DNA from: an uncultured Eubacteriales bacterium | GTDB taxonomy: Bacteria > Bacillota > Clostridia > Lachnospirales > Lachnospiraceae | Assembly: GCA_949289145.1 (NCBI GenBank) | Contig: CASEML010000121.1 | Coordinates: 1 to 42,014 of the forward strand | Direction: 5' to 3' | Length of the DNA: 42,014 nucleotides | Shown here: one piece after another, positions 1 through 42,014 of the stretch | How the letters are laid out: every line of letters starts with the position of its first letter | Position numbering within the stretch: the stretch's first letter is position 1 | Translations under genes and position numbers: made by a program | The notes under the pieces: model-generated | Databases searched by the model: none | Told to the model about the DNA's origin: nothing | The model's input: the letters and a program-made list of their open reading frames with translations, nothing else

Positions 1-1293
1 CAGTATACAACCGTTATTCTGCCAAAGCCGGCAGCGTTGGATTATAATTATGCAATTCTGGCAAAAGACAGAGCAGCAGATACGGATATGGTGATTCGCC
101 TTGACGGAGAGGAAAATGTTTTAGTGGAATATGGAGAAATGGAATTAAATATTGATCTTCGTTTCCGGGTACATATATTAATGCAGCAGTTAGAAAAGAA
201 ACAACTGCCAATCATTAACCTTACACCGGGAATCCGTTCTCTGCAGGTTAATTTTGATATAGAGAAAATTTCAGTAAAGGAAATAACAGAACAGATTTTA
301 CAGATAAATAAAGAAATACCGGAACTGGAAAATATTACAGTGCCCTCTAGAATTGTGAACCTGCCATTGTCCTGGGACGATCCACAGACACAGTTGGCAG
401 CAAGACGTTATCAGGAAACGGTCAGAGAAAATGCTCCCTGGTGTCCAAGCAATCCGGAATTTATCCGCAGAATCAATGGATTGGATAGCTTAGAAGATGT
501 AAAAAGAATTGTATTTGATGCCAATTATCTTGTGTTAGGATTAGGGGATGTGTATTTGGGAGCACCGGTGGCAACACCCATCGATCCAAGGCACCGTATG
601 GTTACTACAAAATATAATCCAGCAAGACCATGGACACCGGAGAATGCGGTGGGAATCGGAGGAGCTTATCTTTGTGTATATGGGATGGAAGGTCCCGGAG
701 GGTATCAGTTTGTGGGAAGAACCATTCAAATGTGGAATTCTAAAAAAGAAACAGATTATTTTACCAAAGAAAAACCCTGGCTTTTGAATTTCTTTGATCA
801 GATAAAATTTTATCCGGTAAGTGCAGAAGAAATACTGCAGGCAAGAGAAGATTTCTTACGTGGAAAATATCCTATTAAAATAGAAGAAACAGAATTTTCT
901 TTTAAAGAATATAAGAGGTTTTTGGAAGAAAACAAGGATACCATCAAAGTATTTAAAGATCATCAGGAAGCTTCTTTCCAGGCTGAGAGAACCCGTTGGA
1001 AAGAGCAGGGACTGGACGAATTTGTTTCTGAAACAGAAGAAACAGGACAGCTGACAGAGATAAGTGTTCCAGAAGGATGTGAGGCAGTATGCACAAGCCT
1101 TCCAGGAAGCGTGTGGAAAATTCAGGTAAAAGAAGGAGATTCTGTGCATAAAGGAGATACCCTGGTGGTATTGGAGAGTATGAAAATGGAATTTCCCGTA
1201 GCGGCAGAGGCAGATGGGATTGTAGAAAAGATTTATCTCAAAGCAGGTGAACAGGTAAATGCAGGTCAGCTAGCTGCCTGTATGAGAGTATAA
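1..1293 (+). CDS. Urea (or guanidine) carboxylase, C-terminal part, 5' truncated by window edge
   Basis: The frame is open from base 1, so the gene starts outside the window; a TTG at 37 is just a leucine codon inside it. What is visible is the C-terminal 430 residues of a biotin-dependent carboxylase: a carboxyltransferase part of the KipI/AHS1 (allophanate hydrolase subunit 1-like) type, with the block around [10 protein letters not shown] and [17 protein letters not shown], then a linker and a biotinyl domain. The biotin-attachment motif ESMKM lies at about 1174-1188. Urea carboxylase makes allophanate from urea, bicarbonate and ATP. The adjacent allophanate hydrolase supports this. Many proteins with this annotation act on guanidine instead, and the visible part cannot separate the two. 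The biotin carboxylase and AHS2 parts are not in the window. Confidence 0.88.
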
Positions 1294-1304
1294 AGGAGGA
1301 TTCT

Positions 1305-3014
1305 ATGAAACATTTTCCGAAAAAACTAACGATAGACTGGCTGAAAACAAATTATAAGAATGGTACAGTAACTCCGTTGCAGGTGGCAGAATATATTGTA
1401 GAGCAGGCAAAGGAGCATCAGGAAAAAAACATTTGGATCGAACCGCCTGTGTTAGAGCATATAAAGCAGTATATAGATAATCTCCCGGAGGATAAAGAAA
1501 ATTATCCATTATGGGGAATCCCTTTTGCGATTAAGGATAATATAGATTTAGCACAGGTGCCTACCACGGCAGCATGTAAAGAATACTCCTATGTACCTAA
1601 AGAAAGTGCCACGGTAGTAAAAAGGCTGATGGCAGCAGGGGCTATTCCGGTGGGTAAAACAAATCTGGACCAGTTTGCCACAGGACTTGTAGGAACTAGA
1701 AGTCCCTATGGAGAAGTCCATAATGCACTGAATCCTGAATTAATCAGCGGCGGTTCCAGTTCCGGCTCGGCAGTGGCAGTAGCGTTGGGAATGGCAGCTT
1801 TTTCCTTAGGAACCGATACCGCAGGCTCCGGAAGGGTTCCGGCAGCATTAAATTGTCTGGTGGGCTATAAACCGGCGGTAGGTGCATGGTCTTCTAAAGG
1901 TGTGGTACCTGCTTGCCAAAGTTTAGACTGTGTCACAGTTTTTGCTAATAATCTGGAGGATGTTCAGAGTGTAAATTTGGTGGCAAGAGGATTCGATGAA
2001 GAATGCTGTTGGTCCAAAGAAATCCCAGCACCGGATTATAAGAGGCCGGAAAAAATCCTGTTGGCAAAGGAAGGTGTAACATTTTACGGACCCTTCAAAG
2101 ATGTCTATGAGAAGAAATGGAATCATGCGGTGGAGCGATTAAAGCATTGCGGTATTCCTATAGAATATATTGATTACTCCATGTTTCAGGAAGCAGCGTC
2201 TATTTTATATGAGGGACCATGGGTGGCAGAACGTTGGAAGGATCTGGGCGATTTTGTGGAGGCTCATGCAGGTGAAGTTTTTCCGGTAACAGAAACCATT
2301 CTTCGTTCCGGAAAGAAAGAAGAACATACTGCGGCCAGTGTGTTTGCTGCAATACATAAGCTGCAAAAGTACAAGGCAAAAGCAAAAAAGATGTTAGAAT
2401 CAGCAGTGTTGATCATGCCAACGGCAGGCGGTACCTTTACCAGAGAAGAAGTAAGAAATAATCCGATCACTGCCAACAGTCAGATGGGCTTATACACAAA
2501 CCACTGTAATCTTCTCGACTTGAGTGCCATAGCAATTCCGGAAAAGACAGAAGATACAGAGCTTCCCTTTGGTATCACCTGTTTTGCCAGAGCAGATTCC
2601 GAAAGTTTGCTGCTAGGAATGGCAGATAAGTTTTTAAAGGAAGAAACCACCACATTAGCAGTATGTGGATTACATAAAAAAGGAATGGCATTGGAATACC
2701 AACTGACAGAAAAGAAAGCAAGATTTACAGAGCATACCAAAACAGCAGCAAAATATAAATTGTTCTCGCTGCCAGTCAATCCGGTAAAGCCGGGTATGTA
2801 TTACAGCCAAGAAGGCGGCAATGCCATAGAGGTGGATTTGTATGAAATTCCGTTAAGTGCAATGGGGTACTTTATGGAACAGGTTCCAAAGCCATTGGTG
2901 ATTGGAACGGTGGAACTAGAAGACGGAAGAATGGTAAAAGGTTTTCTGTGTGAAGAATACAGTACAAAAGAAGCAGAAGACATAACAGCACAGGGCACAT
3001 TTAAAATGGATTAA
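1305..3014 (+). CDS. atzF: Allophanate hydrolase (amidase signature family)
   Basis: This 569-residue protein hydrolyses allophanate to ammonium and CO2, the second step of ATP-dependent urea breakdown. The N-terminal two thirds are an amidase-signature domain. The Ser-Ser-Lys triad is visible: Lys77 in FAIKDNID, the cis-serine in SGGSSSGSA (around residue 152) and the nucleophile Ser175 in DTAGSGRVPA. The last 120 residues match the usual C-terminal allophanate hydrolase domain (ending near residue 565), so the protein is full length. It starts 11 bases after the carboxylase stop behind AAAGGAGG and is clearly in the same operon. The residue match and neighbour make the call firm. Confidence 0.92.
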   Translation: MKHFPKKLTIDWLKTNYKNGTVTPLQVAEYIVEQAKEHQEKNIWIEPPVLEHIKQYIDNLPEDKENYPLWGIPFAIKDNIDLAQVPTTAACKEYSYVPKESATVVKRLMAAGAIPVGKTNLDQFATGLVGTRSPYGEVHNALNPELISGGSSSGSAVAVALGMAAFSLGTDTAGSGRVPAALNCLVGYKPAVGAWSSKGVVPACQSLDCVTVFANNLEDVQSVNLVARGFDEECCWSKEIPAPDYKRPEKILLAKEGVTFYGPFKDVYEKKWNHAVERLKHCGIPIEYIDYSMFQEAASILYEGPWVAERWKDLGDFVEAHAGEVFPVTETILRSGKKEEHTAASVFAAIHKLQKYKAKAKKMLESAVLIMPTAGGTFTREEVRNNPITANSQMGLYTNHCNLLDLSAIAIPEKTEDTELPFGITCFARADSESLLLGMADKFLKEETTTLAVCGLHKKGMALEYQLTEKKARFTEHTKTAAKYKLFSLPVNPVKPGMYYSQEGGNAIEVDLYEIPLSAMGYFMEQVPKPLVIGTVELEDGRMVKGFLCEEYSTKEAEDITAQGTFKMD

Positions 3015-3030
3015 GATGGAGGAAAAAATT

Positions 3031-3357
3031 ATGAAAATGATCAAAGCGTTTGTAAGACCGGAAAAAGCAGAAGAAGTATTGGATAACTTAATGGAGAAAG
3101 GATTTTCAGCAGTAACCAAGGTCAGCGTTTTAGGACGTGGAAAGCAAAAGGGATTAAAGGTAGGAGATACCTACTATGATGAAATTCCAAAAGAAATGAT
3201 TATGATTGTAGTGGAAGATAAAGATGCAGATAAAGTAATTAAAATTATGACAGATACTGCAAAAACCGGAAAAGAAGGAAGATATGGTGACGGAAAAATC
3301 TTTGTGACAGAAGTAGAAAGGGCAGTTACCATCAGCAATGGAAGCGATGGATTATAA
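3031..3357 (+). CDS. PII nitrogen-regulatory protein, NifI1-like
   Basis: This 108-residue protein belongs to the PII (GlnB/GlnK) family of small trimeric regulators that sense 2-oxoglutarate and ATP/ADP. The N-terminus MKMIKAFVRPEKAEEV and the C-terminal signature GRYGDGKIFVTEVERAV are typical of PII. The T-loop region reads GRGKQKGLKVGDTYYDEIPK, which is the NifI1 form and not the classic GlnB loop carrying the uridylylated tyrosine. I chose ATG 3031 because GGAGG at 3018-3022 is 8 bases upstream; an ATG at 3016 overlaps that site. No nitrogenase genes are in the window. The place between allophanate hydrolase and an ABC importer suggests it controls uptake or breakdown of the operon's nitrogen source. 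Target unknown. Confidence 0.9.
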   Translation: MKMIKAFVRPEKAEEVLDNLMEKGFSAVTKVSVLGRGKQKGLKVGDTYYDEIPKEMIMIVVEDKDADKVIKIMTDTAKTGKEGRYGDGKIFVTEVERAVTISNGSDGL

Positions 3358-3379
3358 ATCGGAACAGGAGGAAATGGGA

Positions 3380-3718
3380 ATGAAAGAAGTAGTTGTAATT
3401 TTAAGACCAAAAATGTACTTTAAAACCAAGAAAGCCTTAGACGAGGCAGGATTTCATTCCATGACAGTTCAGGAGATCATTGGACGCGGCAAGGAGCCCA
3501 TTCAGTATGACTACGATGGCGAAGTGGTAACACACAGACTGGTGGCGAAAAGGATGTTAACTGTTTATGTAAGAGATGAAGAAGTACAGCTTTTGATCGA
3601 TACCATAGTAGAGGTAAATAAAACCAACAGTGCTGGTGACGGAAAGATTTTTGTTTTGCCGGTAGTGGAAGGAATTCGTGTGAGAACTGGTGAACGGGGA
3701 AATGAAGCTATTCTGTAA
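3380..3718 (+). CDS. PII nitrogen-regulatory protein, NifI2-like
   Basis: This is a second PII-family protein of 112 residues, directly after the first. Start ATG 3380 is placed 8 bases after AGGAGG at 3366-3371; upstream in-frame ATGs at 3338 and 3374 overlap the previous gene or the ribosome binding site. It opens with MKEVVVILRPKMYFKTKKAL, has IIGRGKEP before a divergent T-loop (residues about 41-58), and ends with NSAGDGKIFVLPVVEGIRVR. This is the NifI2 pattern. NifI1 and NifI2 are normally an obligate pair that forms a hetero-oligomer and inhibits nitrogenase in archaea and clostridia. Finding the pair without nif genes is unusual; here it may control the importer or the carboxylase. Confidence 0.9.
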   Translation: MKEVVVILRPKMYFKTKKALDEAGFHSMTVQEIIGRGKEPIQYDYDGEVVTHRLVAKRMLTVYVRDEEVQLLIDTIVEVNKTNSAGDGKIFVLPVVEGIRVRTGERGNEAIL

Positions 3719-3768
3719 CAAGAAAATGACACAGCAAATATACAAGACGGAAAGGAAAGGGATACATT

Positions 3769-4803
3769 ATGAAAAAAGTATATCAGTGGTTGATGGCAGT
3801 AATGATGGCAGTATTTATGTTGACTGGATGCGGAAGTGATTCACAGACAGCAGAAAATAATACGGCAGAGAGCAGCACAGCAGAGAAGGGAACAGAGGAG
3901 AATCCTTTTGTATTAGGTGTCAGCCCAATGTCAGGATGGTATGCATGGTATGGAATTGAAGGCACAGGAATCTTTGAAGCAAATGGTGTCAATGTAGAAA
4001 TAAAGTTTTTCCCGGTATATAGTGATTCTTTGACAGCATTTTATTCCGGACAGCTGGATGGAATCTGTATTGCAGGCTCCGATACCATTGCACCGCTAAA
4101 TGAAGGTATAGATTTTAAAGTGGTTCTTGTGAATGATAATTCTTATGGTGCCGATGGTCTTGTAGTGCAGGATGGAATTAACTCCATTGAGGATTTAAAA
4201 GGCAAAACAGTAGCTACGGAAGTAGGTACCTTAGAGCATATGTTTCTTCTGAAAATATTAGAAGATAACGGAATGACGATTAATGATATAAACTTTACTA
4301 ACATGACCATCAATGACGCAGGTCCTGCTTTTATTGCGGGAAGTGTTGATGCGGCAGTGCTGTGGGAGCCTACCTTATCTACAGCTATCAATGCAGGCGG
4401 AAATCTATTATACAGCACAAAGGAAGTACCAGGCTTAATTTCAGATACATTGGCGGTTCGTCAGGAAGTAATTGACAGCAGCGCAGATGCGGTACAAAAA
4501 ATAGTAAATTCATGGTTTGACGGAGCTGAAAAATTAGCAGAGAAAGATGAAACTTTTATACAGGCAGTCTGTGATGGAGCAGAACTGGAAAAAGATGATT
4601 ATTTAGCTATATTAGACGGAGTAATTATTTTTGATAAGGAAATGAATGAAAAGACCTTTGAACAGGGGGATGATTACACTTATCTTAATTATACTCTGGA
4701 AAAATCTGCACAGTTTTTGTTGGATACCAATATGATTGATAAACTGCCGGAGGATACCAGCGTAATTCTCGATGACAGTTTTATTAAGGGGGCATCTGAA
4801 TGA
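3769..4803 (+). CDS. ABC transporter substrate-binding lipoprotein (SsuA/TauA/NMT1 type)
   Basis: This 344-residue exported lipoprotein captures the substrate of the importer encoded downstream. It has a signal peptide with lipobox LTGC, lipidated Cys21, followed by a Ser/Thr/Glu-rich linker. The mature part, from about residue 47 (FVLGVSPMSGWYAWYGIEGTG), has the order of the nitrate/sulfonate/taurine/thiamine-precursor class of binding proteins, including the segment SIEDLKGKTVATEVGT and a later VDAAVLWEP. Members of this class bind small molecules such as sulfonates, nitrate, pyrimidines and, in some regulons, guanidine, so the ligand cannot be read from family alone. The operon suggests a nitrogen compound, urea or guanidine. 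Confidence 0.88.
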   Translation: MKKVYQWLMAVMMAVFMLTGCGSDSQTAENNTAESSTAEKGTEENPFVLGVSPMSGWYAWYGIEGTGIFEANGVNVEIKFFPVYSDSLTAFYSGQLDGICIAGSDTIAPLNEGIDFKVVLVNDNSYGADGLVVQDGINSIEDLKGKTVATEVGTLEHMFLLKILEDNGMTINDINFTNMTINDAGPAFIAGSVDAAVLWEPTLSTAINAGGNLLYSTKEVPGLISDTLAVRQEVIDSSADAVQKIVNSWFDGAEKLAEKDETFIQAVCDGAELEKDDYLAILDGVIIFDKEMNEKTFEQGDDYTYLNYTLEKSAQFLLDTNMIDKLPEDTSVILDDSFIKGASE

Positions 4804-5588
4804 TAAAAATCAAAATTAGAAAGGATATCGGAAAAAAGCAGTATATACTTTTGGCAGTGGTTGCCTTCCTGGTGATTATCGGGGTTTGGGCCATTGCAAG
4901 CGGCACAGGCGCAGTGGACGAAATCTTTCTTCCCAAGCCTGCCAAGGTGGTTCAGTATTATATCAGTTCCATTCAAGATGGTTCCCTTTGGGAAAATACG
5001 AAAATAAGTATTTATAGAATTTTATTAGGCTTTATTCTCGCAGTGATTTTAGGAATTCCCGTTGGAATTTTAGTTGGAACCTTTAAAAAGGTAGAAGCAG
5101 TGATCCGTCCATTGTGTGAATTTATCCGTTACATGCCGGTACCCGCTTTTGTACCGTTGATCATGGTTTGGGTTGGAATTGGAGAAAATGCTAAGATTAC
5201 AGTTATTTTTATTGGTACCTTTTTTCAGCTGGTGCTTATGGTGGCAGATGATGCCATGTCTGTTCCCGATGACCTGATCAATGCAGGATATACCTTGGGA
5301 ACAACCACACCAATGACAATTTTCAAAATTATCATACCGGCCATGATGCCCCGCTTAATGGAAACACTACGAATGATGATTGGCTGGGCGTGGACCTATT
5401 TGGTAAGTGCTGAGTTAGTGGCTGCTAATACAGGGCTTGGTTACACGATTCTAAAGTCACAGAGATTTTTAAGTACAGACGCTATTTTTGGCGGAATTAT
5501 TTTAATTGGTCTTTTGGGATTGATCACAGACAGAATTTTCGTATTTCTGAATAGAAAGCTGTTCCCTTGGGCAGAAGGAGGTAGGTAA
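4800..5588 (+). CDS. ABC transporter permease (SsuC/TauC type)
   Basis: This 262-residue inner-membrane protein is the channel of the importer. Hydrophobic segments are clear at about residues 14-34, 70-95, 103-125, 130-150 and 225-247. The EAA-type cytoplasmic loop that contacts the ATPase is visible around residues 160-185 (AGYTLGTTTPMTIFKIIIPA). The start overlaps the stop of the binding-protein gene in an ATGA (4800-4803), so the two are translationally coupled. Family: BPD_transp_1, nitrate/sulfonate/taurine branch. Confidence 0.9.
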   Translation: MIKIKIRKDIGKKQYILLAVVAFLVIIGVWAIASGTGAVDEIFLPKPAKVVQYYISSIQDGSLWENTKISIYRILLGFILAVILGIPVGILVGTFKKVEAVIRPLCEFIRYMPVPAFVPLIMVWVGIGENAKITVIFIGTFFQLVLMVADDAMSVPDDLINAGYTLGTTTPMTIFKIIIPAMMPRLMETLRMMIGWAWTYLVSAELVAANTGLGYTILKSQRFLSTDAIFGGIILIGLLGLITDRIFVFLNRKLFPWAEGGR

Positions 5589-5589
5589 T

Positions 5590-6420
5590 ATGGGATTATT
5601 TCAAAAAAAGAAAAACATGCTTCCGGAACGGAACAGCCATATTGAAGCAAATCTGGCAAACAGTAAAATTTATGTGAAAGATGTGAAGAAAGTGTATCAC
5701 TCTGCAAAAGGTGATACGCTGGCTATGGATCATGTAAACCTTAACGTGTTGGAAAATGAATTTGTCTGCATTGTGGGACCTTCCGGCTGCGGTAAATCCA
5801 CGTTACTACGTATGGTGGCAGGTTTAGATGAAATTTCCGGCGGAGAAATTGTCATACAGGACAGACATATTATAGGACCGGGAGCCGATCGTGGAATGGT
5901 TTTTCAGGCATATACCCTATTTCCTTGGATGACTGTGGCGGAAAATATTAAATTTGGTTTAAAAATCCGAAAGATTCCGGCAAAGGAGCAGGAGGAAATT
6001 GTAGATAAGTATTTAAAAGTAATCAAACTAGAAAAATTTAGAAACAGCTATCCAAAAGAATTGTCCGGCGGTATGAAACAGAGAGTTGCCATTGCCAGAG
6101 CTCTGGCAAACAGTCCGGAAGTGCTTTTGATGGATGAACCTTTTAGTGCATTGGATCCTCAGACTAAAGCAGATATGCAGCTGCTGATGCGTCAAATCTG
6201 GCAAGTGGAAAAACCTACCATATTATTTGTTACCCATGATATTGAAGAAGCTGTATTTTTATCAAACAAGATTTATGTACTCACTTCAAGACCAGGGACC
6301 GTCAAGAAAGAAGTACGCGTATTGCTTCCATATGACAGGGATTTGTCTTTGAAAGATACAGAACAGTTCATCAAACTTCGTAAAGAAGTAAATGGATTGA
6401 TTGAGCATGAAAGTCTGTAG
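5590..6420 (+). CDS. ABC transporter ATP-binding protein (SsuB/TauB type)
   Basis: This 276-residue ATPase powers the importer. Walker A is GPSGCGKST at residues 63-71, the Q-loop lies in GMVFQAYTLFPW, the signature is LSGGMKQR, Walker B is VLLMDEPFSALD and the switch histidine is in FVTHDIEEA. An N-terminal extension of about 25 residues before the ABC core (MGLFQKKKNML) is longer than usual, with no recognised motif. It starts one base after the permease stop, with GGAGGT ahead. It is the last gene of the operon; the long inverted repeat at 6440-6513 follows. Confidence 0.93.
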   Translation: MGLFQKKKNMLPERNSHIEANLANSKIYVKDVKKVYHSAKGDTLAMDHVNLNVLENEFVCIVGPSGCGKSTLLRMVAGLDEISGGEIVIQDRHIIGPGADRGMVFQAYTLFPWMTVAENIKFGLKIRKIPAKEQEEIVDKYLKVIKLEKFRNSYPKELSGGMKQRVAIARALANSPEVLLMDEPFSALDPQTKADMQLLMRQIWQVEKPTILFVTHDIEEAVFLSNKIYVLTSRPGTVKKEVRVLLPYDRDLSLKDTEQFIKLRKEVNGLIEHESL

Positions 6421-6439
6421 GTCTTAGATAAAATATAAA

Positions 6440-6513
6440 AGAATGTAACAGTTCAGGCTGTTTGGTTGCCGGAGACACCCATGGCAACCAAACAGCCTGA
6501 ACTGTTACATTCT
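6440..6513. repeat. Perfect 31-bp inverted repeat with 12-nt loop after the ABC operon
   Basis: Arms 6440-6470 and 6483-6513 are exact reverse complements over 31 bp; the loop is GGAGACACCCAT (6471-6482). In RNA this would be a very long, uninterrupted hairpin. It sits 19 bases after the ATPase stop, where a terminator is expected, but no T-tract follows either arm, so it is not a standard intrinsic terminator. It could act as a 3'-end stabiliser, a Rho-type or processing signal, or be the remnant of a small mobile palindrome. Confidence 0.9.
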
Positions 6514-6556
6514 GACTTAACGGTTACCATCTTCTGGTGCCTTGTACATTACAGCA

Positions 6557-6585
6557 TTGATTCTTTGCGTTTTTTTTAGTATGAT
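6557..6585 (+). promoter_or_regulatory. Sigma-A-type promoter for the DUF3783 gene
   Basis: The -35 box TTGATT (6557-6562) and -10 box TATGAT (6580-6585) are separated by exactly 17 bases. They lie 33 bases before the next start codon, and the long inverted repeat separates them from the operon upstream. Confidence 0.6.
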
Positions 6586-6617
6586 TATGGAAGAATAAAA
6601 GAAAAGGGAGAAGAAAA

Positions 6618-7019
6618 ATGGTAGTCAATGATGCAAAGCTTGTAATGTATTATATGAAAGACAGTAAAAAAGAAGAGCAACTTATCCAGCTTTGTAAACA
6701 GCTGGGAATCAATACAAGAAAAATAAAAGAAAATGATACGAATGTTTCAATAAGTACCTTGGCAGGAATTTCAGGTGTGCCTGCAATGGTACAGACAGAA
6801 AAAGCACCGCAGAATTATGAAATGCCAGAGCTTTTAATTTTTGCCGGAATGACAGACGAGAAGTTGGATGAATTTCTGGCAGAATATAGGAAACAGGGGA
6901 TAGAAGCTGTTAGCCTGAAAGCAATGATAACACCTCATAATATTTCATGGACTGTGTATCAGTTGACCGCAGAACTGATAAGAGAGAGAACAGCGATTTT
7001 AATGGGGCATCAGAAGTAA
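6618..7019 (+). CDS. DUF3783-family protein
   Basis: This 133-residue soluble protein has no signal or membrane segment. The C-terminal half matches DUF3783: LLIFAGMTDEKLDEFLAEYR, then KAMITPHNISWTVYQLTAEL, where the TPxNxxWT-type core is the family hallmark. The biochemical function of the family is unknown. The start is ATG 6618 with AAGGGAG 10 bases upstream. It has its own promoter and is followed 47 bases later by a MerR regulator on the same strand, so the two may be cotranscribed. Confidence 0.75.
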   Translation: MVVNDAKLVMYYMKDSKKEEQLIQLCKQLGINTRKIKENDTNVSISTLAGISGVPAMVQTEKAPQNYEMPELLIFAGMTDEKLDEFLAEYRKQGIEAVSLKAMITPHNISWTVYQLTAELIRERTAILMGHQK

Positions 7020-7066
7020 TTGAAATGCCTGGCAACAAAAGAAACCATATGGGTAGGAGATGAGAC

Positions 7067-7864
7067 ATGAAGAAAAAATTTTCAATACACGAAGTAGCGC
7101 AATTATTAGGGATTTCCACTGATGCCATAAGATTATACGAGAAAAGCGGACTGGTGACGCCCCTTAGAAACGAGAAAAATGGATATCGTTATTATGAAGG
7201 GGAACAAATAAAGAGAATTATGGGGATTTCACTGTATCGGAAACTAAATGTAGGAATTGCAGAAATAAAAGAGCTGCTAGAGGTATCAGACTTTGCAACC
7301 ATGGTGTCTGCATTCGAAGGATTTATTGAAAAAAAAGAAGAAGAAATTAAAATCCTGCAGAACCGTCTGGGAAAGTTAAAGGTTATGAAAACACATATGA
7401 AGGAAATACAGGAAGGGATGGGAAAATACTGCGTAAAAGAGCTTGCAAAGCGCTATATAAAACAGATTAACACAACTGGTGACTGGGAATATGAAAAAAT
7501 GAAGGACATTATAAGCACAGAATTATTTTCTTTTGGGAACATGTGTTATTATGCTGCGCACCACAGTGAGGGAAAGGACAACATACAATCATTTCAATTT
7601 GCAATTCGCGAGCCCATGATAGAGTTGTGTATGGAGCAGATAAAAAGAGAAAATATGGTATTTTGTCCAGAATGTAATTGTATTTATACAGTTTATGCAG
7701 TGAAAACTTACGAAGAAATGCAGCGAGACTTGCAAGAACTTTTTTCTTATGCAGAGGAACAAGGATACCAATGCACCGGTGAAGTGTACAGCTTCTATGT
7801 ATATAGTTTGGTAAATGAGGGAAATATGGCGGATTTTTATGAAGTTTATGCGCCGATTTTGTAA
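7067..7864 (+). CDS. MerR-family transcriptional regulator
   Basis: This 265-residue protein begins with a classic MerR winged helix: FSIHEVAQLLGISTDAIRLY at residues 4-23, then EKSGLVTP and the wing NGYRYYEG. A dimerisation coiled coil follows (about residues 80-125, KKEEEIKILQNRLGKLKVMK). The C-terminal 130 residues are a ligand- or signal-binding domain I cannot assign; it contains CPECNC (about residue 201), a possible metal- or thiol-reactive patch, although that pattern alone proves nothing. Such regulators usually control their own operon or a neighbour by unwinding a promoter with a long spacer. No such promoter was recognised nearby, so the target is unknown. Confidence 0.85.
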   Translation: MKKKFSIHEVAQLLGISTDAIRLYEKSGLVTPLRNEKNGYRYYEGEQIKRIMGISLYRKLNVGIAEIKELLEVSDFATMVSAFEGFIEKKEEEIKILQNRLGKLKVMKTHMKEIQEGMGKYCVKELAKRYIKQINTTGDWEYEKMKDIISTELFSFGNMCYYAAHHSEGKDNIQSFQFAIREPMIELCMEQIKRENMVFCPECNCIYTVYAVKTYEEMQRDLQELFSYAEEQGYQCTGEVYSFYVYSLVNEGNMADFYEVYAPIL

Positions 7865-7984
7865 AAAACTACTAAAAATACAATAATTTCCCAAAACATG
7901 TTGACCTTAGAGTTGCACCAACCTTTAGAATGTAAATAGGAAATAAGTATGAGTTAATCTAGTTTTTGATAAATCTCCCAAACC

Positions 7985-8035
7985 CAAAAAAGAAACGGCA
8001 GAACCATTGTGGTTCTGCTGTTTCTTTTTGGTTTA
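7985..8035 (+). terminator. Intrinsic terminator after the MerR gene
   Basis: Arms 7991-8005 and 8011-8025 pair over 15 bp with one G-U and a 5-nt loop (ATTGT). An A-rich run precedes them and a T-rich run follows, so it could work in both directions. Confidence 0.8.
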
Positions 8036-8045
8036 GGATAAACAA

Positions 8046-8074
8046 TGGCAATTATATGGTAAGTCTGATATAAT
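8046..8074 (+). promoter_or_regulatory. Extended -10 promoter for the Nudix operon
   Basis: TATAAT at 8069-8074 is preceded by TGA (extended -10). A weak -35 (TGGCAA, 8046-8051) lies 17 bases upstream. It sits between the terminator and the Nudix gene. Confidence 0.55.
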
Positions 8075-8124
8075 GTTGAAGAAATAATGGTGGATTGAGA
8101 ACATATCATGAAAGAAGGATTAAT

Positions 8125-8610
8125 ATGCAGGAAACAACAAGAAGCCCGCTGACTACGCTATGTTATATTGAAAAAGACAACAGTTATCTGATGCTTCATA
8201 GAGTGAAGAAAAAGACGGATGTAAATAAAGATAAATGGATTGGTGTGGGAGGACATTTTGAGGCAAATGAAAGCCCGGAAGAATGCCTGATTCGGGAAGT
8301 AAAAGAAGAAACCGGACTCACATTAGAATCCTGGAAATTCCGTGGACTGATTACATTTGTGTGTGAAGGATGGAATACGGAATATATGTGTCTTTATACA
8401 GCAGATAGGTTTTGCGGAGCATTAAAGGAATGTGACGAAGGTGAGCTGCTTTGGGTGCCGAAAAGTAAGGTAAGTGAGTTAAATTTGTGGGAAGGAGATA
8501 AGATCTTTTTTCGGTTACTAGAGGAAAGAGAGGACTTTTTTACCATGAAGCTGGTATATGAAGGCAATGTGTTAAAAGAATGTCTTGTAGATGGCAGACC
8601 TTGGAGGTAA
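8125..8610 (+). CDS. Nudix hydrolase, MutT/8-oxo-dGTP diphosphatase-like
   Basis: This 161-residue protein carries a full Nudix box spanning GHFEANESPEECLIREV and KEETGL, which fits GX5EX7REUXEEXGU; the two glutamates in REVKEE bind the catalytic metal. TTLCYIEKDNSYLMLHR and KKTDVNKDKWIGVGG resemble MutT-type 8-oxo-dGTP diphosphatases of Firmicutes. Start ATG 8125 is chosen because AAGGA lies 5 bases upstream; the in-frame TTG at 8095 has no such site. The likely role is cleaning oxidised nucleotides, but Nudix substrates are hard to predict. A broken gene follows 2 bases after its stop. Confidence 0.85.
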   Translation: MQETTRSPLTTLCYIEKDNSYLMLHRVKKKTDVNKDKWIGVGGHFEANESPEECLIREVKEETGLTLESWKFRGLITFVCEGWNTEYMCLYTADRFCGALKECDEGELLWVPKSKVSELNLWEGDKIFFRLLEEREDFFTMKLVYEGNVLKECLVDGRPWR

Positions 8611-8612
8611 TC

Positions 8613-8959
8613 ATGTTAGACAAGGATATGCGTGAACCGCTGTTTGATTATCTGGAAGAATTTTATGGAAAAATCCGCATTTTTGAAGAGAGATAGAATT
8701 TTTGTGGCGGCCGGAGCTTTATCAGATACAAAAGTGGAACGATATGCCGGAATACAAACAAAAAAGCAAAGAGTTTGTACGGGATAAAATTGTGGAAAGG
8801 ATTTCAGAAGGGGTATTAAAGCACCAGATTACAGATTTATTGTTTGAAAGGGACTATGAACTGCTGGTAGAGGAAATCCGGCAAGTAAAAAAACAAAATC
8901 TGGAAAAAAGAATCCATAATGGCACTGTAGGAAAACAGCGGAGAAGGAGAAGAGTATGA
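8613..8959 (+). pseudogene. sce7726-family protein, broken by internal out-of-frame deletion
   Basis: Two separated pieces of what looks like one protein survive. An ATG at 8613, behind GGAGG, encodes 27 residues (MLDKDMREPLFDYLEEFYGK, then IRIFEER) and hits a stop at 8694-8696. Directly after it, in another frame, the sequence resumes as EFLWRPELYQIQKWND and runs about 85 residues to 8959. From memory, the first piece matches the N-terminus and the second the C-terminus of sce7726-family proteins, which are around 200 residues long; the middle of about 100 residues is missing. The downstream piece lacks its own ribosome binding site. It overlaps the cupin start by 4 bases (ATGA), so it may still pass ribosomes to that gene. 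Family recall is moderately sure; no function is established. Confidence 0.6.
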
Positions 8960-9285
8960 TCATTGATTTTAACAATATGAAGGAGACCGTCATTAAAAAT
9001 TTTTATGGCGGAGAATTGGAAGCAAGAGCGAAAATGTATACGGACGAGAATGGAAAGATTATGTATGGAACTTTGATTCCGGGAGCTTCTATCGGACTGC
9101 ACACCCATGAAAACAACAGTGAAATCGTATATGTACTGCAGGGAAAAGGTAAAGTATTGTACGATGGTGTCTGGGAAGAAGTGAAGGAGGGGAGCTGTCA
9201 CTATTGCCCGAAAGGACACACGCACAATTTTGTCAATGATGGCGATAAAGATTTAGTTATTTTTTCTGTGGTACCGGAGCAGTAA
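8956..9285 (+). CDS. Small single-domain cupin protein
   Basis: This 109-residue protein is a single cupin barrel. Cupin motif 1 is seen as GLHTHENNSEIVYVLQGKG (His and Glu metal ligands) and motif 2 as CPKGHTHNFVN. Both histidine sets are present, so it probably binds a divalent metal. Small cupins of this kind include sugar isomerases, dioxygenases and regulators, so no reaction can be assigned. The start overlaps the end of the broken upstream gene in an ATGA. Probably the last gene of the Nudix transcript. Confidence 0.85.
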   Translation: MIIDFNNMKETVIKNFYGGELEARAKMYTDENGKIMYGTLIPGASIGLHTHENNSEIVYVLQGKGKVLYDGVWEEVKEGSCHYCPKGHTHNFVNDGDKDLVIFSVVPEQ

Positions 9286-9315
9286 CAACGTAACAGAAGA
9301 AATCCCTTTGCTTTC

Positions 9316-9344
9316 TATACAAATGATGAAAAATATGGTAAGAT
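9316..9344 (+). promoter_or_regulatory. Candidate extended -10 promoter for the EF-Tu2/SseB gene
   Basis: TATACA (9316-9321) and TAAGAT (9339-9344) are 17 bases apart, with TGG just before the -10. Both boxes are imperfect. The nearest gene start is 71 bases downstream. Confidence 0.4.
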
Positions 9345-9414
9345 ATAAGCCGAATCTTAATTAAAAGACCAATGATACAAAAGGAGATATTCTATAGAAA
9401 AGGGGAAGTATTCG

Positions 9415-10602
9415 ATGGGATTATGGAATCAGTTATTTGGAAAAAAAGAAGTAAAACAGGAAAATGCTGCTAAGGAGCCGGCAGAAGAAATAAAAAAAGA
9501 AGAAAAGGCTCAGCAGACAGCGCCAGCGGAGCTGCCAGAAATCTGTACCTTTATGGTGGAACAGATTTTTACTGTCAAGGACAGAGGATGTATTGTAGCC
9601 GGAATCATTCGAAATGGACAGATTGGATTAAATGACACAGTCTATGTATTAGGACGAGGGAAAAGTGTACAAGAATCCAGAGTACTTGGGCTGGAGAACC
9701 CTCAGATGGGTCAGATGGAAAAAGCAGCTCAGGGAACACCGGTGGGAATTTTATTAGAAAACATCACCAATGAAAACATTCATGCAGGAGATATTATCTC
9801 AAATGTAAAACCTAATACAGAAGATATCAACGAACCGGTTATGAATCCTCGTATTCAGGGATTGATGCGTCAGGCTGCAGGAAATCCTTCGGAAGAAATC
9901 ATGAATCTGTTATATGAAGAACTGGCAATGAATGCGAGATTGTTATCGGCAATGATGGTGACACATGAGCCGGTAAAAAAAGAAGATGGGACAGCAGTTT
10001 TTGAACAGGAAACAAAGATGCAGCTTCCGTTGCTTACATCACCGGACGGTTCTAAATATTATCCGGCATTTACCGACTGGCAGGAGCTTAACAAGTGGCA
10101 CGAAATATTAGAACCAAAGACATTACTTTTAACATTGGAAGATTATGTGGCGTTGGTATTAAAAAATAAAGATACCAAAGGTATTGTAATCAATCCCTTT
10201 GGTGAAAACATGATGGTGGATCGTCCTCTGTTGGAGCACTTAAAACGGAAAAAAGATATGCTCGTGCAGGGAAAGAGTATACAGCCCATAGATAAAAATG
10301 AAGAAATTTCTTTGGCTGAAGCAGCAGAATTTCCGGCAGGGATGGTAGAGAAAATAACAGAAGAACTGAAGGAAGAAGCTTGTGTGGAAAGAGCATGGCT
10401 TCGTTTGATGAAACGCAAGGAGGAAATCAGTTATCTATTTGTGGCAGATATTGCACTACCGGGAAATCAGGAGGCAGTGTTTGAGCGTGTAGCGAATGCA
10501 GTAAGACCTTTCTTAAAAGGAATGTATATTAATATGACCACATGTCAACAGGAATTTGGAAAAAATGCAGTTGAGGGAGTAGCCCCATTTTATAAAAAAT
10601 AA
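9415..10602 (+). CDS. Fusion of EF-Tu domain-2-like barrel and SseB-family domains
   Basis: This 395-residue soluble protein has an unusual domain order. Residues 1-40 are a charged Lys/Glu/Ala linker. Residues about 45-130 look like a translation-factor domain 2 beta-barrel (FMVEQIFTVKDRGCIVAGII, GQIGLNDTVYVLG, AAQGTPVGILLENITNENIH), as found after the GTPase domain of EF-Tu; there is no G domain. Residues about 160-285 resemble the SseB N-terminal domain (LPLLTSPDGSKYYPAFTDW, GIVINPFGENMMVDR). Residues about 300-395 resemble the SseB C-terminal domain (RAWLRLMKRK, FLKGMYINMTTCQQEF). SseB was named for a serine-sensitivity phenotype in E. coli, and its molecular role is unclear. The joint presence suggests a ribosome- or translation-linked accessory role, which is inference. 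Confidence 0.75.
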   Translation: MGLWNQLFGKKEVKQENAAKEPAEEIKKEEKAQQTAPAELPEICTFMVEQIFTVKDRGCIVAGIIRNGQIGLNDTVYVLGRGKSVQESRVLGLENPQMGQMEKAAQGTPVGILLENITNENIHAGDIISNVKPNTEDINEPVMNPRIQGLMRQAAGNPSEEIMNLLYEELAMNARLLSAMMVTHEPVKKEDGTAVFEQETKMQLPLLTSPDGSKYYPAFTDWQELNKWHEILEPKTLLLTLEDYVALVLKNKDTKGIVINPFGENMMVDRPLLEHLKRKKDMLVQGKSIQPIDKNEEISLAEAAEFPAGMVEKITEELKEEACVERAWLRLMKRKEEISYLFVADIALPGNQEAVFERVANAVRPFLKGMYINMTTCQQEFGKNAVEGVAPFYKK

Positions 10603-10652
10603 ATGAGATTCATAGTTTTGAGGAAAATGGGAAACATAGTAAGGAGTATAGC

Positions 10653-11162
10653 ATGGAAATTTGGGACGGATATTTCGAAGATGAAACATTGGCAGGAGTA
10701 GATTTGATTCGAGGTCAGACAATACCGGAAGGCTTAATGCACATTGTCAGTGAAATCATAGTGCGTCATGAAGACGGAGATTATCTTTTAATGCAGAGAG
10801 ATTTAAAAAAAGAAACTTACCCTGGTTTATACGAGGCCAGCGCAGGCGGCAGCGTTTTAAAGGGAGAAACCCCTATAGAGGGTGCTTTTCGGGAATTGAA
10901 GGAAGAAACCGGAATTCAGGCAGATTCTCTGATACAGATTTACCGGAAGATAAATAATAAAAGAAATGCCATACATTATGGATACTTATGCCATGTGAAT
11001 GGTGCGAAAGACAAGATACGCCTGCAGGAAGGGGAAACAGTCAGTTACCGCTGGCTTCCAAAAGAAGAATTTTTGAAATTTGCAGATAGTAAAGAATTTG
11101 TTCCCAGTTTAAGGGAACGGCTTTCGGAATATTTAGAATCCATTAAAAGGGAAAAACCCTAA
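10653..11162 (+). CDS. Nudix hydrolase, isopentenyl-diphosphate isomerase-like branch
   Basis: This 169-residue protein has a Nudix box running from AGGSVLKGETPIEGAFREL into KEETGI (about residues 66-90). The N-terminal part MEIWDGYFEDETLAGVDLIR, with PEGLMHIVSEIIV and LLMQRDLKKETYPGLYE, is the pattern of YfcD/IDI-like Nudix proteins, in which WDGY and the HxV segment recur. It lacks enough to be called a true isomerase; a (di)nucleotide or small phosphate substrate is likely. Start ATG 10653 follows AAGGAG. It sits 50 bases after the SseB fusion and 17 before the DUF1622 gene. Confidence 0.8.
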   Translation: MEIWDGYFEDETLAGVDLIRGQTIPEGLMHIVSEIIVRHEDGDYLLMQRDLKKETYPGLYEASAGGSVLKGETPIEGAFRELKEETGIQADSLIQIYRKINNKRNAIHYGYLCHVNGAKDKIRLQEGETVSYRWLPKEEFLKFADSKEFVPSLRERLSEYLESIKREKP

Positions 11163-11179
11163 AAAGGAAGGGGACAGGC

Positions 11180-11512
11180 ATGGAAGTTTTGCATTTTTTG
11201 GAAAACTGTCTAAACAGTTTGGTGGAGGTTGCCATTTTAATTTTTGAATTTATTGGCGTCAGCATCATTATTGTATCGGGTATCCGTGGATTTTACAATT
11301 ATGTTAGACGTTATCCGGAAACAAAGCTAATCCTTGCTAAGGGGCTTGCTATGGGACTGGAATTTAAAATGGGAAGTGAGATTTTGCGAACTGTTATGGT
11401 ACAGGAGTGGTCAGAAATAGGTACTGTAGCAGGCATTATTGTATTGCGTGCGGCTTTGACCTTTTTGATTCATTGGGAAATTAAGCAGGAAGAAATAGGA
11501 AATAAAACATAG
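11180..11512 (+). CDS. DUF1622 small membrane protein
   Basis: This 110-residue protein has three hydrophobic segments, at about residues 15-37, 53-70 (weak, LAKGLAMGLEFKMGSEIL) and 80-98. The overall pattern (VEVAILIFEFIGVSIIIVSG, LEFKMGSEILRTV, GTVAGIIVLRAALTFLI) matches DUF1622. The family is known only as small predicted integral membrane proteins. The start follows AAGGAAGGGGA. It lies between a Nudix gene and a superoxide dismutase; no functional link is proven. Confidence 0.8.
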   Translation: MEVLHFLENCLNSLVEVAILIFEFIGVSIIIVSGIRGFYNYVRRYPETKLILAKGLAMGLEFKMGSEILRTVMVQEWSEIGTVAGIIVLRAALTFLIHWEIKQEEIGNKT

Positions 11513-11573
11513 CACTGTACCATATCAGGGAATCGCGCATAAGATAATAAGAAAGCTTTTGCGGGTGGATGTC

Positions 11574-12200
11574 ATGGAAAATGAATATTATCCCTTTTAC
11601 AACACACCATTGCCATATATGTACGATGCTTTAGAGCCATTCATTGATGAAAAGACAATGCATCTTCATCATGACCGGCATTTGCAGACCTACATCGATA
11701 ATTTAAATAAAATTATGCAGGAGAACCGATGGCTACAAAGGTATTCATTAGAAGAATTGCTGTATAATCTGGAAGCATTTCCTCACGAAATAAGTACGGC
11801 AATCCGGCAAAATGCAGGGGGTGTATACAATCACAGACTGTATTTTGAAACTATGAGTCCAGAAGGAAATATTGTTCCCCGGGGGCAAATTAAGCGGGGG
11901 ATAGATAGTGCTTTTGGAAGCTATGAAAGTTTTAAAAAGATATTCAAGGAATCTGCCTTGAAAGTCTTTGGCTCTGGGTATGCGATGCTGGTAACGGATG
12001 GGGTCAGATATTATATTATTACTACACAAAACCAAAACACACCGCTGGAACTTGGTCTGTATCCTATCATAGGAATAGATGTGTGGGAGCATGCATATTA
12101 TTTGAAACATTATAATGTGAGGGCTGCTTATGTGGATGATTGGTTCGGGGTGGTAGACTGGAAGAAAGCAGAGGAAAGGTGCTGTGCCACATATGATTAG
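11574..12200 (+). CDS. sodA: Superoxide dismutase, Mn/Fe family (Mn-type second sphere)
   Basis: This 208-residue enzyme dismutates superoxide to oxygen and hydrogen peroxide. All four metal ligands can be read: His32 (in HLHHDRH), His87 (in YNHRLYF), Asp169 and His173 (in DVWEHAYYL). The gateway residues His36 and Tyr40 are present. A glycine pair in NAGG (82-83) with Gln154 in TQNQNTPLE is the arrangement of Mn-type enzymes. Some aromatic positions differ: GSGYAML for the usual GSGWAWL, and NHRLYF for NHSLFW. I start at ATG 11574 (GGTGG 6 bases upstream); an in-frame TTG at 11559 is less likely. In an anaerobe this serves defence against transient oxygen. Confidence 0.9.
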   Translation: MENEYYPFYNTPLPYMYDALEPFIDEKTMHLHHDRHLQTYIDNLNKIMQENRWLQRYSLEELLYNLEAFPHEISTAIRQNAGGVYNHRLYFETMSPEGNIVPRGQIKRGIDSAFGSYESFKKIFKESALKVFGSGYAMLVTDGVRYYIITTQNQNTPLELGLYPIIGIDVWEHAYYLKHYNVRAAYVDDWFGVVDWKKAEERCCATYD

Positions 12201-12209
12201 GAGTATACT

Positions 12210-13025
12210 ATGAGAATCGCATTATGTCAGAGAACCACATACACAGAAAATAAAGAGAAAAACATAAAAGAAACACAAGAAATGCTAGACCGTGCCATGC
12301 ATGGCTGCAATGATGTGGACTTAGTAATGTTTCCGGAATGCAATTACGGGGAGGTTACCAGTAGCCGCATGGCAGCTTCCTATGCAGAACCAATGGACGG
12401 AGTTTATATTACACTTATGCAGGAACAGGCGGCAAAGTATAAAGTAAACCTGATTCCGGGAAGCTTTGCAGAGAAAGCGGAAAACGGCAGATGTTACAAT
12501 ACTCTTCCCTTTCTTAACAGACAAGGTAAGGTGTTAGGGAAATACCGGAAAATTCATCTGGCAGATTCTTCTGGGGCGCGGGAATCGGATTTACTTGAAG
12601 CGGGACATGAGCTAAAGCTGGTGGATACTGAATTTGGTAAAGTAGGCCTGATGGTCTGCTATGATATGCGTTTTCCGGAAATGGCAAGAAGCCTTGCACT
12701 GGCAGGTGCAGATTTCATATGTGCGGCTGCCTGCTGGCCGGCAGGGCTTGTATTGCCGCCTAGAGTTTCCCATTGGGATATTCTGACTAAGGCCACCGCA
12801 TTGTATAACTTGACATATTTTGTTGTATGTAATGTTTATGGCGAAGTAAAGGGAAGTTTCCCCTTTGGGTGCTCAAGAGTGGTCAATCCATGGGGGGACG
12901 TGATAGCAGATTGCTCTTCCGGAACAAAAATTGTATATGCAGACATTGATTTTGAATATCAGAAGTGGGTAAGAGAAGAGGTTGCCACATTTCGGAACCG
13001 GCGTCCGGATGTGTATCAATTATAA
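12210..13025 (+). CDS. Carbon-nitrogen hydrolase (nitrilase superfamily)
   Basis: This 271-residue enzyme has the catalytic triad of the superfamily in order: Glu in MFPECNYGE (about residue 44), Lys in YRKIHLAD (about residue 114) and Cys in LMVCYDMRFPE (about residue 149). It therefore hydrolyses an amide, or a nitrile-like C-N bond. GARESDLLEAG resembles omega-amidase and carbamoylputrescine hydrolase-type proteins, but the substrate cannot be fixed. The start, ATG 12210, is 10 bases after the sodA stop with GGAG upstream, so it is probably cotranscribed with sodA and the following DUF2156 gene. Confidence 0.85.
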   Translation: MRIALCQRTTYTENKEKNIKETQEMLDRAMHGCNDVDLVMFPECNYGEVTSSRMAASYAEPMDGVYITLMQEQAAKYKVNLIPGSFAEKAENGRCYNTLPFLNRQGKVLGKYRKIHLADSSGARESDLLEAGHELKLVDTEFGKVGLMVCYDMRFPEMARSLALAGADFICAAACWPAGLVLPPRVSHWDILTKATALYNLTYFVVCNVYGEVKGSFPFGCSRVVNPWGDVIADCSSGTKIVYADIDFEYQKWVREEVATFRNRRPDVYQL

Positions 13026-13044
13026 TCACTTTTGGAGGAAAGCT

Positions 13045-13941
13045 ATGAAAATAAAATTTAAATGCCCCGAGATAGAAGACAAGGAGCTTATCAAAAGTTT
13101 TTTAAAACAAGAACACAGCAGAAATTGTGAGATGACATTTGCAAATATATTTTTGTGGTCTAGGACAATATATCCTCTGAAATTTGCAGTAATAGAGAAT
13201 ACCATATGTTTTTTGAGCGAAACAGAAGGGTATTCTGTCACCTTTCCTATCGGGACAGGAGATAAGAAAAAGGTGATTGAGCTGTTGAAAGAAGAATGGA
13301 AACAGGAAGGAAGAAAGCTGACACTGCGTTTGGTAACAGAAGAACAGTTCCGGCAATTACAGGAAATGTATGGTGAAAAGGTGGAAATTTCCTATAATAG
13401 AAATATAGCAGATTATGTATACGAAACGGAAAAATTGATCCGGCTGTCGGGGAAAAAATACCATGGGAAGAAAAATCATATTAATCGCTTTATTGCAAAT
13501 CATCCAGAGTGGCAGTATGAACCTATTACAAAAGAAAATGTTTCCCAATGTATTGCAATGGCAGAGGAATGGGGAAGAAGAAATGGATGTGACGAAAATA
13601 AAGACAAGCAGCAGGAACTTTCCGTAGCTATTCAGGGCTTGACTATGTTGGAAGCACTGGACTTAAAGGGCGGACTGCTCAGGGCAGAGGGCGAAGTGAT
13701 CGCCTTTACTTTTGGAGGAGCTGTTTGCGATGATACTTTCGTAGTGCATGTGGAAAAAGCATATGCAGAGATACAGGGAGCTTATCCGATGATAAACCGG
13801 GAATTTTTAAAGGCAGAAGCAGCAGGATATATGTATGTGAACAGAGAGGACGATACCGGAGCAGAGGGGTTAAGAAAAGCAAAGCTTTCCTATCATCCGG
13901 TGTTTCTTATTGAAAAGGGAATTGTAACACTGATGGATTAA
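13045..13941 (+). CDS. DUF2156 (phosphatidylglycerol lysyltransferase C-terminal-like) protein
   Basis: This 298-residue soluble protein has the double GNAT-like fold of DUF2156 proteins, the cytosolic half of MprF, here without a membrane flippase. Markers are MTFANIFLWSRTI near the N-terminus, KYHGKKNHINRF at about residues 145-156, and LRKAKLSYHPVFLIEKG near the end. In MprF this domain transfers lysine from Lys-tRNA to phosphatidylglycerol. Stand-alone versions are widespread in clostridia and their acceptor is unknown. Start ATG 13045 follows GGAGG (13034-13038); the long in-frame extension back to 12982 lies inside the previous gene and is rejected. Confidence 0.82.
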   Translation: MKIKFKCPEIEDKELIKSFLKQEHSRNCEMTFANIFLWSRTIYPLKFAVIENTICFLSETEGYSVTFPIGTGDKKKVIELLKEEWKQEGRKLTLRLVTEEQFRQLQEMYGEKVEISYNRNIADYVYETEKLIRLSGKKYHGKKNHINRFIANHPEWQYEPITKENVSQCIAMAEEWGRRNGCDENKDKQQELSVAIQGLTMLEALDLKGGLLRAEGEVIAFTFGGAVCDDTFVVHVEKAYAEIQGAYPMINREFLKAEAAGYMYVNREDDTGAEGLRKAKLSYHPVFLIEKGIVTLMD

Positions 13942-13956
13942 GAGAGGGAAGTCAGA

Positions 13957-15055
13957 ATGAAATTTAAAAAAGGGAGAATGAGCCATGCACAGATTATTGC
14001 CATTGGTTACATGCTGGTTATCGTCGCAGGAACTTTTGCATTGATGCTTCCGATATCCTCCAGACAAGGAGAGACTACTAAATTTTCAGAGGCATTGTTT
14101 ACTGCTACTAGTGCCACTTGTGTAACAGGTCTGGTGGTAGTGGATACTGCCAGTCATTGGAGCCTTTTTGGGCAATGTATTATTTTAGTGATGATACAAA
14201 TTGGCGGATTAGGTTTTATGACTATGGGCGTTATGTTTGCCATGCTTATGAAAAAACGATATTTCTTCCTTTACCGGATATGTAGACAATGTATGGCTTA
14301 ATATTACTTTGATGCTCCTGATTACTCTTGGCAGTATTGGTTTTTTCGTTTGGAATGATATAAAGAAAAATAAAAGACATGTAAAAAAATATAATTTACA
14401 TACCAAAATAACCATATCAACTACCTTGCTCATATTTGTTGTTAGTTCTGCCTTATTTTTTCTTTTTGAAAAAGACGGGCTTATGAAGGATATGGGAGCG
14501 AAAGAAACCATATTAGCTTCTTTGTTTAGTTCGGTAACACCGAGAACAGCAGGCTTTAATACCATAGATACCGGAGCACTCAGCAACAGCTCTCAGCTCT
14601 TGACTATGGTGTTGATGTTCATTGGTGGAAGTCCCGGCTCTACAGCAGGCGGTGTAAAGACGGTTACCATTACTGTGTTAGTGGTGTATGTCTGGTCAAA
14701 TTTGAGAAGTGAAACAGGATGCAATATTTTTGGAAGAAGGCTGCCTGACGAAGCAATTAAGAAAGCATGTAATGTAGTTATTTTGAATTTATTATTGGCA
14801 GTGACTGCAATCATTGCCATTTCCTATATACAGCCGCTCGAGATAAATGAACTTATGTTCGAGGCGTTTTCCGCCATTGGAACTGCAGGAATGTCTATGG
14901 GAATTACCAGAGAACTTACAGCAGCATCCCGGCTGGTGATTATCATATTAATGTTTTGCGGAAGAATCGGAAGTATGTCTTTTGCTCTTTCCTTTACTGA
15001 GAGAAAGCAGGTGCCGCCAGTAAAATTACCAGAAGAAAATGTTTTGATAGGATGA
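13957..15055 (+). pseudogene. ktrB: Potassium channel subunit KtrB/TrkH, broken by internal deletion and frameshift
   Basis: The gene starts well: ATG 13957, membrane segment IIAIGYMLVIVAGTFALMLP, then the first pore loop TSATCVTGLVVVDT and IQIGGLGFMTMGVMF. Translation then leaves the family after MLMKKR and stops at 14299-14301. The family reading resumes in another frame at SSFTGYVDNVWLNITL (about 14261 on), with GSIGFFVWNDI and the pore loops TPRTAGFNTID and GGSPGSTAGGVKT. It runs to 15055 and ends with GRIGSMSF. Together the pieces make about 365 residues against about 450 usual, so around 85 codons, including the second pore region, are missing. The protein cannot form a normal four-repeat pore. 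It is followed by an intact ktrA. Confidence 0.85.
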
Positions 15056-15071
15056 CAAAAGGAGGAACAGT

Positions 15072-15725
15072 ATGAAATCAATTTTAATCATAGGTATGGG
15101 AAGATTTGGAAATCACCTTTGCAGAAAGATGGTGGAATTAAAAAATCAGGTTATGATTATTGACACGGATGAAGAAAAGCTTAAGGCGATGATGCCGGTA
15201 GTTACCAGTGCAAAAATCGGTGACTGTACCAATGTTGAGGTGCTGAAAAGTATAGGCGTGGGTAATTTTGATATTTGCTTTGTATGTATCGGGACAAATT
15301 TTCAAAGCAGTTTGGAAATTACCAGTTTGTTGAAGGAAAATGGTGCACGGTATGTGGTAAGTAAGGCCACCAGAGATATTCAGGCGAAATTCTTGTTGCG
15401 CAACGGTGCCGATGAAGTTATTTATCCTGACAGAGACATGGCAGAAAAAACCGCAATGCGTTACAATGCGGATCATATTTTTGATTATATTGAATTGGAT
15501 GAGGAGTTCTCTGTTTATGAAATACCGGTTTTGCAAAAGTGGGTAGGAAAGTCCATTAGAGACGTGAATTTTCGTGTGAAATATAATGTAAGTATTTTGG
15601 GAACCAGAGATGAAAATGATAAGATGCAGTTGATGCCGGGACCAGATTATGTGTTTAAGGAAGAGGAACATTTGATGGTGATTGGCAGAAATGAGGATGT
15701 GAACAGAATTTTAAAACATATATAA
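15072..15725 (+). CDS. ktrA: Ktr/Trk potassium uptake regulatory subunit (RCK protein)
   Basis: This 217-residue cytosolic protein is an RCK subunit that gates the KtrB/TrkH channel. An N-terminal Rossmann fold is seen as ILIIGMGRFGNHLC (GxGxxG, residues about 4-17), with the acidic ribose-binding residue in VMIIDTDEE. A C-terminal RCK_C domain covers about residues 135-217 (LQKWVGKSIRDVNFR through LMVIGRNEDVNRIL). It starts 16 bases after the ktrB remnant with AAAGGAGGA. Nothing in it looks damaged, so it may now serve another channel subunit encoded elsewhere, or the ktrB damage is recent or artefactual. Confidence 0.9.
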   Translation: MKSILIIGMGRFGNHLCRKMVELKNQVMIIDTDEEKLKAMMPVVTSAKIGDCTNVEVLKSIGVGNFDICFVCIGTNFQSSLEITSLLKENGARYVVSKATRDIQAKFLLRNGADEVIYPDRDMAEKTAMRYNADHIFDYIELDEEFSVYEIPVLQKWVGKSIRDVNFRVKYNVSILGTRDENDKMQLMPGPDYVFKEEEHLMVIGRNEDVNRILKHI

Positions 15726-15732
15726 AAAAGTG

Positions 15733-15756
15733 TAAGGCTCAGTTACCTGAGCCTTA
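15733..15756 (+). terminator. Terminator-like hairpin after ktrA
   Basis: Ten-bp perfect arms TAAGGCTCAG (15733-15742) and CTGAGCCTTA (15747-15756) enclose a 4-nt loop, 7 bases after the ktrA stop. The T-run comes only after a G-rich stretch (ATTTTA, from 15766), so termination may be weak. Confidence 0.55.
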
Positions 15757-15787
15757 AGAGGGGGGATTTTATAAAAGAAACTATTTG

Positions 15788-15815
15788 CTTGTCAAGGTGC
15801 TTATCTCTTGACAAG
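15788..15815. repeat. 9-bp perfect inverted repeat, possible operator
   Basis: CTTGTCAAG (15788-15796) and CTTGACAAG (15807-15815) are exact inverted copies 10 bases apart, about 80 bases before the HAD gene. It may be a regulator binding site or a second hairpin; no matching regulator was recognised. Confidence 0.5.
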
Positions 15816-15895
15816 TATTAATATAAAGTAAAAATGTGGCTTAAGTATGATAGAAATGTGAAAAAAATGTGAAAATAAAGAGAAGGAGGAAAATA

Positions 15896-16561
15896 GTGTT
15901 ACAGGGTGTTATTTTTGATATGGATGGTCTGATGTTAGATACGGAAAAGTTGCTGCTGCGTTTTTGGTGTGAAGCAGCAGCAGAGATGGGATATGCAATG
16001 GAAAAGAAGCATGTGCTGTCCATCCGCAGTCTTGCAGCAGAATATGCAGAAGCAAAATTGCAGGAATATTTCGGAGCAGATTTTAATTATCAGAAAGTTA
16101 GAGCCAGAAGAAAGGAATTGATGAATTCATACATAGAAGAACATGGAATTGAAACAAAGCAGGGGGTTCGTGAACTGCTTGTTTTTTTAAAGGATCATGG
16201 TTATAAGACGTCAGTGGCAACGGCAACTGATTTAGAGAGAACGCAGAAGTATCTAAAGAGTGTGGACTTGTTGCAATATTTTGATAAAATTGTTTGTGCA
16301 TCCATGGTGGAGAGAGGAAAACCGGAACCCGACATATATATTAGAGCAGCAAAGGAATTAAAAATTTTACCGGAAAATTGTATTGCACTGGAGGATTCGC
16401 CAAATGGTATTCTCTCTGCTTACCGTGCAGGGTGTATGCCGGTGATGGTACCGGATTTGGATGAACCTTCAGAGGAAATAAAGAAACTGTTGTTCGGATT
16501 GGAAGAAAATTTATTACAAGTAATTGATTTGATAAAGGAAATGGAGGAAGAAGAAAAATGA
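15896..16561 (+). CDS. HAD-superfamily phosphatase, beta-phosphoglucomutase-like subfamily
   Basis: This 221-residue enzyme has all HAD motifs: FDMDGLMLDTE (motif I, nucleophile and acid Asp residues 9 and 11), the threonine motif in VATATDLERT, the lysine in ERGKPEPDIY and the acidic motif IALEDSPNG. The cap is inserted after motif I, as in beta-phosphoglucomutase and sugar or nucleotide phosphatases. The substrate is not predictable. I use GTG 15896 because AAGGAGG lies 6 bases upstream; an upstream in-frame codon at 15869 would overlap that site. The stop overlaps the aminotransferase start by 4 bases, so the two are coupled. Confidence 0.87.
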   Translation: MLQGVIFDMDGLMLDTEKLLLRFWCEAAAEMGYAMEKKHVLSIRSLAAEYAEAKLQEYFGADFNYQKVRARRKELMNSYIEEHGIETKQGVRELLVFLKDHGYKTSVATATDLERTQKYLKSVDLLQYFDKIVCASMVERGKPEPDIYIRAAKELKILPENCIALEDSPNGILSAYRAGCMPVMVPDLDEPSEEIKKLLFGLEENLLQVIDLIKEMEEEEK

Positions 16562-17742
16562 TAGCAAAAGAATTTCTGGATATGCTGGGACAAAAATCTG
16601 TAATTCGTGAAATTTTTGCTTATGGATCAGAACGTGCAAAAGAGATCGGTTATGAAAATGTATTTGATTACAGTCTTGGAAATCCATCGGTTCCCACACC
16701 GAAAGAATTTACCGACAAAATAGTGGAGCTGGTTACAGAGGAGGACCCAATGGTACTTCATGGCTACAGCCCAAGTTTGGGGATTGAATCCGTGCGTGAA
16801 GCTGTTGCACAGTCCCTAAATAAAAGATTTGACATGAATTATAGCATAAAGCATATTTTTATGACCAGTGCAGCAGCCAGTGCTATAGCTCATGCCCTGC
16901 GCTGTGTTACCGTTCCGGGAGATCAGGTGATTACTTTTGCTCCATATTTCAGTGAATATGTTCCATATGTAACTAAGACAGGAGCTGAATTGAAGGTAGT
17001 GCCTGCAGATACTAAAAGCTTTCAGATTAATTTTGACGCATTTGACCAAATGATGAACGAAAAGGTGATGGCAATATTGATCAATACACCCAACAATCCA
17101 TCGGGCAGCGTGTATTCCAAAGACACGTTAAAAAGACTTTCCGCATACCTGACTCAGAAAGAGCAGCAGTACTCCCATCCGATTTATATTATTTCAGACG
17201 AGCCGTACAGAGAAATTGTATTCAATGGGAAAAGAGCTCCGTATGTAGCAAAATACTATAAGAATACTATAACCTGTTATTCCTTCAGCAAATCTGTTTC
17301 TCTGCCGGGAGAAAGAATTGGATATGTAGCAGTATGTCCAGAATGTGAGGGGGCAGATGTACTGGCAGATATGTGTGGACAAATTTCCAGAGGAATCGGA
17401 CATAATTGCCCATCTTCCCTGATTCAATTAGCTTTGCCATCTATTTTAGATAAAACCTCGGATTTATCGGTTTACGAAACGAACAAGAATATTTTGTATA
17501 AAGCATTAAGCCAAATGGGATTTGAATGTGTAGAACCGGGGGGAACCTTCTACATGTTTCCAAAGTCATTAGAACCGGATGCAAAAGCCTTCTGTCAAAA
17601 GGCATTAAAATATGACTTGTTGCTGGTACCGGGAGATGGGTTTGAATGTAAAGGACATTTCCGAATGGCATATTGTATTCCAACAGAAAAAGTACAGCGC
17701 TCTCTAGAGGCTTTTGAAAAATTGGTCAAAGAGTATAAATAA
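16558..17742 (+). CDS. PLP-dependent aminotransferase, class I/II
   Basis: This 394-residue protein is a fold-type I aminotransferase. Visible are the substrate-end segment DYSLGNPSVPTP (residues about 35-46), NTPNNPSGSVYS (the N-P-S of the PLP pocket), ISDEPYREI (Asp that contacts the pyridine nitrogen), and SFSKSVSLPGERIGY with the Schiff-base lysine. The family includes aspartate and aromatic aminotransferases; this subgroup in clostridia is usually annotated as generic aspB-like. It begins in an ATGA overlap with the HAD phosphatase gene, so the two may act on one pathway, but no shared substrate is evident. Confidence 0.88.
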   Translation: MIAKEFLDMLGQKSVIREIFAYGSERAKEIGYENVFDYSLGNPSVPTPKEFTDKIVELVTEEDPMVLHGYSPSLGIESVREAVAQSLNKRFDMNYSIKHIFMTSAAASAIAHALRCVTVPGDQVITFAPYFSEYVPYVTKTGAELKVVPADTKSFQINFDAFDQMMNEKVMAILINTPNNPSGSVYSKDTLKRLSAYLTQKEQQYSHPIYIISDEPYREIVFNGKRAPYVAKYYKNTITCYSFSKSVSLPGERIGYVAVCPECEGADVLADMCGQISRGIGHNCPSSLIQLALPSILDKTSDLSVYETNKNILYKALSQMGFECVEPGGTFYMFPKSLEPDAKAFCQKALKYDLLLVPGDGFECKGHFRMAYCIPTEKVQRSLEAFEKLVKEYK

Positions 17743-17759
17743 ATTGAATAAAGGAAAGG

Positions 17760-18119
17760 ATGGAAGCGCTGATGCAGAAAATTTGTGAGGAATTGGCAAA
17801 AGCTGGGGTAGACATGGAAGTTGTTATGAAACGTTTTATGAAAAATGAGGCTTCGTACATAAAATTTCTTTTGCGTTTTAAAGAAGATGAAAGCTTTCAG
17901 AATATGCAGAATTATTATACTCAGGGCAATTTAGAAGAAGCATTTAAGGCAGCCCATACTTTAAAAGGACTTACGGCAAACCTTGGTCTGGACGCCGTTA
18001 TGGGGTCGCTGATTCCTATTACAGAAAAATTAAGAGCAGGTTCTCATGAGGGGTTAAAAGAACTTATGGAACAGGCAGAGAAAGAATATGTTGCTGTCAT
18101 CAAAATTTTGGAAAGCTGA
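17760..18119 (+). CDS. Stand-alone Hpt (histidine phosphotransfer) domain protein
   Basis: This 119-residue all-helical protein carries the Hpt phosphorylation motif AAHTLKGLTANLG with phospho-acceptor His66. In phosphorelays such proteins shuttle phosphate between response-regulator receivers. No histidine kinase or receiver gene is in the window, so its partners are encoded elsewhere. The start follows AAAGGAAAGG, 17 bases after the aminotransferase stop, so it is probably on the same transcript. Confidence 0.85.
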   Translation: MEALMQKICEELAKAGVDMEVVMKRFMKNEASYIKFLLRFKEDESFQNMQNYYTQGNLEEAFKAAHTLKGLTANLGLDAVMGSLIPITEKLRAGSHEGLKELMEQAEKEYVAVIKILES

Positions 18120-18201
18120 TATATTTCATAAACAATAAGAAGAGAGTTTAGGAAGCTTTCTATTGTCATGAACAAAAAAGCAGAAACTTAGGAAAAATTT
18201 C

Positions 18202-18230
18202 TTGCGTAATTGCTGAAGTGAGTATATAAT
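18202..18230 (+). promoter_or_regulatory. Promoter of serS
   Basis: TTGCGT (18202-18207) and a consensus TATAAT (18225-18230) are 17 bases apart. Transcription would begin near 18237, just where the leader's closing stem starts. Confidence 0.75.
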
Positions 18231-18233
18231 AAC

Positions 18234-18395
18234 GAAAGATAGAAAGAATAAGTATAGATACAGCGATGAAAGCTACAGTTTGAGAAATCTTTCAGAGAGT
18301 CTGCGGCAAGTTCAGTATGGCAATTTGGATAGCAACAAGGAATTTTTCGTCCCATGTAACGGTAGAAGTGTATCTATCGGTGCATGGGATTTTTA
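18234..18395 (+). promoter_or_regulatory. T-box-like riboswitch leader of serS, with terminator
   Basis: The leader has the order of a T-box that senses uncharged tRNA. A closing stem pairs GAAAGAT (18234-18240) with ATCTTTC (about 18286-18292). Next come CAGAGAG and a T-box-like core GGATAGCAACAAGG (18327-18340), then TTTTTCGTCCC, which can form the antiterminator. The competing terminator pairs CCCATG (18351-18356) and CGGTAG (18360-18365) with CTATCG and CATGGG (18374-18388), followed by ATTTTT. The core departs from the usual GGTGGCAAC by GGATAGCAAC, so the contact with the tRNA end would be weakened. Stem I is short and I could not fix the specifier codon; serine is inferred from the gene. 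Confidence 0.62.
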
Positions 18396-18414
18396 TATAT
18401 ACAAGGAGGAAAAC

Positions 18415-19692
18415 ATGTTAGATTTAAAATTTGTAAGAGAAAACCCGGATATTGTAAAACAGAACATTAAGAACAAATTTCAGGACTATAAGTTACCTAT
18501 GGTGGATGAGGTAATTGAATTAGATGCTAAGAGCCGTAAAGCTCAGCGGGAGGCAGATGCTTTAAGAGCAAACCGTAAAACCATTTCCAAGCAGATTGGT
18601 GCCTTGATGGCACAGGGCAAAAAGGAAGAGGCAGAAGGCTTAAAGGAACAGGTAAATAAAGATGCTGCCCGTTTAGAAGAATTAGAAGCCATGGAAAGAG
18701 ATCTGGCAGAAAAAGTAAAGAAGATTATGATGGTGCTTCCGAATATTATTGATCCCAGTGTTCCCATCGGTAAGGACGACAGCGAAAATGTAGAAATCGA
18801 AAAATTTGGAGAACCGGTAGTTCCTGAATTTGAAGTTCCATACCATGCAGATATTATGGAAAGATTTAACGGGCTTGACTTAGACAGTGCCAGAAAGGTA
18901 GCCGGAAACGGATTTTATTATCTGATGGGGGATATTGCAAGACTGCATTCTGCTATTATCTCCTACGCAAGAGATTTTATGATCAATAAAGGATTTACTT
19001 ACTGTGTACCTCCGTTCATGATTCGAAGCGATGTGGTAACGGGGGTTATGAGCTTTGATGAAATGGATGCCATGATGTACAAGATTGAAGGGGAAGATCT
19101 GTATTTAATCGGAACCAGTGAACATTCCATGATCGGTAAGTTTATCGATACCATTGTGAAGGAAGAAAATCTTCCCTATACATTAACCAGCTATTCACCG
19201 TGCTTCCGTAAAGAAAAGGGAGCCCATGGCATTGAAGAACGTGGAGTATACAGAATTCATCAGTTTGAAAAGCAGGAAATGATCGTAGTATGCAAGCCGG
19301 AAGAAAGCAAAATGTGGTTTGATAAATTATGGCAGAACACAGTGGAATTATTCCGCTCCTTAGATATTCCGGTAAGGACTTTAGAGTGCTGTTCCGGAGA
19401 TTTGGCTGACTTAAAAGTAAAATCCATTGATGTGGAAGCATGGTCACCAAGGCAGAAAAAATACTTTGAAGTGGGAAGCTGCTCTAATTTGGGAGATGCA
19501 CAGGCAAGAAGATTAAAGATTCGTGTGGTAGGTGAAAATGGCAAATATTTTGCTCACACCTTAAACAATACAGTGGTAGCACCGCCTCGTATGTTGATTG
19601 CTTTTCTTGAAAATAATTTAAGAGAAGACGGAAGTGTTGCAATTCCAAAGGCATTACAGCCGTATATGGGCGGAATGACAGAAATAAAATAA
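18415..19692 (+). CDS. serS: Seryl-tRNA synthetase
   Basis: This 425-residue class II synthetase charges tRNA-Ser. The N-terminal arm (MLDLKFVRENPDIVKQNI, then the coiled coil at about residues 30-105) binds the long variable arm of tRNA. The catalytic core has the TSEHSMIGKF segment, motif 2 as FRKEKGAHG with RIHQFEKQE, and motif 3 as NNTVVAPPRMLIAFLENN. Motif 3 keeps its arginine but differs from the common NGSGLAVGRT form. Start ATG 18415 has AAGGAGG 8 bases upstream; the longer in-frame reading back to 18280 lies inside the RNA leader. Regulation by the T-box-like leader is likely. lysA follows 21 bases later. Confidence 0.95.
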   Translation: MLDLKFVRENPDIVKQNIKNKFQDYKLPMVDEVIELDAKSRKAQREADALRANRKTISKQIGALMAQGKKEEAEGLKEQVNKDAARLEELEAMERDLAEKVKKIMMVLPNIIDPSVPIGKDDSENVEIEKFGEPVVPEFEVPYHADIMERFNGLDLDSARKVAGNGFYYLMGDIARLHSAIISYARDFMINKGFTYCVPPFMIRSDVVTGVMSFDEMDAMMYKIEGEDLYLIGTSEHSMIGKFIDTIVKEENLPYTLTSYSPCFRKEKGAHGIEERGVYRIHQFEKQEMIVVCKPEESKMWFDKLWQNTVELFRSLDIPVRTLECCSGDLADLKVKSIDVEAWSPRQKKYFEVGSCSNLGDAQARRLKIRVVGENGKYFAHTLNNTVVAPPRMLIAFLENNLREDGSVAIPKALQPYMGGMTEIK

Positions 19693-19713
19693 AGGACAGG
19701 AAGGAGAAAAACA

Positions 19714-20973
19714 ATGGAAAAAAAGCCATTCGTAACCTTAGAACAGGTAAAAGAGATTACAAAGACATATCCTACTCCTTTTCATTTATATGATGAAAAA
19801 GGAATTCGAGAAAATGCAAGAAAATTAAAAAAGGCATTTGCATGGAACAAGGGATTTAAAGAATATTTTGCGGTGAAGGCAACACCAAACCCATATATCA
19901 TGAATATATTAAAAGAAGAAGGGGTTGGGGCAGACTGTTCCTCTCTGCCTGAACTGTATTTAAGCCACAAGGTGGGCTTAAAGGGAGATGAAATTATGTT
20001 TTCCTCTAATGTAACTCCAAGAGAGGATTTTGAATATGCGGCTAAAATCGGAGCCATCATTAACTTTGATGACCTGACACATGTAGATTTTTTTGGAGAA
20101 ATTGCTGATTTTCCAGAAACTATGTGCTGCCGCTATAATCCGGGCGGAGATTTTGTATTACAGAATCAGATTATGGACACTCCTCAGGATGCCAAGTATG
20201 GTATGACGAAGGAGCAGCTCAAGGAAGCATATAAGAAAATGAAAGCGAAAGGTGTAAAACATTTTGGTATTCATGCATTTCTTGCCAGCAACACAGTAAC
20301 AAATGAATATTATCCTAAGCTTGCAAAGATTTTATTTGAACTTGCCAAAGAATTACATGAAGAATTAGATGTGCATATTGCTTTTGTGAATCTTTCCGGA
20401 GGTGTTGGTATCCCTTACAGACCGGAGCAGGAACCGAACGATATCATTGCCATTGGTGAAGGAGTAAGAAAAGCATATGAAGAGGTGCTTGTACCGGCAG
20501 GCATGGATGATGTGGCAATTTTTACAGAATTGGGAAGATTTATGCTGGGGCCATACGGTTGTCTTGTGGCAAAGGTACTTCATGAAAAACATATTTATAA
20601 GGAATATATTGGATTGGATGCCTGTGCTGCCAACCTTATGCGTCCGGCAATGTATGGTGCTTATCATCATATTACCGTGCTTGGAAAAGAAAATGAGCCA
20701 TGTGACCACATATATGATGTGACCGGCGGACTCTGCGAAAATAATGATAAATTCGCTATTGACAGAGCGTTGCCAAAGATTGAGATCGGAGATTATCTGG
20801 TACTTCACGATACAGGAGCTCATGGATTTGCTATGGGATACAACTATAATGCAAAGCTTCGATCAGCAGAGCTTTTATTAAAGGAGAACGGAGAGGTACA
20901 GCAGATTCGTCGTGCTGAAACTATGGAGGATTATTTTGCAACCTTGGACTTAGACAAGTTTCCGTTAAGTTAA
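19714..20973 (+). CDS. lysA: Diaminopimelate decarboxylase-family enzyme
   Basis: This 419-residue PLP enzyme of the alanine racemase-like fold would convert meso-diaminopimelate to lysine. PLP binds Lys55 in YFAVKATPNP; the active-site cysteine lies in GGLCENNDKF, near the C-terminal barrel segment GDYLVLHDTGAHGFAMG. The family also holds carboxynorspermidine and ornithine decarboxylases; the sequence order and length fit the diaminopimelate branch best. It starts 21 bases after serS with AAGGAG, so both may share the leader's control. Its last 9 bases overlap the end of the convergent tetR gene. Confidence 0.88.
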   Translation: MEKKPFVTLEQVKEITKTYPTPFHLYDEKGIRENARKLKKAFAWNKGFKEYFAVKATPNPYIMNILKEEGVGADCSSLPELYLSHKVGLKGDEIMFSSNVTPREDFEYAAKIGAIINFDDLTHVDFFGEIADFPETMCCRYNPGGDFVLQNQIMDTPQDAKYGMTKEQLKEAYKKMKAKGVKHFGIHAFLASNTVTNEYYPKLAKILFELAKELHEELDVHIAFVNLSGGVGIPYRPEQEPNDIIAIGEGVRKAYEEVLVPAGMDDVAIFTELGRFMLGPYGCLVAKVLHEKHIYKEYIGLDACAANLMRPAMYGAYHHITVLGKENEPCDHIYDVTGGLCENNDKFAIDRALPKIEIGDYLVLHDTGAHGFAMGYNYNAKLRSAELLLKENGEVQQIRRAETMEDYFATLDLDKFPLS

Positions 20974-21588
20974 ATGAGAAGTTATTAAAAAGTTTAAAGA
21001 ACCTGCCGGATTCTCGGTACCTTTTTCCAGCAGGGAAATCAATCCTGCAATGGTTTCTTCAATTTGGTTTGGAGTAGATGGGAGAATTGTATTATCAAAC
21101 TTTACTGCAAGTACGATTAATACAATTTCTGCCAGCGCTGCGGGATGGTCAAAGTGAATTTCTCCCTGTTCAATTCCCTGGGTTATGATTGCAGTTAATT
21201 CAGGTTTTAATTCAGAAATTAAATGATTTAAATATCGCTGATGTAAGAAAGATTCTTCCTGAGCATTGCTTAGGGCAGAATCTTTCTTTTTGGTGAGAAA
21301 TTCTAAAGAAGAATTTCTGCATGCCTGAAAAATCATTGCCATACGTGTAAAGGGGGAAATGTTAGTCTGTGTTGCTAAAGTTTTGGCAGTTTCGATGGGC
21401 TTTTTATAACTCCGTTCGATTAATGCTTCTAAAATAGCATTTTTAGACGGAAAATAATAATAAATACTTCCCTTGCCAATACCGGCAGTCTGCGCAATTT
21501 CGCTGACCGAAATTGTCTCTATATTCTTAGTTTCTAATAATTTCAAAAGTGCATCCAAAATTTCGTTGTATTTGATAGAATTTTGCAT
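20965..21588 (-). CDS. TetR/AcrR-family repressor of the SCP2-hydrolase-condensation operon
   Basis: This 207-residue protein has a TetR N-terminal helix-turn-helix at about residues 8-52 (ILDALLKLLETKNIETISVS, EIAQTAGIGKGSIYYYFPSK). The C-terminal ligand-binding domain is not diagnostic. It is divergent from the operon at 21815 and two GACC-N3-GGTC palindromes lie in between, so it most probably represses that operon and is released by a hydrophobic ligand or product; this is inference from layout. The 3' end overlaps the convergent lysA gene by 9 bases. Confidence 0.88.
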   Translation of the reverse strand: MQNSIKYNEILDALLKLLETKNIETISVSEIAQTAGIGKGSIYYYFPSKNAILEALIERSYKKPIETAKTLATQTNISPFTRMAMIFQACRNSSLEFLTKKKDSALSNAQEESFLHQRYLNHLISELKPELTAIITQGIEQGEIHFDHPAALAEIVLIVLAVKFDNTILPSTPNQIEETIAGLISLLEKGTENPAGSLNFLITSHLT

Positions 21589-21634
21589 GATTACCGCCTC
21601 TCAAGAATTTTCCTGTCTTATTATTTGTGTGTAC

Positions 21635-21664
21635 ATTATATCATAGTAAAAACAGCATAGGCAA
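21635..21664 (-). promoter_or_regulatory. Promoter of the tetR gene
   Basis: On the minus strand a consensus TATAAT (+ coordinates 21640-21635) is preceded by TGA (extended -10), with TTGCCT (21664-21659) 18 bases upstream. It reads toward the tetR start at 21588. Confidence 0.6.
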
Positions 21665-21720
21665 TTAGAAAGTTTTATAAATAGGTCAGGGTTTCTAGGA
21701 AAATTTAGGAAAACATCATA

Positions 21721-21736
21721 TTGACCGCAGGTCGAA
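21721..21736. promoter_or_regulatory. TetR operator copy 1, over a candidate -35 box
   Basis: TTGACCGCAGGTCGAA contains GACC-GCA-GGTC (21723-21733). TTGACC (21721-21726) could be the -35 of the operon promoter, with a poor -10 (TAAGGT, 21744-21749) 17 bases on, so a bound repressor would block polymerase. Confidence 0.55.
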
Positions 21737-21762
21737 TTGGTGTTAAGGTAAATGAGAAGAGT

Positions 21763-21781
21763 AATCGACCAACGGTCGATT
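21763..21781. promoter_or_regulatory. TetR operator copy 2
   Basis: AATCGACC-AAC-GGTCGATT is a perfect palindrome with 8-bp arms and a 3-bp centre. Its core repeats the GACC-N3-GGTC of copy 1, 44 bp away. Confidence 0.7.
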
Positions 21782-21814
21782 CATGATTATCATTATATAA
21801 ATGGAGGGAATAGT

Positions 21815-22165
21815 ATGACATATGCTGAAATTTTTTCAGAAATAAAAGGGCAGTTTATGGAGGCTGATATCAGTGATGTTACAGAACATCTGGCATTTCA
21901 GTTTAATATTATCGGGGAGGGTTCCGGTATTTTTTATGTAGAAGCGAAGGAAGGAAAACTGTATGTGGAGCCCTATGAGTATTTTGACAGAGATGCCATG
22001 TTTACATGCAAAGCAGAAACTTTAATGAAAATTGCAGCGGGAGAATTGGATCCAGTACTGGCAGTTACTTTGCAGAAGTTGAAGGTGGAAGGAAATATTG
22101 ACAAAGCTCTAAAGCTAAAAGAACTGATTGACAAAAAAGGTAAAAGGAAAAAGGGAGAGAAGTAG
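21815..22165 (+). CDS. SCP2-like (sterol carrier) lipid-binding domain protein
   Basis: This 116-residue protein is a stand-alone SCP2-like domain: LAFQFNIIGEGSGIFYVEAK, then LYVEPYEYFDRDAMFTCKAE, AETLMKIAAGELDPVLAVTL and KLKVEGNIDKALKL. The last two blocks are the most typical of the family. SCP2 folds make a hydrophobic tunnel that holds acyl chains or other lipids. I start at ATG 21815 with GGAGGG upstream; the in-frame reading back to 21752 would run through operator copy 2. As first gene of the operon, it may deliver or store the acyl substrate or product. Confidence 0.82.
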   Translation: MTYAEIFSEIKGQFMEADISDVTEHLAFQFNIIGEGSGIFYVEAKEGKLYVEPYEYFDRDAMFTCKAETLMKIAAGELDPVLAVTLQKLKVEGNIDKALKLKELIDKKGKRKKGEK

Positions 22166-22168
22166 CGT

Positions 22169-23116
22169 ATGAGTAAATTAGTTGGCGGGATAGTGGCACT
22201 GGCAGGAGCTATTGTAGTGGCAGAAGCCGGCATTTCAGCCTATTTTTATCGCAGAACCATGAAAAGGAATAAAGCAAAAGTGGAACGAACCATGAAAATG
22301 GCAGGTACTGACTGGGACCAGTATATGCCATTAATTCAAGAGAGGAAAGCATATTTGTTGTCTAAACCCCACGAAGATGTTTTTGTTTATTCCCATGATG
22401 GTCTGAAGCTGCACGGCACTTACTTTCCGAATGGTGAAAGTAAGAAGTTAGTAATCTGTTTCCATGGTTATACCAGTGAAGGAATGAAAGATTATAACGG
22501 GTTGTCAGATTATTATTTAAAGCGTGGGTTTGGCATGCTGATGATCGATGAAAGAACCCACGGACAAAGCGAAGGAGATTACATAGGGTTTGGCTGTTTA
22601 GACAGAATGGACGCACTGCGATGGATGGAATGGGCAATTCGTAAATGTGGAGAAGACGTACAGATTATTCTTCACGGAATCTCTATGGGAGGAGCTACCG
22701 TGTTGATGGCCAGTGGTTTAAAACTGCCCAAGCAAGTAAAGGGGATCATTTCCGACTGTGGTTTCACCTCCCCGAAACATGTGTTTACCCATGTGCTTCA
22801 TTCCATGTACCACATACCGGCATTTCCGATCATACAGATAGCAGATTGTGTAAATAAAAGCAGAGCCGGCTACGGATTGGACGAATGTAATGCAGCCAGA
22901 GAAGTAAGAAAAGCAGAAGTGCCGATTTTAATGATTCATGGGGATGCCGACACCTTTGTACCAAGCAGTATGTGTCAGGAGATTTATGAAAACTGTGCCT
23001 CAGATAAGAGAATGCTGATCATAAAAGGCGCAGCCCATGCGGAGAGCTATTATAAAGATATGCCTGCTTATGAGAAGGCAATGGATGACTTGATGGAAAG
23101 GGTTATAGAAAAATGA
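22169..23116 (+). CDS. Alpha/beta hydrolase with N-terminal membrane anchor
   Basis: This 315-residue protein begins with a hydrophobic segment (residues about 4-26, VGGIVALAGAIVVAEAG) that probably anchors it to the membrane. An alpha/beta hydrolase domain follows: oxyanion region CFHGYTSEG, DERTHGQSEG, nucleophile elbow HGISMGGA (Ser at about residue 172), the acid Asp in IHGDADTFVP and His in GAAHAESY. All three catalytic residues are present. The start is 3 bases after the SCP2 gene and the stop overlaps the next start in ATGA, so it is translationally coupled. A thioesterase, lipase or acyl-transfer editing role in the operon is plausible but unproven. Confidence 0.85.
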   Translation: MSKLVGGIVALAGAIVVAEAGISAYFYRRTMKRNKAKVERTMKMAGTDWDQYMPLIQERKAYLLSKPHEDVFVYSHDGLKLHGTYFPNGESKKLVICFHGYTSEGMKDYNGLSDYYLKRGFGMLMIDERTHGQSEGDYIGFGCLDRMDALRWMEWAIRKCGEDVQIILHGISMGGATVLMASGLKLPKQVKGIISDCGFTSPKHVFTHVLHSMYHIPAFPIIQIADCVNKSRAGYGLDECNAAREVRKAEVPILMIHGDADTFVPSSMCQEIYENCASDKRMLIIKGAAHAESYYKDMPAYEKAMDDLMERVIEK

Positions 23117-24516
23117 TGAGAACAAGAAAAGGATACAAGGTATATCCACTTACCAATGCGCAGAAATTTCATTTATACTATTTGGCATTCTGCCCAAACA
23201 AGGCGGTAGTGAATATTGGAACCAGCCTTACCATTGAAACAGAAATAGACTGGAATGTTTTAAAACAGTCTATTTACAAGGCATACGAACGCTGTGAATC
23301 CATGCGGCTTCGTTTTGCTCAGGATAAACAAGGAAATTACTACCAGTATGTAGCAGACAAAGAAGAAAGAGATATTGAATTTGTGAATTTTTCAGGATGT
23401 TCCATGGAGGAAGCGGAAGCGCAGATGCGAAAATGGACTCAGGTACCATTTGAAGGTCAGGATTCACCTATGAATAGAATTGTAATGATCAAAACTCCCG
23501 ATGGTTATAATGGGATTTATCTCTTGGTGAACCATTTGACTATGGATGCCCAGTCCATCATCTGTTTTATGAAGGATATCATTGAAATTTACTGTAATGC
23601 AAAATATGAAGGAGTTCCATACCCAAAGGAAATGGCTTCTTACATAAAGCAGCTGGAAAAAGATTTGGCTTACGAAGCTGGCTGTAAGGCGAAAGACAGA
23701 GATGAAGCGTTCTTCCATCAGTTGATTGAAAGCTCAGAGCCGATTTACAATGGAATCGACGGAACAAAGAAGTTAGAGGAGGCAAGAAAAAGAAGTGGAA
23801 ATCCTAAAGCAAGAGCTGCTATGAATGTTTCTGATTCTGTAGAATCTGCGCTGGATATTTTTCATTTAGAAGAAGAACCTACCAGACGGCTCATGGATTT
23901 TTGCCAGGAATATCATGTTTCCTTGGTGTGTCTTTTACTAATGGGGCTGCGCACCTATTTTCAGAAGATGAATGGAAATGATGATGTATCTATTAATACA
24001 GCCATTGCAAGAAGAGCAACTTTACAGGAAAAGAAAAGCGGCGGCACAAGAATCCATTCATTTCCGTTTCGCACTATCATACCAGAAGATAAGACGTTCT
24101 TAGAAGGAATCTATGAAATTCGTGATAAACAAAATGAATTATTCCGCTATGCCAATTACAATCCGGTTTCCTATTTTGCATATCGAAGCCAGATTTACAA
24201 TACAGAAAAAGGATGTACCTATGAACCAATGTCTTTAACCTATCAGCCAATGACATTGCAGGAAAAGGGGTTGGACCAGCTTGGCAGTATTCGTTATAAA
24301 ACAAAATGGTATCCAAATGGTGCGACTACTCAGGCAATGTATTTAACCGTAATGCATCGGCCGGAAGATAACGGTCTGGATTTTAATTTTGAACACCAAG
24401 TAAAGGCAGTTTCCAGACAGCAGCTGGAATATTTGTATTATTATCTCTGCAGGATCATGTTTAAGGGTATAGAAAATCCCGGACTGTTAATTGGAGATAT
24501 TATGAAACTTGTATAG
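23113..24516 (+). CDS. Stand-alone condensation-domain acyltransferase
   Basis: This 467-residue protein has the two-lobed fold of NRPS condensation domains and related acyltransferases (PapA, wax ester synthase). Near the N-terminus is YPLTNAQKFHLYYLAF, and the active-site motif is NHLTMDA at residues 140-146, against the usual HHxxxDG: catalytic His141 and Asp145 are kept, the first His is Asn and the final Gly is Ala. Later come NDDVSINTAIARR and SFPFRTIIPEDKTF, matching the lobe-2 region. It would join an acyl group, probably carried by the next gene's protein, to an amine or alcohol. The acceptor is unknown. Confidence 0.8.
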   Translation: MMRTRKGYKVYPLTNAQKFHLYYLAFCPNKAVVNIGTSLTIETEIDWNVLKQSIYKAYERCESMRLRFAQDKQGNYYQYVADKEERDIEFVNFSGCSMEEAEAQMRKWTQVPFEGQDSPMNRIVMIKTPDGYNGIYLLVNHLTMDAQSIICFMKDIIEIYCNAKYEGVPYPKEMASYIKQLEKDLAYEAGCKAKDRDEAFFHQLIESSEPIYNGIDGTKKLEEARKRSGNPKARAAMNVSDSVESALDIFHLEEEPTRRLMDFCQEYHVSLVCLLLMGLRTYFQKMNGNDDVSINTAIARRATLQEKKSGGTRIHSFPFRTIIPEDKTFLEGIYEIRDKQNELFRYANYNPVSYFAYRSQIYNTEKGCTYEPMSLTYQPMTLQEKGLDQLGSIRYKTKWYPNGATTQAMYLTVMHRPEDNGLDFNFEHQVKAVSRQQLEYLYYYLCRIMFKGIENPGLLIGDIMKLV

Positions 24517-24532
24517 AAATGAGGGAAAGCAG

Positions 24533-24760
24533 ATGTTTGAAAAATTAGTAGAAATAATTTGTAACTATGTGGAAGTAGAGCCTGAACATGTTTTATGGGA
24601 ATCAAGATTTATGGAGGATTTGGGATTTTCCTCTTTTGATTTTATGAGCATGCTTGGAGAACTGGAAGAAGAATTGGAAGTGGAGATTGACCAGCATCAG
24701 GTCGCCGATATACGAACGGTAGGAGAAGCAGTGGAATATTTAGAAAAGCTGTCTGCGTAA
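24533..24760 (+). CDS. Acyl carrier protein
   Basis: This 75-residue acidic helical protein carries the phosphopantetheine site in MEDLGFSSFDFMSML. Ser34 takes the attachment position; the usual DSL reads SSF, so the residue before the serine is Ser instead of Asp. Start ATG 24533 has GAGGGA 7 bases upstream; a longer in-frame start at 24509 overlaps the condensation gene. As part of the operon it should carry the acyl or aminoacyl group between the ligase and the condensation protein, after modification by a phosphopantetheinyl transferase encoded elsewhere. Confidence 0.87.
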   Translation: MFEKLVEIICNYVEVEPEHVLWESRFMEDLGFSSFDFMSMLGELEEELEVEIDQHQVADIRTVGEAVEYLEKLSA

Positions 24761-24779
24761 GTGGGAAAGGGAGAATGAT

Positions 24780-26288
24780 ATGGTTTACAGTACAATTCGT
24801 GATATTTTAGTGACAGCAGAAGAAAAATTCGGTGCAGAAGATGCGATTCGGTATAAAAAAAATAAAAATGAAATAGAGGCGAAAACCTATACGCAGCTTA
24901 AAAAAGACAGTGAAAGCTTCTCCTGTGTATTGCAGGCTTTGGAACAGCAGGGAAATCATATTGCCCTTATAGGACCTACCAGTTATCCGTGGATTGTAGC
25001 TTATTTTGGTATTGTTAACAGTGCAAGCGTAGCGGTTCCATTAGATGTATCCTTGCCGGCAGGAGAATTGTGTGAGTTGCTGGAACGTGCAGATGTAACG
25101 GTGCTTGTAGTGGACGAAAGCAGGAAAGATGTGATAGAAACTGCAAAAAAATATTGTCCAAAACTAAAGTATCTTATCTCCATGCAGAAACAGGAAAGCA
25201 GTGAGGAAAGTCTTTCCTTTTGGCAGCTTGTAAAGGAATATGGAGGAAGTTTTGCATACCAGCCTGAGCCGGATAAGCTTTGCACCATCATGTTTACCTC
25301 CGGCACCACAGGAAAAAGCAAAGGTGTTATGCTTTCCCAGCGTAATCTAGCAGAAAACGCCACCTGTCTGGACATGAAGATACCGGAAAGGACAGTATTG
25401 TTATCTGTGCTCCCAGTGCATCATGCCTATTGTCTTAGCATGGATATTTTAAAGGCATTATCCCTGGGAAGTATTATCTGTATTAATGATTCACTTATGC
25501 GTGTGGCAAAGAATATTAAGCTATTCCGCCCCAATATGATGCTGATGGTGCCTCTGATGATTGAAACGCTTGCAAAAAAACTGGAGGATTCAGCAAAGGT
25601 GCCGGCAATTGTTGTGAAAATGAAGGTGTTTGGAAAGCAGTTTCATACTATCTGCAGCGGAGGAGCCTATCTGAATCCTGCCTATATAGATTTGTTTGAA
25701 AAATACGGAATCACCATTCAGCAAGGCTATGGAATGACGGAATGTTCACCGGTAATCAGCACCAACCTAAGCTGGAACATTAAGAAAGAATCCGTAGGTC
25801 AGTTACTTCCTAACTGTGAGGCAAAAGTAGTAGACAATGAAATTTGGGTTCGGGGCAGCAGTGTTATGATGGGATATTATAATATGCCGGATAAAACAGA
25901 AGAAACCTTAAAAGATGGCTGGCTTCTTACCGGGGACCTGGGATATGTGGATGAGGAAAGATTTGTGCTCTTAACAGGCAGAAAGAAAAATCTAATTATT
26001 ACAAAAAATGGAGAAAATGTTTCACCGGAAGAACTGGAAAATAAAATCGGCAGTCATCGTTTGGTACAGGAAATTCTGGTTCGCGAAAAAGAGGGTGTGA
26101 TCGAAGCTGAAATTTTTCCTGACATAGAATATGCTGAAAAAAAGAAGATTACGGATATTACGTCAGCATTACAGCAGCTCATTGATGAATATAATCAAAG
26201 TGCACCATCCTATAAAAAAATCTATAGTATGAAGGTCCGGGAAACAGAATTTGAAAAAACTCCTTCGAAAAAAATAAAAAGATATTAG
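24780..26288 (+). CDS. AMP-forming acyl/aminoacyl ligase (ANL superfamily)
   Basis: This 502-residue enzyme activates a carboxylate as an acyl-adenylate. Core motifs are complete: A3 as IMFTSGTTGKSKGVMLS (about residues 170-186), A5 as GYGMTECSP, A7 as LTGDLGYVDEE, A8 as GRKKNLIITKNGENVSPEEL, and the A10 lysine in TPSKKIKRY at the very C-terminus. The order resembles long-chain acyl-CoA and acyl-ACP ligases more than amino-acid adenylation domains, though the binding pocket was not analysed. It probably loads the carrier protein encoded 20 bases upstream. No thioesterase or reductase domain is attached. Confidence 0.86.
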   Translation: MVYSTIRDILVTAEEKFGAEDAIRYKKNKNEIEAKTYTQLKKDSESFSCVLQALEQQGNHIALIGPTSYPWIVAYFGIVNSASVAVPLDVSLPAGELCELLERADVTVLVVDESRKDVIETAKKYCPKLKYLISMQKQESSEESLSFWQLVKEYGGSFAYQPEPDKLCTIMFTSGTTGKSKGVMLSQRNLAENATCLDMKIPERTVLLSVLPVHHAYCLSMDILKALSLGSIICINDSLMRVAKNIKLFRPNMMLMVPLMIETLAKKLEDSAKVPAIVVKMKVFGKQFHTICSGGAYLNPAYIDLFEKYGITIQQGYGMTECSPVISTNLSWNIKKESVGQLLPNCEAKVVDNEIWVRGSSVMMGYYNMPDKTEETLKDGWLLTGDLGYVDEERFVLLTGRKKNLIITKNGENVSPEELENKIGSHRLVQEILVREKEGVIEAEIFPDIEYAEKKKITDITSALQQLIDEYNQSAPSYKKIYSMKVRETEFEKTPSKKIKRY

Positions 26289-26361
26289 CTGAATGTGCTG
26301 AACTGTCATATTTCTGCATTGTATATCAATTTGACGAAAAATTGAGAAAATTAAGATTATT

Positions 26362-26391
26362 TTGAAAAAAGATGGAAAAATTGGTGATAAT
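26362..26391 (+). promoter_or_regulatory. Promoter of the chemoreceptor gene
   Basis: TTGAAA (26362-26367) and GATAAT (26386-26391) lie 18 bases apart in a strongly AT-rich gap. A CodY-like sequence lies just upstream (26338-26352). No clear sigma-28 motility promoter was found. Confidence 0.5.
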
Positions 26392-26462
26392 ATGTTAAAC
26401 TATATAAGTAACATACAAATGTGCAAGGTATAAAATACATTTAAAGTTTGGGGGTAGAAAAC

Positions 26463-27998
26463 ATGGAAAATACAGTAACAGAATCATTTGTAAAGACCGA
26501 GCGAAAGTATAAGGATTTGGGGAACAGGAACGCAAAAACCAATCAGTTGGCGATTATCAGTATTACCTTATTGGAAGTGCTGGTAGTATTTGGATTGGTG
26601 GTTCAAACATTCTTTACGGTAACCGATTATGGTAAACTGGGATTGATTCCCATAGTAATTTTAATCGTTAGTATGGTTTGTAACTGGATTGTGTATAAAA
26701 AAGACAAAGCCAGCGAGAAACTAAAGTATGTGATGATGGTAGGATTCTTAATTGGCTGGGCATACCTGATGGTAACAGGGACTAATATTTTAATAGCTTC
26801 CTATATTTTCCCGGCACTGATAGCGTCTATCTTATATCGTGATGTTAAGTACGAAAAAATTGTCTTTGGCATCGTACTGGCAATTATTATTCTGCGTACC
26901 GTCATCTGGGGCGTTACCGGGGTGCTGATGGGTTCAGCAGGAATGCCTCTAATCAGTACAGTAGTAAGTTATGTAGTAATTATTGTTATTCATATTACAG
27001 CGATTCTCTATATTCGCTTTACACACGATATGCTTCATTCTGTGGAAGATGAAAAGGAAATGCAGAATATTATGATTCAGGATATTTTGAGGATTTCTAA
27101 AGGTGTCACGGATGGAGTAGAGCATGCGGATCATTTGATGGAAGACTTGAAAGATTCTTCCGGTATTGTACATAGTTCTATTCAGGAAATTTCAAAGAGT
27201 ACACAGGTAACAGCGGAAAGTGTGCAGGAACAGTCCAGAATGACTTCGGTAATCAATGATGCTATAAGCGAAACCGCAGAAAATGCAAAAGCTATGGTGG
27301 AAACCGCAGAGAATTCAACAAAAGTTGTGGAGGAAAATCTAAATGCGATTAATCAAATACGTGAAAACGCTGAAATGATTGGAGAAACTAACTCTCATGT
27401 AGCAGGCTCCATGGAAGAACTGCAGAAAAAAGCTCAGGAAGTACAGCAGATTACGGAAGTTATTTTTTCTATTTCCAGCCAGACCAATTTGCTGGCATTA
27501 AATGCTTCCATTGAAAGCGCAAGGGCTGGGGAAGCAGGAAAAGGATTTGCAGTGGTAGCCGAAGAAATAAGAAAATTGTCGGAAGAAACCAGATTATCCA
27601 CAGAAAAAATAGCGGGAATTGTTCAGGAATTAAATATGAATGCTCAAAATGCTACAGAAGTGGTACAATCTTCTATTACTGCAATGAATCAGCAGAATCA
27701 GATGGTGGAAAATGCTGCAGATGGTTTTGCTGCTGTCCGCAGTAACATGGAAACGTTGACAAACCGTGTAGAAGATATGAATGAAAAAATCAAAAATTTG
27801 CTTGAATCAAATGATACTATTATTGAAAACATCAGCCAATTGTCTGCAATCAGCGAAGAAGTTTCTGCCAGCGCCAAGGAAGTGGAAGAACGCAGTCAGG
27901 ATACTCAGTTGCAGGCACAGGAGGCAAAAGAGTTATTAAATCAGGTACAGGAACTGGTGAAAGACTTTTCTAAATATCATGAAGAAGTTAGTGATTAG
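26463..27998 (+). CDS. Methyl-accepting chemotaxis protein with six-helix membrane sensor
   Basis: This 511-residue chemoreceptor has about six N-terminal hydrophobic helices (residues about 28-51, 60-79, 88-107, 110-128, 133-157 and 165-187) with very short loops, so the sensor is embedded in the membrane, with no extracellular ligand domain. No HAMP domain is evident. The rest is a long methyl-accepting coiled coil with the conserved hairpin tip [20 protein letters not shown] (about residues 340-359) and [18 protein letters not shown]. It would signal through CheW/CheA. The start is ATG 26463 and not the upstream TTG at 26448. It stands alone, with its own promoter and terminator. Confidence 0.92.
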
Positions 27999-28053
27999 AT
28001 CTTTTAAAAATATTGGTGAGGGTGTTTTGCATCATGGTACTAAGGGGTTAAAC

Positions 28054-28087
28054 AGGGGAGATGGCTTATGTCATCTCCTCTGCTTTT
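28054..28087 (+). terminator. Intrinsic terminator after the chemoreceptor gene
   Basis: AGGGGAGATG (28054-28063) pairs with CATCTCCTCT (28072-28081) with one G-U pair and an 8-nt loop, followed by GCTTTTG. Confidence 0.75.
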
Positions 28088-28128
28088 GCATACACGCTGA
28101 TTGTATAGAAAAAAAACCGCAGAGCCTA

Positions 28129-28157
28129 TTGTATGTAGTGGGATTTTAGGGTATACT
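28129..28157 (+). promoter_or_regulatory. Promoter of nrdD
   Basis: TTGTAT (28129-28134) and TATACT (28152-28157) are 17 bases apart. Transcription should begin near 28164, immediately before two NrdR-like boxes. Confidence 0.75.
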
Positions 28158-28167
28158 CATAGACATG

Positions 28168-28212
28168 ACACAACATATGGAATGATAGAGACAGAATTTA
28201 ACAATATATAGA
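28168..28212. promoter_or_regulatory. Tandem NrdR-like boxes, 31 bp apart
   Basis: Box 1 (ACACAACATATGGA, 28168-28181) and box 2 (AACAATATATAGAA, 28199-28212) share a core of the form CAAYATATRG, starting at 28171 and 28202. The 31-bp offset equals three DNA turns, the spacing known for NrdR, the ATP/dATP-sensing repressor of ribonucleotide reductase genes. They lie just downstream of the expected start of transcription. Confidence 0.75.
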
Positions 28213-28234
28213 ATAAAGGAAAGGGTGAACGAGT

Positions 28235-30367
28235 GTGTTTGTTGTTAAGAAAGATGGGACAAAAGAAGAGTTTGATGTACAGAAGATTATCAGAGCTGTA
28301 AATAAATCAGCCTCCAGAATAATGTATGAATTTTCTGAAGAAGAGGTACAGTTTATTTGTGAATTTGCGTTAGAGCGCGCCGGAAAACTGGGGAAAGAGG
28401 AAATTACCATCAGCGAAATGCATAACATTGTAGAGGGTGCCTTGGAAAAGGTAAATCCCGGCGTTGCCAAAAGCTATCGTGATTATAGAAATTATAAGCA
28501 TGATTTTATTCATATGATGGACGACGTTTATACCAAGAGCCAGTCCATCCGCTATATAGGAGATAAAAGCAATGCAAATACAGACAGTGCATTGGTGGCC
28601 ACCAAAAGAAGCCTTATTTTTAATGAACTAAACAAGGAATTGTATCGTAAATTCTTTATGAATCGAAATGAATTGCAGGCTTGCAAAGATGGTTACATTT
28701 ATATACATGACCAGTCAGCCAGATTGGACACTATGAATTGTTGTCTGTTTGATGTGGCATCCGTTCTTAAAGGTGGCTTTGAAATGGGAAATGTATGGTA
28801 CAATGAGCCTAAATCCTTAGATACTGCCTTTGATGTTATGGGAGATATTATTTTAAGTACTGCCGCACAGCAGTACGGCGGTTTTACTGTGCCGGAGGCA
28901 GATAAGATTTTAGCGCCATACGCAGAAAAAAGCTATGAAAAATATAAAAAAGAATTTTTGGAATACGGAGAAGAAGGCTGGCAGGGATATGCCCAGAAAG
29001 CAGAAGAATATGCTTACAATAAAGTGAAACGTGATTTTGAACAGGGCTGGCAGGGAATTGAGTACAAATTAAATACTGTTGGTTCTTCTAGAGGAGATTA
29101 TCCATTTGTTACCGTTACCATAGGTCTGGGAACGAAAAAGTTTGAAAAGCTGGCTTCCATATCGTTATTAAAAGTACATAAGGAAGGACAAGGGAAACCG
29201 GGCAACAAGAAACCCGTATTATTTCCTAAGATCGTGTTCTTGTATGATGAAAATATCCACGGTGTAGGAGGTATCGCAGAAGATGTATTTGAAGCAGGGG
29301 TAGAGTGTTCTGCTAAAACCATGTATCCTGACTGGCTTTCTTTAAGCGGCGAAGGTTATATTGCCAGGATGTATAAGAAATATGGAAAAGTCATCAGCCC
29401 CATGGGATGTCGTGCATTCTTAAGCCCATGGTATGAGAGAGGGGGTATGCATCCAGCAGATGATGATGACAAGCCGGTATTTACAGGGCGTTTTAATATT
29501 GGAGCAGTCAGCCTTCATCTTCCTATGATTTTGGCAAAATCACGCTCTGAAAGCAGGGACTTTTACGAAGTATTAGATTACTATCTAGAGATGATCAGGG
29601 GTCTTCATATTCGTACTTATGATTATCTTGGAGAGATGAAAGCCTCTACCAATCCGCTGGGATACTGCGAAGGTGGATTCTATGGCGGGCATTTGCAGCC
29701 GGGAGAAAAAATTAAGAAGATATTAAAGCCAATGACAGCTTCCTTTGGAATTACTGCTTTAAATGAACTGCAGGAATTGTACAATGGAAAATCCATTGCA
29801 GAAGATGGTGCATTTGCTTTGGAAGTTTTAGAATATATTAACAGAAAAGTGGAACAATTTAAGGAAGAAGATGGTAATCTGTATGCGATTTACGGTACAC
29901 CGGCAGAAAGCCTTTGCGGTTTGCAGGTAGAACAGTTTCGTAAAAAATTCGGTATAGTGGAAAATGTATCTGACAGACCTTATGTAAGCAACAGTTTTCA
30001 TTGCCATGTGACAGAGGACTTGACACCAATTCAGAAACAGGATTTAGAAGGAAGATTTTGGGAATTATGTAACGGTGGAAAAATTCAATATGTAAGATAC
30101 CCCATTTCTTATAATACAGAAGCTATCCGCAGTTTGATTCGCAGGGCAATGGCATTGGGATATTACGAAGGGGTGAATTTATCACTGGCATATTGTGATG
30201 ATTGTGGTTATCAGGAATTGGAAATGGATGTATGTCCAAAATGTGGTTCTAAGAATCTGACAAAAATCGACCGGATGAATGGATATCTATCCTACAGTCG
30301 TGTGCATGGAGATACCAGATTAAATGATGCTAAAATGGCAGAAATTGCAGAGCGAAAATCTATGTAA
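28235..30367 (+). CDS. nrdD: Anaerobic (class III) ribonucleoside-triphosphate reductase
   Basis: This 710-residue glycyl-radical enzyme makes dNTPs from NTPs without oxygen. It opens with an ATP-cone regulatory domain (MFVVKKDGTKEEFDVQKIIR, about residues 1-90). The reductase core has MNCCLFDVASVL and STAAQQYGGFTVPEADKIL. Near the C-terminus two CxxC pairs, YCDDCG and VCPKCG, form the zinc site, followed by the glycyl-radical loop RMNGYLSYSR, with Gly683 as the radical site. The start is GTG 28235 (a GTG two bases earlier is out of frame), with AAAGG upstream. The activase gene nrdG, often adjacent, is not next door; a VanZ gene is. Confidence 0.95.
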   Translation: MFVVKKDGTKEEFDVQKIIRAVNKSASRIMYEFSEEEVQFICEFALERAGKLGKEEITISEMHNIVEGALEKVNPGVAKSYRDYRNYKHDFIHMMDDVYTKSQSIRYIGDKSNANTDSALVATKRSLIFNELNKELYRKFFMNRNELQACKDGYIYIHDQSARLDTMNCCLFDVASVLKGGFEMGNVWYNEPKSLDTAFDVMGDIILSTAAQQYGGFTVPEADKILAPYAEKSYEKYKKEFLEYGEEGWQGYAQKAEEYAYNKVKRDFEQGWQGIEYKLNTVGSSRGDYPFVTVTIGLGTKKFEKLASISLLKVHKEGQGKPGNKKPVLFPKIVFLYDENIHGVGGIAEDVFEAGVECSAKTMYPDWLSLSGEGYIARMYKKYGKVISPMGCRAFLSPWYERGGMHPADDDDKPVFTGRFNIGAVSLHLPMILAKSRSESRDFYEVLDYYLEMIRGLHIRTYDYLGEMKASTNPLGYCEGGFYGGHLQPGEKIKKILKPMTASFGITALNELQELYNGKSIAEDGAFALEVLEYINRKVEQFKEEDGNLYAIYGTPAESLCGLQVEQFRKKFGIVENVSDRPYVSNSFHCHVTEDLTPIQKQDLEGRFWELCNGGKIQYVRYPISYNTEAIRSLIRRAMALGYYEGVNLSLAYCDDCGYQELEMDVCPKCGSKNLTKIDRMNGYLSYSRVHGDTRLNDAKMAEIAERKSM

Positions 30368-30387
30368 ATAAAATAAGGAAGGCAGTT

Positions 30388-30942
30388 ATGAAATATGTGG
30401 CTAAGTTTTTTAAGGTGATGCTCCGGACAGTGCTAAAACCACTGTCCTTTGCACCTGCCCTGTGCATGATGTACATTATTTTTCAGTTTTCATCAGCAAC
30501 GGGGGTGGAATCCTCCGGAACCAGCGGAGGTGTATCCCTGAAAATTGTAGAAGTTGCAGATGAGACGCTGGATTTGGGTATATCCTATGATAAGAAACTA
30601 TATTATGCCCAAAAAATAGAATATCCGGTAAGAAAGCTGGCTCATTTTAGTGAATATGCACTGTTAGCAGTAACTGTGACACTTCCCCTCTATGTCTATG
30701 GCATGCGGGGAATACCTTTGCTGTTGGTGGCAGGAACTGTCTGCGTAGGATTTGCCTGTACAGATGAGTATCATCAATCTTTTGTATCAGGACGGAGCCC
30801 TTCTAGAAAGGATGTGTTCATTGACAGTGCAGGTGCTTTTTGCGGTATTATTTTTACAAGGATAGTTGGGTTTATTGGAAGAAAAACGATTTTCCGGCCA
30901 TTAAGTAATGAAAAAAAGAAACATAGGGAAAAAGACGATTAA
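30388..30942 (+). CDS. VanZ-family membrane protein
   Basis: This 184-residue protein has four hydrophobic segments (about residues 15-32, 80-102, 106-125 and 145-163). The VanZ signature is clear: MYIIFQFSSATG, then VRKLAHFSEYALLAV with the conserved K-x-H-x-x-E, and FACTDEYHQSFVSGRSPSRK with DVFIDSAG. VanZ of enterococci gives teicoplanin tolerance by an unknown mechanism; family members are widespread and this one need not concern resistance. It starts 20 bases after nrdD and could be cotranscribed with it. Its end lies 13 bases before the AI-2E gene. Confidence 0.85.
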   Translation: MKYVAKFFKVMLRTVLKPLSFAPALCMMYIIFQFSSATGVESSGTSGGVSLKIVEVADETLDLGISYDKKLYYAQKIEYPVRKLAHFSEYALLAVTVTLPLYVYGMRGIPLLLVAGTVCVGFACTDEYHQSFVSGRSPSRKDVFIDSAGAFCGIIFTRIVGFIGRKTIFRPLSNEKKKHREKDD

Positions 30943-30955
30943 CAGGGGTGAGGAT

Positions 30956-32095
30956 ATGGAAAACAATAAGGAAAATATAAAGAGAATTAGAAATTTAATT
31001 GCCTTTGCAATTCTTTTGTACTTGGGAGTACAGCATATTGATGCCATATTTCGTGTGGTCTGCAATTTTCTGGGATTGATTTCACCGTTTGTATTGGGAG
31101 CAGGCATAGCGTTTGTGCTTAATGTGCCAATGAGTGCAATTGAGAAAAAAGTAGAAAAAATATTTGGAAAGCGAAAGTATAATAGACCGTTGGCATTGGT
31201 CAGCACCATTGTCTGTGTGATTCTTGTTATTGCACTGGTACTGTTTGTGGTGATACCGGAACTTGGCACTACGATTTTAAGCTTGAAAGATTTGTTTCCA
31301 GCTTTTTTGATACGCGTGCAGGAAACAGCGGAAAAGGTATTTGCAGAAAATCCAAGAATAGTACAGGAGATTGCTTCCATAAAAATAAACTGGGAACAAG
31401 TTGTCAATGATGTGGCTTCATTCCTGAAAAATGGTGCGGGAAGTTTTTTAAATTCTACTGTCAGCGTGGCGGTATCTGTGGTTAGTGCCATTGCTAATTT
31501 TTTTATTGGTTTTGTGTTTTCCTGTTACATTTTATTGCAGAAGGAAAAACTCTCTGTCCAAGTAAAGAAAACTATGTATGCTTTTATTCCTGCCCAAAAG
31601 GCGGACCGGATCATAGAAATCTGTATGTTGAGCAGTAAGACTTTTTCTAATTTCCTGACAGGACAGTGTATGGAAGCGTTAATCTTAGGAGGTATGTTTT
31701 TAATCACCATGTTGGTTTTGAGATTCCCATATGCTTGGCTGGTAGGCATACTTGTGGCATTTACGGCATTGATTCCAATATTTGGTGCTTTCATTGGCTG
31801 TGCCATTGGCGTGTTTTTAATATTGATGGTTAGTCCTGTGCAGGCATTGGGATTTCTTGTTTTATTTCTGGTATTACAGCAGATTGAAGGAAATCTTATT
31901 TATCCTCATGTGGTGGGAAATTCTGTGGGATTGCCCTCTATCTGGGTATTAGTAGCAGTAACCCTAGGGGCCAGTACCATGGGTGTTCTTGGCATGATAA
32001 TTTTCATTCCAATTACCTCCGTGCTTTATACACTATTCCGGGAAGAAGTATATCGGAGAATCAGAGGACGCAAGGAACTTAAGGACAAGTTTTAG
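30956..32095 (+). CDS. AI-2E family (PerM/TqsA-like) transporter
   Basis: This 379-residue integral membrane protein has about eight hydrophobic segments: pairs near residues 14-33 and 38-60, one at 80-102, one at 182-200, then a cluster from 235 to 360. The family pattern is seen in SPFVLGAGIAFVLNVPMSAI, the soluble loop at about residues 105-175, and IEGNLIYPHVVGNSVGLPSI. Members are trimer-type exporters or antiporters; the name comes from autoinducer-2 export by TqsA, but sodium or small-solute transport is also known. Start ATG 30956 follows GGGGTGAGGA; an upstream in-frame ATG at 30908 overlaps the VanZ gene. Confidence 0.87.
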   Translation: MENNKENIKRIRNLIAFAILLYLGVQHIDAIFRVVCNFLGLISPFVLGAGIAFVLNVPMSAIEKKVEKIFGKRKYNRPLALVSTIVCVILVIALVLFVVIPELGTTILSLKDLFPAFLIRVQETAEKVFAENPRIVQEIASIKINWEQVVNDVASFLKNGAGSFLNSTVSVAVSVVSAIANFFIGFVFSCYILLQKEKLSVQVKKTMYAFIPAQKADRIIEICMLSSKTFSNFLTGQCMEALILGGMFLITMLVLRFPYAWLVGILVAFTALIPIFGAFIGCAIGVFLILMVSPVQALGFLVLFLVLQQIEGNLIYPHVVGNSVGLPSIWVLVAVTLGASTMGVLGMIIFIPITSVLYTLFREEVYRRIRGRKELKDKF

Positions 32096-32115
32096 AAAGA
32101 CTAAGAGGTGGAAAC

Positions 32116-33285
32116 ATGCTGAAAAAATTGATGGCTGTGATGTTGATTGCGGGAATAATTGTTACCACGTTAGAAGTGTGTGCAAGCTCAACCTCTAAAA
32201 AAATTGAAGAAACCCAGGGCCAGATAGAGGAAACGAAGGGTGAATTGGAAAAAACCAACAGTGATATTGAACAATTAGAAGGCTCTAAGGAAGAATTGGA
32301 AGAAGCAAAAAAGAAGTTTGAATCAGAATTAAATGAGATTATTTCTGATATAGAAAAGCTCAATCAGGAAATAGAGCAAAAACAGTTAGAAATTGAGGAA
32401 ACGCAAGAAGCACTGGAAGCGGCAAAAGAAAAGGAAGAGGAGCAGTATGAGTCCATGAAAGTGCGTATTAAATATATGTATGAATATGGAGATGAAAACT
32501 ATATGGCAATGCTGCTGGCGGCAGAGGATATCAGCGATATGCTGAATCGGGCAGAATATATTTCCAAGATTACCAAATATGACCGTCAGATGTTAGATGA
32601 ATTTGTGGCGACTAGGGAGGAAATAGAAAGGCAGGAAATTCTTTTAAAGACTCAGAAGGAGGAATTAGAGCGTGCTAAGGCAGAGTCGCAGGAACAGCAG
32701 GAGGCTATGGCAGAAAAGGTGGCTCAGGTGAAAACCAACATTTCTGAGTATGAATCCCAGATATCCCAAGCAGAGCAGAGAGCACTGGAATTTGAAGAAC
32801 AATTAAGACAGCAGGAAGAATCTCTGGAAAGTCTGGAACGAAAGAAGCAGCAGGAGGAAGAAGCTGCAAGAAGGGCAGCGGAAAACAATATTACAGATAA
32901 TACTTCCGGTATTCCATTAGGTTCCCCGCCCGCCACGGTAACATCGGCAAGCAATGTGCAGCTGCTGGCTGCTATTATTGAATGCGAAGCAGGTGGTGAA
33001 AGCTATGAAGGAAAGATAGCGGTAGGAAATGTAGTCATGAATAGGGTGGCAAGCAACCGTTATCCAAATACCATAGCGGATGTACTGTACCAGCGTTCGC
33101 AGTTCACACCAGTAACCAGCGGACGATTTGTGCTGGTACTTTCCCGAGGTGCCAACTCTGCCTGTACGCAGGCAGCACAGGATGTTTTGGCAGGCAAGGT
33201 GGTTGTGGGAAGTGACATTTACCATTTCTGCCGGGTGAATGGGTATACAACTGGGATTACAATCGGAAATCATGTGTTCTATTAA
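32116..33285 (+). CDS. Secreted coiled-coil protein with SleB-type cell wall hydrolase domain
   Basis: This 389-residue protein has a signal peptide (MLKKLMAVMLIAGIIVTTLE, cleavage near residue 24). A very long Glu/Lys/Gln-rich coiled coil follows at about residues 28-260, with a break around 115-160 (YMYEYGDENYMAMLLAAEDI), as in PcsB-like activators. The C-terminal 110 residues are a Hydrolase_2 (SleB/CwlJ) domain: LLAAIIECEAGGESYEGKIA, with the likely catalytic Glu, then GNVVMNRVASNRYPNTI, YQRSQFTPV and GNHVFY. SleB-type enzymes are lytic transglycosylases that degrade cortex peptidoglycan during spore germination. The PcsB-like arm here points to a divisome- or membrane-regulated hydrolase as an alternative. 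Confidence 0.85.
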   Translation: MLKKLMAVMLIAGIIVTTLEVCASSTSKKIEETQGQIEETKGELEKTNSDIEQLEGSKEELEEAKKKFESELNEIISDIEKLNQEIEQKQLEIEETQEALEAAKEKEEEQYESMKVRIKYMYEYGDENYMAMLLAAEDISDMLNRAEYISKITKYDRQMLDEFVATREEIERQEILLKTQKEELERAKAESQEQQEAMAEKVAQVKTNISEYESQISQAEQRALEFEEQLRQQEESLESLERKKQQEEEAARRAAENNITDNTSGIPLGSPPATVTSASNVQLLAAIIECEAGGESYEGKIAVGNVVMNRVASNRYPNTIADVLYQRSQFTPVTSGRFVLVLSRGANSACTQAAQDVLAGKVVVGSDIYHFCRVNGYTTGITIGNHVFY

Positions 33286-33315
33286 TAGAAAAAGTAAATG
33301 AGGGGGAAGGATACT

Positions 33316-34215
33316 GTGAAAATCTTAGTTATTGGCGGCAGTTATTTCTACGGCAGAGTATTTGTTATGCTGGCTGCAAAAGAACATGAAATCACTGTGG
33401 TAAACCGCGGCACTTATTCTGTGGATGGACTGGGGGCAAAGCAGCTTACTGGAGATAGACGGGATGAAACATTTTGGCAGAAGTTAGAAGAAGATTATCA
33501 AGTGATCGTGGATTTTTGTGGATATGAATCTGGGGATGTGGCGAAGGTACTTGGAAATTATTCTGGACAAGTAAAGCAATATATTTTTATAAGTACAGTG
33601 GATGTATACAGACGTGGCATTGTAGGGAGAAAGACTGAGGATACTCCCTTTGAAACTAGAACCATTTCAGGAGAGGCCGGTGCTTATATTGCCGGAAAAA
33701 CGGCATTAGAGCAGGAGGTTGCCGAAGTCTGCAGGGCAAGAAATATAAATTATACGATTTTGCGCCCGGCAATCTTGTATGGTCCCTACAATTATGCTCC
33801 CAGAGAGTCTGTGTTTATTCAGATGGCAGTACAAAATCATGTACTGCCCCAGCTGACAGATGCAGATGGAAGATTTCAGTTTACTTATGTAAAAGATGCA
33901 GCAGAAGCCATCGGGAAATGTCTTTTAAAGGAACAGACCTTTGGACAGGCCTATAATCTTTGTGGAGAGGAAATCCTTACCTATGAGGAATTTTTTCAGT
34001 GTTTGATCCAAGTGGCAGAAGAAAGCATAGAGCGGATCAGCCTTACTGTGGAAGAAGCGGAGCTGCGAGGTTTGCCTTTGCCGTTTCCGGTTTGTGCCTC
34101 AGAAACAGAATTGTATTCAAATGAAAAGTCCAAGGAAGTATTGGGAGTTAGTTATACACCATTTTCGGAAGGAATGAAGCGGACATATAAGGCATTTCGA
34201 AATGTGTACCTTTAA
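33316..34215 (+). CDS. NAD(P)-dependent epimerase/dehydratase (extended SDR)
   Basis: This 299-residue protein begins with a Rossmann fold (MKILVIGGSYFYGRVFVMLA), where GGSxFxGR replaces the usual GxxGxxG, a form seen in atypical extended SDRs. Ser-Thr appear in IFISTVDVYRRG, and a tyrosine in GAYIAGKTALE takes the place of the catalytic Tyr-x-x-x-Lys (Y-I-A-G-K). ILRPAILYGPYNY is also typical. It probably works on a nucleotide sugar. I choose GTG 33316, with GGGGAAGGA just upstream; ATG 33298 is a possible longer start. Confidence 0.82.
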   Translation: MKILVIGGSYFYGRVFVMLAAKEHEITVVNRGTYSVDGLGAKQLTGDRRDETFWQKLEEDYQVIVDFCGYESGDVAKVLGNYSGQVKQYIFISTVDVYRRGIVGRKTEDTPFETRTISGEAGAYIAGKTALEQEVAEVCRARNINYTILRPAILYGPYNYAPRESVFIQMAVQNHVLPQLTDADGRFQFTYVKDAAEAIGKCLLKEQTFGQAYNLCGEEILTYEEFFQCLIQVAEESIERISLTVEEAELRGLPLPFPVCASETELYSNEKSKEVLGVSYTPFSEGMKRTYKAFRNVYL

Positions 34216-34247
34216 TTGCAGGCGTTGGAACAGAAAGGCGGTGTATT

Positions 34248-35108
34248 ATGCAGGAAGATTTTTGGCTGATGAAATCTCTTGTGGGAGAAAATCTGCAGGA
34301 AAAAGATTTGAAACATGTGGATTGTTATGTCTTTAACAAAGTGGGGATCTTTATTCCCAGTACTGGAGTTTGCGGCTATGCCCAACAGAAAAATCATACC
34401 CATCCATCCTATATGATTACTATTATGTTTTCTAGAGAATATGCCCAGATAGATTTACCAAGGAATCACTATCCGGCGGCGATTATGTCGCCGGATATTC
34501 CTCATAGGGACGTTAGTTCGGAGTTTTTACATTATTACTGCATTATGATAGAAAAGGAGTATTTTGAGTCCCAATATGGTCTGTATGGTGAAGAACTGCC
34601 GAAATTTCATAATTACCAGTTTCCTATTTGCAGTGATATCATAAAGGCGGTGAACACTTTTGCCTTTGAATGCAGTAAGCAGATGAAGAATAAGGAAATT
34701 ACATTACAGTCTCAGATGACCATCATTACCCATTGGATCATCCGCAGCCTGATAGGAGAGAATATGGATATGCGTTCTGTTTCTTCAGATTATGCGGTGG
34801 CACGGGTACAGCATTATATAGAACAACATTATGGTGAAGATTTGTCGGTGGAAATTCTAGCAGGTGTTGCCAACCAGTCAGAGTCCACCTTTCAGCGTGG
34901 ATTTAAACGAGAGTTAGGAACCACGCCTATGCATTATCTGATGGAAGTACGGGTGGAGAAGGCGAAACTTATGCTTCGTCGTAGTAATGTTTCGCTGACG
35001 GATATTTCAGACAGCTGTGGATTTGGCAGCAGTGCACACTTGTCAGCGGCCTTTAAGAAACATACCGGTGTGACTCCTTCAGAGTATCGAAGATTGACAG
35101 TTTCCTAG
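34248..35108 (+). CDS. AraC-family transcriptional regulator
   Basis: This 286-residue protein has an N-terminal cupin-like sensor (about residues 20-115, with NHTHPSYMITI and IPHRD). The C-terminal AraC pair of helix-turn-helix motifs covers about residues 185-284: VEILAGVANQSESTFQRGFK, and ISDSCGFGSSAHLSAAFKKH with TPSEYRR. The class usually activates a neighbour in response to a sugar or small ligand. The epimerase upstream and the PNPOx-like flavoprotein gene downstream are candidates, but no operator was seen. The start is ATG 34248 with AAAGGCGG upstream. Confidence 0.88.
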   Translation: MQEDFWLMKSLVGENLQEKDLKHVDCYVFNKVGIFIPSTGVCGYAQQKNHTHPSYMITIMFSREYAQIDLPRNHYPAAIMSPDIPHRDVSSEFLHYYCIMIEKEYFESQYGLYGEELPKFHNYQFPICSDIIKAVNTFAFECSKQMKNKEITLQSQMTIITHWIIRSLIGENMDMRSVSSDYAVARVQHYIEQHYGEDLSVEILAGVANQSESTFQRGFKRELGTTPMHYLMEVRVEKAKLMLRRSNVSLTDISDSCGFGSSAHLSAAFKKHTGVTPSEYRRLTVS

Positions 35109-35122
35109 AAATTTTTGCCCTT

Positions 35123-35153
35123 TTGAGAAAAGAAATGCTTATGCAAATATATT
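35123..35153 (+). promoter_or_regulatory. Possible promoter of the PNPOx-like gene
   Basis: TTGAGA (35123-35128) and TATATT (35148-35153) are separated by 19 bases, a longer spacer than ideal. They lie about 35 bases before the start codon. Confidence 0.35.
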
Positions 35154-35188
35154 AAAATAGAGTAATCAATCAGAAGGGAGAATGTAAT

Positions 35189-35605
35189 ATGACAAAGCAG
35201 GAAATTTATCAACTTATGAACCAGAATCCGGTATTTCATTTGGCAACCGTAGAAAGAGATCAGCCAAGAGTAAGAGGGATGTTATTATTTCGGGCAGATG
35301 AAGAAGGCATTATATTTCACACAGCTTCTTCCAAGGATTTATTTCGGCAGATTCAGCAAAATCCCAAGGCGAAATTGTGCTTTCAGGGAAATGGAGTGCA
35401 GGTCAGAGTCAGCGGTGTGCTGGAACAGGTACAGGACGAAGCATTAAGAGAAGAAATCTTTGCTCATCCTACCAGAAAATTTTTGCAGGCATGGAAGGAA
35501 TTAGGCATTGAACATTTACTGACTGTGTTTCGAATGCGGGATGGAAAGGCTGTAACATGGACAATGGAAACGAATTTTGATAAGAAAGAATACATAGAAT
35601 TGTAA
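35189..35605 (+). CDS. Pyridoxamine 5'-phosphate oxidase-like flavoprotein
   Basis: This 138-residue split-barrel protein matches the PNPOx-like FMN-binding family: NPVFHLATVERDQPRVRGML, then IIFHTASSKDLFRQIQQNPK and KLCFQGNGVQVRVSG. The small size and lack of the PNPOx C-terminal part mean it is not the vitamin B6 enzyme; such proteins are FMN- or F420-dependent reductases or heme-linked proteins. ATG 35189 follows GAAGGGAG. A good terminator-like hairpin lies 64 bases after the stop. Confidence 0.83.
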   Translation: MTKQEIYQLMNQNPVFHLATVERDQPRVRGMLLFRADEEGIIFHTASSKDLFRQIQQNPKAKLCFQGNGVQVRVSGVLEQVQDEALREEIFAHPTRKFLQAWKELGIEHLLTVFRMRDGKAVTWTMETNFDKKEYIEL

Positions 35606-35669
35606 AAGGCTGTAAAGGCAACAGAAAATTGAGTGATCTGCGGAGATTTCTTTTTACGGTCAAGCATAG

Positions 35670-35712
35670 AGGCGGAGGAACATTTTGTTTCTCCGCCTTA
35701 TGTATTTTTCTA
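35670..35712 (+). terminator. Intrinsic terminator before the butyrate operon
   Basis: AGGCGGAGGAAC (35670-35681) pairs over 12 bp with GTTTCTCCGCCT (35687-35698), one G-U, 5-nt loop. TATGTATTTTTC follows. Confidence 0.75.
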
Positions 35713-35741
35713 TTGCAATGCCGAAAAGATTGTGATAAAAT
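35713..35741 (+). promoter_or_regulatory. Promoter of the butyrate operon
   Basis: TTGCAA (35713-35718) and TAAAAT (35736-35741) are spaced by 17 bases, giving a start of transcription near 35748. The -10 lies inside a Rex-like site. Confidence 0.75.
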
Positions 35742-35747
35742 TAACGA
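35730..35747. promoter_or_regulatory. Rex-like operator over the -10 of the butyrate operon
   Basis: TTGTGATAAAATTAACGA matches the clostridial Rex consensus TTGTTAA-N4-TTAACAA at 11 of 14 fixed positions; mismatches are at positions 5, 7 and 17. Rex senses the NADH/NAD+ ratio and is known to repress thl, crt and bcd genes in clostridia. Confidence 0.6.
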
Positions 35748-35813
35748 TAGATGATGCAGGATTGCATCAAACATTAAAAACACAGCATTTAACAAATATG
35801 GAGGAAAACAGTA

Positions 35814-36995
35814 ATGGCAAAAAAAGTAGTTTTAGCAGGCGCATGTCGTACAGCAATCGGTACTATGGGTGGCTCTTTAAGCACAACACCGGCAGCAGAT
35901 TTAGGAGCAATCGTAATTAAAGAAGCTTTAAACAGAGCAGGGGTAGCTCCAGAAGCAGTAGATCAGGTTTATATGGGTTGTGTAATTCAGGCCGGTCAGG
36001 GACAGAACGTTGCTCGTCAGGCAACTATTAAGGCTGGTTTACCAATTGAAGTACCAGCAGTTACTATCAATGTGGTATGTGGTTCTGGTTTGAACTGTGT
36101 CAACATGGCTGCACAGATGATCATGGCCGGAGAAGCAGATATCGTAGTAGCAGGTGGTATGGAAAACATGTCTATGGCTCCATATGCTTTAGATAAAGCT
36201 CGTTTTGGTTACAGAATGGGTAACGCAACAATGAAGGATACTATGATTAACGATGCTCTCTGGGATGCATTCAATGATTACCATATGATCAAGACAGCGG
36301 ACAACATCTGTGAAGAATGGGGAATTACCAGAGAAGAATTAGATGAGTTTGCATTAAAGAGCCAGCAGAAAGCAGAAGCTGCTCAGAAGAACGGTGCATT
36401 TGACGATGAAATTGTTCCGGTCATGGTGAAGAAGAAAAAAGAAACCATAGAATTCAAAGTAGATGAAGGTCCTCGTCCAGGATCTACAATGGAAGGCCTC
36501 GCAAAACTTCGCGCCATCAATCCAAACGGATTTGTTACAGCAGGTAATGCATCCGGTATCAATGATGGTGCTGCAGCAATCGTTGTTATGAGCGAAGAGA
36601 AAGCAAAAGAATTAGGCGTTAAGCCAATGGCTACTTGGGTTGCAGGTGCACTTGCAGGATGCAGACCGGAAGTAATGGGTATCGGACCTGTTTACTCTAC
36701 AAAGAAAGTATTAGATAAGACAGGAATGAAGATTGAAGACTTTGATATCATTGAAGCAAACGAAGCTTTCGCAGCTCAGTCCATCGCTGTAGGCAGAGAT
36801 TTAGGAATTGATGTGGATAAGCAGTTAAATCCAAACGGTGGAGCCATCGCGTTAGGACATCCGGTTGGAGCTTCAGGCTGCCGTATCTTAGTTACATTAC
36901 TTCATGAAATGCAGAAAGCAGACGCTAAGAAAGGTCTTGCAACATTATGTATCGGTGGCGGAATGGGATGTTCTACAATCGTAGAGCGTGACTAA
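35814..36995 (+). CDS. thlA: Acetyl-CoA acetyltransferase (thiolase)
   Basis: This 393-residue enzyme condenses two acetyl-CoA to acetoacetyl-CoA, the first step of butyrate formation. Nucleophile Cys89 lies in [10 protein letters not shown]; His349 lies in [10 protein letters not shown] and the second cysteine, Cys379, in TLCIGGGMG. Length and motifs match biosynthetic thiolases. It is the first gene of the operon, with GGAGG 7 bases before ATG 35814. Codon use (many GGT, GCT, CGT and TTA codons) fits high expression. Confidence 0.96.
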
Positions 36996-37031
36996 TTGCT
37001 GATAACATAGAATTTTGTGGAGGAAAAGAAG

Positions 37032-37823
37032 ATGGAATTTATCACATATGAAGCAGAAGGAGCGGTTGGTGTTATCACCATCAACCGTCCGAAAGCTTTA
37101 AATGCATTAAACAGTCAGGTTTTGGAAGAAATTGACAAAACATTAGACGGTGTAGATTTAGAAACCGTAAGATGTCTTATTCTAACAGGCGCAGGTGAAA
37201 AATCCTTTGTGGCTGGTGCAGATATCGGAGAAATGAGTACACTTACCAAAGCAGAAGGAGAAGCTTTTGGTAAGAAGGGAAATGATGTATTCCGTAAGTT
37301 AGAAACCTTTCCGATTCCGGTAATTGCAGCCATCAACGGATTTGCGTTAGGGGGCGGATGTGAAATCTCCATGAGCTGTGACATCCGTATCTGTTCTGAA
37401 AACGCAGTATTTGGACAGCCGGAAGTAGGTTTGGGAATCACACCCGGATTTGGCGGAACACAGCGCCTTGCTCGTATTGTAGGTGTGGGTAAAGCAAAAG
37501 AAATGATTTACGGTGCAAGAAACATCAAAGCCGATGAAGCATACAGAATCGGTTTGGTAAATAATGTATATCCTTTAGAAGAGTTAATGCCAGCGGCTAA
37601 GAAGCTTGCTTCTACGATTGCAGCAAATGCTCCGATTGCAGTAAGAGCATGTAAAAAAGCCATCAATGAAGGATTAGATGCAACTATGGACGATGCTATC
37701 GTAATCGAAGAAAAATTATTCGGAAGCTGCTTCGAGACAGAAGATCAGAAGGCTGGAATGGGTAACTTCCTTGAAAAAGACAAAGAAAAGAAGTTGAAAG
37801 TAGTTCCTTTCCAGAACAGATAA
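37032..37823 (+). CDS. crt: 3-hydroxybutyryl-CoA dehydratase (crotonase)
   Basis: This 263-residue enoyl-CoA hydratase removes water from 3-hydroxybutyryl-CoA to give crotonyl-CoA, the third step of the pathway. The CoA oxyanion pocket is seen in KSFVAGADIGEM and NGFALGGGCEISMSCDIRI; catalytic glutamates lie in GGGCE and in FGQPEVGLG. The start is ATG 37032 with GGAGG upstream; the alternative TTG at 37017 is too close to the ribosome binding site. It lies 36 bases after thlA. Confidence 0.95.
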   Translation: MEFITYEAEGAVGVITINRPKALNALNSQVLEEIDKTLDGVDLETVRCLILTGAGEKSFVAGADIGEMSTLTKAEGEAFGKKGNDVFRKLETFPIPVIAAINGFALGGGCEISMSCDIRICSENAVFGQPEVGLGITPGFGGTQRLARIVGVGKAKEMIYGARNIKADEAYRIGLVNNVYPLEELMPAAKKLASTIAANAPIAVRACKKAINEGLDATMDDAIVIEEKLFGSCFETEDQKAGMGNFLEKDKEKKLKVVPFQNR

Positions 37824-37895
37824 TATGTAATGACAATGAGGACTGCGGACAGTCTGTACTAGAATATAGAAGATAAAATTTTAGGAGGATTAGAA

Positions 37896-38735
37896 ATGAA
37901 AGTAGGAGTTATTGGTGCCGGAACAATGGGTGCAGGTATTGCACAGGCATTTGCCATGACAGATGGTTATGAAGTATGTCTTTGTGACATTAAAACAGAA
38001 TTCGCTGAAGGCGGAAAAGCTAAGATTTTAAAGAACTTAAACTTCTTAGTAGGAAAAGAAAAAATCACACAGGAAAAAGCGGATGAAATCGCCGGAAAAA
38101 TTGTTACAGGTTTAAAAGATATCTGTACAGACTGTGATTTAGTAATTGAAGTTTGTCCTGAAAAAATGTCTATTAAGAAAGATACTTTTGCAGAGTTAAT
38201 GAAAATCTGTAAGAAAGATTGTATCTTCGTTTCTAACACATCTTCTCTGTCTATCACAGAAATGGGACAGGGATTAGACAGACCATTGATTGGTATGCAT
38301 TTCTTTAATCCGGCTGACAGAATGAAGTTAGTTGAAGTTATTGCCGGTGAAAATACACCTGCAGAATTAGTAGAAAAGATTAAGACAATCTCTACAGAAA
38401 TCGGTAAAACACCTGTAGAAGTAAAAGAAGCTCCGGGATTTGTTGTTAACAAGATATTAATTCCAATGATCAATGAAGCGATTGGAATCTATGCAGAAGG
38501 CATTGCTAGTGTAGAAGATATCGATACAGCTATGAAATTAGGCGCATCTCATCCAATGGGACCTTTAGCATTAGGCGATTTAGTAGGTCTTGATATCGTA
38601 CTTGCAATCATGGAAGTATTACAGGCTGAGACAGGTGATCCTAAGTATCGTCCAGCGCCACTTCTTAAGAAGATGGTTCGTGCCGGAAAACTGGGTAAGA
38701 AGACTGGAATCGGATTCTACGATTATTCAAAATAA
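37896..38735 (+). CDS. hbd: 3-hydroxybutyryl-CoA dehydrogenase
   Basis: This 279-residue enzyme reduces acetoacetyl-CoA to 3-hydroxybutyryl-CoA with NAD(P)H. The N-terminal Rossmann motif is [15 protein letters not shown]; the catalytic His lies in [11 protein letters not shown], with Glu in VEVIAGE, and the substrate loop NTSSLSITE is present. The C-terminal domain is typical: [15 protein letters not shown] and [16 protein letters not shown]. It follows crt by 72 bases, behind TAGGAGG. It completes the trio thl-crt-hbd. Confidence 0.96.
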
Positions 38736-38754
38736 GATTATTTCAAGTAAGTAT

Positions 38755-38781
38755 ATGTGCCAGGGGCAAACCCTGGTACAT
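38755..38781 (+). other. Hairpin between hbd and bcd
   Basis: ATGTGCCAGGG (38755-38765) pairs over 11 bp with CCCTGGTACAT (38771-38781), one G-U, 5-nt loop. No T-tract follows, so it is more likely an mRNA processing or stability element than a terminator. Confidence 0.7.
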
Positions 38782-38826
38782 TCTTAATAAACATCAATAC
38801 AAAATTAAAATGGAGGAATTAATAAG

Positions 38827-39984
38827 ATGGATTTCGCATTAAGTAAGAAACACGAAATGGCAAGAAGTCTTTTTAAAGAATTTGCCGAAAACGAAGTAAA
38901 ACCTCTTGCTCAGGAAGTAGACGAAACAGAACAGTTCCCAGAAGGAACTGTTGCTAAAATGGCAAAGGCTGGTTTTCTTGGTATTCCAATTCCGAAGGAA
39001 TATGGCGGACAGGGCTGTGACCCATTAACATATGCAATGTGTGTAGAAGAACTTTCAAAAGTTTGTGGTACCACAGGCGTTATCGTATCTGCTCATACAT
39101 CACTCTGCTGTGATCCAATCCAGACATACGGTACAGAAGAACAGAAACAGAAATACTTAGTTCCGCTGGCTAAGGGTGAAAAATTAGGAGCTTTCGGTTT
39201 AACAGAGCCAGGTGCTGGTACAGATGCTCAGGGACAGCAGACAAAGGCTGTATTTGATGAAGCTACAAATGAATGGGTATTAAACGGTTCTAAGTGCTTT
39301 ATCACAAACGGTAAGTATGCTGATATCTACATTGTGATTGCTGTAACAGGCAAAGTGGAAAAACGCGGTAAAATGATGAAAGAAATTTCAGCATTTATTG
39401 TAGAAAAAGGAACACCAGGCTTCACATTCGGAACAAAAGAAAAGAAAATGGGTATCCGTGGCTCAGCTACATATGAATTAATTTTCACAGATTGTAGAAT
39501 TCCAAAGGAAAACTTATTAGGACAGAAGGGTAAAGGCTTCAATATCGCTATGCACACATTAGATGGCGGACGTATCGGTATTGCTGCTCAGGCTCTTGGT
39601 TTAGCTGCCGGTGCATTAGAAACAACCATTGAATATGTAAAGGAAAGAAAACAGTTCGGAAGATCTATTGCACAGTTCCAGAATACTCAGTTCCAGTTAG
39701 CAGATATGGCTACAAAGGTAGAAGCTGCCCGTTTATTAGTATATAAGGCTGCTATGGCAAAGGCTACTCAGAAAAGCTACAGCTTTGAAGCTGCTCAGGC
39801 GAAATTATATGCTGCAGAAGTTGCAATGGAAGTTACAACTAAGGCAGTTCAGTTACATGGTGGTTATGGTTACATTAGAGAATACGACGTTGAACGTATG
39901 ATGCGTGATGCTAAGATCACAGAAATCTACGAAGGAACTTCAGAAGTTCAGCGTATGGTTATTTCTGCTAATTTATTGAAATAA
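38827..39984 (+). CDS. bcd: Butyryl-CoA dehydrogenase
   Basis: This 385-residue flavoprotein of the acyl-CoA dehydrogenase family reduces crotonyl-CoA to butyryl-CoA. FAD and substrate contacts appear in FGLTEPGAGTDAQGQQT and GSKCFITNG; the catalytic base Glu369 lies in EIYEGTSEVQR. With the Etf encoded directly downstream it can couple NADH oxidation to reduction of ferredoxin by electron bifurcation, as known for clostridial Bcd-Etf. It starts 91 bases after hbd, with a hairpin in between and GGAGG upstream. Confidence 0.96.
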   Translation: MDFALSKKHEMARSLFKEFAENEVKPLAQEVDETEQFPEGTVAKMAKAGFLGIPIPKEYGGQGCDPLTYAMCVEELSKVCGTTGVIVSAHTSLCCDPIQTYGTEEQKQKYLVPLAKGEKLGAFGLTEPGAGTDAQGQQTKAVFDEATNEWVLNGSKCFITNGKYADIYIVIAVTGKVEKRGKMMKEISAFIVEKGTPGFTFGTKEKKMGIRGSATYELIFTDCRIPKENLLGQKGKGFNIAMHTLDGGRIGIAAQALGLAAGALETTIEYVKERKQFGRSIAQFQNTQFQLADMATKVEAARLLVYKAAMAKATQKSYSFEAAQAKLYAAEVAMEVTTKAVQLHGGYGYIREYDVERMMRDAKITEIYEGTSEVQRMVISANLLK

Positions 39985-39997
39985 GGAGGTACTTATT

Positions 39998-40780
39998 GTG
40001 AAAATCGTAGTATGTGTAAAACAGGTACCTGATACAAAGGGTGGAGTTAAATTCAACCCAGACGGTACATTAGATAGAGGTGCAATGCTTACCATCATGA
40101 ACCCGGATGATAAAGCAGGTTTAGAAGCAGCACTTAGATTAAAGGATGAATATGGCGCAGAAGTTACTGTTGTAACAATGGGTCTTCCAAAAGCGGAAGA
40201 AGTTCTTCGCGAAGCCATTGCTATGGGTGCTGATAAAGGTATCTTAGTTACAGACAGAGTTTTAGGTGGAGCTGATACATGGGCGACCTCCACAACACTG
40301 GCCGGTGCCATCAGAAACTTAGAATATGATTTGATCATCACAGGACGTCAGGCTATCGATGGTGATACAGCTCAGGTTGGACCACAGATTTCTGAACATT
40401 TAGATATTCCTGTAATTTCCTATGCACAGGCTATCAAAATAGAAGGAGATTCTGTTATCGTAGAACGTCAGTACGAAGACAGACATCATGTAGTAAAGGC
40501 AAAAATGCCTTGCTTAATTACAGCTCTTGCTGAATTAAATGAGCCACGTTATATGACACCAGGCGGAATCTTTGATGCATATGATGCAGAAATCACTGTA
40601 TGGGGCAGAGCAAACCTTGTAGATGTTGATGATGCAAACCTTGGTTTAAAAGGTTCACCTACAAAGATTGCGAAAGCATCTGATAAAGTGAGAAAGGGTG
40701 CCGGTGAAAAAGTTACTCTTGATCCTACAGAAGCAGTGGAATACCTTGTTGGTAAATTTAAAGAGAAGCACGTAATTTAA
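39998..40780 (+). CDS. etfB: Electron-transfer flavoprotein, beta subunit
   Basis: This 260-residue protein pairs with EtfA. The start is GTG 39998 (MKIVVCVKQVPDTKGGVKF) with AAGGAGGT 8 bases upstream. The family block LRLKDEYGAEVTVVTMGLPK, then DLIITGRQAIDGDTAQVGPQ and LNEPRYMTPGGIFDAY, is typical of bifurcating EtfB, which binds an extra FAD near the N-terminal region. It is 13 bases from bcd, so coupled transcription and matched levels are expected. Confidence 0.95.
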   Translation: MKIVVCVKQVPDTKGGVKFNPDGTLDRGAMLTIMNPDDKAGLEAALRLKDEYGAEVTVVTMGLPKAEEVLREAIAMGADKGILVTDRVLGGADTWATSTTLAGAIRNLEYDLIITGRQAIDGDTAQVGPQISEHLDIPVISYAQAIKIEGDSVIVERQYEDRHHVVKAKMPCLITALAELNEPRYMTPGGIFDAYDAEITVWGRANLVDVDDANLGLKGSPTKIAKASDKVRKGAGEKVTLDPTEAVEYLVGKFKEKHVI

Positions 40781-40807
40781 TTATTATAAGGAAAAGTGGT
40801 GAATAAG

Positions 40808-41851
40808 ATGAATTTAGAAGAATATAAAGGAGTTTTTGTCTTTGCACAGCAGGTAGATAATAAAATCAGCGGTGTGGCTTTAGAATTACTTGGTAAGGCA
40901 AAGGATCTTGCAAAAGACTTAAATACAGATGTTACAGCAGTTTTAGTTGGTTCTGGAATCAAAGGACTTGCAGACGAATTAGCTGAATACGGTGCTGATA
41001 AAGTTATTGTTGTAGATGATCCTGAATTAAAGGATTACAGAACAGAACCATATACACATGCATTAGCAGAAGTAATCAACAAATACAAACCGGAAATCGT
41101 ATTAGTTGGTGCTACAGCAATCGGTCGTGATCTTGGTCCTCGTGTATCTGCAAGAGTTGCAACAGGTCTTACAGCAGACTGTACCGTACTTGAAATTGGT
41201 GATTTCCCAATCAATCCAATTCCAGGTCAGGAACAGAAACACAATCAGTTATTAATGACTCGTCCTGCATTCGGTGGTAATACAATTGCTACCATCGCTT
41301 GTCCGGATCACCGTCCTCAGATGGCTACTGTTCGTGCAGGTGTTATGCAGAAAATTGAACCAATCAAAGGTGCAAAAGCCGTTGTAGAAGAATTTAACCC
41401 AGGATTTACACCAAACAACAAATATGTTGAAATTATGGAAATTGTGAAATCTGTAACGGATTCCGTAGACATTATGGAAGCGAAAGTATTAGTATCCGGC
41501 GGACGTGGAGTTGGAAGCAAGGAAAACTTCAAAATCTTAGAGGACTTAGCAGAAGTACTTGGCGGAGAAGTATGCTGCTCTCGTGCCGTAACAGATGCAG
41601 GCTGGTTACCGGTTGATCGTCAGGTAGGTCAGACAGGTAAAACAGTTCGTCCAAGTCTGTACTTTGCAATCGGTATTTCAGGAGCTATCCAGCACGTTGC
41701 AGGTATGGAAGAATCTGACATTATCGTAGCAATCAATAAAGACGAAGATGCTCCAATCTTCGATGTGGCTGACTACGGTTTAGTTGGAGATTTAAATAAA
41801 ATTGTGCCGGCTTTAACAGAAGCTTTAAAGGCTGAAATGGCTGCAAAATAA
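40808..41851 (+). CDS. etfA: Electron-transfer flavoprotein, alpha subunit
   Basis: This 347-residue protein holds the second FAD of the Bcd-Etf complex in its C-terminal domain, seen in [53 protein letters not shown] and [21 protein letters not shown] prefer ATG 40808 ([17 protein letters not shown]), which fits the usual N-terminus; AAGGA lies 15 bases upstream, which is far. A GTG at 40796 is only 3 bases from that site, so the start is uncertain by 4 codons. Last gene of the operon. Confidence 0.95.
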
Positions 41852-41870
41852 TTATACCAGGCAATAAAAA

Positions 41871-41925
41871 GAAGGGGCTGTCGCACTAACGATTGAAAAA
41901 TCGTGAAGCGACAGCTTCCTTTTTA
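41871..41925 (+). terminator. Intrinsic terminator of the butyrate operon
   Basis: An outer stem pairs GGGCTGTCGC (41875-41884) with GCGACAGCTTCC (41908-41919); an inner stem pairs ACGAT with ATCGT (41889-41893 and 41900-41904). TTTTTAC follows at once. Confidence 0.85.
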
Positions 41926-42014
41926 CTGTTTTTTCGGTTAATTTCAAGAAAAAGTTCTGATTTAGTCTACCATTCTGCAAAAAAAGCGTACTTTAATAAA
42001 CCATTTTCTATTGC
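41926..42014. other. Trailing stretch with no recognised feature
   Basis: After the terminator the last 89 bases are AT-rich and hold no convincing reading frame, promoter or repeat. They could be the edge of a gene outside the window. Confidence 0.5.

Follow-up and report, generated by a model that had tools for sequence, protein, structure and literature searches.

The locus raises the question of what would be made by a compact operon in which a ligase, a carrier and a condensation enzyme are encoded on separate proteins beside an SCP2-type protein and a hydrolase, opposite a TetR regulator. The sequence analysed, referred to here as the window, was a 42,014-nucleotide stretch of contig CASEML010000121.1 from an uncultured Lachnospiraceae bacterium. 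Our reading, to which we assign a probability of roughly 0.8, is that this is a locally controlled, TetR-repressed fatty acid amide (FAA) operon. The five-gene operon facing a TetR gene, as given in a preliminary description of this DNA, was recovered in full: all six genes were present as open reading frames with Pfam matches above the respective cut-offs, and the intergenic gaps of 3, −4, 16 and 19 bases were exact on recount. The start of the SCP2 gene was placed at the ATG following AATGGAGGGAATAGT (the mechanical ORF start, 21752, lies further upstream), and that of the carrier gene at the ATG following GAGGGAAAGCAG (mechanical ORF start 24509). No RNA element or tRNA was found in the window at gathering scores. 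A link with the LysA gene upstream was considered and rejected, as a scan of 136 loci (some without flank) found LysA next to the operon in the window alone; because it was the sole PF02784 gene found in the genome and did not recur near the operon, it is more likely a housekeeping enzyme.

Table 1. Genes and putative control sites of the operon in the window
Feature	Coordinates	Strand	Remarks
TetR-family regulator, 207 aa	20965..21588	-	Divergent from operon; Pfam TetR_N 3.9e-14
Putative operator O1, TTGACCGCAGGTCGA	21721..21735	.	First six bases are the -35 hexamer
Putative -10 hexamer TAAGGT	21744..21749	+	17 bp past -35
Putative operator O2, TCGACCAACGGTCGA	21765..21779	.	Follows O1 at about 44 bp; just past the expected transcription start
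SCP2-type lipid-binding protein, 116 aa	21815..22165	+	Pfam PF02036 (SCP2) 8.9e-12
Alpha/beta hydrolase, 315 aa, N-terminal hydrophobic helix	22169..23116	+	Pfam PF12146 (Hydrolase_4) 8.9e-19
Stand-alone condensation enzyme (C), fatty-acid-amide type by homology, 467 aa	23113..24516	+	PF00668 (Condensation) 2.6e-37
Acyl carrier protein (T), 75 aa	24533..24760	+	PF00550 (PP-binding) 2.7e-11
AMP-forming acyl ligase (A), 502 aa	24780..26288	+	PF00501 (AMP-binding) 1.6e-64

The condensation enzyme carries most of the argument. With window C as the query, PDB entry 12kh, which is OaaC, was matched at E = 1.8e-114 over residues 9–465 with about 40% identity, and the next solved C domain followed at 1.4e-10; window C is thus a full-length homologue of OaaC, which is nearer to it than any other solved C domain. 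OaaC is a stand-alone enzyme of Coprococcus eutactus that makes FAAs together with a free ligase and carrier, and it bears a 17-residue insertion with a helix, Gln214–His224 (preprint PMC13142362). The OaaC-type insertion measured 30 residues in window C and 31 in OaaC, whereas three remote controls had 11 apiece; the predicted model of window C places a helix (219–228) within the insertion region. The controls (G143, G310 and G360; 22–27% identity) were remote matches kept outside the neighbourhood counts and taken for NRPS C domains, the open frames around them being 1428 and 2540 aa long in two cases and 506 aa long in the other. Across both clades (38 and 13 rows), 21 residues were invariant that are absent from all three controls. 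The match to OaaC and the retained insertion make an FAA operon the most likely reading, and the homology to OaaC supports the earlier guess that split A, T and C proteins point to an N-acyl amine or acylated lipid and to no peptide.

Window C is nonetheless set apart from OaaC. Its motif reads NHLTMDAQ where OaaC has DHRLMDSC, and the SCP2-type subclade to which it belongs has HxxxDAQ against HRxxDS at 34–42% identity to OaaC. The first motif residue was Asp in 89, Asn in 8, His in 6 and Ser in 2 of 105 distinct rows among the matches listed (two of 107 distinct rows were unmatched and L072 was left out), the Asn of the window being a minority form. The residue after the motif Asp was Ala in all 105 of these rows and Ser in 12 of 13 OaaC-group rows; in 127 published FAA C domains this residue is Ser in 42%, Ala in 36% and Gly in 17%, with the OaaC-like motif given as (D/H)HxxxDS (PMC13142362). 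The motif alone was dropped as a test for FAA enzymes because two of the three remote controls carry NH...DA too. A tree of 57 rows, with L072 omitted, no starter C domains and the G310 domain (the only control to pass the length filter) as its single remote root, placed window C outside the 13-row OaaC group (100/97); support for the SCP2-type group was modest (80/65) and long-branch warnings were returned. With NHLTMDA instead of DHRxxDS, and grouping apart from OaaC, window C falls outside the OaaC subclade, and its own subclade is, at the level of sequence, a distinct one.

The ligase and carrier keep their expected active-site residues. At least 97% of rows had the ligase motif TSGTTGxxKG (130 rows) and the expected phosphopantetheine site of the carrier, Ser34 (131 rows), and the expected catalytic Lys498 of the ligase (PSKKIKRY) stood in 120 of 121 ungapped rows. 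By homology, the route would run through an acyl-ACP to an amide product; the nearest solved relatives of the ligase are CoA ligases, so that loading of CoA rather than ACP is possible by sequence. The three proteins are encoded by separate open reading frames in relatives as in the window, with no multidomain NRPS.

Gene neighbourhoods were compared in 107 distinct loci, which include the best 80 of 573 confirmed relatives and so lean towards close relatives; 19 loci lacked enough flank and were excluded, leaving 88. Among the matches listed, the exact six-gene order occurred in 67 of these 88, and it was complete in 30 of 38 close-clade loci from other genomes, a recurrence that argues against a chance arrangement. 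The gene set is thus widely conserved rather than confined to one strain, as had been allowed for. On the same 88 loci and with the same scope, the C-T-A order was found in 87, the hydrolase gene lay directly 5' of C among the six core genes in every one, relatives of the TetR (>150 bits) were divergent from the operon in 75, and the SCP2 gene was present in 77. Its absence from the other 11 indicates that SCP2 is not essential everywhere. A sample of 397 family genomes gave 39 matches to the SCP2-type subclade and 12 to the OaaC type; in the named-genome scan, neither E. rectale nor C. eutactus appeared among the 80 top-ranking relatives out of 573 confirmed. Three more distant loci (L085, L087 and L088; 32–33% identity) showed neither a carrier nor a ligase of this type nearby, which suggests that related C enzymes can act in other settings. 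Clustering of neighbouring ORFs at 136 loci gave no amine-making gene or transporter in a fixed position: the commonest extra clusters coincided in position with the core genes, on the antisense strand or in another reading frame, and the next, judged by eye to be ABC- and MATE-type transporters, occurred in 27 and 19 of the 136 with no constant spacing.

The two lipid-related proteins were then characterized. The 116-aa protein scored 45.7 bits against the SCP2 family (cut-off 21.3), and its AlphaFold model (pLDDT 87.9) matched SCP2 structures, including the fatty-acid-bound 1pz4, confirming family membership and, as predicted, fold. In the hydrolase, S172, D261, H290 and the H99-G100 pair each reached 97% conservation or more over 123 rows, and the nearest solved structure was the esterase 5g59 (1.5e-13), with monoglyceride lipases lower (about 1e-5). 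The description of this enzyme as membrane-anchored suits the window protein, whose best 19-residue hydropathy is 2.2, and fits the family less well, where the anchor is weaker: values of at least 1.6 were reached in only 32 of 121 rows and of at least 1.3 in 99.

Local control is suggested by a conserved putative operator, TYGACCNNNGGTCRA, the first copy of which includes the -35 hexamer, with the second about 44 bp downstream. Of 100 intergenic stretches, 93 carried the core GACCN3GGTC (83 of 89 when only distinct stretches are counted), the spacing from O1 to O2 was 43–45 bp in 43 of 45 pairs, and the exact extended operator occurred at only two sites in the genome, both at this operon. In relatives, TANNNT followed the operator's TTGACC by 17 bp (53) or 18 bp (12) in 65 of 66 distinct stretches, compared with at most 7 at any other offset from 8 to 44. 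TAAGGT was not among the sites that a consensus promoter scan listed for the window; TCGACC (21765) with TATCAT was given instead. By homology, the operon's TetR would bind these putative operators; the TetR family models were unspecific, with FadR among weak matches and BetI and YvdT equal or better.

Other readings of the operon have to be set against this evidence. It might serve to acylate membrane lipids or another constituent of the cell, or form an ester rather than an amide, its likeness to FAA enzymes reflecting ancestry and SCP2 and the hydrolase serving lipid remodelling. Such lipid handling is suggested by the SCP2 and the esterase/lipase-type hydrolase, the subclade is distinct from OaaC, and no neighbour family among those in six or more loci was read as amine-making; the clade-wide invariant residues missing from the remote controls, the retained insertion and the use of small free amines by OaaC (PMC13142362) nevertheless make this improbable. 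Still harder to sustain is a line to an acyl amino acid or short lipopeptide, in which the acyl acceptor of C would be an amino acid and not a decarboxylated amine. FAA C domains are nearest to starter condensation domains in a published tree (PMC13142362) and the fold matches listed for window C are NRPS-type C domains, but the conserved set holds one A, one T and one C with no second module or acceptor carrier, on which ground an ordinary NRPS was also rejected, and amino acids are excluded by FAA C domains (PMC13142362). This last point is tempered by aminovalerate and GABA, which, broadly defined, are themselves amino acids.

A different objection concerns the flanking genes, in that the hydrolase and SCP2 could be a separate lipid-scavenging unit merely co-transcribed with the FAA genes. 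SCP2 was missing in 12 scored rows of the subclade (5 of 120 rows were unscored), corresponding to four changes on a quick tree, with the other genes retained, and the hydrolase is of a general esterase type. Against this stand the invariable place of the hydrolase gene before C in the 88 loci, its 4-base overlap with C in the window and the presence of a related hydrolase (27–29% identity) near C-T-A in 5 of 12 OaaC-type loci, one on the opposite strand; we regard such a unit as unlikely.

In the FAA operon that we favour, the ligase would activate a fatty acid with ATP and load it onto the free carrier protein, and from there the stand-alone C would acylate a small, freely diffusing amine, releasing an N-acyl amide. 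In the cytosol, the most likely cargo of SCP2 would be the free fatty acid or the hydrophobic product, and the hydrolase, probably membrane-tethered, would most likely free fatty acids from glycerides or cleave the product, both roles being guesses. TetR would probably occupy a pair of operators that flank the promoter and be released by a fatty acyl compound or the product, the ligand again being a guess. More tentatively, the operon may represent a second, widespread Lachnospiraceae FAA subfamily with its own product class, in which SCP2 carries the acid or amide, the membrane-tethered hydrolase supplies or destroys it and TetR senses the lipid through the two-operator promoter. If so, synthesis and breakdown would form a closed, self-limiting lipid-signal circuit. 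The conserved operator offers a simple handle on the inducer and, through it, probably on the acid or product. The gene set is common to many gut bacteria, and the lipid class is known to act on human cell receptors: FAAs of gut Clostridia act on G-protein-coupled receptors (PMC13142362).

The C-T-A core has precedents. A free-standing ligase, ACP and condensation enzyme for gut-bacterial FAAs have been published, credited to Chang et al. 2021 (Nat Microbiol 6:792-805), whose gut Clostridia clusters have these three as separate proteins and a fatty acid-amine product (PMC13142362); passages of two further papers attribute Clostridia FAA or lauroyl tryptamine to the same work (PMC9886687, PMC10900623). 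The earlier statement that no described pathway has this gene set therefore fails for the C-T-A core, which matches a characterised cluster, and stands for the larger set insofar as literature searches found no characterised cluster with an SCP2 gene and no paper on a role of SCP2 or hydrolase genes in FAA biology; the clusters of Chang et al. may already contain the SCP2-type subclade. Most SCP2-type loci carry the two lipid genes beside the described core. In the oleoyl aminovaleric acid cluster of C. eutactus, OaaA, OaaACP and OaaC are likewise free-standing, with the same insertion in C, and together yield oleoyl-, palmitoleoyl- and lauroyl-amides of aminovalerate or GABA (PMC13142362). 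The C-T-A order was kept in 12 of 12 OaaC-type loci, all of them relatives of the C. eutactus cluster; an SCP2 gene, present in most SCP2-type loci, was found in none of these 12, one of which had only 407 bases upstream of C. The TetR gene is divergent and upstream here, whereas in 7 of the 12 a weakly similar TetR lies past A on the opposite strand. Known SCP2-domain proteins (SCP2, UbiJ/UbiT and the alkylsulfatase C-terminal domain) share fold and family with the window's protein, which differs from them in standing alone, at 116 aa, inside a ligase-carrier-condensation operon.

The six genes and their gaps, as reported in the preliminary description, were reproduced exactly when the coordinates of the window were rechecked. 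Pfam searches assigned them to TetR_N, SCP2, Hydrolase_4, Condensation, PP-binding and AMP-binding, all above the curated cut-offs. The window corresponds to contig C121 of a draft assembly of 2.93 Mb with 88% completeness. The observation in that description was thus correct; its reading of the set as an acyl-ligation line matching no described pathway was only partly so, and the operon is most likely of the fatty acid amide (FAA) type, belonging to a widespread subclade. Coordinates are collected in the table.

Features of the window and of contig C33 of the same genome
Feature	Position	Remark
ABC importer: NMT1/THI5-like binding protein, permease, ATPase in succession	3769-6420	family search
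395-aa protein, SseB N- and C-terminal domains	9415-10602	EF-Tu domain 2 match weak, sub-threshold
LysA-like decarboxylase	19714-20973	
Operon with its facing TetR gene (-)	20965-26288	
Putative operator O1	21721-21735	
Putative -10	21744-21749	TAAGGT
Putative operator O2	21765-21779	
Thiolase	35814-36995	family search; same strand as electron transfer flavoprotein gene
Thiolase to electron transfer flavoprotein	35814-41851	open reading frames between
Electron transfer flavoprotein alpha subunit	40796-41851	family search; same strand as thiolase
Contig C33 (loci L002, L004)	15940-23137	two weak ligase matches, one within a 1864-aa open frame

A search of solved structures with the condensation (C) protein matched residues 9-465 to PDB 12kh (E = 1.8e-114), the runner-up reaching 1.4e-10. 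This entry is OaaC, which the available text of the preprint PMC13142362 describes as the free-standing condensation enzyme with which Coprococcus eutactus makes oleoyl aminovaleric acid; in such pathways, reconstituted in vitro, a fatty acid and a small free amine are fused by separate ligase, carrier and condensation proteins. An insertion with a helix reported there for OaaC is kept in the C protein of the window (30 residues versus 31 in OaaC); three remote C domains used as controls have 11 residues there. Across 38 SCP2-type and 13 OaaC-type rows, 21 positions are invariant, and all three controls have another letter or a gap at them. The motif NHLTMDA agrees with the Ala class in the accessible part of PMC13142362, but is not decisive, because NH...DA was also read in two of the three controls. 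An AlphaFold model (pLDDT 89.5) has the C-domain fold; 12kh was absent from its 50 listed fold matches in a structure library up to 8 April 2026.

Within the family, 58 of 397 genomes carry a match to the C protein with E ≤ 1e-20. The 59 matches comprise 39 at 56–100% identity (33 genera; one partial), the set into which the C protein of the window falls by tree and motif table, and 20 at 22–39%, three of which served as the remote controls. Wherever the motif was found in distinct rows of the window's set (105 of 107, 2 being unmatched), it ends in DAQ. Clade support for this set is modest (80/65), with one distant root row and long-branch warnings, and OaaC clusters with 12 rows of the lower-identity set (46–56% identical to OaaC; support 100/97). 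In an order-level sample, 33 of 392 genomes matched at 1e-30, all of this family except three from a second family (46–51% identity); in a phylum sample, 4 of 398 matched: the genome of the window itself and three with remote matches (24–25%). At least 573 relatives were confirmed in named genomes, the best 80 of which include Claveliimonas bilis, Merdimonas faecis and Sellimonas caecigallum. Four of five genomes of the genus match, own included, and one copy is just 58% identical, so mobility or loss of the operon is possible. That copy (L184; the remaining two from the genus show 82 and 85% identity) could reflect transfer or replacement. Three further relatives (L085, L087, L088) are 32–33% identical to the window's protein and 43–45% to OaaC; no carrier or ligase of this kind was found near C within the fetched stretch, and they are possibly enzymes of another setting.

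The sequence GACCN3GGTC recurs in 93 of 100 stretches between TetR and the first gene (0.8 expected from base shuffles), or 83 of 89 distinct ones; other GACC/GGTC spacers from 0 to 9 do not recur, spacer 7 appearing in one stretch. Where two copies are present, the first starts TTGACC in 45/45 and the second sits 43–45 bp downstream in 43/45; single copies (n = 48) read TTGACC in 29 and another form in 19. Where a distinct stretch has a single perfect copy (n = 44), a one-mismatch partner lies 40–49 bp to either side in 41, a count made without a chance control. TANNNT follows TTGACC by 17 or 18 bp in 65 of 66 distinct stretches. By this layout, putative O1 overlaps the -35 and putative O2 lies just past the expected transcript start, about four helical turns away; TetR may clamp the promoter at the two sites. 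The putative -10 of the window is poor; a plain promoter scan did not pick it, choosing TCGACC (21765) with TATCAT. The pattern TYGACCNNNGGTCRA occurs without mismatch at exactly two sites in the genome, putative O1 and O2, and with one mismatch gives 6 matches per strand, below the 20 of a reversed-pattern control. Since the exact operator was found at these two sites alone in an 88% complete genome, TetR looks dedicated to this operon.

The operon's parts look active as judged from conserved residues that are catalytic in these families: hydrolase S172, D261, H290 and H99-G100 (123 rows), carrier Ser34 (131 rows) and ligase TSGTTGxxKG (130 rows) are each kept in at least 97%, and Lys498 of the ligase is present in 120 of the 121 rows without a gap there. 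The model of the SCP2 protein (pLDDT 87.9) resembles solved SCP2 structures, one of which, from mosquito, holds a C16 fatty acid. The nearest solved relative of the hydrolase is esterase 5g59, with monoglyceride lipases ranking lower.

Concerning the amine, PF00282, the family of aromatic amino acid and glutamate decarboxylases, was not matched in the 88% complete genome (8 of 14 control genomes matched), and two OKR_DC-type decarboxylases exceeded the cut-off; a home-made amine, if any, would for this reason likelier be of the polyamine type. For aromatic amines or GABA, neighbours or diet would be the probable source. The LysA-like gene scored 284.2 bits, just below the diaminopimelate decarboxylase cut-off (297.9), and no other PF02784 gene was found in the genome. 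Elsewhere, the run from thiolase to electron transfer flavoprotein, of which the two end genes were family-searched, looks like a butyryl-CoA (butyrate) operon, and the matches on contig C33 suggest a separate NRPS-like cluster.

Literature searches that combined SCP2 (or sterol carrier protein) with terms for FAA, condensation and carrier listed PMC13142362, together with PMC9582728 and PMC8945038, whose titles look unrelated; SCP, sterol, hydrolase and TetR had no match in the available main text of PMC13142362. As that text gives Ala for 36% of its 127 FAA C domains, the subclade seems already to be part of this set. It may also have been described earlier, e.g. in Chang et al. 2021, credited there with the discovery of pathways of this kind, or in Elmassry et al. 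2025. Two further papers, in the portions available, cite Chang et al. 2021 in connection with FAA or lauroyl tryptamine made by Clostridia and do not describe the genes.

Close-clade loci numbered 119, of which 107 were distinct (including the best 80 of the 573 relatives, and so leaning to close relatives) and 88 had sufficient flank. Among these 88, the exact order TetR(-) SCP2 hydrolase C T A (T, carrier; A, ligase) is present in 67, the hydrolase precedes C in all, and TetR is divergent in 75; no further neighbour family is common to the loci at a fixed place. A tblastn search of 20 loci lacking an SCP2 label, four of them OaaC-type and some with short flank, found no SCP2 either, and on a quick tree the 12 rows without SCP2 require four changes. 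Compared with OaaC, the C protein of the window shares the insertion and groups outside the OaaC-type rows. The models used could miss a much diverged SCP2. SCP2 accompanies C in most loci of the window's subclade (77/88), whereas none was found in 12 OaaC-type loci, and a related hydrolase (27–29% identity) is present in 5 of those 12.
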